NCBI GenBank assembly: GCA_002698145.1
Contig: NZVG01000032.1
Coordinates: forward strand, 28,415 to 75,423
Source: Methanobacteriota archaeon
GTDB taxonomy: Archaea; Thermoplasmatota; Poseidoniia; Poseidoniales; Poseidoniaceae
Reading direction: 5' to 3'
DNA length: 47,009 nucleotides
The notes beneath the pieces are model-generated. The model saw only the letters and a list, made by a program, of their open reading frames with translations. It did no database searches and was not told where the DNA came from. Positions 1 to 47,009 of the stretch are shown here, one piece after another. Position numbers and translations under genes: made by a program. Within the stretch, counting starts at the first letter, position 1, and the number at the start of each line of letters is the position of its first letter.

Positions 1-674
1 GTCAACCAAGCCATCCAGCAGTTGTAGCCGTGCGGGATTCCTGAGGAGTAGGAATAGCCTGTGCAGTCTTTGTCGACGAGTGCTGCGTAGAGCTTCATAT
101 TGCCTGCAGCATTTCCTGCGCCTGTGTACTTGTAGGTAATGTCAATGTTGTAATTTGTACCTGATTGACTGATGGATGCCGTCATACCGTAGTCATTGAC
201 TGAACTGTGCATACCGCCACCGCTCGAGAAAAGTTGATCATAGGTGGTGTAGGCGGCGTTTGCACCGCTCTGACGCTGGTCGGTTCGGTCTCCGAAGTAA
301 GCATCTGGCGCTCCACTTGTTGTCCATGCCCAGTTGTATGGTGCAACGTTGCCGGCAGCAGCAGTATCGGTGTCTCCGAAAGATCGAGACATGTATGTCA
401 CGTAGACGTACTCATCCGGATGGTTTTGTTTAATGGAGTGGTGTGCATCTGAGCCACCTCCCTGTTTGGAACAATGCCCACAGTTGTCCGAGGAGATGTA
501 CTGTCCGAAGACAACGTGTCCTGGACTCGTTGCTTGAGAGGGGTACTGAACAACGATTTCCTCTTCTAGATTCTCTTGTTCGATACCGTTGTAATCTGTG
601 GTGAATCCGGCCATCAAACTTCCGACAAAGAGGAGGACAATTGTAAGAGCCATGCTGCGCGCGGTGATTTGCAT
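1..674 (-). CDS. Secreted protein with a thioredoxin-like CxxC motif (3' end outside the window)
   Basis: This reading frame stays open from an ATG at 674 to the window edge, giving 224 codons without a stop. The C-terminus is missing. Residues 1-24 form a short basic start and a hydrophobic stretch (LTIVLLFVGSLMAGF), which looks like a signal peptide or anchor. A CGHC motif at residues 65-68 lies in the context SSDNCGHCSKQ, followed by a His-rich stretch. This resembles the redox site of secreted thioredoxin-fold proteins of the Omp28 or disulfide-exchange kind, but the fold is not otherwise recognised. The rest is rich in Gly, Ser, Thr, Tyr and Asn and resembles an extracellular beta domain, with further Cys pairs near the truncated end. 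A TATA-like box about 25 nt upstream supports this start. An extracellular redox or metal-binding role is inference. Confidence 0.72.
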   Translation of the reverse strand, partial: MQITARSMALTIVLLFVGSLMAGFTTDYNGIEQENLEEEIVVQYPSQATSPGHVVFGQYISSDNCGHCSKQGGGSDAHHSIKQNHPDEYVYVTYMSRSFGDTDTAAAGNVAPYNWAWTTSGAPDAYFGDRTDQRQSGANAAYTTYDQLFSSGGGMHSSVNDYGMTASISQSGTNYNIDITYKYTGAGNAAGNMKLYAALVDKDCTGYSYSSGIPHGYNCWMAWL

Positions 675-694
675 GTCATTTCCTGTACTACGAG

Positions 695-703
695 ATATAT
701 AAT
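695..703 (-). promoter_or_regulatory. TATA box of the truncated secreted-protein gene
   Basis: The minus strand reads ATTATATAT here. It is centred about 25 nt upstream of the ATG at 674, the spacing expected for archaeal TBP, so the transcript is probably leaderless. The same AT-rich core could also serve the plus-strand gene at 792, with a leader of about 65 nt. Confidence 0.5.
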
Positions 704-791
704 GGTAGTCTGTTCAGGTCTTTGGGGTTTTATTTACATCCGGCCATAATTCCTTGGAAAAGCCTGATGATGAAGACGACATCGGAAGGAC

Positions 792-1580
792 ATGGCAGAC
801 GCCGCAATCACAGCACTGGTCGAAGAAAACGGCCGTGTCCACATCATTCGGTTGGTTGATGAAAGTGTGAAAATCAAGGGCATCGGCGTTTTCAACCCAA
901 AAACCACCATGAGCGATGTTGAATTTGGACAAGAGGTTCAAATTGGCTCGAAAATTTTCAAACATCTTCCTCCCCGGTTGCCTGAGTTGATTCAGGGAAT
1001 GAAAAGAAGAGCACAAACAATCGGGTCAAAGGATGCAGGGGTTCTCATCACCCGTCTTGGAATCGGCCCCGGAGATGTCGTTCTTGAAGCTGGATTGGGT
1101 TCTGGGGGTCAATCCATGCACCTTTCACGGGTTCTTGGAGCATCCGGCCATCTCATCACCGTTGAACCAAGAGAGGAACACTCAGCAGTTGGGCTTGAGA
1201 ATCTGCAAACGCTCGCTCAAACCCTGTCGGAATTCCCGATGCATTCGCACGTTCACGGACGAATTGAATCCAACGTGGAAGAGATACGAACGATTTCTGC
1301 GAATATCGATGCAATATTGCTCGATCTCCCCGAACACACCTCTGCAATTGAAGCCGTTGCACACCTTCTCAACATTGGCGGTCGACTTTCGTGTTATTGC
1401 CCCGTCTCGAGCCAACTTGAACAAGCATGGGTTGCGTGTGAAGCGTCTGGACTTGAGGTTGAATGGGCCGGTGAAATCATTGAACGTGAATGGGGCAAGG
1501 CAAGCAAGGGTGGAGTTCGTCCAGTCAACGGGCCTTTCGGCCATACGGCTTTCCTTCTAATCGCTCAACGTAAGAATTGA
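792..1580 (+). CDS. trmI: tRNA (adenine-N1)-methyltransferase, TrmI family
   Basis: Predicted SAM-dependent methyltransferase that makes N1-methyladenosine at position 58 (and 57 in some archaea) in the T-loop of tRNA. It has 262 residues, close to the usual 250-280. The N-terminal 60 or so residues match the small beta-barrel domain of the family (GRVHIIRLVD...). The Rossmann domain carries the SAM-binding motif VLEAGLGSGG at residues 97-106, with an acidic residue at the end of the next strand (TVEPREEH). The family DLP signature appears as LLDLPEHT at about residues 174-181. The C-terminus has the typical RP..GPFGHTAFLL segment. Its TGA directly abuts the convergent stop codon of the next gene, forming TGATCA with no spacer. 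The family assignment is strong; the exact target position is inferred from the family. Confidence 0.9.
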   Translation: MADAAITALVEENGRVHIIRLVDESVKIKGIGVFNPKTTMSDVEFGQEVQIGSKIFKHLPPRLPELIQGMKRRAQTIGSKDAGVLITRLGIGPGDVVLEAGLGSGGQSMHLSRVLGASGHLITVEPREEHSAVGLENLQTLAQTLSEFPMHSHVHGRIESNVEEIRTISANIDAILLDLPEHTSAIEAVAHLLNIGGRLSCYCPVSSQLEQAWVACEASGLEVEWAGEIIEREWGKASKGGVRPVNGPFGHTAFLLIAQRKN

Positions 1581-4500
1581 TCAAAATTTGGGTGAAGACC
1601 CGTACTCAACAACACGTATGCTCGAATCACATGTCGGGCAGGTGAATCGGAACGGTGGTTCGTTTCCTCCCGGAACGGCCAGTCGAGCTTCGCAAGATGG
1701 GCAAGAGATACGACGGTTCGTATCCATTCGACATTCGTTCGGACCCAGTGCATATTCCTTGGTTTCTTCCTCTTCTTCTTCGGATTCTTCATCGCCCTCT
1801 GCACTCGATGTTGTCGGCTTTCGTAGACGAAGAGCCACCAGTGCGAGAGCAAACAAAACGTACCCTGCAGCCATTGTCTGCAGTGTTGTCTGCTTTCCTA
1901 GTTCAACACCGAGCAGCGTTACGCCTTGGGGTGCTTGAGGTTCTCCTTCAACAGTTATGACGATAAGGTCGGATTCGGCATTAGCACTGCCTCCGTCGAC
2001 TTGAACCAGAGCGCGTACCCGCAACTCAGCTACTGTCTCGTCCACCGTCAAGGCATCGAACCTTACGACGAAGATTTCTGAGGCGCCAGGCTCTAGCGTG
2101 AATGCATCGGTATTTTCACCCAATGTGTTGTTGATCCTTATGTTGAAAACGCCATCACCAACACCGACCAATGTAAGCCGACCTGAAATACCGATGTTTG
2201 CGAGGTTCGATACTGTCACCGTTGTTGATGAGCCTCCCAAGTATGGAATGGATATTTCGTTGCTATCAACCGTAATGGAAACAACGGAACTTGCATCCCA
2301 TGTCGCATCGATTGTGTAGGTCACGACTTCGTTTTGAACTGCATTCGAACGAGCATTTGATGAGGACCTGAAGCTGAAAGCATTGGTCCCTGCGAGCGCA
2401 TCGGATGGTATTTCACAACTCCAAGGGAGTTCGTCCGACGTTTGTCCAGGTTCGAGAAGCACTGAGGATTGAATCTCACAATCAAGTCCAACTGATGAGA
2501 GGGTAAAGACATCCACACTGTTACCGGTGTTCCTTACCTTCAGCATGCCTGAGATGGAGCCGGATGCTTGCGTCGTGGCGTCATCTGGGAAGATTTCCAA
2601 ATCTGAACCTGCTGTCATCGGAATAAGGGTTAGCAGGGTAACATCCGTAGAAGATGGGTCGAGTGTTGAAGTAGCAACGATGTTGATCGGCAAGCCATTC
2701 TCATTGGCGCCAGCCGATGTCTCGCGAACGCTCAGAACCACGGTCTCGGATTGTCCGATACCGAGGTTGACGGACGTCTTGGAAAGTGAGATTTCGAAAT
2801 AATTCGAGGTCTCACCAGCACCGATTGAAAGCAAAAATGTGTCTTGCAACGTTCCTATGTTGGTTACCTCGATGGTGACATTGGTTGCTGCAGATGGCCC
2901 CGATATAATCTGATTTTTGTTCGGACTGAGTTGAGCAAGCGTTCGATCAACCACCTGCAGCTCCACGTCAAGAACAGCAACAGCGCCATCTGAGAACAAT
3001 TGAAGAGTTAATGTGTCCGTTCGGGCGCTCGTGGCAGCAGATGCACTCACGTTGAGTGAGACATTGTGTGTTGCTCCTGCCTCAAGAAGGAATTCATCAA
3101 CATCTGGAAGCACTGCATCCACACCTCCAGGTAAGCCAGCAATCGTGAATGTATCGAGAAGAAGGTCGGATGTTCCTACGTTTTCGATGAAGATTGACAC
3201 AGAGGATGATTCTCCGGATTGAACAACAATTCTACCGTCAAGTGGACCTTGCAGTGTCAGGTCTGAGCGAGGTTGAACATCAAATTCAAGACTGAGGTTT
3301 TGACCAATCAAGGAATCATGCGTTACCACAACAAGTCGGTCGTAAAGACCGAGTGAACCTTCTTCTGCGGTTGCCTTCAGCGTCCACATTCCGGACGCAC
3401 CTGCCTCAACAGAAACCGAAGAAGAGGTATCGAGAACAAGTGAAATCGGGGACGAGGCATTGCTGTTAATTTGCAACGAGAAGGTCTCGGTTTCGGTTCC
3501 AGTATTGAACACACGAACCTCCAGCATTGTTTCAGTTAATGGATCGAGCACAGTTGGCCCATTCGGGCCTTGGAGAACAAAGGTGATTTCTCGGTCAACC
3601 TCAAACGAGAAATCTCGGACGAAGGAAACGCTGTTGTCCGAGGCAAGCGTTGAGGTGAGGCGAAGTGCACACACATCCCCGACACTTGCAGTTGAGCCGA
3701 CATCAACTTGGAAAGGAAGGTCTTCTGAAACATCGACATCGATTGTGGATGTGTAGGACAACAACGCAGCAGTGCAAGGGCCTGACAGTACCGACAAAGC
3801 ATAATCGTAGGAGGCTGATGTCGTCCCAATGTTGGTCAAACGAACCGATGAGTTTGTTTGTTGTCCTGGAAGGAAATCGTCGCCTGCACTGAGGAAATCC
3901 ACTTGCAAATCGTACGTTGCTTGGACGTCGACAACCATCAGCGTGGAAGTGGTGAGATTGCCAAACAACGATCCAGCATACAGACGCACTCCGGTTGCTC
4001 CTGGGTTCGCATCCGAAGGGATGGATATTCGCAGAGTGGCTGTTTCTTGACCGTTTGCAGTGAGATTTTCGATTTGGTCATCCAACCAACGCACCTCCCA
4101 GCCAGCCGGGAAACTCGAGTGTTGATTCATCGGCTGAATTGTTCCTGAGGATTCCCAAGGATAGCTGTATGTAGACGTACCGTTGAAAACGACCTCTGCC
4201 GCAGCTTGTTGCAAGGTCAAACGCAGCGTTGCATCCATGGTCGTGTTATCCGTAAGACCGACCGGAGAGTCACCGGTTAATGCTGCAAACAACACGCAAG
4301 CAGCGAGGTACGAGCCTGAGGTTGAGGGATGGCTACCATCTGTGTCGTAGAGATTGTAGAAGGTCGATGTTGGTGACAACGGGTTACCACCTGATGCTGT
4401 AATGGAATCATGGACGTGTTTGAACGCAAGTCCAACCGGTGCAACATAAATCTCGGCTGAAGTAGAAAGGGAAACATTGTCACGATAATCGATGTAGCCC

Positions 4501-5567
4501 TCCTCGAGTCGATCCTGCATGACGGTGTAGTTCGGGTAAAGTGTAGGATTGAGAGCATCGCCGTTTCTTCGACCCCACGTCATCATCAGCATCATTGCAG
4601 CCCCTTCACTGTCAATTCTATCTGCGAGATTGATGCTTCCATTTTTGCTGGCGAGCCAGTCTGCGTTTGTTCGGTAAAAGCCTGGTACTTGGGATTGATC
4701 TTGGACAATAACCGTGTCCCAAACACCGGTGGCGAGTGAGAGATTTTGGGCGCTTCCTGATGTATTGACATCATCCCAATGGTCTGAAATTTTCCAACCT
4801 CCAGTTGTGAAATCCGAGGTATTGCTCGGGCTGTCTGCACTTCGAAGAAGTTCTTCCAGCATCGAGGAGAGACTGTTTGCTGAAGTGTAAGAGTTTCCAA
4901 ACGTGAGAACATCGCTCACCGAGGCAGACCAAGAGGGTGGAGGGTTGGTTGTGTTTGTTGAGCCACTGGACGAGTAGTTTGCCCACCAGCCCGTAAGGTC
5001 AGGCTCCTCACCAACGCTGAGAAGATATGAGTCCATAACCGATCCGTGATTGCTCACCGGGATGGATAAATCCACGGATTGCCCTGGCTGTATGGACAAC
5101 AATCCTTGGTCTCCGACTCCTGTGGCATCCAAATGCGGATTGTAAACCACTGCGACACTGACGTACACATCGATGGATGAAGATGCGCTTCCATCGCTTT
5201 CGTTGACAACAATTGTGAACATACCATTGTCGCTTGGAGTAGCAGATTCAGCAAGTTGAACGACGACGGTAGTCGAGGTATTGTAGGTTGGCAATACGTT
5301 TCCTACGGAACTGGACGTTGGCGTTGCGGTCCACAACGAGGAGAGCCCCGCAGTTGTTGTTTCAACATCATAATCTTCGATGGAAGAACCATTGTTCTCG
5401 ATGGTTAAGGTCAAGTTCATTGATTCTCCTGGAGTGAGAATCATGTGGTTCATGTCAACCTGAAGTTCAATCTGGGGGTCTGCTTTCGTAATTTGAGCAA
5501 GGGGGGATGCACTCGCGAGCAGCATCATTCCAACCAAAACGAACGCACGAATGGGGAGTTTCGACAT
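1581..5567 (-). CDS. Large secreted, membrane-anchored CARDB-like repeat protein with an SGNH-hydrolase-like domain and a C-terminal zinc ribbon
   Basis: A 1328-residue protein. Residues 1-25 form a signal peptide (RAFVLVGMMLLASASPLA). Most of it is tandem beta-sandwich domains like CARDB or NPCBM-associated repeats, with recurring 'V.N.G...D.F.L' strands. An insertion at about residues 220-430 looks like a DUF4886/SGNH hydrolase: FGNSYTSANSL with the nucleophile Ser226, the VIVQDQSQVP block at 286-295, and DGSHPSTSG with an Asp410/His413 pair. A single transmembrane segment (AAGYVLFALALVAL) lies about 90 residues from the C-terminus, followed by an acidic Glu-rich stretch. The tail ends in a zinc ribbon, CPSC...CPTC, predicted to be cytoplasmic. 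An AT-rich box near 5624-5632 may be its promoter. Likely a cell-surface protein that acts on acylated or glycosidic polymers; the substrate is unknown. Confidence 0.85.
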   Translation of the reverse strand: MSKLPIRAFVLVGMMLLASASPLAQITKADPQIELQVDMNHMILTPGESMNLTLTIENNGSSIEDYDVETTTAGLSSLWTATPTSSSVGNVLPTYNTSTTVVVQLAESATPSDNGMFTIVVNESDGSASSSIDVYVSVAVVYNPHLDATGVGDQGLLSIQPGQSVDLSIPVSNHGSVMDSYLLSVGEEPDLTGWWANYSSSGSTNTTNPPPSWSASVSDVLTFGNSYTSANSLSSMLEELLRSADSPSNTSDFTTGGWKISDHWDDVNTSGSAQNLSLATGVWDTVIVQDQSQVPGFYRTNADWLASKNGSINLADRIDSEGAAMMLMMTWGRRNGDALNPTLYPNYTVMQDRLEEGYIDYRDNVSLSTSAEIYVAPVGLAFKHVHDSITASGGNPLSPTSTFYNLYDTDGSHPSTSGSYLAACVLFAALTGDSPVGLTDNTTMDATLRLTLQQAAAEVVFNGTSTYSYPWESSGTIQPMNQHSSFPAGWEVRWLDDQIENLTANGQETATLRISIPSDANPGATGVRLYAGSLFGNLTTSTLMVVDVQATYDLQVDFLSAGDDFLPGQQTNSSVRLTNIGTTSASYDYALSVLSGPCTAALLSYTSTIDVDVSEDLPFQVDVGSTASVGDVCALRLTSTLASDNSVSFVRDFSFEVDREITFVLQGPNGPTVLDPLTETMLEVRVFNTGTETETFSLQINSNASSPISLVLDTSSSVSVEAGASGMWTLKATAEEGSLGLYDRLVVVTHDSLIGQNLSLEFDVQPRSDLTLQGPLDGRIVVQSGESSSVSIFIENVGTSDLLLDTFTIAGLPGGVDAVLPDVDEFLLEAGATHNVSLNVSASAATSARTDTLTLQLFSDGAVAVLDVELQVVDRTLAQLSPNKNQIISGPSAATNVTIEVTNIGTLQDTFLLSIGAGETSNYFEISLSKTSVNLGIGQSETVVLSVRETSAGANENGLPINIVATSTLDPSSTDVTLLTLIPMTAGSDLEIFPDDATTQASGSISGMLKVRNTGNSVDVFTLSSVGLDCEIQSSVLLEPGQTSDELPWSCEIPSDALAGTNAFSFRSSSNARSNAVQNEVVTYTIDATWDASSVVSITVDSNEISIPYLGGSSTTVTVSNLANIGISGRLTLVGVGDGVFNIRINNTLGENTDAFTLEPGASEIFVVRFDALTVDETVAELRVRALVQVDGGSANAESDLIVITVEGEPQAPQGVTLLGVELGKQTTLQTMAAGYVLFALALVALRLRKPTTSSAEGDEESEEEEEETKEYALGPNECRMDTNRRISCPSCEARLAVPGGNEPPFRFTCPTCDSSIRVVEYGSSPKF

Positions 5568-5628
5568 GGGACCAATGCCTGCGAGGTGTTGTTAGCACTT
5601 GAGCGAATCGGCTTCAAGGGTTGAAACT

Positions 5629-6873
5629 TTATGATTGAAGGAGCTTTTCGATACGAGCCGGCTCAAGACGCTCCCAAGGGAAATAACCCTCATCAGTCGG
5701 AACTCTTCCAAAATGACCACCTGAAGAGGTTTCTTTGTAGATTGGACGGAGAAGGTCAAGGTCTCGAGCGATCGCAGCCGGGCGGAAATCGAAGGTTGCT
5801 GCGACGCGTTCTGCCAATGCTTGGTCTGAAATAACTCCTGTACCAAAGGAGTCAACCATCAAACTCACCGGTTCTGCAACACCGATAACATACGCTAATT
5901 GAATCTCAAATTTTGTGGCTAACCCCGCTGCGACAACGTGTTTGGCGGCCCAGCGAGCAGCATAAGCAGCGCTACGATCGACTTTGGATGGATCCTTCCC
6001 GCTGAAGGCGCCTCCGCCGTGTCGACCCATGCCTCCATAGGTATCGACAATGATTTTTCGGCCGGTCAGGCCCGCGTCAGCGTATGGCCCACCTGGGTCT
6101 GCGAAGCGACCAGTACCATTGACGATGAGTTTGTATCCAGGCAAGAGTAATTCGTGCGGAATGGTCTTTTCAACAACGTGTTCAACAATGGATTCACGAA
6201 CGTATGCTTGTTCTTCCTCAATTGACCCATGAAACCGGTCTTTGAGATGCTTGTCGTGCTGGATTGCAAGAACAACGGTATCGACACCGAGGACGGAGCC
6301 ATCTTCGTTGTAGGCTACAGTCACCTGAGTTTTGCCATCCGGCCGAGCCCAAGGAAGGATGCCTTCCTCACGGACAATTTTTAGTCGGCGAGAAAGACGT
6401 TGTGAGAGGGCTGCAGGGAGTGGGAAATATCGCCCTTTGAGCTCGTGGTATGCTTCTGTCTCATCGCACGCATATCCGAACATCAAACCTTGATCCCCCG
6501 CACCCTGAGATTCGATGTTGTCTCGATCAACGCCTTGGTTGATGAATGTAGATTGCGTTGTTACGTAAACCAAAACATCGCAGAGTGATGGATCTGTTGC
6601 ATCCATGCCAATGTCGTGTGAGGTGTATCCGATTTCAGCGGCGGCTTTGCGAGCAATCGTTACATAATCTGGAGCATCTCCCTCGAGAGAAACTTCGCCG
6701 GCGAGAATGATAACACTCTTTTCGGGCATACCTTTGATGCAGGTTTCAACTGCAACACGAGCGTTTTGGTCAATCACCAAACAGGCATCAACGATGGCAT
6801 CGGAGATGGCATCACAAACCTTGTCAGGATGTCCAGACGTTACCGATTCGGAACTGAACATCCGCGTTGACAT
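5629..6873 (-). CDS. metK: S-adenosylmethionine synthetase, bacterial type
   Basis: Makes S-adenosylmethionine from ATP and methionine. The protein is 414 residues and shows the bacterial/eukaryotic MAT signatures: GHPDK near the N-terminus, GAGDQGLMFGYA in the middle, and the glycine-rich GGGAFSGKDPSKVDRS loop. Most archaea instead use a separate archaeal MAT family, so a bacterial-type enzyme suggests ancient transfer. The start at 6873 (MSTRMFSSESV) aligns with E. coli MetK (MAKHLFTSESV). The longer option at 6894 adds seven unaligned residues. A TATA-like TTTGATAAT centred near 6899, 26 nt upstream of 6873, supports the shorter start and a leaderless mRNA. It supplies the cofactor for TrmI and other methylases. 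Divergent from aspS. Confidence 0.95.
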   Translation of the reverse strand: MSTRMFSSESVTSGHPDKVCDAISDAIVDACLVIDQNARVAVETCIKGMPEKSVIILAGEVSLEGDAPDYVTIARKAAAEIGYTSHDIGMDATDPSLCDVLVYVTTQSTFINQGVDRDNIESQGAGDQGLMFGYACDETEAYHELKGRYFPLPAALSQRLSRRLKIVREEGILPWARPDGKTQVTVAYNEDGSVLGVDTVVLAIQHDKHLKDRFHGSIEEEQAYVRESIVEHVVEKTIPHELLLPGYKLIVNGTGRFADPGGPYADAGLTGRKIIVDTYGGMGRHGGGAFSGKDPSKVDRSAAYAARWAAKHVVAAGLATKFEIQLAYVIGVAEPVSLMVDSFGTGVISDQALAERVAATFDFRPAAIARDLDLLRPIYKETSSGGHFGRVPTDEGYFPWERLEPARIEKLLQS

Positions 6874-6894
6874 ACTCTCTTCCCCCGAATTCAC

Positions 6895-6903
6895 ATTATC
6901 AAA
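6895..6903 (-). promoter_or_regulatory. TATA-like box of metK
   Basis: The minus strand reads TTTGATAAT. Its centre lies 26 nt upstream of the ATG at 6873, which supports that start over the one at 6894. Sequence inspection only. Confidence 0.4.
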
Positions 6904-6940
6904 GGTTTGGTTTCCATTAGGTGTTGGTTTTGGCGATTGC

Positions 6941-6947
6941 TATTTTA
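6941..6947 (+). promoter_or_regulatory. TATA-like box of aspS
   Basis: TATTTTA is centred 26 nt upstream of the aspS ATG at 6970. This places the predicted transcription start on the start codon, so the mRNA would be leaderless. Confidence 0.45.
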
Positions 6948-6969
6948 GGAACATCACGCAGGAATTGAC

Positions 6970-8370
6970 ATGGCTGACTGGCATCCTACGGCATATCGAA
7001 CGCATACTTTGGGCGAAATTCAGGAAAGAGGTGCAGACCTTGTTGGTAAGGAAGTTACCGTTTGTGGCTTCATGGAAGCAAATCGCGGAAAAGGAGCCAT
7101 CTGTTTTGTTGATCTCCGAGACGGAACTGGTAAACTCCAAGTCTTCCTTAAAGGCGATGCGATTGGAGAGGAAAGCCTTGATGTTGTGCAGCGGATGACC
7201 CGCGAATCAACCTTGCAATTTACTGGCATTGTTGCACAAAAGCGACCTCCGAAGCTCAAGGAAGGCGAGACACCTCCCCCGCCTGCTTACGAGGTTGTTG
7301 CCAACGGCGTGGAGGTTCTTACACGAGCAAATGTTCCGCTACCGTTGGGCATTACAGATACTGTGTCTATCGGTCTTGACACACGATTGGACAATCGATT
7401 TCTCGACCTTCGTCGAGCGCACGTCAATGCTATGTTCACCCTTCGAGCGCGTGTCCTCCAGTACGGACGAGAGCATCTCATTTCTGAAGGCTTCAAAGAA
7501 ATTAACACACCGAAAATCATCGCATCCGCATCGGAGGGAGGTACCAATCTCTTCCCAATGATGTACTTTGACACCCCTGCTTTCCTTTCCCAAAGCCCAC
7601 AATTGTACAAACAACTCGCAGTTCTTGGGGGAATGGAACGTGTGTTTGAAATCGGCCCAGCATTCCGTGCTGAAAATCATGACACTTACCGTCATTTGAA
7701 TGAATTCATTTCTTTTGATATCGAAGCGGCTTGGATGACCGATGAGGATGTTATGGGGGTACAGGAACGGATGATTCATCACATCTGGAAGTGTGTTGCA
7801 GAGAACGATCAGGAACACATCGATACGGTCAACGAATACCGAGCATCTCAGGAACTGGAACCCATTTCTGTCGACGTTCCAAGCCTACCGTTTCCACGCA
7901 TCGATTACTGCGAAGCAATTCAAATGATTCAGGACGCTGGAGAAGAAATTCAGTGGGGTGATGATATTGATTCCTCGCACTGTGACATCATCGCTGCGAA
8001 ATATCCTGGATTCCACTTCCTACCTCGATGGCCGATGGCGATGAAACCGTTCTACATCCACCACGTACCCGGTGAGAACGGCGTGACTGGCGAGCAACTC
8101 AGTCGTGGGTTCGACCTCAATTATGGTCGAGATGAAATGACAAGCGGTGGACAGCGTGAACATAATGTCGACATCTTGGAAGAAAATCTTCGCAGCAAGG
8201 GACTCAACCCAGAGGAATTTTCATTCTACACTGACGGTTTCCGTTTTGGAGCACCTCCCCACGCTGGTTGGGGCCTTGGAGTAGCACGCCTCCTGATGGT
8301 CTTGACAGGGTCACGAAACGTTCGTGAAACTGTCTTGTTCCCCCGTGACCGCCATCGTGTAACGCCATGA
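6970..8370 (+). CDS. aspS: Aspartyl-tRNA synthetase, archaeal type
   Basis: Charges tRNA-Asp with aspartate. The 466-residue size and the absence of the bacterial GAD insertion mark the archaeal/eukaryotic type. Residues 1-120 are the OB-fold anticodon-binding domain. The class II catalytic core follows: the flipping-loop region [11 protein letters not shown] at about 186-196, motif 2 with the ATP-binding Arg in [15 protein letters not shown] at 232-246, and motif 3 ([11 protein letters not shown]...) near the C-terminus, which ends in [10 protein letters not shown]. GatD at 38.3 kb shows that the cell makes Gln-tRNA by transamidation. Whether this AspRS also charges tRNA-Asn cannot be settled here. 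The OB-fold position often occupied by Trp or His falls in GFMEANR, which is unusual. First gene of a likely four-gene plus-strand unit. Confidence 0.95.
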
Positions 8371-8380
8371 GTTGGCTATC

Positions 8381-9127
8381 ATGCCCATCGATCGAATGCA
8401 ATGGGGAGCGGAACCTTGGCAGTATGCAGACTTGCACATGCCGGATGAACCATCGCCTTTCCAAAACGACCATGGCGTTCCATGCATCATGTTGATCCAT
8501 GGAGGATTCTGGAAAACAGAATACACATCCGACCTAATGCAACCTATCGCCAACGCATTGAGCGATGCAGGTGTTGCAAGTTGGAACATCGAATTTCGCA
8601 GATGGGAGGACGGTGACGAAGGAGTTTGGATGGATACGCTCTCCGACGTTCTTCGTGCTTGGGGCCAGTTGGCCCTGTTGCCCGGCATCGACATCACCCG
8701 GAGCATGGTTATGGGGCACTCTGCTGGAGGTCATTTGGCTCTCTTAATGGCGAGCAAGGCCGAACGAAAACCTTGGTTGACCATCGCACAATCACCCATC
8801 ACAGATTTGTTTGGAGCTGATGATGCAAAACTGAGCGATGATGGCGATGCTGTTCGTAAATGGATGGGATGTTCGCCGTACGAAAATGAGGCATTATGGA
8901 GAAAAGTCAATCCAATCGATCTACCGCCTCGTTCGCCTGTTCTCCTGATTCATGGAGAGCGTGATGTCGATGTACCTCTCGAACAGACTGAAACCTATGC
9001 ACGAGCGATGAAAGCGAAGGGCTGTGACATTCAGAAGGTATGGCTCCCCGGCGATCATTACAGCATTATTGATGCTGCAAGCGATGATTGGCTGGTTCAA
9101 CAAGATGCAATTTTGGATTGGCTCTGA
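8381..9127 (+). CDS. Alpha/beta hydrolase, kynurenine formamidase-like
   Basis: A 248-residue serine hydrolase. It has the oxyanion motif HGGFW (residues 40-44), as in hormone-sensitive-lipase and arylformamidase families, and the nucleophile elbow GHSAGGHLA with Ser114. The acid lies in HGERDVDVPLE and the His in GDHYSII. The arylformamidase/kynurenine formamidase family is the closest guess, but a general carboxylesterase is also possible. The ATG at 8381 is preferred to a TTG nine bases upstream. It starts 10 nt after the aspS stop, so co-transcription is likely. No signal peptide is seen, so it is cytoplasmic. If it is a formamidase it could connect to the aminophenol-type genes downstream, but that is speculation. 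Confidence 0.85.
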   Translation: MPIDRMQWGAEPWQYADLHMPDEPSPFQNDHGVPCIMLIHGGFWKTEYTSDLMQPIANALSDAGVASWNIEFRRWEDGDEGVWMDTLSDVLRAWGQLALLPGIDITRSMVMGHSAGGHLALLMASKAERKPWLTIAQSPITDLFGADDAKLSDDGDAVRKWMGCSPYENEALWRKVNPIDLPPRSPVLLIHGERDVDVPLEQTETYARAMKAKGCDIQKVWLPGDHYSIIDAASDDWLVQQDAILDWL

Positions 9128-9144
9128 GAGCGAACCACTAAGAT

Positions 9145-9978
9145 ATGGCACTTGTAGGGCCAATCATGGACCTCTTAGGAGACCAAGCAGTACTTCAGAA
9201 CCATGCACTACAAGGAAAAACTGCATTGATATGCGGTGCAAGCCGGGGGATTGGAGCAGCAACGGCACGTATCATGGCGAAAGCCGGTGCAAACGTCATC
9301 CTCGCCTCGCGTAATGAGGAACAACTCAATTCCGTATTCGAGGAACTCTCAGAACTCGGAAACGGTCATCATCAAACACTTGTCATGGACTTGGAGAACA
9401 CAGAAGCCATTGCAGGGTGTTTGCAGCCAATTCTTGACAAGGGTCCGATTCATATCCTGATTAACAATGCAGGCGGACCTCCTGGAGGCCCGTTGTTGGA
9501 TGCAAGCGTTGAGGAACTTTCTCAACCGTACGCTCGTCATTTACACGCCGCCCACACATTGGTCAAATTGCTCATTCCTGGCATGGTTGCGGAAAACTAC
9601 GGACGTATCATCCAAATTATTTCGACCAGTGTCCGTGAACCCATTCAAAACCTCGGTGTCTCCAATACGTTGCGTGGAGCGATGGCATCATGGGCAAAGA
9701 CGCTCTCGCGAGAACTTCATCCATCCATTACAATCAACAACGTTCTACCTGGTTTTACCGATACAGAACGCTTGGGGAGTTTAGCACAATCAATCCATGA
9801 GCGAACAGGTCAATCCATCGAAGCGATTCATGATGGTTGGATGAGCCAAGTTCCCATCGAGCGATTAATCGATCCGTTGGAAACTGCTTCGGTTATTGCA
9901 TTCCTTGCTTCACCAGCCGCTGGAGCGATTCGTGGTGTTTCTCTCCCAGTTGACGGTGGGCGTCTTCGAAGCATCTGA
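9145..9978 (+). CDS. Short-chain dehydrogenase/reductase with a non-canonical active site
   Basis: A 277-residue Rossmann-fold SDR. The cofactor motif CGASRGIG is at residues 30-37, the NNAG motif at 107-110, and a C-terminal LPVDGG segment resembles the usual 'DGG' end. Arg56 at the end of the second strand suggests NADP. The catalytic Ser region (ISTS, 159-162) is present. Where the YxxxK pair should lie the sequence is SNTLRGAM, so Tyr is replaced by Ser173 and Lys by Arg177. A subgroup of SDRs with this substitution may exist, but the reaction is unknown. The gene starts 17 nt after the hydrolase stop, consistent with one operon. A second Met at residue 8 is a possible start. Confidence 0.88.
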   Translation: MALVGPIMDLLGDQAVLQNHALQGKTALICGASRGIGAATARIMAKAGANVILASRNEEQLNSVFEELSELGNGHHQTLVMDLENTEAIAGCLQPILDKGPIHILINNAGGPPGGPLLDASVEELSQPYARHLHAAHTLVKLLIPGMVAENYGRIIQIISTSVREPIQNLGVSNTLRGAMASWAKTLSRELHPSITINNVLPGFTDTERLGSLAQSIHERTGQSIEAIHDGWMSQVPIERLIDPLETASVIAFLASPAAGAIRGVSLPVDGGRLRSI

Positions 9979-10051
9979 AGTCGTCCCAATTCATTTTGAA
10001 GTGCATTTGTGGAAAGACAACCTCAAGAAGGAACCCCTCTAAACACACGTT

Positions 10052-10219
10052 ATGGGGCACCTCGACGACGTTGGAATGGGATATTTTGAGCACATGATTG
10101 GAGCTTACAAGCTCGCTTTTCGGTTTGCACTTGGCGCGATTCAACTCCTCATACACGGATTGATTCCAGGCATCTTCATTGATGCTGGAAAGAACACTTC
10201 CGATGCCTACAAGAGGTAA
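10052..10219 (+). CDS. Small DUF6356-like protein, 55 residues
   Basis: A short frame opened by ATG at 10052 and closed by TAA, with an in-frame TAA four codons upstream that fixes the start. The product begins MGHLDDVGMGYFEHM, contains a hydrophobic helix (LAFRFALGAIQLLIHGLIPGIF), and ends in a polar stretch. The pattern 'HL..VGM.YF.H...A...A' followed by 'HG.iPg.F' matches what I recall of DUF6356, a family of tiny proteins of unknown function. It is likely membrane-associated. It lies 73 nt after the SDR and ends six bases before the convergent stop of the permease gene. No confident TATA box or ribosome-binding site is visible. Confidence 0.7.
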   Translation: MGHLDDVGMGYFEHMIGAYKLAFRFALGAIQLLIHGLIPGIFIDAGKNTSDAYKR

Positions 10220-10225
10220 TCGTCT

Positions 10226-11659
10226 TCATTTGTTACGGCCGGTCAAAGACTCACGGAAAGATTGGAACGGTGTCTTTGATATTTGCGCATACCTCTTTCC
10301 ATAAAGGAAGTACGTGACCAGACCTGCTGCAATGGCTGCCGAGGCGCCAATGAAGGCTTTGTCACCAATGAAGTAGATCAAGAAGAGCCCAGCAACGATG
10401 CCCCATATCTGCATGAATGGGTAGAAGATTCCCTTGTAGGAGGGGTCCCAACCGTGACGATCACTGGTTTGGCGAAGGATGATGACGCACGTGTTAATCA
10501 TGATGAAAATCATAATTTTGAAACCAGATGCTAGTTTAACGACGTCTTTGAGTGGTACGAAGAAGATAGCCAAACCCATGGCAACACCCGTTACGATAAT
10601 TGGCCAATGTGGTGTTTCGTATTTCTCATGGACACGCTCAAGCGCCGGTGGAAGCAACTTGTCTTGGCCCATGGCGTACAAAAATCTCGAGGAGGCTAGA
10701 ATTCCAGCAAGTGCCATTGAAATCATGGCTAGGACAGAAATAATGGCAGCGACTATGCCGAATTCGGTTCCGACAACTTCCTTTGCAAATACATAGATTG
10801 GGTCTTCGACAACTTTCCCATCAACTTTCCACCATTCTCCTGGAATCGCGGCCATCATGAGGTAAGCAATGGCAGAATACAGGATGGTCGCAATGAGCAA
10901 TGAAAGGAGCATTCCTGCGGGTAGATTCTTTTCTGGATCTTTGACTTCACCACCAATGGCGGCAACTTTTGTCACACCAGCGTATGCTACAAACACAAAG
11001 GCAGAGGTTTCGGCAAGTGTCCACAAATCCGTATCGAAGGCTGCTCTAAATGGACGGCCACCGTCGAAACCATCGACAAAGAAAGCTGCGACACAAGTAA
11101 TTATCAGCATGGCCAGGGTTACGAAGAGGACCGGCGTTTGAATTGCCTTGACCTTCTTGACACCAAGAATGTTCACGATGGTGATGAGTACCAAAGCACT
11201 CATTGATAGAACCATCATTCGCATTTGAATATCAAAATAGGTAGTGACTGCAATGAAGTATGCTGAAAAGCCAATCAGAGCAAAACCTGATTTGAGCAAA
11301 AACGATGCCCAAAGTCCGAGTCCGCTTATCGTCCCAATCATTGGACCATAGGTTCGCTCAAGATAGACATAGGAACCACCGCTCGATGGCATACCTGAAG
11401 ACAATTCTGCTTTGGATATTGCAGCGGGTAGAACAACTGCTGCCGCGACGATGAATGCAAGCCAAATTCCAGCACCCATAATGTCTGCTGCGAAGGTCGG
11501 GGTGACAAATATCCCTGGCAGCATGGCCGAGAGCGAGATAATGACAACACCGGAAAGACCCACACTTCGCTTGAGTGTTTTCTTGATTGTGTCCGTTCCT
11601 TTTTCTACGATAGAATCGAGTTTTGAAATTACGGTGGAATTGGGTTTTGAAATCGCCAT
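10226..11659 (-). CDS. APC-superfamily amino acid permease
   Basis: A 477-residue integral membrane transporter of the amino acid-polyamine-organocation superfamily, with about 12 hydrophobic segments. The first helix region reads VGLSGVVIISLSAMLPGIF, the unwound TM1 of APC carriers. Further signatures are SSGGSYVYLERTYGP, the FVAYAGVTKVAAIGGEVKDPEKNLP segment typical of TM6 and its loop (shown across residues about 230-255), and ASSRFLYAMGQDKLLP. It probably imports an amino acid or a related amine by cation symport; the substrate cannot be read from sequence. It lies about 110 nt downstream of the AmnA-RidA gene on the same strand, with its own TATA-like box, so a link to that catabolic cluster is plausible but unproven. 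Confidence 0.9.
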   Translation of the reverse strand: MAISKPNSTVISKLDSIVEKGTDTIKKTLKRSVGLSGVVIISLSAMLPGIFVTPTFAADIMGAGIWLAFIVAAAVVLPAAISKAELSSGMPSSGGSYVYLERTYGPMIGTISGLGLWASFLLKSGFALIGFSAYFIAVTTYFDIQMRMMVLSMSALVLITIVNILGVKKVKAIQTPVLFVTLAMLIITCVAAFFVDGFDGGRPFRAAFDTDLWTLAETSAFVFVAYAGVTKVAAIGGEVKDPEKNLPAGMLLSLLIATILYSAIAYLMMAAIPGEWWKVDGKVVEDPIYVFAKEVVGTEFGIVAAIISVLAMISMALAGILASSRFLYAMGQDKLLPPALERVHEKYETPHWPIIVTGVAMGLAIFFVPLKDVVKLASGFKIMIFIMINTCVIILRQTSDRHGWDPSYKGIFYPFMQIWGIVAGLFLIYFIGDKAFIGASAAIAAGLVTYFLYGKRYAQISKTPFQSFRESLTGRNK

Positions 11660-11717
11660 AACAATATCCCCGATTTACTGCACTGTACGTGCTTCTAAAT
11701 GTATACAAGCAAACTTA

Positions 11718-11728
11718 GGATATATTCT
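11718..11728 (-). promoter_or_regulatory. TATA-like box of the APC permease gene
   Basis: The minus strand reads AGAATATATCC in an AT-rich spacer between the AmnA-RidA stop and the permease start. Standard archaeal spacing puts transcription start near 11697 with a leader of about 37 nt. A second, weaker AT-rich element lies near 11693-11704. Confidence 0.35.
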
Positions 11729-11769
11729 CTTGCATTTTTTAAGGATACAAATTACCGAATTCAGGGGGG

Positions 11770-13164
11770 TCAGATTTTTGCAATAACCTTCATTTCGACG
11801 GCGATTGGAGTTGGCAGTGCACGAATAGCGAGTGTTGTTCGAGTAGGTCCGTAGTGGCCAAGAGTTTCAGCCCAGACCTCATTGTAGCCCGCAAAGTCAC
11901 GATCCATATCGACCAAAAAGGAGGTGACATCAACCACTTTTTCCATCGAAGACCCTGCCTCTTCAAGTATACGCGAAATATTTTCAACAACCGCTCGTGT
12001 TTGAGCCTTGATGTCGTATTCGAGGGGTTGGCCTTCGCCGTCTCGGATAGGACCGCCGGGTATTGCGTTTGTTCCGGGCTGTCGCGGCCCTACACCAGAA
12101 AGGTACAGCAAATCACCGACTCGTCGAGCATGTGGATAGAGACCCACTGGCTTCGGAGCTGCATCGGTGTTTACTGCATCCTCGCCTTCAGCGGGGTTCC
12201 ATAATGCAGGGCCATTATCGCTTGAGGGAGGTGCCTGCTCAGTTTCAGAACCAGCAGTATCGAGAACATTTCGTTCACCACGATAGACATCCACATCGTC
12301 TTCATCGTACTCCTTGTCGCCTTGTCCATTCGAGGTCGGATCGAGGTGAACAACTGCACCTCCCGCACCGTGCAGGGCTTCGTATGCGAGCACTCGGCCT
12401 GTGAGGTCGTTTCGATTGTCGTTCATTGCTGAAAGCCACCACATCGGTTTGAAGGTGACAACCTTCTGTACACGTATTTGCTGGTGAATGGTTCGAGAGA
12501 GTTGGGCGACATCTTCAAGTCGACCCTCCTCCAGGAACTCAAGCACCTTTCGATTCCATTCATCGTCTTTGAGTGAGTGGATTTTATCTTCGGATGCATC
12601 AATGAATTCTGTGAACATTCGATTTGACATCGACATTGCAGTAACTGCAACAGCCTTCTTTCCAGATGATTTGAGAACGTCCAAACAGGCCTTTGCAAGA
12701 ACAGTGGTTTCTGCACGGTTTGCATAAACGTTTGAAGAAACGATGACAGCTGGAATCGCATTATCAGGATTGAGCAATTTAAGCGCAACAACCGAGCCTA
12801 CATCGATTGGAAAACCATGGTAAGCCACTGTTCGACTCTGAAGACCGCGAGCATGGTTTGCTTCGTTCCAAGCATGAGCAAAATCAGCATCAATCCGAAA
12901 GGAATAGTCCATCGAGCCCAAATCGTGGAAATCCTGGTCAACAAGCGTCCACGTTGGATTTGGGTCTGCTTGAATCTGATGACCGATAATGCTCGGCCAC
13001 GTCGTTGAATAGATGATGAGCAAATCCGCATCGCTTTGTGCGATCTGTTCACGCGCTTCATCGAATGCATCACGCAATCGTTGCCAGCCTTCGTTCTGAT
13101 CAGGAACCAACAGTGGGTGTGGATGGACTGGTACAACATAGGATGCTAAAATTGGATTGGCCAT
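11770..13164 (-). CDS. 2-aminophenol 1,6-dioxygenase alpha-like (AmnA) domain fused to a RidA-type 2-aminomuconate deaminase domain
   Basis: A 464-residue fusion when started at 13164 (MANPILASYV); a longer start at 13197 would overlap amnB. Residues 1 to about 265 are a LigB-fold extradiol dioxygenase domain resembling the non-catalytic alpha subunit AmnA (YSTTWPSIIG and YHGFPIDVGSV segments). The PHPPH-type iron ligands seen in the partner are not intact. An acidic low-complexity linker (about 266-337) follows. Residues 338-464 are a RidA/YjgF domain of the 2-aminomuconate deaminase kind: YPHARRVGDLLYLSG, DFAGYNEV, and GPTRTT with the conserved Arg, plus a late Glu. It would hold the ring-cleavage partner and release ammonia from 2-aminomuconate in one polypeptide. 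It starts two bases after the amnB stop, with GGAGG upstream. Family calls are strong; substrate is inferred. Confidence 0.87.
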   Translation of the reverse strand: MANPILASYVVPVHPHPLLVPDQNEGWQRLRDAFDEAREQIAQSDADLLIIYSTTWPSIIGHQIQADPNPTWTLVDQDFHDLGSMDYSFRIDADFAHAWNEANHARGLQSRTVAYHGFPIDVGSVVALKLLNPDNAIPAVIVSSNVYANRAETTVLAKACLDVLKSSGKKAVAVTAMSMSNRMFTEFIDASEDKIHSLKDDEWNRKVLEFLEEGRLEDVAQLSRTIHQQIRVQKVVTFKPMWWLSAMNDNRNDLTGRVLAYEALHGAGGAVVHLDPTSNGQGDKEYDEDDVDVYRGERNVLDTAGSETEQAPPSSDNGPALWNPAEGEDAVNTDAAPKPVGLYPHARRVGDLLYLSGVGPRQPGTNAIPGGPIRDGEGQPLEYDIKAQTRAVVENISRILEEAGSSMEKVVDVTSFLVDMDRDFAGYNEVWAETLGHYGPTRTTLAIRALPTPIAVEMKVIAKI

Positions 13165-13166
13165 AC

Positions 13167-14063
13167 TCAAACCTCCTCGTGCAAATAACATGGCCACTCA
13201 ACAATTGCATTACCCGTTCCGATGATTGTCCCGTATCCATGGAGCGTGGCAGGGTAAGATGGTACAGAAAGGGTGCTGAGAAGCCAAGTGAGGCCTCCCC
13301 CATCCGATTCGGCGATTGCTTGTTCAGTAAATTCGGGCATCTCATCGATGATTCGTTTGGCTTGTCCCGTTCGCATGTAATCGATAATACGCATGTCCCA
13401 AAGATGCATAGCATGGCTGGCGATATGCTCTTTGCTCATGTCCTCAGGAACATCGGATTCGGTTGTGAAATGACGATGAGAGAGCGAATTGGAAGCAAGG
13501 ACAACGGCTTTCTTTCCGCTTTCATGAATCGCGTCTCGAGTCACACGTCCTAATTCCATCATCATCTCTTGCATAACTTCGACAGAGTAGTAGTGCCTGG
13601 AGCGATTCGAAGAAATAACGACCAACGGCTTGTCAAATGCTGGATTGACCATGTGCCCTGTCGTAATGGTCCCATAATCAACTCGGAAATCTGGATTTTC
13701 CATCATTTTCACAGCCAGACCTGCATCAGCTGCTTTGTCATGAATGGCTTTGCTCAGCTCGACATCAACATCGAGATTGTAGGAGTAACGGAACAGATTC
13801 GGGAAGATAGGATCCACCGAAAGTCCCTCAAAGTTTGGTAGTCCGAGGAAATGGGTTCCAACATAGGTTTGCCAATGTGGCGAAAGAATGACCAGAACGT
13901 CGTGCTCGATTTTGGAAAGAGATTCACGAAGTCGTTCATAGCCCCATCGGAGTTGCTCCCATCCACCTTCGGAAGTCGGTTCGTTTTGTGGAGGGTTTTC
14001 TGCGTAGACAAGGTGGGGCGGGTGTGGAGCAAGACAGCCTGCAACAATTGAGCCTTTGGCCAT
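13167..14063 (-). CDS. Extradiol ring-cleavage dioxygenase, 2-aminophenol 1,6-dioxygenase beta (AmnB) type
   Basis: The 298-residue catalytic subunit of a LigB-superfamily dioxygenase. It has the PHPPHLVYAENPP signature near the N-terminus. Predicted Fe(II) ligands are His14, His63 (LSPHWQTYVG) and Glu252 (AIAESDGGGL). These are each one residue beyond His13, His62 and Glu251 of the Comamonas enzyme as I recall it. The expected reaction is O2-dependent opening of an aminophenol ring to 2-aminomuconate 6-semialdehyde, though a substituted aminophenol, catechol or 3-hydroxyanthranilate is also possible. The next gene encodes the alpha subunit with a fused deaminase, two bases downstream, so the subunits are translationally coupled. 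A CATATG-containing element about 25 nt upstream (near 14084-14091) may be the TATA box. Cytoplasmic. Confidence 0.88.
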   Translation of the reverse strand: MAKGSIVAGCLAPHPPHLVYAENPPQNEPTSEGGWEQLRWGYERLRESLSKIEHDVLVILSPHWQTYVGTHFLGLPNFEGLSVDPIFPNLFRYSYNLDVDVELSKAIHDKAADAGLAVKMMENPDFRVDYGTITTGHMVNPAFDKPLVVISSNRSRHYYSVEVMQEMMMELGRVTRDAIHESGKKAVVLASNSLSHRHFTTESDVPEDMSKEHIASHAMHLWDMRIIDYMRTGQAKRIIDEMPEFTEQAIAESDGGGLTWLLSTLSVPSYPATLHGYGTIIGTGNAIVEWPCYLHEEV

Positions 14064-14144
14064 GACTCAACCAAACACTGGTCGCATATGGATGCATCGC
14101 ATGGCAAGGCTAAACCTCAAACGAGAAGGGTTTGAGCACGAACC

Positions 14145-14654
14145 ATGTCGGAGGTGAGGGAGGATCCTATTCCATCCAACGCTCTTTCGGATTCTACCGT
14201 CAATGAACCCAATGTTACACAAAAGGAAATTTTCTCCGATATGCTGCGCCATATGATGGCTCCACTTGTCATTGGGATGGTCTTTGGCGGCATATGGCAA
14301 CTCACCGTCATGCCTCGAATTGACACGTTTGTTCCAAATCCAGTGCATGGCGCTTTCGCATTGTGTCTCATCACATCCCCCTTGATTTACAAACTACTCG
14401 TGGGTATGGAAATGAACCGTGCAGGAGAATATGCAATGGGTTTTGCAGTGACGGCGTGCACTCTCTCAATGGTCTGGATGTTTGGCACTCCATCTGTTTA
14501 TCTTGGAGGATTTCTTCCTTGCATCGCTTGGTTGTTCATCAGTTCATACTGGCTACAGTTTGACTTTCCACCGTTCCGCTATGGGCTCTGGCACGCTATG
14601 GCTGTGAACGTTGGCGCCTTTGGAGGCAGTATCCTCGCCTACAATTACCTCTAA
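14145..14654 (+). CDS. Multi-pass membrane protein of unknown function
   Basis: Not recognised. It has 169 residues, with a polar acidic N-terminus of about 30 residues and then four hydrophobic segments: [47 protein letters not shown] and about 115-135 plus a final stretch near the C-terminus. No charged catalytic motif or known signature is visible. The gene runs opposite to its neighbours: it is divergent from amnB, and its TAA overlaps the TAG of the convergent panB gene by three bases in CTAA. It may be unrelated to the surrounding metabolism. Confidence 0.75.
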
Positions 14655-15472
14655 GACGTATAGGACTCTGAATCATTCGGGAAATCCCCCGAACGAACAT
14701 CATCACAATATGAGCGAATTGCACCATCGATTTCCTCGGCAAGGTTGAGATATCGACGAAGGAACCGGGGTGAAAAATCCATCGTAATGCCGAGAAGGTC
14801 GTGCAAAACGAGAACTTGGCCGTCGCAGTGAGGGCCAGCTCCAATTCCGATGACCGGGATGCTCAACTCGCTCTGGACGCGTTGTGCAAGCTCCTTTGGA
14901 ATCTTTTCTAGAACGATCGCAAAGCAACCCGCCTCCTCGAGAAGTTTTGCATCTTCGATTAACTTCTCTGCCTCTTCGTCTTCTTTGGCGCGGACCGTGT
15001 ACGTTCCAAACTTGTAGATGCTTTGGGGAGTGAGTCCAAGATGGCCCATAACAGGGATTCCTGCTGTCAAAATTCGTTCAATGGATTCAACAATCTCTGA
15101 ACCTCCCTCGAGTTTGACAGCATGACCTTCTGCTTCTTTCATGATGCGGATTGCACTCTCAAGGGCTTGCCTTGAATTTCCTTGATAGGTTCCAAAAGGC
15201 ATGTCGACCACAATCAAGGCACGGTCAACGGCGCGTTGAACACATTGTGCATGATAGATCATGTGGTCGAGTGTCATAGGGACCGTCGTTACTTGACCAG
15301 CCATGACATTCGAAGCTGAATCGCCGACCAGAATAACATCGACACCGGCAGCATCAACAAGACGTGCAAGAGAATAATCGTACGCTGTAAGCATCGTTAT
15401 TGGCTCGTTCGCTCGCTTCATTTCTTGGAGCGTGTGCGTCGTTACTTTCGTCGCCTTGCTGTGAACGGACAT
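14651..15472 (-). CDS. panB: 3-methyl-2-oxobutanoate hydroxymethyltransferase
   Basis: Transfers a hydroxymethyl group from 5,10-methylene-tetrahydrofolate to 2-oxoisovalerate to give ketopantoate, the first committed step of pantothenate and CoA synthesis. It has 273 residues, the normal length. Recognisable segments are [26 protein letters not shown] with a metal-binding Asp, [23 protein letters not shown], and the VLEKIP segment holding the likely catalytic Glu. It lies 55 nt downstream of the aldehyde dehydrogenase gene on the same strand and may be read through from it, but the pathway is unrelated. Its stop overlaps that of the convergent membrane-protein gene. Confidence 0.95.
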
Positions 15473-15527
15473 TGTTCTGCCTCATGCTTCCGATTGAATT
15501 CACCATTTCAAAGGCTCGGCAACGAAA

Positions 15528-16973
15528 TCAATCGTGTTTGATGCAAACATTCAGCGGCTCGGAAAAGAAACCAAGGCTCCAGGCGCCACCTTCTCGTCCA
15601 AGACCAGAGTTTTTGACACCACCAAAAGGTGTACGTAAATCACGGTGCAGCCAAGTATTGACCCAAACAATTCCAGTTTGTATTTTTTGAGCGATTTTGT
15701 GTGCTCGATCAGTGTCATTCGACCATATTGATCCAGCCAAGCCATACTCCGTAGAATTTGCAATCTCAATGGCTTCCTCATCGGATTCGAATCGATGAAT
15801 GGTTACAACAGGTCCAAAAATTTCCTCTGTAGCGGTACGAGATGTGTGCTGAAGACCATCGATAACGGTCGGTCTCAAGAAAGCCCCTTCAGGCGAGGGG
15901 CCAACTTGTCCGGTCATTTCACGGGTACCCCCCGTGAGAACGTTTCCTCCCTCTTCAATTCCGAGTTGAATGTAGGATTCCACCTTTTCCATGTGCTCTT
16001 GGCTGATGAGTGCTCCGATTTGTGTGGATTCATCCTCTGGGGAGCCGCAAATCATTTCGTCGACAAGCTGGATAAGTTTGGAAGTGAATTTCTCGGCAAT
16101 GGAGGCATGTACGAGGATTCGAGAACCGCACAAACAGACCTGTCCACCGTTTGTAAATCCCGCTCGAAGCGCTCCGTTAACAGCCACATCGAGATCTGCA
16201 TCATCGAGGATAATGGTTGCATTTTTGCCCCCCAATTCAAGTGAGAGTTTCTTGAACATTGGCGCAGCCGAAGCAGCAACATGTCGTCCCGTCGCAGTAC
16301 CCCCTGTAAAGGAGATAGCTCGAATGGAAGGGTGGTCCAGAATTGCCTGCCCAACCTCTGGACCATAGCCATGAACAACGTTGAGTACACCCGAAGGGAG
16401 ACCGATCTCCGAAGCCACCTCGCACATGAGATTTGCAGTCAGCGGTGTAAGTTCACTCGGTTTTGCAACAACTGTGTTTCCCATCAACAACGCTGGCGCA
16501 ACCTTCCAACTCAACAAATAGAGCGGAAGATTCCATGGAGTAATCAACCCAACCGTTCCGACCGGGTTTCGATGCACAAAGTTGGTTGCATCACGCATTT
16601 CAAACACCTCAGGTTCTTGGTTCCGAGCAAAATCAGCAAAGAATCTGAAATTGTCGATTGAACGTTGTGCATCCACTCGTCGAGCCAAGGCTAGTGGTTT
16701 ACCGGTATCTCTTGACTCACGATGGGCGAGTTCTTCTTTCCGTGCCTCAAGCCCATCTGCAAGACGATCTAGCCACGTTGCACGCTCAAGCATATCCAAC
16801 GAGGACCATGCTTCTTGTGCACTAGCAGCTGCTTTTACTGCTTCTTCGACGTCTGAATCCTTTGACCTCGCAATCGTTCCAATGGTTTGGCCTGTAGCAG
16901 GATTGAGATTTGTCAGTGTTTGTCCATCGGTAGCATCAACAAATACACCGTTTATGAAATTCAAGGCATTCAT
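15528..16973 (-). CDS. Aldehyde dehydrogenase, 2-aminomuconate/2-hydroxymuconate semialdehyde type
   Basis: An NAD(P)-dependent ALDH of 481 residues. The start at 16973 (MNALNFINGVFV) overlaps the upstream stop as ATGA; a longer frame from 17021 adds an unaligned tail. Catalytic residues are visible: Asn148 in PWNLPLY, Glu247 in LELGGK, and Cys280 in GGQVC. The C-terminal run VNTWLHRDLRTPFGG... (about 437-466), ending in GREGGAWSLGFFSE, is typical of the 2-aminomuconic and 2-hydroxymuconic semialdehyde dehydrogenases (AmnC, DmpC, ALDH8A1). It is the enzyme needed between the AmnAB dioxygenase and the deaminase domain encoded nearby: it would oxidise 2-aminomuconate semialdehyde to 2-aminomuconate. 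Last of three coupled genes with the luciferase-like monooxygenase and the asparaginase-II homologue. Confidence 0.9.
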   Translation of the reverse strand: MNALNFINGVFVDATDGQTLTNLNPATGQTIGTIARSKDSDVEEAVKAAASAQEAWSSLDMLERATWLDRLADGLEARKEELAHRESRDTGKPLALARRVDAQRSIDNFRFFADFARNQEPEVFEMRDATNFVHRNPVGTVGLITPWNLPLYLLSWKVAPALLMGNTVVAKPSELTPLTANLMCEVASEIGLPSGVLNVVHGYGPEVGQAILDHPSIRAISFTGGTATGRHVAASAAPMFKKLSLELGGKNATIILDDADLDVAVNGALRAGFTNGGQVCLCGSRILVHASIAEKFTSKLIQLVDEMICGSPEDESTQIGALISQEHMEKVESYIQLGIEEGGNVLTGGTREMTGQVGPSPEGAFLRPTVIDGLQHTSRTATEEIFGPVVTIHRFESDEEAIEIANSTEYGLAGSIWSNDTDRAHKIAQKIQTGIVWVNTWLHRDLRTPFGGVKNSGLGREGGAWSLGFFSEPLNVCIKHD

Positions 16974-18097
16974 AGATCCATCTCCGCATCGTACATCCAT
17001 CGGTCCTGATCGGGATCCCATTCATCCCACGTTGGAATGGTTTCGAGTTCCTTGATGTAACGCTCGGGAACAATGCCCGGGACAATAAACGCTTTTTGTC
17101 GATGCAGAGGGTAGGGATTTCTTAGGTCAATGCCCAAGACTCCGAGAATTGCACGAGCAACATACCACGTCGCTTGTGCATTCCAACCATGAGCGATTTT
17201 GATAACAATTCCAAGGCCCTTTGGGTAATCGGGATGCTCGATCGCTAAACCGAGCAAACCGTCAGCACCTTCCTTGGCAATGACCGCCCCTTCACCGGCT
17301 TTGAGAATGGTCGAATCCAAGCGATTGAATCCACCAACAAGATCGGGATGACGAACCATTGCTTCCCAAATCCAATCCTCATCCTTGTCTCGAACAAGTC
17401 CTGCGTATATTTGTGCAAGTTCGGCGACTGTGTTGGAAACAGTTGGTAAGCCGCAACCGTCTTTTGCGATTCTCTGTGGAGTCCAATCCTCACCGATAAA
17501 TCGTCGAATTTGCGTCATGTATGCCTCAAACACTTGATGACTTGGCAAGGTATACCCCGCACGATTCCAGCCTTTCTCCCTGCAGCCACGCAGAATCGCA
17601 GCATGTTCTCCTGAGCATGTATGATACCATCGACGAGGACGACGAACTTGTCGACCGAATTGAATCAATGGAACGTCAAGTGGGGTCAACATCAGTGGCC
17701 ACTCAGACTCCGAAAGGAGCGATTGCGCTGCAGAAACGTGCTCAGTATCGCCGTTGTGGCTCGCAACAGAGATTGCTTTTTGTTCCCACGAAAGGTCAGC
17801 CAGCTCTTCAACGAATGCTTTGAGCATAAATGGCTTCATCATCGAGCGACCATAGCACAGGACATTTCCCCCAAATGAGTGGATGACTTCATCCCCATGC
17901 GCCCAAGCAACTGCGCCGTGAATTGTCGTTTCTGAGACGCCGTTCCGTCGATAGTCCACAAGTGGCTCCCAAGCTACGTCACGGCCTGTTGGGATGCCTT
18001 GAACCTGCTCACCGAGTGGTGAATCGGGGAACAACTCGCTTCCCGGCCGACCGGGTTTTACTGCGGAGTGCTTATGGTGATTGATTCGCATTTTCAA
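16970..18097 (-). CDS. L-asparaginase II (AnsA/thermolabile type) family hydrolase
   Basis: A 375-residue member of the family typified by Rhizobium etli inducible asparaginase, unrelated to classical asparaginases. Visible signatures are GRSMMKPF with the Ser85-x-x-Lys88 pair, ASHNGDTEH, TCSGEHAAIL at 160-169, and DGCGLP with Cys215. In the R. etli enzyme the middle motif is CSGKH and its Lys helps bind zinc. Here it is Glu164, so substrate or chemistry may differ. The gene overlaps the upstream luciferase-like gene and the downstream ALDH gene by four bases each (ATGA), giving tight translational coupling. An amide-hydrolysing step in the same catabolic route is the most natural reading; plain asparaginase activity is the alternative. 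Confidence 0.82.
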   Translation of the reverse strand: MKMRINHHKHSAVKPGRPGSELFPDSPLGEQVQGIPTGRDVAWEPLVDYRRNGVSETTIHGAVAWAHGDEVIHSFGGNVLCYGRSMMKPFMLKAFVEELADLSWEQKAISVASHNGDTEHVSAAQSLLSESEWPLMLTPLDVPLIQFGRQVRRPRRWYHTCSGEHAAILRGCREKGWNRAGYTLPSHQVFEAYMTQIRRFIGEDWTPQRIAKDGCGLPTVSNTVAELAQIYAGLVRDKDEDWIWEAMVRHPDLVGGFNRLDSTILKAGEGAVIAKEGADGLLGLAIEHPDYPKGLGIVIKIAHGWNAQATWYVARAILGVLGIDLRNPYPLHRQKAFIVPGIVPERYIKELETIPTWDEWDPDQDRWMYDAEMDL

Positions 18098-19323
18098 GCA
18101 CCTCCGAGAAGTTCTTCAACACGTGGAACGACTTTTTCCATGTATGCACGCATGTTTCGACATACACGGTCGCTGTCGTGATTGAAGAAGTCGAACCAAG
18201 CCATGACCCGATCGTCCGGATGGAAGCGTTGTACGAGTTGTTGAGCAACGTCCTCAACGTTGCCAATGAGTGCATTCTGTGCAGCATTCTGCACCTTGTT
18301 TGGATCGATGGTTCCCTCGAGTGCACTCCAATATGCACCAAGCGCTTTTTCTGCCTCTTTGTGGGCAGCATCGCGTTGTTCTTCTGACGAAAGTCCTGCT
18401 TCATCGTTCACGAACACGAAACTGGTTCGGGGCATGTCCGACCGCTTCCATGAACCACCATCGGTGTGGAAACAAGCCCGCATTCGTTCATGCGTTGCTT
18501 CGATAACCTCGGGTTGCGTGATTGAAAGATTAAACACACGTACCGGTAAGAAGGAGTTGACAAAAATTTGAGCCTTCGGATCGTGTGTTCCCGCAACGAG
18601 AACCAACTGATTTCGATCGAAGGTGTTTGGAACGATGCGGATGTCCTCAAAGGTGTACCGTCGCTCAACATTGATCGCATCATCCAAGGATCCGTTCGCC
18701 TCTTGTACCCGTTGCCAATCCTCATCGCTTCTGAAATTCTCACGAGTCAATATGGTTGGGCGCACCGAATCCGATGAAACCACATCTCCTCGCAACAATC
18801 GTAGGAAGATTTCACTTGCTTCGAGAAAAATCTGTCCTCGCAGTGCAGGCCATGCTGCCTCTTCAACAGGCGTACGTGGGACAATGCCATATGGGCGTGC
18901 CATGAATTCAAAACGACCCGCTGAGAAACCTACGTGAAGACGCCGATGATCATCGCTCACCGCAAGAAGTTGCAACGTGTTGGCTATTCGCTCCGCTTGT
19001 GCGATTGGTCCTCCAGATGCGAGGATGGATACAACAGCGCTCCCGATTTCAATGTTCTTTGTTCTGCGGAAAGATTCCATTGCAAGTTGTGGAAAATCCG
19101 TGCAAAGGCCAACCTCTCCTTGCCAGTGTGGCACAACCGGTTTGCTGTTGGATTTTTGTGTCTCAGTGGAAAGATGGGCTTGTGCAATCCAACCAACTCC
19201 AAAGCCTAAATCATCTGCACATTCCAATTGCTGGAAATAATTCTTCAGCATCGTTAACTCATTGGGGATATGCCCATCGGCATCGGGCGTTTGACTGATG
19301 GAAAAGAAAATGTCGTGTTCCAT
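18094..19323 (-). CDS. Luciferase-like flavin-dependent monooxygenase
   Basis: A 409-residue bacterial-luciferase-fold (LLM) protein. The TIM-barrel start has the usual pattern: a first strand FFSISQTP, then CADDLGFGVGWIAQAHL, where the family commonly has an acidic or His residue. It continues with IGSAVVSILASGGPIAQAERIANTLQLLAV and RLHVGFSAGRFEFMARPYG (given here as separate family blocks). These enzymes use reduced FMN or F420; the cofactor cannot be told from sequence. Members oxidise or hydroxylate aromatic and N-heterocyclic compounds, aldehydes and alkanesulfonates. GAGG upstream of the ATG is a plausible ribosome-binding site. Its stop overlaps the start of the asparaginase-II gene in ATGA. 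In this context it may be the entry oxygenase of the cluster; the substrate is unknown. Confidence 0.87.
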   Translation of the reverse strand: MEHDIFFSISQTPDADGHIPNELTMLKNYFQQLECADDLGFGVGWIAQAHLSTETQKSNSKPVVPHWQGEVGLCTDFPQLAMESFRRTKNIEIGSAVVSILASGGPIAQAERIANTLQLLAVSDDHRRLHVGFSAGRFEFMARPYGIVPRTPVEEAAWPALRGQIFLEASEIFLRLLRGDVVSSDSVRPTILTRENFRSDEDWQRVQEANGSLDDAINVERRYTFEDIRIVPNTFDRNQLVLVAGTHDPKAQIFVNSFLPVRVFNLSITQPEVIEATHERMRACFHTDGGSWKRSDMPRTSFVFVNDEAGLSSEEQRDAAHKEAEKALGAYWSALEGTIDPNKVQNAAQNALIGNVEDVAQQLVQRFHPDDRVMAWFDFFNHDSDRVCRNMRAYMEKVVPRVEELLGGA

Positions 19324-19374
19324 ACACTCGCCTCTTTTTTCCCATTACGTCAAAGAACATAACCCGTTCGTTGG

Positions 19375-20205
19375 TTACTTGACCTCCCCATCAAGAGAGG
19401 TCAAAGCGTGTAGTCGTTTTTTCAGTAGATCCGGTGCAGGAATTCCTAACTGCATGAAAAGATGCATTGCATCCGACAGAACGAGAAGCGCATCGTCATA
19501 GCGGGTTTCGATTTCAGCAAGGTCTGCAAGCCCCCAACTGGCCACGAGAACGCCTGCAGGATGTTCAAGACGCTTCGCAAAATCCAGACTTTCGTGGTAC
19601 ATTTCTGATGCTGTAGCAAGTTCTCCTAGACTTGCCTGAGCGTGTCCGACGTCTGCAAGAGCCTCCATGTGAAGAACGTCGTTCTGCATAGCTATCGCTA
19701 TCTCAAGGCGACGCGTATCATGAAGAATTGCAGAATCCCAATCCTGATTCATGCGAGCACATCGAGAAAGTACGGCCAGACCGTAAACGGTACCTTCTTT
19801 GTCTCCGATGGATTCTCTCAATGTCAATGAACGTCGGACTGATGTCTGGGCTGATTCAGTGTCATCGATGGAAAGAAGCATCAAGGCGTGGTGATGCAAA
19901 ACTGCTGCTGCGAGCGGTTCACCCTTCTCCAGAGATTCTGCATGGAAAGCGAGTTCTGCAATATCATCGATGGATCCAGCATTGCGCTTGAGGTGTTCAA
20001 ATCGAGACCAACCTTTCTCGATCTCATCTGCTGCAACCTTTTGCGCATGCTCTACAAGACGCTCAAGAAGATCATGGTCACCAATCGATTCAACCAACGG
20101 TAAAATCCCTAACGCCAAAGAGGTGTTTATCGAATCGATTGAGCCGCCTCCGGTCAACATCTCGATTATTTCTTTCGCCTTTTCGGCAGAGACCTCTTCA
20201 GCCAT
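19375..20205 (-). CDS. TPR-repeat protein
   Basis: A 276-residue, almost entirely helical protein with tetratricopeptide-like units. Clear ones read 'GTVYGLAVLSRCARMNQDWDS A', 'ALADVGHAQASLGELATASEMY' and 'WGLADLAEIETRYDDALLVLSDA', each about 34-40 residues with the Gly/Ala spacing of TPRs. No signal peptide or membrane segment is seen, so it is cytoplasmic. TPR arrays mediate protein-protein contacts; no catalytic domain is present and the partner is unknown. It lies 51 nt upstream of the luciferase-like gene on the same strand and may be co-transcribed. A regulatory or scaffold role in the cluster is possible but not shown. Confidence 0.8.
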   Translation of the reverse strand: MAEEVSAEKAKEIIEMLTGGGSIDSINTSLALGILPLVESIGDHDLLERLVEHAQKVAADEIEKGWSRFEHLKRNAGSIDDIAELAFHAESLEKGEPLAAAVLHHHALMLLSIDDTESAQTSVRRSLTLRESIGDKEGTVYGLAVLSRCARMNQDWDSAILHDTRRLEIAIAMQNDVLHMEALADVGHAQASLGELATASEMYHESLDFAKRLEHPAGVLVASWGLADLAEIETRYDDALLVLSDAMHLFMQLGIPAPDLLKKRLHALTSLDGEVK

Positions 20206-20293
20206 GTTGCGACCAAATGGATTCGCGTGAAGAACCTATCCTTGAACTTGAATGAACCTTGATGATTCATAACGGGGGAGTCGATGCAAACCC

Positions 20294-21265
20294 ATGGCAC
20301 GGCATGATAACGCTTTGCAAGGAGTTATGCTCGTTGCTCTGTTGATTCTCTTTCCGATGACCATTCAGCTTCTGGTCCATCAAGACGAAAGTCCTCTCTG
20401 GAAGACAATCTATGTCGATGTCGACTCCGATGAGGCGGAGGATGCGGAAGCGCGGTCCGAATCCCGGAATCGTGAGGATGTTGCTCGAATTGCAACGTTC
20501 AACATCAAAATCTTCGGTGAAACAAAAATGGGCAAAACGGATGTTGTATCTGAGCTTGTAAACATCACATTGCGTTATGATATGGTTGTCGTTCAAGAGA
20601 TTAAAGACATGGATCAAACCGTTCCTTACGATTTTTTGGATGCGATTAATGCTGAAACGAACGAGACATACGCAATGGTCCTCAGTGAGCGATCTGGGCA
20701 GCAAGAGGACGATGAAGGTGGTCAAGAGCAGTATGCGTTCTACTATCGCACCTCACGATTTACGTTCGAAGAATCATGGTTGCACAACGATTCAGAACTT
20801 GATGAATTCCAACGTGAGCCCTTCATCGGATCGTTCAATTTATTGTCCAAGAACGGAACGAATATCGAGAATATTACACTCATCACGGTTCATACAAAAC
20901 CAGCCCAAGCCGTTAACGAAACTGCTTCTCTTCACAATGTTGTCGAGACCTACAAAACAAATTCTACAGAATCAGACATCATTTTGTTGGGAGATTTCAA
21001 TGCAGATTGCGGCTATGCTTCGACGTACGATTTGAATCAACTTGATATTAGGAGCCCTGAATATCTCTGGGTTGTACCCGATTCAGCAGACACAACATAT
21101 TCAGAAAATACGCACTGTGCATACGATCGCATTGTATTGACAAGCAACATTGACGGCCGCTTCTTCGGTAAATGGGGCGTTGACCGAGACATGAGTAGTT
21201 CCGAAATTTCCGATCATTACCCGGTTTGGTTTGATTTGGACATCCGTGAGGATGTGCCAGAATGA
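20294..21265 (+). CDS. Secreted or membrane-tethered DNase I-family endonuclease
   Basis: A 323-residue protein with an N-terminal hydrophobic segment (VMLVALLILFPMTIQLL, 11-27) acting as signal peptide or anchor, an acidic linker, and a complete endonuclease/exonuclease/phosphatase domain from residue 65. The match to vertebrate pancreatic DNase I is unusually close: ATFNIKIFGETKM, RYDMVVVQEIKD, QREPFIGSF, LLGDFNADCGYAS, VPDSADTT...HCAYDRIVLT and SDHYP. Active-site residues all appear kept: Asn70, Glu102, His200, Asp234, Asn236, Asp306 and His307. Cys239 and Cys275 match the essential structural disulfide of DNase I. It probably degrades extracellular DNA for nutrient scavenging or host/particle interactions. 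It overlaps the galactokinase start in ATGA, so the two are coupled. Confidence 0.93.
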   Translation: MARHDNALQGVMLVALLILFPMTIQLLVHQDESPLWKTIYVDVDSDEAEDAEARSESRNREDVARIATFNIKIFGETKMGKTDVVSELVNITLRYDMVVVQEIKDMDQTVPYDFLDAINAETNETYAMVLSERSGQQEDDEGGQEQYAFYYRTSRFTFEESWLHNDSELDEFQREPFIGSFNLLSKNGTNIENITLITVHTKPAQAVNETASLHNVVETYKTNSTESDIILLGDFNADCGYASTYDLNQLDIRSPEYLWVVPDSADTTYSENTHCAYDRIVLTSNIDGRFFGKWGVDRDMSSSEISDHYPVWFDLDIREDVPE

Positions 21266-22095
21266 TTCGCCGTGCGTCCATCCCTGGTCGAATCAACATT
21301 CTTGGAGAGCATACAGATTACGCAGGAGGTTGTTCCTTGGCCTTTGCATCTCAACATCGGTTGATTCTCGAGGCTGAATTCATTGAATCTGGCGTCTTTG
21401 GCGAGGAAACCGTCGTTGCGTTATGGAGCGAGGCAGGTGGACCTCCCGCACGACTGAACGTTTCAAGCAACATCCCCATCGGCAAAGGTATGTCGTCCTC
21501 CGCAGCATTGTGCTTGGGTGTCGTGTTGTGCGTTCATGGTGATTCGTTGGACAGGCAAGATGCATGCAAAGAGGCACAGCGACTTGAGCACGTTGTTCTT
21601 GGAACCCCCTGTGGTTTACTCGACCAAATGGCGATGATGCACTCAATAGAAGAGTGCTGTACGCTCATCGATTTTTCCAGTCTGGAAACATCAACCATCC
21701 CCTACCCAAACACATGGAAATTCAAGCTTGTCGATTCAGGAATTCAGCGAACCCTCAACTCAGAGGATTACAGGCAGACGACGAGTGAAGTGAAGAAAAA
21801 ATTGCACGTGAGAGAAGAAAATGCTCGAGTCCGTCAAGCACTCAATTCTACAAACGAACAACTTGGTGAATTGATGAATCAGACGCATGAATCACTAAGG
21901 ATGATCGGTGTAAGTACGCCCGAGGTTGATTCGATTGTTAAATCGCTCCAATCCAAAGAAGGCGTCTTAGGTGCTCGAATGATGGGGGGTGGCTTTGGAG
22001 GAATGATTCTGGTACTTGTTGAGAATGATAGCGTCCTGCCGCAGCATCCACTTCTCGTTCCTTCAAAGGCTGGATTCATTGAAGAATTGTTCTAA
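21262..22095 (+). CDS. Galactokinase-like GHMP sugar kinase (short form)
   Basis: A 277-residue GHMP kinase. The N-terminal signature PGRINILGEHTDYAGG matches the galactokinase consensus GRxNLIGEHTDYxxG. The phosphate-binding loop is IPIGKGMSSSAAL, a catalytic-Asp region is CGLLDQMAMMHS, and the third GHMP motif is GARMMGGGFGG. Usual galactokinases have about 350-390 residues, so this copy is compact: it lacks part of the N-terminal and middle regions but keeps all three core motifs. It probably phosphorylates galactose or a related hexose at C1. The ATG overlaps the DNase I stop. Its last 33 bases overlap the convergent glycosidase-nucleotidyltransferase gene, the likely next step in the same sugar route. 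Confidence 0.85.
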   Translation: MIRRASIPGRINILGEHTDYAGGCSLAFASQHRLILEAEFIESGVFGEETVVALWSEAGGPPARLNVSSNIPIGKGMSSSAALCLGVVLCVHGDSLDRQDACKEAQRLEHVVLGTPCGLLDQMAMMHSIEECCTLIDFSSLETSTIPYPNTWKFKLVDSGIQRTLNSEDYRQTTSEVKKKLHVREENARVRQALNSTNEQLGELMNQTHESLRMIGVSTPEVDSIVKSLQSKEGVLGARMMGGGFGGMILVLVENDSVLPQHPLLVPSKAGFIEELF

Positions 22096-24057
22096 TTTTT
22101 CAAGACGCTCTGGCGTACCCATGTCCCAAAATTTTGTTGAATCCAAGTGAACATGTATTTCGTTTGCCATTGCCGAATAAATCGTGTTCTCCCAAGACCA
22201 TGGCCCATCTTTGCCATGCTCGAGGACAACGGATTTGCTTACAATGGATGTTCCTGCCTCGTATCCGTTAAACGTCGGTGGCGGTTCTTGTTGCTTCGAA
22301 TACTGAATCAGTCGACCACCCTCATGATGAAGATTCATGGATTCATGCTCTGTGGTGACGGTCATCGTCAGCGGTGATGATTTCTCTCTGTGATGTTTGA
22401 CGAGCGAGGAATAATCGATTGGGTGGTAATCATCGCCCCAGAGCAACATGAATTCATCCTCAAGTGATTCTCTCGCATTCCATAATGCTCCGCCAGTCCC
22501 CAATTGCTCAGGTTCCTGAACAAATGTCAGTTCGATTCCGGGATGGACGAATCCTGCAAATTGTTCCCCATGGTGGCCAGTCAGGACAAGTGCACGATTG
22601 CATCCTTGAGATTTGACCCAATCAAGAATATGGGACAAGATTGGTTTCCCGCCGACCTCGATGAGCGATTTTGGTTGATGTTGGGTTTTCTCACCAAGTC
22701 GGGTTCCTAAACCTCCAGCAAGAATGACCACTTGTGGCATACGGTGCGATTTTGCAATGGAAGCGTACAGTGCACCACTTTCGCGAAGCGTACGTTTTTG
22801 AGTTTCAAAATCAACATGGTACAAACCAAAACATTGCTCATAGCCTTCTGCCCACTCGAAATTGTCCATAAGACTCCAGTGATAGAATCCAAGAATATCG
22901 TGGCCATCAGCAATTGCCTCTGATGTTATCTGTAAATGTCTGCGCACGTGTTCAGGACGCATGTCATCGTCGTCATCTGCCACACCGTTCTCTGTGACGA
23001 TCATCGGTAGATTTAGTGAAGCAACCATCTCAAAGGCGCGCTTCAATCCCTCTGCATACATTGGATATCGAAAATCAGTACGTTCTTCCCACGGACGAAT
23101 CAATGGGTCGATCTCAACCTTTGTTGGCATGAACGGTGTAGCAAGGAGATGAGTGTAGTAATTTACACCTATGAAGTCACTGCTTCCCTTTAATCCTTCA
23201 ATCGAAACGCTACGAAGTGCTGAGGGCGGCTTAAACCGACCGGTTTTCAGCCCATTGATCCAGCAACGATTGAACATTCCATCCAGAAGATTTGCTTGGA
23301 ATCGATGCAAGGGATTCCAACGCCTGTACGGGTCGAAGATGTTGATGTTTTTGACAAGCCCAATCTTCGTTATCGAACCATTGGCCATGGATTTCAGTGT
23401 ACGATAGCAGCGGGCATGAGCCCGCATCAAATTGAGAGAAACTCGACGTGTTTTCTTGAACGATCGCTCCCCTGGTGGAAATTCTCCGAGGATGTATCCC
23501 ATCGAGGCGTAAACCGCTGGTTCGTTTATTGTACACCACCATTCCACGCGATCACTCAAAACTTCAAACATTCTCGAGGAGAATCGAATCCAATAAATGA
23601 TGTTGGATTCCTTTTCAAAGGCACCCAAATCTTCCCACCAGAGTGGATTCGTAAAATGATGCAGTGTCACCATCGGTTGAATCCCACGCTCAAGGAGACG
23701 ATCGACGAGATCACTGTACCAAGCAATCGCATCCTCATCCCATTCACCCATTGTTGGTTCAATCCGACTCCATTCCAAAGAAAATCGGTAATGCGTAACA
23801 TTCAGATTTTGAATGAGTTCAAGATCTTGTTCCTTTCGATTCCAATGGTCGCAAGCAATACCACTGGATTGCCCGCTTTTCGAAGTAGGTTCAAACCGAG
23901 TCCAATTATTTGTGTTACCACCCTCGATTTGGTGCGATGCAGTTGCAACGCCCCACATAAAATTCGGTGGGAAGGCTTGTCCATTCAGGAGCTTAGTATA
24001 ATCAACATCGGACCAGTTACGATGTTCTTCAACGCCCATAGCATCACTGACCATCAT
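22063..24057 (-). CDS. Glycoside hydrolase family 1 enzyme fused to a sugar-1-phosphate nucleotidyltransferase
   Basis: A 664-residue two-domain protein with start at 24057, overlapping the upstream stop in ATGA. Residues 1-439 are a GH1 retaining beta-glycosidase: WGVATASHQIEGG, the acid/base Glu179 in TINEP, the nucleophile Glu356 in VTENG, and GFYHWSLMDNFEWAEGY near the end. Residues 440-664 are a nucleotidyltransferase beginning MPQVVILAGGLGTRLGE, with the PKSLIEVGGKP and WGDDYHP segments typical of glucose-1-phosphate uridylyl/thymidylyl/mannose-1-phosphate enzymes. The junction has no stop or frameshift. Together with the galactokinase opposite, it forms a logical route: hydrolyse a beta-galactoside or glucoside, phosphorylate the sugar, then activate it to NDP-sugar. 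No signal peptide, so the glycosidase acts inside the cell. Sugar identity is inferred. Confidence 0.88.
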   Translation of the reverse strand: MMVSDAMGVEEHRNWSDVDYTKLLNGQAFPPNFMWGVATASHQIEGGNTNNWTRFEPTSKSGQSSGIACDHWNRKEQDLELIQNLNVTHYRFSLEWSRIEPTMGEWDEDAIAWYSDLVDRLLERGIQPMVTLHHFTNPLWWEDLGAFEKESNIIYWIRFSSRMFEVLSDRVEWWCTINEPAVYASMGYILGEFPPGERSFKKTRRVSLNLMRAHARCYRTLKSMANGSITKIGLVKNINIFDPYRRWNPLHRFQANLLDGMFNRCWINGLKTGRFKPPSALRSVSIEGLKGSSDFIGVNYYTHLLATPFMPTKVEIDPLIRPWEERTDFRYPMYAEGLKRAFEMVASLNLPMIVTENGVADDDDDMRPEHVRRHLQITSEAIADGHDILGFYHWSLMDNFEWAEGYEQCFGLYHVDFETQKRTLRESGALYASIAKSHRMPQVVILAGGLGTRLGEKTQHQPKSLIEVGGKPILSHILDWVKSQGCNRALVLTGHHGEQFAGFVHPGIELTFVQEPEQLGTGGALWNARESLEDEFMLLWGDDYHPIDYSSLVKHHREKSSPLTMTVTTEHESMNLHHEGGRLIQYSKQQEPPPTFNGYEAGTSIVSKSVVLEHGKDGPWSWENTIYSAMANEIHVHLDSTKFWDMGTPERLEKLEQFFNESSL

Positions 24058-26654
24058 TGAGCCCGAGTCCAAGAACCATCGCTACCAACATTCCAGTACT
24101 GCAATTCCGTGCTTGCATCAACGTACCAGCCAGTCTCACCTTGGTTCGTTCCTGGAGCCGCTTGCATCACGCCGACTTGACCGGCCTTGGTCGCCAATTG
24201 TTGGCGTAGATCCGAAGCAAGTTCAGGCTCGGTGTATGTTTGGCTTGGCAGAGACTGAACAGTTGTTGCGGATGGTTCTTCAGCAACGATTTCAGGAACG
24301 CCTGTGAGTTGCTCCTCAACATCTTCTGACACTTCATAGAATTCCTCTTCATCCCATTCGTCTTCATCGCCTTTTTGATTGCCTCGGCGTATAAGGACGA
24401 CCAGAACAATGAAAATCATCAACAGCAAACCGATGATAATTGAGACTGCGGTATTGGTCGAACCGAGCGCTCCACTTAGGAGTACGGATTCAACGTCAAA
24501 GAATTGTTGAGAAATCAACCCGTTCCACGTAACAGTACAGGACCGGTCCGAGCCCGCCTGCTCAAGTTCAACTTCCCACGTATCGGACTTAACGTGCGTT
24601 GCTTTTCCTGACGTGCAGGATAGGCTGGTTCGTTCGGGATTTACCTCAACCCGATTTCCTTGCGAATCCTCAGCATGCACGGTGATTAAGGTGACTTCTC
24701 CTTGACTTCTCGTCTCATTCGCCATGCCCGTGATGACCCGTACAGCTTGGCCTGGAACGATGGTTAGTGGCAGCGTGTGTTTCGCATCTCCTTGAGCCAG
24801 TTCAAGGTCGTAGGTTCCGCTTGTGATACCGGTGAGTTGCCAGAATCCGCGCCCGCTTGATGAAGCATCGAAAAGAACGAAATCTCCGGATATTAATTCC
24901 ACACTCTCTGCAGGGGCTGTGTTTCCGTGAACATCGACCAATTCAACAAAGAGATCGGATGGAACACCGGCTTCGATGATCAAGCCTTCATCGCCGTCTG
25001 TCATTAGTGAGGTTCCTGTACCGGGAACGACGTTTATTCGCACGGCTGCAAAAACACCATCAGCGTTTGCACGAATTTCGTGTTCACCGGTTTCTGTTGG
25101 GTACCATTTACCATCAGCCATGCGAATTTCGAGGGTGCGATCTTGACCAGCAATGGTCCAATTGACAGCCACATGGGGAATGATGTTTTCATATGCATCC
25201 ATGAAAAGTGGATTGAATTCGAGGTACGAATCTGCAGCAACTTCCGTCCCAGATTCCGGCAACTCGATGAAGGCTAACCGCCCCGGCAAAATTTCATCGG
25301 TCCATTGCGATTGGTGCAGCACACCTGTTGATGGATCAAAGTAGTTAGCGCTGAACCCAAGCGTTTCAATTTGTTTCGGCATTACAGAAACGTAAGATTC
25401 GAAAATGTCAACACTTGCGAAAACGCCATCTGTTTGGGTAATGTTGGCTTCTATTTGCCAGACATTTCCAAACGAATCCATCGCTTCATGAACCAGAGCC
25501 ATTTGCACTCCAGAAGATACAGAGGATTGGCTTGGGACGAGTCGGGTGACGTCCGCTGAACCATGCATTACCTCGACGTTAATCGAAGCAGGCACATCGG
25601 AATCAACGACATGCAAAGAATACTCACCTGCTTGTCCTGGCGTCCAATGAACCTCGTTGTCAACTTGTGAGAGAATACCGTTGTTAACCGACCAATTGCC
25701 GATTGGAATTGGAACCGCTGAAGAATAGCCTTGTGAATCTGTGCGAATAGCATCCAGCCGATAGACTTCTCCTGAAACGTAAACATCTGCATGGGGCGTG
25801 GTTTGTACTTCAACGATGGAGGCATCAGCAGGAACAACGTGTATTGTACTGTTACCCCAAATCGCTCCAGCCCTGACCGAGAGATTCCAGATTCCTGGGG
25901 CTGAGGCATAGTAATAGCCTACAGGTGTAATGGTTCCATTTTCAACATCCCATACCTTGTTTCCAGCAAGCGTATTGTTCATCTTTTGCCCATAGGAATC
26001 AATGAGGTCAGGGTACAATTGCAATCCTTCCCCACTTCGTAATACCAAATTCTCAGGGAAGACAAATTCGTAGGGCTCACCCGCTATTGCTTCCATGATC
26101 ACTTGTTTTTCTAATTGGTCGTATCGAGCAACAACCTTGTACAGGCCGAGTGATGGGGGCGTCCATGCAGGTTCTCCTTGTCCAATGTAGGTGCCATCAA
26201 CTGTCCACACGACATCATTACCTGGTCGCGGATTGTCGTGTGAATCAATGAGGTTTGCCTGCAACGTGAACGGAAATTTGGCACGCGGCTGTTCAGTCGT
26301 ATTGATGTCAATGGATTGACCAAAACCTGCGACAACGGTTACAACGACAGTGTCATTGAAACCTCCATGGTCAGCACGAACAGTAACTTGACCGGCTGAC
26401 CAAGGGAAAAAGAGTCCGCTTGGTTCAATGGTTCCATTGCTTGCAGACCATGTAATCTCCCCATCAACAACGTTGTTCAAGGCGTCGTAGAGTGTTGCTT
26501 CCATCTGCAAGACGCCATCGGAGGAAATTGTTGTTGATGGCGTTGAGATAACGATTTGCGCAGGTGGGCCAGCGGCCGTTGCCGGAATGGACGTGAGCAG
26601 AGAAGCGAGCAACAAACTGCAGAGCAATACTGCGGAATGTTGCTTGCTCATCAT
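24054..26654 (-). CDS. Secreted, membrane-anchored Ig-like (Big-domain) surface protein
   Basis: About 866 residues with start at 26654; 26651 is equally possible, and AGGTGAG lies just upstream. A signal peptide (SAVLLCSLLLASLLTSIPATAA) leads into repeated bacterial Ig-like domains with the pattern 'D..GN.V....' and 'W....G.i...G.f.P...G..tv.a', as in WSASNGTIEPSGLFFPWSAG. One transmembrane helix (SIIIGLLLMIFIVLVVLI) follows near the C-terminus. The cytoplasmic tail is acidic and ends in a Trp-rich motif, GWYVDASTELQYWN..SDGSWTRAQ, that resembles actinobacterial DUF2510. A similar motif ends the giant protein immediately upstream (stop 26660, five bases before this start). The genes form one operon with similar architecture. 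Probably an adhesin or cell-envelope protein. Confidence 0.85.
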   Translation of the reverse strand: MMSKQHSAVLLCSLLLASLLTSIPATAAGPPAQIVISTPSTTISSDGVLQMEATLYDALNNVVDGEITWSASNGTIEPSGLFFPWSAGQVTVRADHGGFNDTVVVTVVAGFGQSIDINTTEQPRAKFPFTLQANLIDSHDNPRPGNDVVWTVDGTYIGQGEPAWTPPSLGLYKVVARYDQLEKQVIMEAIAGEPYEFVFPENLVLRSGEGLQLYPDLIDSYGQKMNNTLAGNKVWDVENGTITPVGYYYASAPGIWNLSVRAGAIWGNSTIHVVPADASIVEVQTTPHADVYVSGEVYRLDAIRTDSQGYSSAVPIPIGNWSVNNGILSQVDNEVHWTPGQAGEYSLHVVDSDVPASINVEVMHGSADVTRLVPSQSSVSSGVQMALVHEAMDSFGNVWQIEANITQTDGVFASVDIFESYVSVMPKQIETLGFSANYFDPSTGVLHQSQWTDEILPGRLAFIELPESGTEVAADSYLEFNPLFMDAYENIIPHVAVNWTIAGQDRTLEIRMADGKWYPTETGEHEIRANADGVFAAVRINVVPGTGTSLMTDGDEGLIIEAGVPSDLFVELVDVHGNTAPAESVELISGDFVLFDASSSGRGFWQLTGITSGTYDLELAQGDAKHTLPLTIVPGQAVRVITGMANETRSQGEVTLITVHAEDSQGNRVEVNPERTSLSCTSGKATHVKSDTWEVELEQAGSDRSCTVTWNGLISQQFFDVESVLLSGALGSTNTAVSIIIGLLLMIFIVLVVLIRRGNQKGDEDEWDEEEFYEVSEDVEEQLTGVPEIVAEEPSATTVQSLPSQTYTEPELASDLRQQLATKAGQVGVMQAAPGTNQGETGWYVDASTELQYWNVGSDGSWTRAQ

Positions 26655-26659
26655 CTCAC

Positions 26660-29600
26660 CTAATCCTGCCATTGGACCCAATCGCTTTGTCCTGGTTCAC
26701 GATAGTACCATGTTCCATCTTCACTCTGAGCCCACTCGGTCCCATCATCATCCATGCGTTGATCCACGATCCAACTCGTGTCTTCTTTTTCTTCCTCTTC
26801 GGCAGGAGGTGAACCAGTAGGGCCCGTTCCAGGTGCTGGACCACTCGGACCCGGTGCTCGGCCTGTTGGGCCACGAGCAGAACGTGGCTCATCGTCTTCG
26901 TCATCGTAATCGTCGTCCCAATCATCGTCGTCTCTGCCTGAACGCAAGGCCATAACAAGAAGGACAAGAACGACTGCGACAATAAGACCGATGAGGACCG
27001 CTCCAATGTAGTACAGGGTGCCACCTGCAGCAAAGAATCCGCCGAATGTGCCGGTGACCTCAATCTCGTAATTTTCACTTACTTGCCCCGCTGAAACGGT
27101 GATTGTTTGAGGGCCACTTTCCAGAGTTGTGACCTTGAAAGTACCTTGGCCAGTGTTTTCTACCGTACCGCGTCCAGTTGCATCAACTCGTGCGCTGCTC
27201 GGAACAGGGATGGGGTTTGCAAATCGGTCAAAGGCTTGAACGGTTATGTCGATGGATGCTTGTTGATCAACCTTGACTGCTGACAACTCAACTTCAATGA
27301 AGTCAACAATCATTTGCGGTGAAATCTTCAATTCGAACGTGTTGCTCGCACCGGGTGTGGAGTATTCCATGATGTGATCTCCAGCAGCTGAAGCTTGGTA
27401 TGCGTAGGAACCAGTGACGGAACCCGGGATGACTCGATCGGATAGGGAACCGTCCTCAATCCACTCAACATCTTGCGGGAAAGTGTTTCCATCGCTGTCT
27501 GTGCCTGTGATGCTAATATCAATCGATTCACCTGCATCCTCGTCGAAGGTATTCAATTCGTGATCGAGTGACACAGCCACTCCATGATAGACTGAGATGT
27601 CTATCGAGCGGGTGTAATTGAACCCATCTGCGTTTTCAACGTAGGCCAAAACTCGATAGTTTCCGACTGTGGTTGCCTCCCATTGGTAACCGTCTGCAAC
27701 AAATGTGCTTGTTATGTCGGTCACAACGCCGGCGTCTGTGTCCTCAAACATCCATGTCAATACATCCACGTCCAGTGGGTTCAAATCTCCGTCGCTCAAT
27801 GAAACAGAGAAGTCAATTGATTCATCTGCACTGATGTTGTAGACCGTTCCTGTATCACCGTTGGAAGCGATTGTGTCCATCGTGAACACCTGTATGATGC
27901 CCTCAGAAACTTCAACGTTGACAATTTCACTAAACAACTGACCGTCGAACGTGTACTCAGCACGCACAACATAGGCCGTCGTTGAGGCAAGAATAGGCAT
28001 GAATTCTGTTTCATCAGAGAGTGTGTACAAGAGGACGGATTGTTCGCTCCAATCGGGATGAGCAACGGTCCAATTGACATCAATCGTCCAGCGATTTCCT
28101 TTTCCGTCGCTCGCCTTGGCTTTGACAACGAAGGTCTCATCAGCAGTCATACTGTACGTTTCACCGTCAGCATCCTCGGAATCAACAATCAGGACCATGT
28201 CGACCATGATACCCTTGGTAACATTGATTGTGATGGACTCAAAAATGGTCTCATATTGTGCGGAGATGACGCGTCCACCCAAGCCACTCGGAATCCATTG
28301 AACGGGATGATCGAGTGTGATGTTCAATGCACCATCCGAAATCGACGTCCAGTTGGCAAGTGGTAGCACGACTGGGAGTCGATTTCCTTGAACGTCAATG
28401 CGTGTCGTGTTGAGGAAAACAACATCATCAGCTGTGATGTCCCATGCGGATGGAACGATCTCAAGTGACGCCATTTGCCCATGGCCTGTTTGTATCGGAA
28501 TTGAATCCGAGAGACCAATCGCTGAGGTGAGAGAGAGTTGCCACATACCGACTGTGTTGGCGAAGTACATGTTCGTCGCTTCGCTGTAAAGCCCATCGTT
28601 GACGCTGTAGGAAAGAGCACCTGCCTCAGTGAGAGGTATGATGTTTCTGTACTGATCGTACAACGTTGTCGTAATTTCACATTCTGTTCCAGCAGGAACA
28701 ACACCGCTGCATCCAGTTAGTTCAATGTCAGCAGGAGCACCCAATTCAACGAGAATGTTGACGACGATTGAGGTGGTTTCCCATGTAACCGTCACTGTTT
28801 GTCCGCCGACTGCATACGGTTGGAAGATGTCTCCGAACGTTCCACCCATGGTACCGTTGCTTGGAGTGAAGGTGATGCTCTCCCCTGGTACGGCATTTCC
28901 ATGTTGATCAACCACGTCTGCAGACAGTTCAAGGGTTTCATCCGCAGTAATTGTTGCAGTAAGAGGTGTAACGACCAAATCAACCGCAGCGCCTGGTGTT
29001 ACAGTCACACTTTCATCTTCGCAGATGACACCGAAACAGGCAGTCACGGTATGCGTGCCTACGGTTGTCGGCGTGAACAATCCGGTCGAGTCGATGCTGC
29101 CGCTGCTTGCAGACCAAACAACAGGCACACTTGCAACAAGTGAATTGTAATCAAAGGTCGAAGCGCTGAATTGTACTGCGGAATCTGCATCGGTCGTCGT
29201 TGCTGTTGGTGAAATGGTGACGGAATCAATGTCTGTGTAATTCATCAACAGCAGTGGACGCTTGGACAAGGTCTCCTCACTGTTGTCAGCGAACTCAACC
29301 TCCATCCATCCTTGTGAAGGCGTTCCAATAATGACCCAACTGTGGACACCGTCAATGTACATCATTCGGTGACCCAAATTGAAGTTGATTGTCGTATCAA
29401 TCGCTTGAAGATTGCTCATGAAGAATGTGTCGATTGGTGTTGAATCATAATCAACACCCGCCTGCATACCCGGAGCAGCCCACAAAGCGGCTCCGGTTCC
29501 GTTCCATGTCGCAGTGGTTTCCGACCAGCCTGTGGTGATGACTCTGTGCACTGTGAAGGTCATTCCTGTAGCACCTGCTCCGAAGATAAAATCTTCAAGA

Positions 29601-32600
29601 TGCATGGCCAAACCGACAGAGTGAACGTTCATGCTTGGGTTGAGTGGAATCTGCCCGAAATCAGCGCTCAGCAACATACGATATTCGTCTTGTGAAGCAT
29701 CAACACCGATTATGTTCATGTCTCCCTCAAGGTTTGTCTCAGTAAGTCCGCTGTAAATGGACACATCTTGGACGTTGGTGTGAGCAAGTTCCTCGATTTC
29801 ATTGCCAGTTTGGAATTCGTACGTCCACGTATGGTCGTTGTTGTCTTGCGTTTGGGGGTCGCCGATTCCAACAATCCATCGAGATGAAGAGGGACCGGGG
29901 ATGGATCCGTTGACCGCTTGAACCCACCATTCAAAGGTGGAGCCAGGGTCAACCGTGTCTGCAAAGGTGAAGCTTGTACCAGTGATCTGATTTGAGGTCG
30001 CCGACTTGAAGGTGTATTGGCCGGATTCGTTACGAATTGTAACGATGTATCCCGTTGCACCAGCAACTGTGTTCCAATTCAGAACTGGCTTGTCGAGTGA
30101 CTCCAACAGATTGTTGGTCGTATCGTACAGCACTGCACCGTCGAGTGGAGAGAGGAGTACAGGCTGAGCAGGGGGAACGACACCCGCAACGTTGTCGACG
30201 TAGTCGACTCGCAGTGTTGGACGCAAGGACTCCGTTGCATATTCGCCAGAAGCAAACGTGTGGAGACTGCTTCCTGAACCAACCATCTTGAGTTGGATGG
30301 TCATCGTTTGATTACCATTTGCAATGTTCGATTGTGCAAGCGATGTAATGTCCCATTCAAGCCATCCAGACGGAGAAGTCACTGGGAGTGTTGAGCGTGT
30401 AATTTCAGTCGTGCTGCAGGTCGGCGATTGAAGCGCAGTGACGCCGGATTCAGTAAAGGTGGAACATGCATGCGCACTGACCGTTAGTGGTGAAACGCCG
30501 GCGACCTGGGTGCGGTACAATTGGAGCATTGTCGAGGTCGGAGTCATTGCACTGGGCCATGGCATCTGTGATAGATCAAACTCAATGAAGACTTCATGGT
30601 CACCCGATGAACTTGCACCAAGTTTGAGCGTCGTACTGCCTCCAAAATTGGTATTTAGTCCCGAAGAGACTGTGTAGGTGTCCGGCGCACCGGGTAACAA
30701 TCCTGTGTCTGAGAAGATGGAACCACTCGAGAGATTTATGGTATGATTTCCTGCTCCATCATCGTAGCCTTGGTCTTCAGGAATTCGGAATTTGTTAACT
30801 TGCGACCATTCACCAAACCGAACGTAATCGTCAACAACAACTTGAACGGACAATAATCTCCAATAAACCCAGGTGTCGCCTGTGTCTTCTGCCTCTTGAA
30901 GCGTCAACGTTGTCGTGGCAGCATCCCAAATGAGATTATTTTCGCTCAGTTGTGTAGAATTCCACAGATCGATACAGCCTAGACCCCGTACCATTCTGTC
31001 ATCGCCACCGAAACACAGGACGTATCCTGATTGATTCGAGGACGGAGGTGTCCATGTCATGTTCACTTCATCTGCTCCTGAAGGTCGGGGCTCTGAAAGA
31101 TTCCAGAGAGTCGCTCCGTCGACAGGCAACAATCCAGTTGGGTTTGATGCGACGTAAGGATTGGTCATTCTGTAGGTGATGTTGAGCGATGGACGAAGAT
31201 CTGCACTTACTTCGTTGCTTGAGTACATGTCAATTCTGCCATCAACGCTGCTACCATTTTCTTCAGCTTGGACGAGGAAGTCAAGACTTGTCGCACCGTT
31301 TGCAACCGCTTGCTGCAACATACCGGTGATGCCACCGGTTTGGTACGGGTCATCCCAGAAAATCTCTTCTTTTCCGTAATACGGAATGTCTGTGTCCGTT
31401 GAATGATAAGCACCGGGCGTGTTCCATTGGGTCGAGTTGGTTGCATTGTTCCAGTTGGCATCACCATCGAAGGCTGTGTTAATCTGCGATGCACTCCAAA
31501 ACACTTCTCCGTAACTGGTGGATTTTGTATTCAAAGTGAAGAAGGCATCCATGATTTCATAGGTGCCGTTGATTGGTAGTTTCGTTAGGTCAACGGAAAT
31601 AATGAACGATGAACGCTGCGAAGTACCGCTGCTGTACCCTGAGCGACCGACGCTTATTGTTCCTGAATTGAAGAGATTAACGTTGGAAGCTGCAGAATCG
31701 AGTGTTGTATCAGTAAGGAATCCTGACGGTTCGTTTAGATTTGGCAAGAACCCTCCTTCGGAGACATTGATGTAACCCCACGTACTGTTAATCTCGTTTC
31801 CTATATCATGTGGAATGTGGAAGACCGAACTCGTCGAGCGAGGTCCGAGCATCTCATCGTTCACGGGTTGAACAAACCAACGAATGCTTTGGTTGGTTGC
31901 AAGGTCACTCGATGGTTGGAAGGAAAGTGTTTGCAAATCGAACAAGGCTGGTTCGGCTCGAGAGTCGTAAATCGAGAATCCTTCCATGATATCCGTTGGG
32001 TCGTTTTGGATGAAGACCTTCCAATCATCGATGTTGGCTGCATTGGAGTGCGTCCACGACATGGTAGGTCGAGTCGAGGGTTCCGGAACGTGCCCAGTCA
32101 AATTCCACTCGATTGAACCATCCGCGGGCATGGCATTGCTTGCTGCAACGCTTGGGATCGCTGCGGTCCCGTCTGTCCATGTGAGATTCAACCAAGGCCG
32201 CTGCGTCGACAAACCTTCGCTGCTGGTGAAGGTGATGAGGTCATCGGATGAATCGCTCGTCATCAATGCAACAGAGAGATATGAGTCGCCGTTGGCGAGG
32301 GCAGCCTGCACCAACTCCGTTACATCCCAATCCATCCAATCGGCTGATGCAGATTCGCTAAGATCGCTCAATGAGCCAACATCGGAACCGATGGCTCGGC
32401 CACCGTCGGCAGACCAGCTGTTGGTACCGTCGTAGGTCGAATTGTTGAGTCCTGTTGTCCATGCTTGCAGGACCGGGCGGACTGCGATCTGAACGTTCGT
32501 GTCCGACCCCGCCTGTGCCCACATCGATAATTCAGCGTTGGTGACACGTGCGTTGCTCGGATTCGGTACTTGGTTCAATGGAATCTTGATCAGCGCACTC

Positions 32601-35600
32601 GTATGATAGCCGCTTCCCAATGCACCAACCTTGAGCGTCGTGGAACTGGAATGGTTTTGCTGGCCTTCAACCCCGCTTTCAGCAACCCATGTGTCGATGA
32701 AGTGAGGAAGTTGGAGATCCGGCATGGCCTCATGGTGACGTATCTCAACTGCCGCACTGGTTGACGAGAGGTTCCAAGTAACCAATGAAGGGAGTTTGAA
32801 ATGGAAGGTTTCTGACCAATTACCGAGTTGGTTGGTTGAGGATATGGCTCGAACACGCCAATACCATGTCTTTCCATCATCCAAATCATTGGTTGGCGTA
32901 AACGAATCGTTCGCCAGGTTAAATCCAGAATTGGACCATGATGTCTCAATCATCATATCGTTGCTGTCAAATGAGTTCGATGTATCCATTTGAACAGCAT
33001 AGCCGCTGATACCCACAGACGATGAATGGGTCCAGTTCATCGTCGGACGGTGAACTGGCTCAGGATTGATTCCGGGTGCAATACTCCATGTTCCGTTGAG
33101 TGGAGTGACGGGTACAGGTTCGGTTGGGATTGCGTTTGAACCCGGGACATACACAAAGGATAACTCAGGACGTTTCGCCTCTGCAGCAGTACCGGGATGG
33201 AAGAGTACGTCACGAATCTGCCCACTTCCTGCACCAACGATTCCCAGAATGAAATCTGCAGAATGGTTGTCACGCATCGCATTCTGAACCGCCAAAGTAA
33301 CGTTCCAATTTACGGAGGAGCTGGATGTAAATCCAGAGCCGATTGTGACCGTGTCGAGAAGTGAGGAACGCTCGGTTCCTTTTGCACCAACACTGTTCCA
33401 TGTGTTTGTTCCGTCATAGGTTGCCCATGTTGCTCCTTCTTCCGTCCAATCGTGTTGTGTGTTTTCCCAAGCGCCTACAACAGGGGTACCGAAGGGGAAG
33501 TCGCTGAGATAGAACTCGAGATTCGCTGATTCAACAGCGTAGCCTGTCGGTAGGAAGGTTGCGGAAAGGTCGCATCCAAACAATACCGTGGTTTCAGAGG
33601 GGATTGTGTTGTAGGAAACTTGCAATTCCGTTTCAGTACCGTAGTTCGAATTCGGCATGCCGGAATCAATGTAGGTATCTGCGCATGCAGGGTGGAGACC
33701 GTCCGAACTCGCATTCCCTTGCTTCAACCGGAATTCGTATCGATCGCCACCCAGCCATGTTGAATTCATAGCACTGATGAGGAACGAAGAATACGACCAT
33801 TCTCCGTGACGACCGTCAGAGTCGACGTGAAGCATTCGCCAGTTGTACATGTGGCCTGATTCAAGACTCTCAGAGCCCGTAAAACTCAATTCTCCATCCG
33901 ATGGGGCAAAGTCAGTGTCGGTTCGGGTATCGATCAGCGCTACACGGTTGTGGAACAACGGATCGGTCGATAGTTCGAAAATCATGTCATACGAAGACGA
34001 GGTGGACGCTGTCCATGTGAGTGTTGGCGTCGTATTTCCGGTGAAATTGTGTCCGGTCTGGTTCCACAGTGACTCTCCGTCCCATGGAGAAGTGAGCGAT
34101 GGTGCAACCGTAACGGGTGTTGACCAGTCGTATTTGATGTAAAGGCGTGGCTTATCATCGTCGTTGGTTGCATCTGAAGAGTGGAATGTAACCGAATCCA
34201 CGCCATTGTTTGCGGCATAAGCACCGTTTTGAGAACGCGTGGTTAGTGCAAAATCGATTGCACCCGTGTTTCCAGCATCGACGTGTTGTTGTAGGACAGT
34301 GGTCAAATCAAACGAAAAGTCATCAGAAATTTGCGAACCAAAGACGCCTGAATCACTGGCGGTGCTGAGTAACCCTCTTCCACCGCTCTTCCACCATTGA
34401 TTGGTTTTCTTTCGCAACCACGTCAGTTCGCCCTCAATCCATGACCCATCGTTATCCATTTCGTGCAATGCCAACATTGCCGTACCACTCGAGGTGGAAC
34501 GAGTCAGATCCAATGAAGCATCGAGGATTGTGGCGTTTGAATGCATTCCCAATGCATCGAATGATATTCTGAAATGGGGTATTGACTCCTTGTTCGAAGA
34601 TAGCTTGGCTTCCAATGTGGCTGAGGAACCATAATTTGTATTCTTGCTGTGTTCATCAGCTACGGCATCTTCGATAAAGGCAAAATCACTTGAAAGATCG
34701 TCAACATCGACTGTGATTGAAGCTGTGCCGTCGTTGTTGAGCGTGACATCATGACTTGGTAAGAAGAAATTACCACTCGTCCACGAACTTAGGGTACCGG
34801 TTGAATCCATTGCTCGCATCCTGTAGTGCATGTATGTTCCGTTCTCAAAAGCATCAGAGGAAGGAATACCTAGGGAACCTGTGGTCCCTGAAAACGTGAA
34901 ACTCGATGCATGTACATCTGAGTTATACAGCCAGTTGTAGTTGTCTTGTTCGCTCTTGAAATCGTCGTCGAGGGAGAGTTGCACCTCAGCCATAATTCCT
35001 GAGAATCCGGACCATGTCATGCTCGGCGTTAAATCCGCAGAGAGAATGAAATCACCCGACATGAGAGGCGCACCATCGTCGATGAAATTTGGAGAAATTT
35101 GGCCGCCAGAGCCGGCGGTTGCTGTGGAAGAGTCCACTCGAAGGCTTGGGCGGTCTGCCGCATTAAGGGTTTCATTCATGGCACAATCGTATTGAGAGCC
35201 GTGAGCAGAAACAAGGAGTTCAAATGCAGAGGCACCTGATGCGACAGCGCTCTGAGCCAGTGCCGTAACGTTCAGTTGAACACTTGATGAACCACCGGAT
35301 GGACCAAGTGGAGAGGTTACGACCGGAGGCTCCCAACCCGAGCGGTCAGAATCATCCTCTGCACCCGGTTCGGCCCACATTAAGAGCCCATCACGAGAGC
35401 TCCATGTAGCGTTTTCATCCCAAGTGACACTCGTCGAAGCGGGGTAAACAGCAAGTCCGTTGGTCGGCCCTGAGTTTGAACATACAAGATCCAAACGTGC
35501 TGAGTGGATGGTATCGGTCGAAGCGTAACTGAGCGGGAACGAGATCAGGAGTCGCGCCTCACTTGTTCCTGATGCACCCAGAAGTCCGGTGTCCTCGCCC

Positions 35601-35812
35601 GCATAGTCATCGTTCGGATAGTCAGAGTCAATGTATGTGTCGAGTGAAGGATTGATCGTCGAAACGACGCGTTGTACGGTCGGTTCTTCTTCCAGCAATT
35701 CCGGTGCAGGGAAGGCAGATGGTACAAACACATCAGCAAGAAGGAACATCAGAATTAATGTCAAAGCAGTGAAGACATTTCGGTTTGTGGTGCTGTTTCT
35801 CATGGCGCTCAT
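26660..35812 (-). CDS. Giant surface protein with about seven DNRLRE domains, fibronectin/Ig-like repeats and a membrane anchor
   Basis: A 3050-residue protein. Residues 13-35 are a signal peptide. DNRLRE-type domains (pattern 'DTYIDS..PN.NYG....L.v') begin at about residues 56, 378, 709 and 1037, so a DNRLRE plus fibronectin-III-like unit repeats every roughly 327 residues. At least three more follow up to about residue 2260. Interleaved modules read 'RPTMNWTHS....YAVQMDTS...W.WRVRA'. From about 2265 to 2900 the chain is Big/Ig-like repeats (WSASSGSIDSTGLFTP and similar). One transmembrane helix (about 2930-2957) is followed by an Asp-rich, then Pro/Gly-rich cytoplasmic tail ending in EDGTWYYREPGQSDWVQWQD. 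An alternative Met lies at residue 4. Likely a long adhesin or surface fibre binding particles or polysaccharide; function is inferred from domain types. Confidence 0.87.
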   Translation of the reverse strand: MSAMRNSTTNRNVFTALTLILMFLLADVFVPSAFPAPELLEEEPTVQRVVSTINPSLDTYIDSDYPNDDYAGEDTGLLGASGTSEARLLISFPLSYASTDTIHSARLDLVCSNSGPTNGLAVYPASTSVTWDENATWSSRDGLLMWAEPGAEDDSDRSGWEPPVVTSPLGPSGGSSSVQLNVTALAQSAVASGASAFELLVSAHGSQYDCAMNETLNAADRPSLRVDSSTATAGSGGQISPNFIDDGAPLMSGDFILSADLTPSMTWSGFSGIMAEVQLSLDDDFKSEQDNYNWLYNSDVHASSFTFSGTTGSLGIPSSDAFENGTYMHYRMRAMDSTGTLSSWTSGNFFLPSHDVTLNNDGTASITVDVDDLSSDFAFIEDAVADEHSKNTNYGSSATLEAKLSSNKESIPHFRISFDALGMHSNATILDASLDLTRSTSSGTAMLALHEMDNDGSWIEGELTWLRKKTNQWWKSGGRGLLSTASDSGVFGSQISDDFSFDLTTVLQQHVDAGNTGAIDFALTTRSQNGAYAANNGVDSVTFHSSDATNDDDKPRLYIKYDWSTPVTVAPSLTSPWDGESLWNQTGHNFTGNTTPTLTWTASTSSSYDMIFELSTDPLFHNRVALIDTRTDTDFAPSDGELSFTGSESLESGHMYNWRMLHVDSDGRHGEWSYSSFLISAMNSTWLGGDRYEFRLKQGNASSDGLHPACADTYIDSGMPNSNYGTETELQVSYNTIPSETTVLFGCDLSATFLPTGYAVESANLEFYLSDFPFGTPVVGAWENTQHDWTEEGATWATYDGTNTWNSVGAKGTERSSLLDTVTIGSGFTSSSSVNWNVTLAVQNAMRDNHSADFILGIVGAGSGQIRDVLFHPGTAAEAKRPELSFVYVPGSNAIPTEPVPVTPLNGTWSIAPGINPEPVHRPTMNWTHSSSVGISGYAVQMDTSNSFDSNDMMIETSWSNSGFNLANDSFTPTNDLDDGKTWYWRVRAISSTNQLGNWSETFHFKLPSLVTWNLSSTSAAVEIRHHEAMPDLQLPHFIDTWVAESGVEGQQNHSSSTTLKVGALGSGYHTSALIKIPLNQVPNPSNARVTNAELSMWAQAGSDTNVQIAVRPVLQAWTTGLNNSTYDGTNSWSADGGRAIGSDVGSLSDLSESASADWMDWDVTELVQAALANGDSYLSVALMTSDSSDDLITFTSSEGLSTQRPWLNLTWTDGTAAIPSVAASNAMPADGSIEWNLTGHVPEPSTRPTMSWTHSNAANIDDWKVFIQNDPTDIMEGFSIYDSRAEPALFDLQTLSFQPSSDLATNQSIRWFVQPVNDEMLGPRSTSSVFHIPHDIGNEINSTWGYINVSEGGFLPNLNEPSGFLTDTTLDSAASNVNLFNSGTISVGRSGYSSGTSQRSSFIISVDLTKLPINGTYEIMDAFFTLNTKSTSYGEVFWSASQINTAFDGDANWNNATNSTQWNTPGAYHSTDTDIPYYGKEEIFWDDPYQTGGITGMLQQAVANGATSLDFLVQAEENGSSVDGRIDMYSSNEVSADLRPSLNITYRMTNPYVASNPTGLLPVDGATLWNLSEPRPSGADEVNMTWTPPSSNQSGYVLCFGGDDRMVRGLGCIDLWNSTQLSENNLIWDAATTTLTLQEAEDTGDTWVYWRLLSVQVVVDDYVRFGEWSQVNKFRIPEDQGYDDGAGNHTINLSSGSIFSDTGLLPGAPDTYTVSSGLNTNFGGSTTLKLGASSSGDHEVFIEFDLSQMPWPSAMTPTSTMLQLYRTQVAGVSPLTVSAHACSTFTESGVTALQSPTCSTTEITRSTLPVTSPSGWLEWDITSLAQSNIANGNQTMTIQLKMVGSGSSLHTFASGEYATESLRPTLRVDYVDNVAGVVPPAQPVLLSPLDGAVLYDTTNNLLESLDKPVLNWNTVAGATGYIVTIRNESGQYTFKSATSNQITGTSFTFADTVDPGSTFEWWVQAVNGSIPGPSSSRWIVGIGDPQTQDNNDHTWTYEFQTGNEIEELAHTNVQDVSIYSGLTETNLEGDMNIIGVDASQDEYRMLLSADFGQIPLNPSMNVHSVGLAMHLEDFIFGAGATGMTFTVHRVITTGWSETTATWNGTGAALWAAPGMQAGVDYDSTPIDTFFMSNLQAIDTTINFNLGHRMMYIDGVHSWVIIGTPSQGWMEVEFADNSEETLSKRPLLLMNYTDIDSVTISPTATTTDADSAVQFSASTFDYNSLVASVPVVWSASSGSIDSTGLFTPTTVGTHTVTACFGVICEDESVTVTPGAAVDLVVTPLTATITADETLELSADVVDQHGNAVPGESITFTPSNGTMGGTFGDIFQPYAVGGQTVTVTWETTSIVVNILVELGAPADIELTGCSGVVPAGTECEITTTLYDQYRNIIPLTEAGALSYSVNDGLYSEATNMYFANTVGMWQLSLTSAIGLSDSIPIQTGHGQMASLEIVPSAWDITADDVVFLNTTRIDVQGNRLPVVLPLANWTSISDGALNITLDHPVQWIPSGLGGRVISAQYETIFESITINVTKGIMVDMVLIVDSEDADGETYSMTADETFVVKAKASDGKGNRWTIDVNWTVAHPDWSEQSVLLYTLSDETEFMPILASTTAYVVRAEYTFDGQLFSEIVNVEVSEGIIQVFTMDTIASNGDTGTVYNISADESIDFSVSLSDGDLNPLDVDVLTWMFEDTDAGVVTDITSTFVADGYQWEATTVGNYRVLAYVENADGFNYTRSIDISVYHGVAVSLDHELNTFDEDAGESIDISITGTDSDGNTFPQDVEWIEDGSLSDRVIPGSVTGSYAYQASAAGDHIMEYSTPGASNTFELKISPQMIVDFIEVELSAVKVDQQASIDITVQAFDRFANPIPVPSSARVDATGRGTVENTGQGTFKVTTLESGPQTITVSAGQVSENYEIEVTGTFGGFFAAGGTLYYIGAVLIGLIVAVVLVLLVMALRSGRDDDDWDDDYDDEDDEPRSARGPTGRAPGPSGPAPGTGPTGSPPAEEEEKEDTSWIVDQRMDDDGTEWAQSEDGTWYYREPGQSDWVQWQD

Positions 35813-35851
35813 TCGACCTAAGGTGTGGGAGGTTATGACTGATTCGGCGTA

Positions 35852-35871
35852 CGCCCCCCTTTAGGGGGGCG
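35852..35871. promoter_or_regulatory. GC-rich perfect inverted repeat between the giant surface gene and rfcS
   Basis: An 8-bp perfect stem (CGCCCCCC / GGGGGGCG) with a TTTA loop lies in the divergent spacer, about 40 nt from the giant gene start and 63 nt from the rfcS start. It is too GC-rich and too close to both starts to be an ordinary terminator. An operator or a 5' leader structure is more likely. The call rests on symmetry alone. Confidence 0.45.
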
Positions 35872-35933
35872 CCAACTTTGTACCAAAAAAATGCAACCGA
35901 ATGTTGAAAGATGCTCGCCAATCTCTTTGTCTT

Positions 35934-36890
35934 ATGAGCGAACTCTGGGTGGAACGACATCGCCCTCAGAGTGTTGATGAAATTCGAGGCCAAGCCTCCG
36001 TAGTAAGCCGTTTAACTGTCTATGCTGAGCATAAAGAATTCCCTCATCTTCTCTTTGCAGGACCGCCAGGCACAGGTAAGACGACGGCCGCAATGGCGCT
36101 TACAAAGGATGTTTTTGGAGAGCATTATCGAGATAATTTGCTCGAAATGAATGCATCCGACGAGCGAGGATTGGATAAAATTCGATCAAAGGTCAAACAA
36201 TTCGCTCGAACACAGCCCTATGGTGATGCCAAATTCAAAATCATCTTTCTCGATGAATCCGATGCTTTGACCAACGATGCGCAGGGTGCATTACGACGAA
36301 TAATGGAACAGTATGCCGAAACCTGTCGCTTCATTTTGTCTTGCAACTACTCATCAAAAGTCATCGAGCCGATTCAATCACGTTGTGCAGTGTTCCGATT
36401 CCGTCCACTTGCTGACTCAGAGGTTCTCGATCAAGTCAAGCATGTCGCAAGCGCAGAAAACGTTACACTCGAGGAAGATGCAGCCGAAGCACTCGCTAAG
36501 ATTGCTCAAGGTGATTTGAGAAGAGCAATTACGGCTCTCCAAGTTTCAGCAGCAATCAGCGATACAATCACTCGGTCAATCGTCTATGAAACCTCTGCAA
36601 CCGCTCCACCTGAAGCCCTCCATCAATACATTATGGCCTGCAAAGACGATGGTTTTCATGTTGCCCGACGACGTCTCCAAGATTTGTTAAACAAATACGG
36701 ACTTGCAGGCACAGATTTTGTTGGTCAACTTCATCGCGAGTTGTACAATGTGGATTTCATATCGGAATTGAACAAACTTGACCTGACAGAAATCATGGCT
36801 GAAGTTGATTATCGCCTTGTAGAGGGCGGTGGAGAACGGATTCAACTCGATGCTATGACAGCGAAACTTGTTGCAATGCTACGCGATTAA
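35934..36890 (+). CDS. rfcS: Replication factor C small subunit (clamp loader)
   Basis: An AAA+ ATPase of the archaeal clamp loader that, with the large subunit, opens and loads the PCNA ring on primer-template DNA. It has 318 residues from the ATG at 35934 (MSELWVERHRP); the longer frame from 35901 adds eleven unaligned residues. Visible motifs are Walker A GPPGTGKT at 43-50, Walker B FLDESD at 105-110, the arginine-finger SRC motif in QSRCAVFRF, and sensor 2 in GDLRRAI. The C-terminal collar domain is helical. It is divergent from the giant surface gene across a spacer with a perfect hairpin. The archaeal type supports assignment to Archaea. The large subunit is not in the window. Confidence 0.96.
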   Translation: MSELWVERHRPQSVDEIRGQASVVSRLTVYAEHKEFPHLLFAGPPGTGKTTAAMALTKDVFGEHYRDNLLEMNASDERGLDKIRSKVKQFARTQPYGDAKFKIIFLDESDALTNDAQGALRRIMEQYAETCRFILSCNYSSKVIEPIQSRCAVFRFRPLADSEVLDQVKHVASAENVTLEEDAAEALAKIAQGDLRRAITALQVSAAISDTITRSIVYETSATAPPEALHQYIMACKDDGFHVARRRLQDLLNKYGLAGTDFVGQLHRELYNVDFISELNKLDLTEIMAEVDYRLVEGGGERIQLDAMTAKLVAMLRD

Positions 36891-36911
36891 TAATTCACTT
36901 TCACTTTTCAA

Positions 36912-36942
36912 AACCTGTCGCCATCAATGAGGTGAACAGGTT
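36912..36942 (+). repeat. Stem-loop downstream of rfcS
   Basis: AACCTGTCGCC and GGTGAACAGGTT can pair as an 11-bp stem with one G-T pair and a one-base bulge around the loop ATCAATGA. It lies 21 nt after the rfcS stop and 15 nt before a small ORF. It may stabilise the 3' end of the rfcS message or shape the leader of the small ORF. It lacks a T-run just after it, so it is not a bacterial-style terminator. Confidence 0.4.
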
Positions 36943-36957
36943 GATCCTCGGAAAAGC

Positions 36958-37134
36958 ATGAACAAATCTCTCGAAGCTCTCCTCGACATTCTCTCATGGA
37001 CACCACTGGTACGTTTTATTCGAACGTACCGTTTGCAACAACTGAATCAGCGAACCATCGAATTGCGGTTATCGGAAAAAATTGATTCTGTGTTTGAAAC
37101 GATTCTTAAGCGTCATTCCGATATGTTGTCTTGA
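36958..37134 (+). CDS. Small hypothetical protein, 58 residues
   Basis: A short ATG-to-TGA frame beginning MNKSLEALLDILSWTP. The product is predicted to be alpha-helical and amphipathic, with several Arg/Gln residues (FIRTYRLQQLNQRTIELRL) and a charged C-terminal half. It is not recognised. It lies 67 nt after rfcS on the same strand, after a stem-loop, and overlaps the 3' end of the convergent membrane-protein gene by 22 bases. The codon content is like that of its neighbours, but the length makes chance possible. Confidence 0.45.
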   Translation: MNKSLEALLDILSWTPLVRFIRTYRLQQLNQRTIELRLSEKIDSVFETILKRHSDMLS

Positions 37135-38039
37135 ACAGCAGGCTCACTGGATATGACAAGACTCCAAGAGTAGACTTGGATGTTTTCCCAAGGATTGCCT
37201 TGTTCTGTGATTCGAACAACTATCTCATGCGTTCCCTCTTCCAAATCGGTTCCAAGGAACACTGAGAATGGTTGATCCAAGTCACCGTGCGGTGTTAGGT
37301 TCGGAACGGAATTGTTCGATGATGATGTACCGTTTGCAATGCGATCTGAATTGTTTGTCCAGTAGGAAATGTCATCCTCACGAGTCGTTTCGTTCGCTTG
37401 ATATTCACGAGTAACTTCGACGATAGCCCCGTCGGAATTGACGTTGTCCATGAGGGCGAAAAGCAACCACGCATCTCCAGCGAGAATTGTTGAGCCATTG
37501 GTGTGCCAAGTCAACGTCGCACCGGATGTAGCCATCGAATGTGGATATTCAATGTCCTCGCCGCCGTCAATGACAACCGTCCACTTGTTTGCAAGCTCTG
37601 GTGCAGCGATGTCACCAAAAGGTGGGTTCACGAGAAGGAACGAAAGAGCAAGGAAGGTGAACGTGTGCAAAAATGCTGCCTTAAACCAGGTTCCACCGCC
37701 ATAATGCTCAACGAATCGCTCAGGCATCAGCGTACGATGCAGAGTTGGAATGAGGAAGATGCAGGTAAGCGGAAGTATGTACAAAATCCTCGAATTTTCT
37801 GGTTCAGTGGAATCCATCAGAACGTAACGCATCAAAAGCGTCACAACCAAGGAGAATCCCAAGACCAGCCACATCGATGCAGTTTCTGCTTTTTCTTTTT
37901 GCACATGTTTCACAGGGTCAAAAGCCTCGAGACCGAGATTGCGCCCTGTTCGACGCACCTTCTTTTCGCCATCTCCACCCTGCGTTCGCTGACGGCGCTC
38001 GCCCTGAGCCGCAGTCATCGCTGTTGACAGGTCGACCAT
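37113..38039 (-). CDS. Membrane protein with a surface-exposed C-terminal domain, unknown function
   Basis: Not recognised. The 308-residue product has a basic, disordered N-terminus of about 50 residues (GERRQRTQGGDGEKKVRR). Three hydrophobic segments follow: MWLVLGFSLVVTLLMRYVL, ILYILPLTCIFLIPTL and AAFLHTFTFLALSFLLV. The remaining 150 residues form a polar beta-rich domain with several N-glycosylation-type NxS/T sites and a final ITEQGNPWENIQVYSW strand, probably outside the cell. The C-terminal part looks like a PKD or Ig-like sandwich but carries no clear signature. It is convergent with the small ORF after rfcS and lies upstream of the tRNA gene on the opposite strand. Confidence 0.75.
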   Translation of the reverse strand: MVDLSTAMTAAQGERRQRTQGGDGEKKVRRTGRNLGLEAFDPVKHVQKEKAETASMWLVLGFSLVVTLLMRYVLMDSTEPENSRILYILPLTCIFLIPTLHRTLMPERFVEHYGGGTWFKAAFLHTFTFLALSFLLVNPPFGDIAAPELANKWTVVIDGGEDIEYPHSMATSGATLTWHTNGSTILAGDAWLLFALMDNVNSDGAIVEVTREYQANETTREDDISYWTNNSDRIANGTSSSNNSVPNLTPHGDLDQPFSVFLGTDLEEGTHEIVVRITEQGNPWENIQVYSWSLVISSEPAVQDNISE

Positions 38040-38136
38040 GTCCCCTCGGATAAGTGGGAGTGAATGAAGGATGCGGTCGAATTCCTTCGGTTTGAACCCG
38101 CATTCTTCAAATGGGGGTTTTCGCAGGCGAAGTTAG

Positions 38137-38267
38137 GCCGGGGTGGCGTAGTTGGTAGCGCGTCGGACTCATAGGGCAGCCTTCAAGGCGATCGTATGAC
38201 GTGCAAAGCCCCTTGTGGTGTCTGAGACATCCGAAGGTCGCGGGTTCGAGCCCCGCTCCCGGCACCA
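38137..38267 (+). tRNA. Elongator tRNA-Met (CAT anticodon) with an intron
   Basis: The cloverleaf is complete. The acceptor stem is GCCGGGG with TCCCGGC, the D-arm is at 38146-38161, and the anticodon stem TCGGA (38163-38167) pairs with TCCGA (38230-38234). The anticodon CAT is at 38170-38172. The T-arm is GCGGG-TTCGAGC-CCCGC. A73 and an encoded CCA end the gene. The exon sequence CTCATA-ATCCGA is typical of archaeal elongator tRNA-Met rather than initiator tRNA. A tRNA-Ile2 that reads AUA after agmatidine modification also has CAT and is the alternative. A 55-nt intron interrupts position 37/38. Confidence 0.93.
38174..38228 (+). other. tRNA intron with canonical bulge-helix-bulge splice sites
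   Basis: The intron lies between positions 37 and 38. The 4-bp central helix pairs CTCA (38168-38171) with TGAG (38223-38226). The 3-nt bulges are TA^G (38172-38174) and AC^A (38227-38229). An inner helix pairs GGCA (38175-38178) with TGTC (38219-38222), and the outer helix is the anticodon stem. This is the strict hBHBh' motif cut by the archaeal tRNA-splicing endonuclease. Confidence 0.9.
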
Positions 38268-38307
38268 CCATCGCATTGTTGAAGGGCTGGAAACCGGTCC
38301 GAGCACC

Positions 38308-39651
38308 ATGGCAACCAGTCCTGACATAGGTTCTCGCGTCCGTATCAAACTCTTAACGCACGATGATGAGACTGAGATTGAAGGGGTTGTGTTACCTCCC
38401 GCTGTAAGGGATCATATTACGGTCAAACTCGCAAACGGATACAATGTAAGTCATCTGCTCTCGTCAGTTGAAATCATATCATCTGAACTTCCTGAGTCAA
38501 ATAAGGTTGCACCAAACAAAGCACCAATGATTAATCCAGACCTTCCAATGGTTCGAATCATTCACACCGGTGGGACGATTGCCTCAAAAGTCGATTACAC
38601 CACTGGTGCAGTAACCGCTCAGTTCGAACCGTCTGAACTTGTCGAACACGTCCCAGAGTTACTGAAGATGACAAATCTTGACGTGCACAAAATAGGGAAT
38701 ATGTTCAGTGAAGACATCCGTCCGAATCATTGGAATCAAATCATTGACGCAACTGAGAAAGCCTTCGCAGACGGATGCACTGGAGTCGTTGTAACGCACG
38801 GTACGGATACACTGCATCTGACTGCCTCCGCTGTCGCATTTGCGTGGTGTGGAAAAGGTGGCAATCCACCGGGTCCTATCGCCTTTGTTGGCTCTCAACG
38901 CTCGAGTGATAGAGCATCCTCCGATGCTGCTCAGAATCTTATCTCTGCGGTTAAGTGGGCTGCTGAAGGACCACGACCAACAGGTGAACTAAGTGATGCA
39001 GTTGTCGTTTCAATGCATCAAACGAGCGATGATGGGGCATGTTCAATTCATTCTGCAACAGGTGTCCGAAAGTTGCATTCAAGTCGACGTGATGCATTTC
39101 GGCCAGTCAATACGATGCCTCTTGCAACCGTGCGTATTTATAATGAGAACGTCGATCTGGACCTTGAGCATCATTACAACGAGGCTCGTTCAAACACTCT
39201 TCCGAGGGAAATTACATCCACTGCTGAACGTTTTGATGATAAGATTGTAATTCGACAACTCGTTGCTGGACCTTGGCTTACCAAGCAAGAAATCGTCGAC
39301 GCTGCTTCCTCCAAGACCGATGCACTCGTGATTCATGGGACAGGTCTTGGACATCTCCCAATCGAAGATTCAAACGGTGACACCCCTCAAAATCTTGAAC
39401 TCCGAGATGCGATTGAACAACTGAACATCCCTGTACTGATCGTCAATCAATGCATCCACGGACCCGTGAACATGAACGTTTACTCCAAGGGAAGAATCCA
39501 ACAAGAAATCGGCCTTCTTGGCCACGGGATTACGTCTTCTCCAGAAGCGGCTATTATGAAACTTCATTTCGCATTATCAAATGGAATGGATGTTGGTTTG
39601 GTGATGTCTCAAAATCTGATTGGTGAACAGCAACAAACCATTCTTGACTGA
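38308..39651 (+). CDS. gatD: Glutamyl-tRNA(Gln) amidotransferase subunit D
   Basis: The ammonia-releasing subunit of the archaeal GatDE complex, which turns Glu-tRNA-Gln into Gln-tRNA-Gln. It has 447 residues from ATG 38308. The longer frame from a GTG at 38215 would run into the tRNA and adds an unaligned tail. Residues 1 to about 60 form the small AnsA-like N-terminal barrel. The asparaginase-like domain starts with HTGGTIASKVDY (nucleophile Thr) and has the second catalytic Thr-Asp in THGTDTLH. A Lys/Ser-region follows in GSQRSSDRASSD, and HGTGLGHLP lies near the C-terminal domain. Partner GatE is not in the window. It ends eight bases before the carboxylase gene, so the two are probably co-transcribed. 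It shows that this organism uses the indirect route to Gln-tRNA. Confidence 0.95.
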   Translation: MATSPDIGSRVRIKLLTHDDETEIEGVVLPPAVRDHITVKLANGYNVSHLLSSVEIISSELPESNKVAPNKAPMINPDLPMVRIIHTGGTIASKVDYTTGAVTAQFEPSELVEHVPELLKMTNLDVHKIGNMFSEDIRPNHWNQIIDATEKAFADGCTGVVVTHGTDTLHLTASAVAFAWCGKGGNPPGPIAFVGSQRSSDRASSDAAQNLISAVKWAAEGPRPTGELSDAVVVSMHQTSDDGACSIHSATGVRKLHSSRRDAFRPVNTMPLATVRIYNENVDLDLEHHYNEARSNTLPREITSTAERFDDKIVIRQLVAGPWLTKQEIVDAASSKTDALVIHGTGLGHLPIEDSNGDTPQNLELRDAIEQLNIPVLIVNQCIHGPVNMNVYSKGRIQQEIGLLGHGITSSPEAAIMKLHFALSNGMDVGLVMSQNLIGEQQQTILD

Positions 39652-39659
39652 GCGATTCG

Positions 39660-41252
39660 ATGAAGAACCTTATCGGTTCTGCTCGAAACATGGCGAGCCC
39701 AAATGGTGACCCTCTTGCTGAGTTAAGGTCGCGTCGAGAACGGGCCCGTGCCGGCGGAGGGCGCAAAGCACTGGAGTCCATTCGTGCAACTGGGCGCGGG
39801 ACCGCCAGAGACCGAATCGATTTGCTGGTCGATCCAAATTCCTTCGTCGAGGTTGACACGTTTGTCACCCACCGTACCACGGATCACAACATGTTTCTTC
39901 ACCAAACACTCGGCGATGGTGTTGTTACAGGTCACGGAACCATTGATGGTCGACGAGTTTATTGTTTTGCACAAGATTTCAGTGTGCATGGTGGTTCGAT
40001 GGGCGAAATGCATGCCAAGAAAATTGCAAAACTTGTCGAAATGGCTGAACGTTCCAAAACACCCTTGGTCTGTGTTTGGGACGGTGGTGGACAGCGCGCA
40101 CACGATGGTATCGATGCCTTAGCTGGTACTGGGGAGTTGCTTGATCGATTGGTTCAATGCAGCGGCAGAGTTCCCATCATCAGCCTTGTACTTGGTCCCG
40201 TAGTTGGAGTCTCAGCTCTTGCAGCAAGCCTTTCTGATTTTACAATCCTGGGGGAGGAACACGGACAACTCTTCCTTTCCTCACCGCTCGAAACCCCTGA
40301 GGTTCAACGAGGTGAAGTTGATGCAGCAGGATTGGGGGGTGCAAGCCTTCATGCCTCACGTTCGGGTATTGCCTGTTTGGTTGCAGATGATGAGGACGAT
40401 GCGTTTTTCTTGGTGCAAGAAATTCTCTCGTATCTACCCGATCACAACGATGCTGAGCCGCCTTTCGTGCCCTCTGAAGATCCCATCACCCGTCTCAACG
40501 ACGTGCTCGAGTCCTTGGTTCCGGACAACCCCAATCGCCCTTACAACATGGTTAGCGTCGTTGAGGAAGTTGTTGATGATGGCGAATTTCTCGAGTTGTT
40601 TCCAAATTATGCTGAAAACATCATCATTGGGTTTGCAAGACTCGAGGGACGTAGTATAGGCGTTGTAGGGAATCAACCAAACGTTCTCGCTGGCTGCTTG
40701 GACATTGACGCATCGATTAAAGCTGCGCGGTTTATTCGGCTTTGCGACGCATTCAACATACCTCTCGTCACGTTTGAAGACGTACCTGGTTTTCTACCTG
40801 GGGTTGTTCAGGAGTGGGGCGGAATCATCCGACATGGTGCAAAATTGCTGTTCGCCTATGCTGAGGCTACTGTTCCAAAACTCACCCTCGTCACTCGGAA
40901 AGCATACGGTGGAGCATATCTTGCAATGTCCTGCAAGCACTTGCAAAGCGATTACAACGTCGCTTGGCCCACAGCAGAACTCGCAGTGATGGGAGCCGAG
41001 GGTGCCGTCAACATCATCCATCGACGAGAAATTAATGCAGTTGATGATGCTCAAAAGGAGGAGGTACGTCAACGATTGGTCGATGAATACAAGGCCAAAT
41101 TTGGTGACCCTTACGTCGCCGCCCGCAACGGTTGGCTCGACGATGTCATCGAGCCAAATGAAAGCCGTCTCAGACTATGTAGAGCACTATCGATTCTACG
41201 CTCAAAGCGTGAATGGAGTCCGCCCAAGAAACACGGAAACATTCCACTATGA
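39660..41252 (+). CDS. Acyl-CoA carboxylase, carboxyltransferase (beta) subunit
   Basis: A 530-residue biotin-dependent carboxyltransferase of the propionyl-/acetyl-/methylcrotonyl-CoA carboxylase class. It transfers CO2 from carboxybiotin to an acyl-CoA. The N-terminal domain has FVEVDTFVTHR, FAQDFSVHGGSMGEMHAKKI, and WDGGGQRAHDG where most members read DSGGARIQEG. The C-terminal domain has NQPNVLAGCLDIDAS, FEDVPGFLPGVVQEW, GIIRHGAKLLFAYAEA, and RKAYGGAYLAMSCK. The residue in AYGGAYL that helps set acyl specificity is Leu here, so the preferred substrate is not clear; propionyl-CoA is the usual guess. The biotin carboxylase and BCCP subunits are not in the window. Its last six bases overlap the convergent surface-protein gene. 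Confidence 0.92.
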   Translation: MKNLIGSARNMASPNGDPLAELRSRRERARAGGGRKALESIRATGRGTARDRIDLLVDPNSFVEVDTFVTHRTTDHNMFLHQTLGDGVVTGHGTIDGRRVYCFAQDFSVHGGSMGEMHAKKIAKLVEMAERSKTPLVCVWDGGGQRAHDGIDALAGTGELLDRLVQCSGRVPIISLVLGPVVGVSALAASLSDFTILGEEHGQLFLSSPLETPEVQRGEVDAAGLGGASLHASRSGIACLVADDEDDAFFLVQEILSYLPDHNDAEPPFVPSEDPITRLNDVLESLVPDNPNRPYNMVSVVEEVVDDGEFLELFPNYAENIIIGFARLEGRSIGVVGNQPNVLAGCLDIDASIKAARFIRLCDAFNIPLVTFEDVPGFLPGVVQEWGGIIRHGAKLLFAYAEATVPKLTLVTRKAYGGAYLAMSCKHLQSDYNVAWPTAELAVMGAEGAVNIIHRREINAVDDAQKEEVRQRLVDEYKAKFGDPYVAARNGWLDDVIEPNESRLRLCRALSILRSKREWSPPKKHGNIPL

Positions 41253-43946
41253 TTCGTTCAATCGAGCTTCGACCCGAGCGAGTAAACCTCCAGACGAAGA
41301 CTCAAGATCCGGCTCCTCTGGAGGTTTCTTGAATTGGAGCAACAACCAGCATACGGCTGCAAAAAGCGGTACAATGATGAGTGCTGCAATCAAGATGTTA
41401 CCAGAACCTGAATCGGTCTCGTCTGTTATCGTGGAGCTTGATTGCCCCTCAGCAACAAAGTATTGCACACGTGTTGAAACATCGGCAAAGGATGAATCTT
41501 TAGCGATGATATCGATGTTCAAAATATCTGCAGGTTGAAGATTGACCTCAAGAATCTCTGAACAAAAGCCAGTAGCATCGCACGTTCGTATCCCCTCTAC
41601 TTCATTGCCATTAAGACGTAGGATAACGTCCATCTCACCTCCATCTGCATCGGCCCACGTCCATGCGATCGAAAGATGAGAATCATCGGTTTGTTCAACC
41701 GACGCGTTTGATAGAACTGGACGGTCAGGCAGAGGCTCGATTGAAATATTGAGAATCTTTGAGAAAACTACAGATCCATCGGTCACGTTCAACCACCATC
41801 CTGCATCACTGCCCCATTCATCAAGAAGAGCTGAGACGAGCAATTCTTGCCCGGATAATGCAGCCATTGCCTTCGAACTCCCGGCGGATTCAACCGACCA
41901 GGTCAGGGTATCTCCGTCCACATCGTATGCAAATGCTGTAAGGTCCACGAGCAGTGTTTCCTCTTCGTTCATTTGAAGCGACCAAGCCGTTTCATCAACA
42001 ACGAACTCATCATCAACAGCTTCGATGCGTAAGGGCACATCAGCAATCAATGGAGTATTGTATCCATCGGAAATAGAGAGTTGCAATACTTCAGCACCAG
42101 ACGCATTTGGCAGTGGTGTGAATTCGATCAGAGGAAGATCGTTTGACACATTCCATTCAATTAAACCTCCAACCCCTTCACTCTCACCGTTGATAAGCAC
42201 GGTCAGCGGTTGTTGTTCTGGGTCTTCGAAATAATCGAGATACGGGAGCAAGATGCTTTCCCCATCTTCAATAAGTGTTTGTTGACCGATTGTTGAGAGT
42301 TGAATAATCTGGTCGTTGATGGGAAGAACACGTCCCAGAAGCGTTACATTTGCCTGATCAAGTATCTCACCGTCGGCTTCCAAATCGAGTTCGATACGCG
42401 TAGTACCCTCCCACTCTTCATCCAACGAATGGTAGAGGGTCACAGATGATTGATCGGGATGAATCACGACGTTGAAATGAGACGCGTTTTCTAGGACTGT
42501 CGCATTAAGGATTCGTACGGATTGACCATCGGGATCGGAAGCGATTTCAGAAGCGTTCAATACAACGGACCCCCGTTGTGGAACAATGAATTCCGGCAAT
42601 GGTTCGACAAATTCAATTGGGTCATTGGTTCGGTTAAAATCAAAGCTCGCAAATCCCGTCCCACCCTCTACAGAGACGACAAGTCGCAATTCATGAGGAC
42701 CTGGGGCAATTCCTTCCATGGGTACGGTACAAGACACATTTTGATTCACAATCGTGGCTTGGAATGTCGTTACGTTATCTAAGAGACAGTGTCCTTCAAC
42801 GGTCCATTCTGAAGGAAGATCAGCGTAAACATCTCCGTTTCGCATCGACCAAAGGGCGTCAAATTCAGCATTGTCTTGAGGTGAAAAAATTGTTCCGTTG
42901 AGACTGGTCACGTTTGTGATGCGAATTAATTTCGCATCGTCCAATAACTCATCCACATAGCCGTTCGAATCCGATGAGGAGTAAAGATTGTTTTCGCGAT
43001 TGAACGCCTCTCGGAATTTTGAATGATCACCTCGCAATGTCAAATCAAAGTACGGTAGGATGTGATCCATTGCATGATCGATTTGTTCTTCTTGGGTTAG
43101 CGATGCATCACCGTCGTTGAAGTTTTCAAGGAATGAGGATGTGTCTTGGTATTGGTAATGATTGGCCCCAAGCGAATGCAAAATCTGCCACGCCAAGCCA
43201 TCAACGTTTTCCAACACTGGAATGACATTTTCTGTCGCTGGAGCGACTTCATCGGCGCTTCCGGTAATGTACAAAGCAACGTTTGGCATCGCTCCGCTTG
43301 AGATTATTGGATCCTGAACCGATTCTACCTGCATGGCTAATCCAACCAATGCTCGAGGTGGTTCAAGTGTACCATCCGTCACCAAATTATCCCAGTTGAT
43401 GTAAACGTTGCTTGCCCAGGTTGCACCATATCCGTGACCAATTAACCCCCAATGCTTCTCGTCGACGGAACCAAACATTCCAAGAACAACATCGTTGGTT
43501 TGGTTTGCAGCATTCATCCAAGACTGGACGTCGAGTATGGATTCGATCAGGCTTTGCCATGTTGGGTTCGTCTCTGAATTGAGTTCCGTATGGATGTAAA
43601 CCATCGTTCCTCGCTGAGCGATTCGGGTTGAAATGAGCATGTAGTTATCAGGTGATTCGTTCTCGTCAATGAGCAACAAAACCCACGGGAATGGGCCGTT
43701 ACCAGCCATTTCCTGCTCCTCTCCACTCTGTAGCGCAGGGTAGACCAATCGATGGTCTGCTTCGAAGGTCCCTTCTTGTTGATCAAAATCAACGTAACCT
43801 ACTGGGTAGTCCACTCCTGAATGTGTTGGTTGGAAATTCATATCCTCTTCCGGAACGGCTGTTGAGGTGGACAGTGTAGAGAAAAACATCAAGCAAACCA
43901 GGAGGAGTGCCCGCTCTCTCATGGGCGGCTGTTCATGCTTGGACAT
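41247..43946 (-). CDS. Secreted, membrane-anchored protein with an inactive-looking alpha/beta hydrolase domain and cadherin-like repeats
   Basis: About 899 residues with start at 43946; 43982 and 43922 are alternatives. The signal peptide core is ALLLVCLMFFSTLSTSTA. Residues about 40-300 form a DLH/PETase-like alpha/beta hydrolase: FPWVLLLIDENESP, IAQRGTMVYIH, LIGHGYGATWA, a late Asp in ITGSADEVAP and a His in GANHYQY. The nucleophile elbow GxSxG is G-H-G-Y-G, so the catalytic Ser is replaced by Gly while Asp and His remain. Ig/cadherin-like repeats follow (DVDGDTLTW and similar), then one transmembrane helix (ILIAALIIVPLFAAVCWLLL) and a short tail. It lies 22 nt after aroE. It probably binds a surface polymer rather than cleaving it; function is unknown. 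Confidence 0.8.
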   Translation of the reverse strand: MSKHEQPPMRERALLLVCLMFFSTLSTSTAVPEEDMNFQPTHSGVDYPVGYVDFDQQEGTFEADHRLVYPALQSGEEQEMAGNGPFPWVLLLIDENESPDNYMLISTRIAQRGTMVYIHTELNSETNPTWQSLIESILDVQSWMNAANQTNDVVLGMFGSVDEKHWGLIGHGYGATWASNVYINWDNLVTDGTLEPPRALVGLAMQVESVQDPIISSGAMPNVALYITGSADEVAPATENVIPVLENVDGLAWQILHSLGANHYQYQDTSSFLENFNDGDASLTQEEQIDHAMDHILPYFDLTLRGDHSKFREAFNRENNLYSSSDSNGYVDELLDDAKLIRITNVTSLNGTIFSPQDNAEFDALWSMRNGDVYADLPSEWTVEGHCLLDNVTTFQATIVNQNVSCTVPMEGIAPGPHELRLVVSVEGGTGFASFDFNRTNDPIEFVEPLPEFIVPQRGSVVLNASEIASDPDGQSVRILNATVLENASHFNVVIHPDQSSVTLYHSLDEEWEGTTRIELDLEADGEILDQANVTLLGRVLPINDQIIQLSTIGQQTLIEDGESILLPYLDYFEDPEQQPLTVLINGESEGVGGLIEWNVSNDLPLIEFTPLPNASGAEVLQLSISDGYNTPLIADVPLRIEAVDDEFVVDETAWSLQMNEEETLLVDLTAFAYDVDGDTLTWSVESAGSSKAMAALSGQELLVSALLDEWGSDAGWWLNVTDGSVVFSKILNISIEPLPDRPVLSNASVEQTDDSHLSIAWTWADADGGEMDVILRLNGNEVEGIRTCDATGFCSEILEVNLQPADILNIDIIAKDSSFADVSTRVQYFVAEGQSSSTITDETDSGSGNILIAALIIVPLFAAVCWLLLQFKKPPEEPDLESSSGGLLARVEARLNES

Positions 43947-43968
43947 TTGATTGTTGCAGGCGATTGCA

Positions 43969-44955
43969 TCATGTTTCCTCAAGTTTGTATTCCATTGAAA
44001 TTAACCAAGTCATCAATTGTTCGAGACTAGGGAGGTTCTCAGAGAGATTGGGCGCCCACAAACTACGCCAGCTCTCAAGATGTTGCGCAGCCAACATCCA
44101 CCTCCCGTCAATTTGATTGCGATTCGGCAACAGACGTTCGAACCTTTCCTCAAGGGAACCCTTCATCGGAGAATAAGCAGGATTGAGAATGTAGTTCGAA
44201 TTGGGAGTGGATTTCAAAGAGCCTTCTGCATCGAAAACTAGGTCGAAGGTGGCATCGTTTCCGGCTTTTGTGTTGACCAACGTTGCCGGCAATTGCCGTT
44301 TTCCTCCGAGCGATACGACCTTTCCTCCACTCTTAATCCAAGCCGACGCAACGGAACGTGCTGCTCCTCCGCCTCCGTTGATACCAAGCAGTGCACCTTT
44401 GGAAACATCGATGCCGAAGTGATAGGCTGTGTGAACGATTGCGTGGCCGTCGGTCGTTGCGCAATACCATCCTTGTCCAGTGTATCGAAGTGTATTGACT
44501 GAAACGATATCAATCGCTTCGTCAATGGGCGAGAAAACCATGCTTTGTATTTGGTGCTTAAGCGGTGAGGTAAGGTTGAGCCATACCTCACTGGAGGACG
44601 AACGTTCGGGAAGTCGAATGCTTGAAAATGCGCGCTCTGGCTTTTCCATTTTTGCAAGCAGACCATCATGAGCTTCGAGAAGAATTATGCTTGTTGCACG
44701 ATGCTGGAGTTGCGATTGAAAGGTTCTCAGATTCTTCTGAGCCGGAGCCCAAGTTGGCTGATGTTTGTTGTGTTCAATGTATGCCCATCCAAGCAGTTCA
44801 TCGATGTGATTTGTCTCAAGGTTGGTAACGGATGAAACGTTGAGCTGTGCAAGGTGACCTTTGTGTCGCATGTGTGCAAGTACAAGGTTGAACAAGATTG
44901 GGGACAGTGTGTGGCTGATTGGCGAGCCGCCTACAGCGTATCTCAAACCGTCCAT
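43969..44955 (-). CDS. aroE: Divergent shikimate dehydrogenase with an inserted segment
   Basis: Predicted NADP-dependent reductase of 3-dehydroshikimate to shikimate in aromatic amino acid synthesis. The 328-residue chain keeps the family signatures: VGGSPISHTLSP at 8-19, the catalytic Lys in NLTSPLK at 127-133, NTLRYTG, a TTDGHA segment with the conserved Asp, and the NADP loop INGGGGAARSVAS. The usual distance between the first motif and the Lys motif is about 55 residues; here it is about 110, so an insert of roughly 60 residues sits between them. Total length is also above the usual 270-290. It may have altered specificity (quinate or another dehydrogenase). It is followed 22 nt later by the surface-protein gene and is divergent from the small membrane genes. 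Confidence 0.82.
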   Translation of the reverse strand: MDGLRYAVGGSPISHTLSPILFNLVLAHMRHKGHLAQLNVSSVTNLETNHIDELLGWAYIEHNKHQPTWAPAQKNLRTFQSQLQHRATSIILLEAHDGLLAKMEKPERAFSSIRLPERSSSSEVWLNLTSPLKHQIQSMVFSPIDEAIDIVSVNTLRYTGQGWYCATTDGHAIVHTAYHFGIDVSKGALLGINGGGGAARSVASAWIKSGGKVVSLGGKRQLPATLVNTKAGNDATFDLVFDAEGSLKSTPNSNYILNPAYSPMKGSLEERFERLLPNRNQIDGRWMLAAQHLESWRSLWAPNLSENLPSLEQLMTWLISMEYKLEET

Positions 44956-45062
44956 GCTTGCACTTTGGAGTCATTGTTCATGAACGTCTGCTTTACGCAT
45001 CTTGCATCAAATATAGAGAATGCAGGCCATGTATTCAAAAAGAAGGGAGTTATGGGTACATC

Positions 45063-45365
45063 ATGGCAGCGGCTGAACGTGGTTCTTTTCTCTGGATGAT
45101 GTTTGCTATCACGCAAGTGTTTCTCTCAATCAAACTCGTGGGTGAGGTCGAGGGGTGGATTACGACCCTTTTCGGCGGTGGTGCGGCAGCTGCATTCATG
45201 TTGGCATTGATCGTCTTTCGACAGGAACAGCGCGATCTCTTACTCAACCCACTTAAGATGAGCCGGGAAGTTCACGAGGATGCAATCAAGGGCCAAGGCA
45301 AAGGCGTCGGATTCGGTGTTGGCCTATGGATCGTATCATTGATTTTCTTGCTCGCCGCCGTTTGA
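45063..45365 (+). CDS. Small membrane protein, 100 residues, unknown function
   Basis: Not recognised. From ATG 45063 the product has three hydrophobic segments (about 9-28, 38-50 and 80-98) with a charged loop between them (FRQEQRDLLLNPLKMSREVHED). The C-terminus is Gly-rich then hydrophobic (GFGVGLWIVSLIFLLAAV). An AT-rich GTATTCAAAA centred near 45035 is a possible TATA box. The longer open frame from 44919 overlaps aroE and is unlikely to be the start. It lies 16 nt before the next small membrane gene and is probably in one unit with it and the NfeD-like gene. Confidence 0.7.
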   Translation: MAAAERGSFLWMMFAITQVFLSIKLVGEVEGWITTLFGGGAAAAFMLALIVFRQEQRDLLLNPLKMSREVHEDAIKGQGKGVGFGVGLWIVSLIFLLAAV

Positions 45366-45381
45366 TCTCTGGGCGAAGAAC

Positions 45382-45633
45382 ATGATACCCATTGACCCGG
45401 CAACCGTTACGACGATTCGTGCCATTGACGAGGGATCGGAAGAATTGTTTGGAGGATTCTGGCCATTCATACGCCGAACGTTGATGCTGTTTCTCCCCCT
45501 ATGGGTGTTCTTGTTGCTATGGGCTGCAGGTATGCCCAACATCATCTCAGCACTGTTCTCTGGCCTCTCGTTATCGATTATTGTCGCAATAGAACGGTAC
45601 AAACTACGAGAAATTGCAGGAAAAGACAATTAA
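45382..45633 (+). CDS. Small membrane protein, 83 residues, unknown function
   Basis: Not recognised. It has an acidic N-terminus of about 25 residues, then two hydrophobic segments (TLMLFLPLWVFLLLWAAG and ALFSGLSLSIIVAI) and a basic tail (ERYKLREIAGKDN) predicted to face the cytoplasm. The gene lies between the 100-residue membrane protein and the NfeD-like gene, each a few bases away, so it may assist the NfeD-flotillin system. That is inferred from position only. Confidence 0.68.
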   Translation: MIPIDPATVTTIRAIDEGSEELFGGFWPFIRRTLMLFLPLWVFLLLWAAGMPNIISALFSGLSLSIIVAIERYKLREIAGKDN

Positions 45634-45646
45634 TGACTGGCGGTTG

Positions 45647-46264
45647 ATGATACACATGACCTTGTTCGAGACGATTACTGAGTTCGTGGGAATTGAAGCA
45701 CCATCTCTGATGGAAATCATCTTTGTGAGTTGCGCAGTACTTGGAGGAATCTTGTTTTTCATCATGATGCTCCTCATGATGGTTGGAGACGTTCTTGGAG
45801 GCGTAACCGATGCAATCGGCTTGGACATTGATGCAGGCGGTGGAGCGTTTGAGATTTTGAGTGTTCAAGGATTGTCTGTGGCAGTCATGATGTTTGGCCT
45901 GACTGGAATGTTTGGTCTCTCCGCTACCGGAAGTGATGTCGTCGCCGTACTCGCAGGAGGCGTCGGTGCAGCAGCAGGTATGTACGGAATGGGCAAAATG
46001 ATGTACGGAATCAATCAACTGCAGGCAGATGGTACAGTCAATTACAACGATGCGATCGGCCAGAGAGGACAAGTTTACTCACGCATTAAGCCGAACGAAA
46101 CTGGGGAAATTCAGGTTCCTGTCGATGGAACACTCAAGACCTTGCTCGCTAGAGCACAGGACAAGTCGATGTTGATACCATCTGGTGAATTCATCCGTGT
46201 TGTCGACGTCATCGGTTCGACAATGATAGTCAAGCCACTTGATGAAGGGTCTGCTGAAGAGTGA
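45647..46264 (+). CDS. NfeD-like membrane protein with a C-terminal OB-fold
   Basis: About 205 residues from the ATG at 45647; 45656 or the overlapping 45614 are alternatives. After a short N-terminus there are several hydrophobic segments (VSCAVLGGILFFIMMLLMMVG, AVMMFGLTGMFGL, and a Gly/Ala-rich stretch). The C-terminal 65 residues form the NfeD OB-fold: GQRGQVYSRIKPNETGEIQV, then a loop, and GEFIRVVDVIGSTMIVKPL. NfeD proteins of the YuaF type sit next to flotillin genes and help organise membrane microdomains. The flotillin homologue begins about 60 nt downstream, which supports the call. Localisation is the cytoplasmic membrane. Confidence 0.83.
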   Translation: MIHMTLFETITEFVGIEAPSLMEIIFVSCAVLGGILFFIMMLLMMVGDVLGGVTDAIGLDIDAGGGAFEILSVQGLSVAVMMFGLTGMFGLSATGSDVVAVLAGGVGAAAGMYGMGKMMYGINQLQADGTVNYNDAIGQRGQVYSRIKPNETGEIQVPVDGTLKTLLARAQDKSMLIPSGEFIRVVDVIGSTMIVKPLDEGSAEE

Positions 46265-46295
46265 TTCAGGCCTAAATAGACTGTAGGCAAAGTGA

Positions 46296-46302
46296 TTAAA
46301 AA
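46296..46302 (+). promoter_or_regulatory. TATA-like box of the flotillin gene
   Basis: TTAAAAA is centred 26 nt upstream of the ATG at 46324, giving a leaderless transcript from that codon. It suggests the flotillin gene can be transcribed apart from nfeD. Confidence 0.4.
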
Positions 46303-46323
46303 CAGAGAACTCTACTTATGTAC

Positions 46324-47009
46324 ATGGCGGATGCAGGTTTTTGGGCAGTTTTCATCGTTTTTGGGGTATTGGCTATCGCAGCCTTTGGAATAATCTTAGT
46401 CGCAACACGTTACAAGCGTTGTGCGTCTGACGAAATCCTCGTCGTCTATGGACGAATTCGGGGTGGTAAAGCCTCGAGATGTATACACGGTGGAGCCGTT
46501 ATGGTTTGGCCGTTGATTCAGGAGTACAAGAAAATCTCACTCATTCCCATGACGATTTCCATTCCTCTTGACAACGCACTTTCGCTGCAAAACATCCGAA
46601 TCAACGTCCCATCGACGTTCACTGTTGGTGTAAGCACAAACCCTCTGATTATGAACAACGCTGCAGAGCGTCTTCTTCATCTAACAAAAAATGACATTGA
46701 AGGAATGGCACAAGAAATCATTCTCGGTCAACTTCGTTTGACGGTTGCAAGTCTCACCATTGAGCAAATCAACCAAGATCGTGATGCCTTCCTCGAACTT
46801 ATTCGTGACAACGTTGGTGCCGAACTTCACAAGTTGGGTCTTTACCTCATCAACGTCAACATCATTGACATCACTGACGAGTCGAACTACATCAACAGCA
46901 TCGGTAAGAAAGCCGCAGCAGGTGCTGTCAACAAGGCTCTTGTTGACGTAGCAAACGCTGAGCGTGATGGTGCAATTGGTAAAGCAAACGCAGACCGAGA
47001 TCGTGAAGT
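46324..47009 (+). CDS. Flotillin-family SPFH protein (3' end outside the window)
   Basis: The frame is open from the ATG to the window edge, about 229 codons here, and the C-terminus is missing. An ATG six bases upstream (46318) is an alternative. Residues 5-25 form a transmembrane segment (FWAVFIVFGVLAIAAFGIIL). Next comes the SPFH (band 7) domain: RCASDEILVVYGRIRGGK, GGAVMVWPLIQEYKKI, IPLDNALSLQNIRINV, and AQEIILGQLRLTVAS. The last part enters the Ala/Glu-rich flotillin coiled coil (NKALVDVANAERDGAIGK). It resembles bacterial YuaG/FloT. With the NfeD-like gene upstream it forms the usual pair that scaffolds membrane microdomains. The truncation is an effect of the window boundary. Confidence 0.9.
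   Translation, partial: MADAGFWAVFIVFGVLAIAAFGIILVATRYKRCASDEILVVYGRIRGGKASRCIHGGAVMVWPLIQEYKKISLIPMTISIPLDNALSLQNIRINVPSTFTVGVSTNPLIMNNAAERLLHLTKNDIEGMAQEIILGQLRLTVASLTIEQINQDRDAFLELIRDNVGAELHKLGLYLINVNIIDITDESNYINSIGKKAAAGAVNKALVDVANAERDGAIGKANADRDRE

Follow-up and report, generated by a model that had tools for sequence, protein, structure and literature searches.

The breakdown of 2-aminophenol in bacteria follows an established order, in which the dioxygenase AmnAB is succeeded by a dehydrogenase and then by a deaminase (PMC10470539, PMC3790839). The alpha and beta subunits of the ARO enzyme, a dioxygenase of this type associated with a microcompartment, form alpha2beta2 dimers (PMC10470539). 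RidA proteins are trimers, and the deaminase AmnE is a hexamer (PMC6742747); AmnJ is a second RidA protein found in the bacterial amn operons (PMC3790839).

The locus described here encodes a related system. In common with AmnAB and CnbCaCb of Pseudomonas AP-3 and Comamonas CNB-1 (8ihg, 3vsg), and with the ARO microcompartment enzyme (7txy), it has adjacent alpha and beta subunits of the LigB fold with iron ligands only in beta; the identity to these enzymes is 55% for beta and about 30% for alpha. The proteobacterial amn operons differ from it in having a separate deaminase gene, AmnJ, a MarR or other regulator, and a full lower pathway. In the window, by which we mean the whole stretch of 47,009 nucleotides that was analysed, the RidA domain is instead part of the alpha subunit. 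On the evidence of sequence, it appears moderately probable that this fused protein serves as the alpha subunit, without iron, of a predicted 2-aminophenol 1,6-dioxygenase, with AmnB as its partner and a 2-aminomuconate deaminase domain of its own, and, as part of the same judgement, that it belongs to a tryptophan-degrading operon in which the predicted middle steps involve a Baeyer-Villiger oxidation of kynurenine.

The fused protein and its partner subunit

The fusion, AmnA::RidA, is encoded on the minus strand (11770..13164) and has 464 residues when read from its ATG; an upstream GTG at 13197 is an alternative start that would extend it to 475. The LigB-type alpha subunit (residues 1-276) is followed by an acidic AmnA extension (about 280-300), a variable linker (about 297-325), and a RidA domain of the 2-aminomuconate-deaminase type (330-464). 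Pfam recognizes LigB at residues 21-263 (E 3.6e-12) and Ribonuc_L-PSP/RidA at residues 334-463 (E 1.9e-25). Among PDB entries, residues 5-275 are matched best by 2-amino(chloro)phenol 1,6-dioxygenase alpha subunits, namely 7txy_A, 3vsg_A, and 8ihg_B (E 3.5e-38 to 6.7e-36), and residues 333-462 by the 2-aminomuconate deaminase 6izh (E 8.4e-26). The AlphaFold2 model contains two confident domains with a disordered join (297-322), and its Foldseek matches comprise RidA proteins, 6izh among them, and the alpha subunits of aminophenol dioxygenases, with a TM to target as high as 0.94.

An earlier note on this DNA had proposed an AmnA-type alpha subunit, which is borne out by the LigB and dioxygenase matches, and the sequence motifs that it named are found in the protein. 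The note had also described an acidic linker. An acidic stretch is indeed present, but its first part is the conserved extension GDKE[YF]DEDDV...GDRNVL (about 280-300; GDKEYDEDDV..RNVLD), with which AmnA ends in archaea whether it is fused or not (other Poseidoniales have it at the C-terminus of a free-standing AmnA) and which the bacterial aminophenol dioxygenases lack. The truly variable linker is confined to the roughly 25 residues that follow.

The gene for AmnB, the catalytic beta subunit of 2-aminophenol 1,6-dioxygenase (13167..14063, minus strand; 298 residues; 8ihg_A, E 7e-110; 3vsg_B, E 1e-108), lies next to that of the fusion with a spacing of 2 bp, both being of the LigB type. All 118 AmnB sequences compared have the His/His/Glu iron ligands and the active-site His, which AmnA has not kept, so the fused chain would be the non-catalytic subunit of the dioxygenase.

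The RidA domain is 41-43% identical to AmnD/AmnE, as compared with 24-27% to AmnJ, and an AmnJ-type identity was rejected on these values and on the tree. In an ML tree that included canonical RidA, the operon RidA sequences and AmnD form one clade (support 99/99.9), and the operon RidA shares with AmnD/AmnE an Lp2 loop about 13 residues longer than that of canonical RidA, although this extension has been lost in the versions from Marine Group III (MGIII). The sequence evidence favours a place within the 2-aminomuconate deaminase clade, in keeping with what the earlier note had suggested, but AU tests do not reject the alternative placements (p 0.19 and 0.28). The domain might otherwise deaminate imines in general, or act as a structural spacer, and have no pathway-specific role; Arg105, Glu120, and Tyr17 are conserved in both types of RidA, and the grouping with canonical RidA is not rejected by the AU test (p 0.19). 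That AmnE is the best match, with the nearest generic RidA 18 bits behind, together with the shared Lp2 insertion and the clade with AmnD, makes such a generic role quite improbable.

Distribution and history of the fusion

An AmnA/RidA query was matched in 59 of 60 related genomes. The fusion is kept in essentially all of the genomes sampled, at 85-98% identity within the genus of the window and 61-79% within its family, and two further Thermoplasmatota families also have AmnA::RidA fused. A scan of 84,980 species genomes yielded a best 80 loci that are mostly bacterial. With all loci pooled, 58 are fused (one of which, L037, has an undetermined stretch in AmnA), 29 have adjacent but split genes, and 16 have the genes apart. 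No relatives were found in the viral collection. The statement in the earlier note that these genes are separate in the known bacterial aminophenol operons holds for the proteobacterial xenobiotic operons but not for bacteria at large, as fused versions are found in at least six phyla, namely the Planctomycetota, Myxococcota, Acidobacteriota, Bdellovibrionota, Latescibacterota, and Krumholzibacteriota. Since the same uninterrupted fusion is conserved in tens of genomes across the genus, the family, the two other Thermoplasmatota families, and many bacteria, a sequencing or assembly error joining two genes is ruled out, and the fused protein is genuine.

In a tree of AmnB, the proteobacterial aminophenol enzymes are split off from the whole set, which forms a single clade (support 100) with fused members in every deep branch. 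Separate AmnA and RidA occur only in MGIII, where the two genes overlap, in most of the sister family f2, where they are mostly adjacent, in one Bdellovibrionota group, and in two single loci. Fusion is the commonest state in this large clade, and the distribution suggests that it is probably old and was followed by repeated fission in several lineages. Within f2, genus g15 still has the fused form, with a longer linker in two of its three members.

A number of further features were seen in these loci. The separate RidA proteins of f2 (L042:4109-4744, L038:8799-9446, and others) often carry a glycine-rich, glycine-zipper-like N-terminal extension (GAAAGAVVGGPVGAVAGSIVGKKTA), which is absent from the fused family f1 and, in L041, is retained inside the fusion linker. 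In seven Bdellovibrionota loci (L153, L161, L162, L174, L177, L178, and L184), the gene for AspII, a hydrolase described below, lies between AmnA and an unfused RidA, which suggests that gene order and fission changed together. Among cultured carriers, Sulfidibacter corallicola has AmnB, AmnA, and AspII at one locus. In the AmnB tree, L164, from a bin named Flammeovirgaceae, falls with MGIII, and L172, from a bin named Streptomyces griseus, falls with the Bdellovibrionota; both are probably mis-binned or misnamed metagenome-assembled genomes.

Neighbouring genes and a predicted tryptophan route

The minus strand of the window encodes an amino-acid permease, AmnA::RidA, AmnB, panB, an aldehyde dehydrogenase, AspII, and a luciferase-like flavin monooxygenase (LLM), and the plus strand encodes a short-chain dehydrogenase (SDR) and an alpha/beta hydrolase with an HGGFW motif. 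The aldehyde dehydrogenase (15528..17021, minus strand) is of the 2-aminomuconate-6-semialdehyde dehydrogenase type by its best PDB match (4u3w/4i1w, E 7e-143); its best NCBIfam model is TIGR03216, 2-hydroxymuconic semialdehyde dehydrogenase, at a score under the cut-off. AspII (16970..18097, minus strand) is an asparaginase-II-like protein (PF06089, E 6.7e-49) and a putative aspartyl-ester hydrolase. It matches the Rhizobium asparaginases 8cly and 7os3 remotely, and its Ser-x-x-Lys, Ser-His, and Lys motifs do not vary among 28 relatives, for which the column identity averages 75%. The AspII of the window has Cys-Glu-Cys instead of the Cys-Lys-Cys zinc site, with Glu for the Zn-ligand Lys of ReAV, and for this reason is not classed as an asparaginase. 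Across phyla, AspII proteins of this operon type are 69-83% identical to that of the window, a level of conservation that points to a dedicated substrate.

The LLM gene (18094..19323, minus strand) overlaps that of AspII by 4 bp. Its product is assigned from Pfam, AlphaFold2, and Foldseek and is a putative kynurenine Baeyer-Villiger monooxygenase. The Bac_luciferase match is weak in the window protein and above cut-off in relatives, and the model, with a pLDDT of 90, retrieves flavin monooxygenases, luciferases, and the type II Baeyer-Villiger monooxygenase 4uwm, the type II enzymes not being ranked first. A sequence search of solved structures returned no relative, and the Baeyer-Villiger chemistry is consequently deduced from context.

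The SDR (9145..9978, plus strand; Pfam) has a relative that lies between tryptophan 2,3-dioxygenase (TDO) and LLM in MGIII and in bacterial operons. Beside it lies the HGGFW hydrolase (8372..9127, plus strand), which matches Pfam BD-FAE and carboxylesterases in the PDB. Directly downstream of the fusion, an APC-family amino-acid permease (10226..11659, minus strand; Pfam AA_permease_2), which is also found near the cluster in other Poseidoniales, is a candidate for uptake of the amino-acid substrate. Elsewhere in the window, two related proteins are encoded side by side, one of 3050 residues (26660-35812) and one of 875 (24054-26681); the larger is predicted to be a surface protein and has an acidic tail as well as a membrane anchor at its C-terminus.

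The association of this cluster with TDO and kynurenine formamidase, which the earlier note overlooked, is evident in other genomes. In MGIII, the genes for TDO, SDR, LLM, AspII, the aldehyde dehydrogenase, AmnB, AmnA, and RidA are contiguous, with overlapping genes, and TDO is found with the same gene set and the fusion in bacterial loci such as L145, L171, and L208 and in the Thermoplasmata locus L147. A member of the kynurenine formamidase family adjoins the RidA gene in 22 of the 80 best loci, usually directly after AmnA::RidA; three that were scored against TIGR03035 gave 193-207 bits, the curated cut-off being 223. No PF04199 formamidase was found in 36 Poseidoniales relatives, which leaves the deformylation step of Marine Group II (MGII) as a guess, and the HGGFW hydrolase is possibly the N-formylkynurenine formamidase of this lineage. 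The MGIII loci have, in place of kynurenine formamidase, a formyltransferase-like gene overlapping RidA, and the encoded PF00551-like protein possibly takes the formyl group off N-formylkynurenine, perhaps onto folate. Genes of this kind overlap or adjoin the operon RidA or SDR genes at L124:4848-5564 and nine more loci, mostly of the MGIII type, and at L200:3003-3746.

Co-occurrence was assessed in 97 genomes across the Thermoplasmatota, a single phylum in which the counts are not phylogenetically independent. AmnB is present in 22 of these, and LLM is found in 20 of the 22 as against none of the other 75; for close AspII (at least 70% identity) the figures are 22/22 and 0/75, with distant homologues (near 30%) in eight genomes that do not have AmnB, and for TDO they are 20/22 and 6/75. 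In both genomes without LLM, and in one of the two without TDO, the cluster is located close to the end of a contig. Among the close relatives, 55 of 60 have TDO. It is on another contig in the window genome, and within the Poseidoniales its neighbours are haem-synthesis and housekeeping genes, with no pathway genes among them. Kynureninase scores above cut-off in just two of 44 operon-bearing genomes, one of which is a bin where the contig bearing the operon resembles contamination from MGIII, and in one of 60 relatives. Matches to FAD_binding_3, the family type of kynurenine 3-monooxygenase, occur in all genomes, but the best cluster and those examined are geranylgeranyl-reductase-like, which makes such an enzyme an unlikely candidate, a divergent kynurenine hydroxylase being still conceivable. 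FAA_hydrolase matches, which are candidates for 4-oxalocrotonate decarboxylase or hydratase, number about one per genome, and further breakdown in MGII by a decarboxylase, a hydratase, and an aldolase is conjectural.

Kynurenine is an aryl ketone. In the route that we propose, TDO and a formamidase would convert tryptophan to kynurenine, a step supported by gene content, and LLM would then insert an oxygen into the bond that links the keto carbon to the ring, producing a beta-ester of L-aspartate with a 2-aminophenyl group. Hydrolysis of this aryl-aspartate ester by AspII would yield L-aspartate and 2-aminophenol, the substrate of AmnAB. These two middle steps are ones that we infer from gene content and chemistry; such an ester intermediate would need a monooxygenase and an enzyme for a beta-substituted L-aspartate, and the presence of LLM beside AspII therefore counts for the route. 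The later steps follow from what is known of the families: AmnB/AmnA would open the ring to give 2-aminomuconate semialdehyde, the dehydrogenase would oxidize this to 2-aminomuconate, and the RidA domain would release ammonia to form 4-oxalocrotonate, which the SDR, an enoyl-reductase-like member of its family, might speculatively reduce to 2-oxoadipate. That this represents an undescribed route of tryptophan degradation, shared by marine archaea with six or more bacterial phyla and relying on LLM and AspII instead of kynureninase to deliver L-aspartate together with 2-aminophenol for a deaminase-carrying dioxygenase, is a claim we hold to be evenly poised. Among the open-access papers searched, as judged by title and abstract, none describes a pathway joining kynurenine, a Baeyer-Villiger step, and 2-aminophenol, or an aminophenol cluster in the Poseidoniales.

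Within this proposed route, the fusion would hold deaminase and dioxygenase at a 1:1 ratio in one particle, with several alpha-beta units assembled around a RidA trimer or hexamer. The earlier note had raised the idea that an unstable product is channelled. Direct channelling of the amino-semialdehyde appears doubtful, because in the known route a separate dehydrogenase must first oxidize it; direct transfer from ring opening to RidA would need that dehydrogenase to be docked between them, or RidA to act on the semialdehyde itself. The frequency of natural fission suggests that tethering is helpful but not essential.

If the last steps ran in the reverse order, channelling would be an evident purpose of the fusion. 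RidA, placed by the fusion at the dioxygenase, would act directly on the ring-opening product, converting 2-aminomuconate semialdehyde to 2-hydroxymuconate semialdehyde before it cyclizes to picolinate, and the dehydrogenase would then oxidize the hydroxy-semialdehyde. Picolinic acid does arise from the semialdehyde in Burkholderia LB400 (PMC3790839), and the best NCBIfam model of the dehydrogenase is of the hydroxy type. However, its best PDB match is an amino-semialdehyde enzyme, the RidA groups with 2-aminomuconate deaminases, and the sequence known from bacteria has oxidation first, so that we judge this order decidedly unlikely. The pathway might also follow a more classical kynurenine-type course, in which LLM hydroxylates kynurenine at position 3, kynureninase is replaced by a PLP enzyme that has escaped recognition, AmnAB acts on 3-hydroxyanthranilate or 3-hydroxykynurenine, and AspII is the formamidase. 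The linkage to TDO and formamidase would be accounted for, and 1,6-cleavage by AmnAB breaks the same type of bond as the 3,4-cleavage of 3-hydroxyanthranilate, which is established chemistry. Yet 42 of 44 operon genomes and 59 of 60 relatives lack kynureninase, there is no ACMSD-type decarboxylase among the conserved neighbours, and there are loci with both formamidase and AspII, in which AspII is therefore unneeded as a formamidase; we consider this course unlikely, if not strikingly so. Finally, with AmnAB being 2-aminophenol enzymes and with an amidase-type gene present in bacterial aminophenol operons as well, the cluster could serve to break down external 2-aminophenol-like compounds such as phenoxazinones, benzoxazinoids, or aromatic amides, LLM and AspII acting on amides or esters of this kind and the tryptophan link being incidental. 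This is highly improbable given that the linkage to TDO and kynurenine formamidase recurs across phyla, and that a cluster near-universal in free-living pelagic archaea is better explained by a common amino acid than by a rare xenobiotic.

Significance and comparison with known systems

The archaea of Marine Group II have not been cultured, and few archaea are as abundant in the sunlit ocean. A near-universal tryptophan cluster would give them a core amino-acid-degrading pathway. If the proposed middle steps are true, the conversion of kynurenine to 2-aminophenol and aspartate would require neither kynureninase nor KMO nor 3-hydroxyanthranilate dioxygenase, and functions would be provided for two orphan subfamilies (LLM and PF06089). 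The route would also explain how 2-aminophenol arises in nature and where the aminophenol dioxygenases that were later met in pollutant degradation come from. As sister families hold fused and unfused versions, the fusion also lends itself to testing what enzyme tethering does.

AmnA::RidA is a novel form of an enzyme pair that was already known, and it is not confined to archaea; it is the pathway reading that would be new. The operons of AmnAB, CnbCaCb, and the ARO enzyme are without the LLM, the asparaginase-like gene, and the TDO of the window-type cluster. The RidA domain has the long Lp2 loop of the 2-aminomuconate deaminases AmnE/AmnD (6izh; 41-43% identity) and groups with them in the ML tree, but AmnE/AmnD is a free homohexamer whereas the RidA of the window is a domain on a dioxygenase alpha subunit, with Gln for Arg56; this AmnE hexamer residue is an assembly trait rather than a catalytic one and varies among the relatives. 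LLM has the same luciferase-like flavin monooxygenase fold as the type II Baeyer-Villiger monooxygenases, such as 3,6-diketocamphane monooxygenase (4uwm), to which it is about 12% identical, although other luciferase-family enzymes match its model better. AspII belongs with the Rhizobium etli-type L-asparaginases ReAIV/ReAV (8cly, 7os3) in PF06089 and keeps their Ser-x-x-Lys, Ser-His, and Lys motifs, differing in its remote identity and in the Glu that replaces the Zn-ligand Lys. Set against the canonical kynurenine pathway (TDO, KynB, KMO, KynU, HAO, ACMSD, AMSDH, and deaminase), the operon type has TDO, a predicted semialdehyde dehydrogenase, and a predicted deaminase in common, along with a formamidase at some of the loci, but it has no kynureninase, and LLM, AspII, and AmnAB are found in place of KMO, KynU, HAO, and ACMSD.
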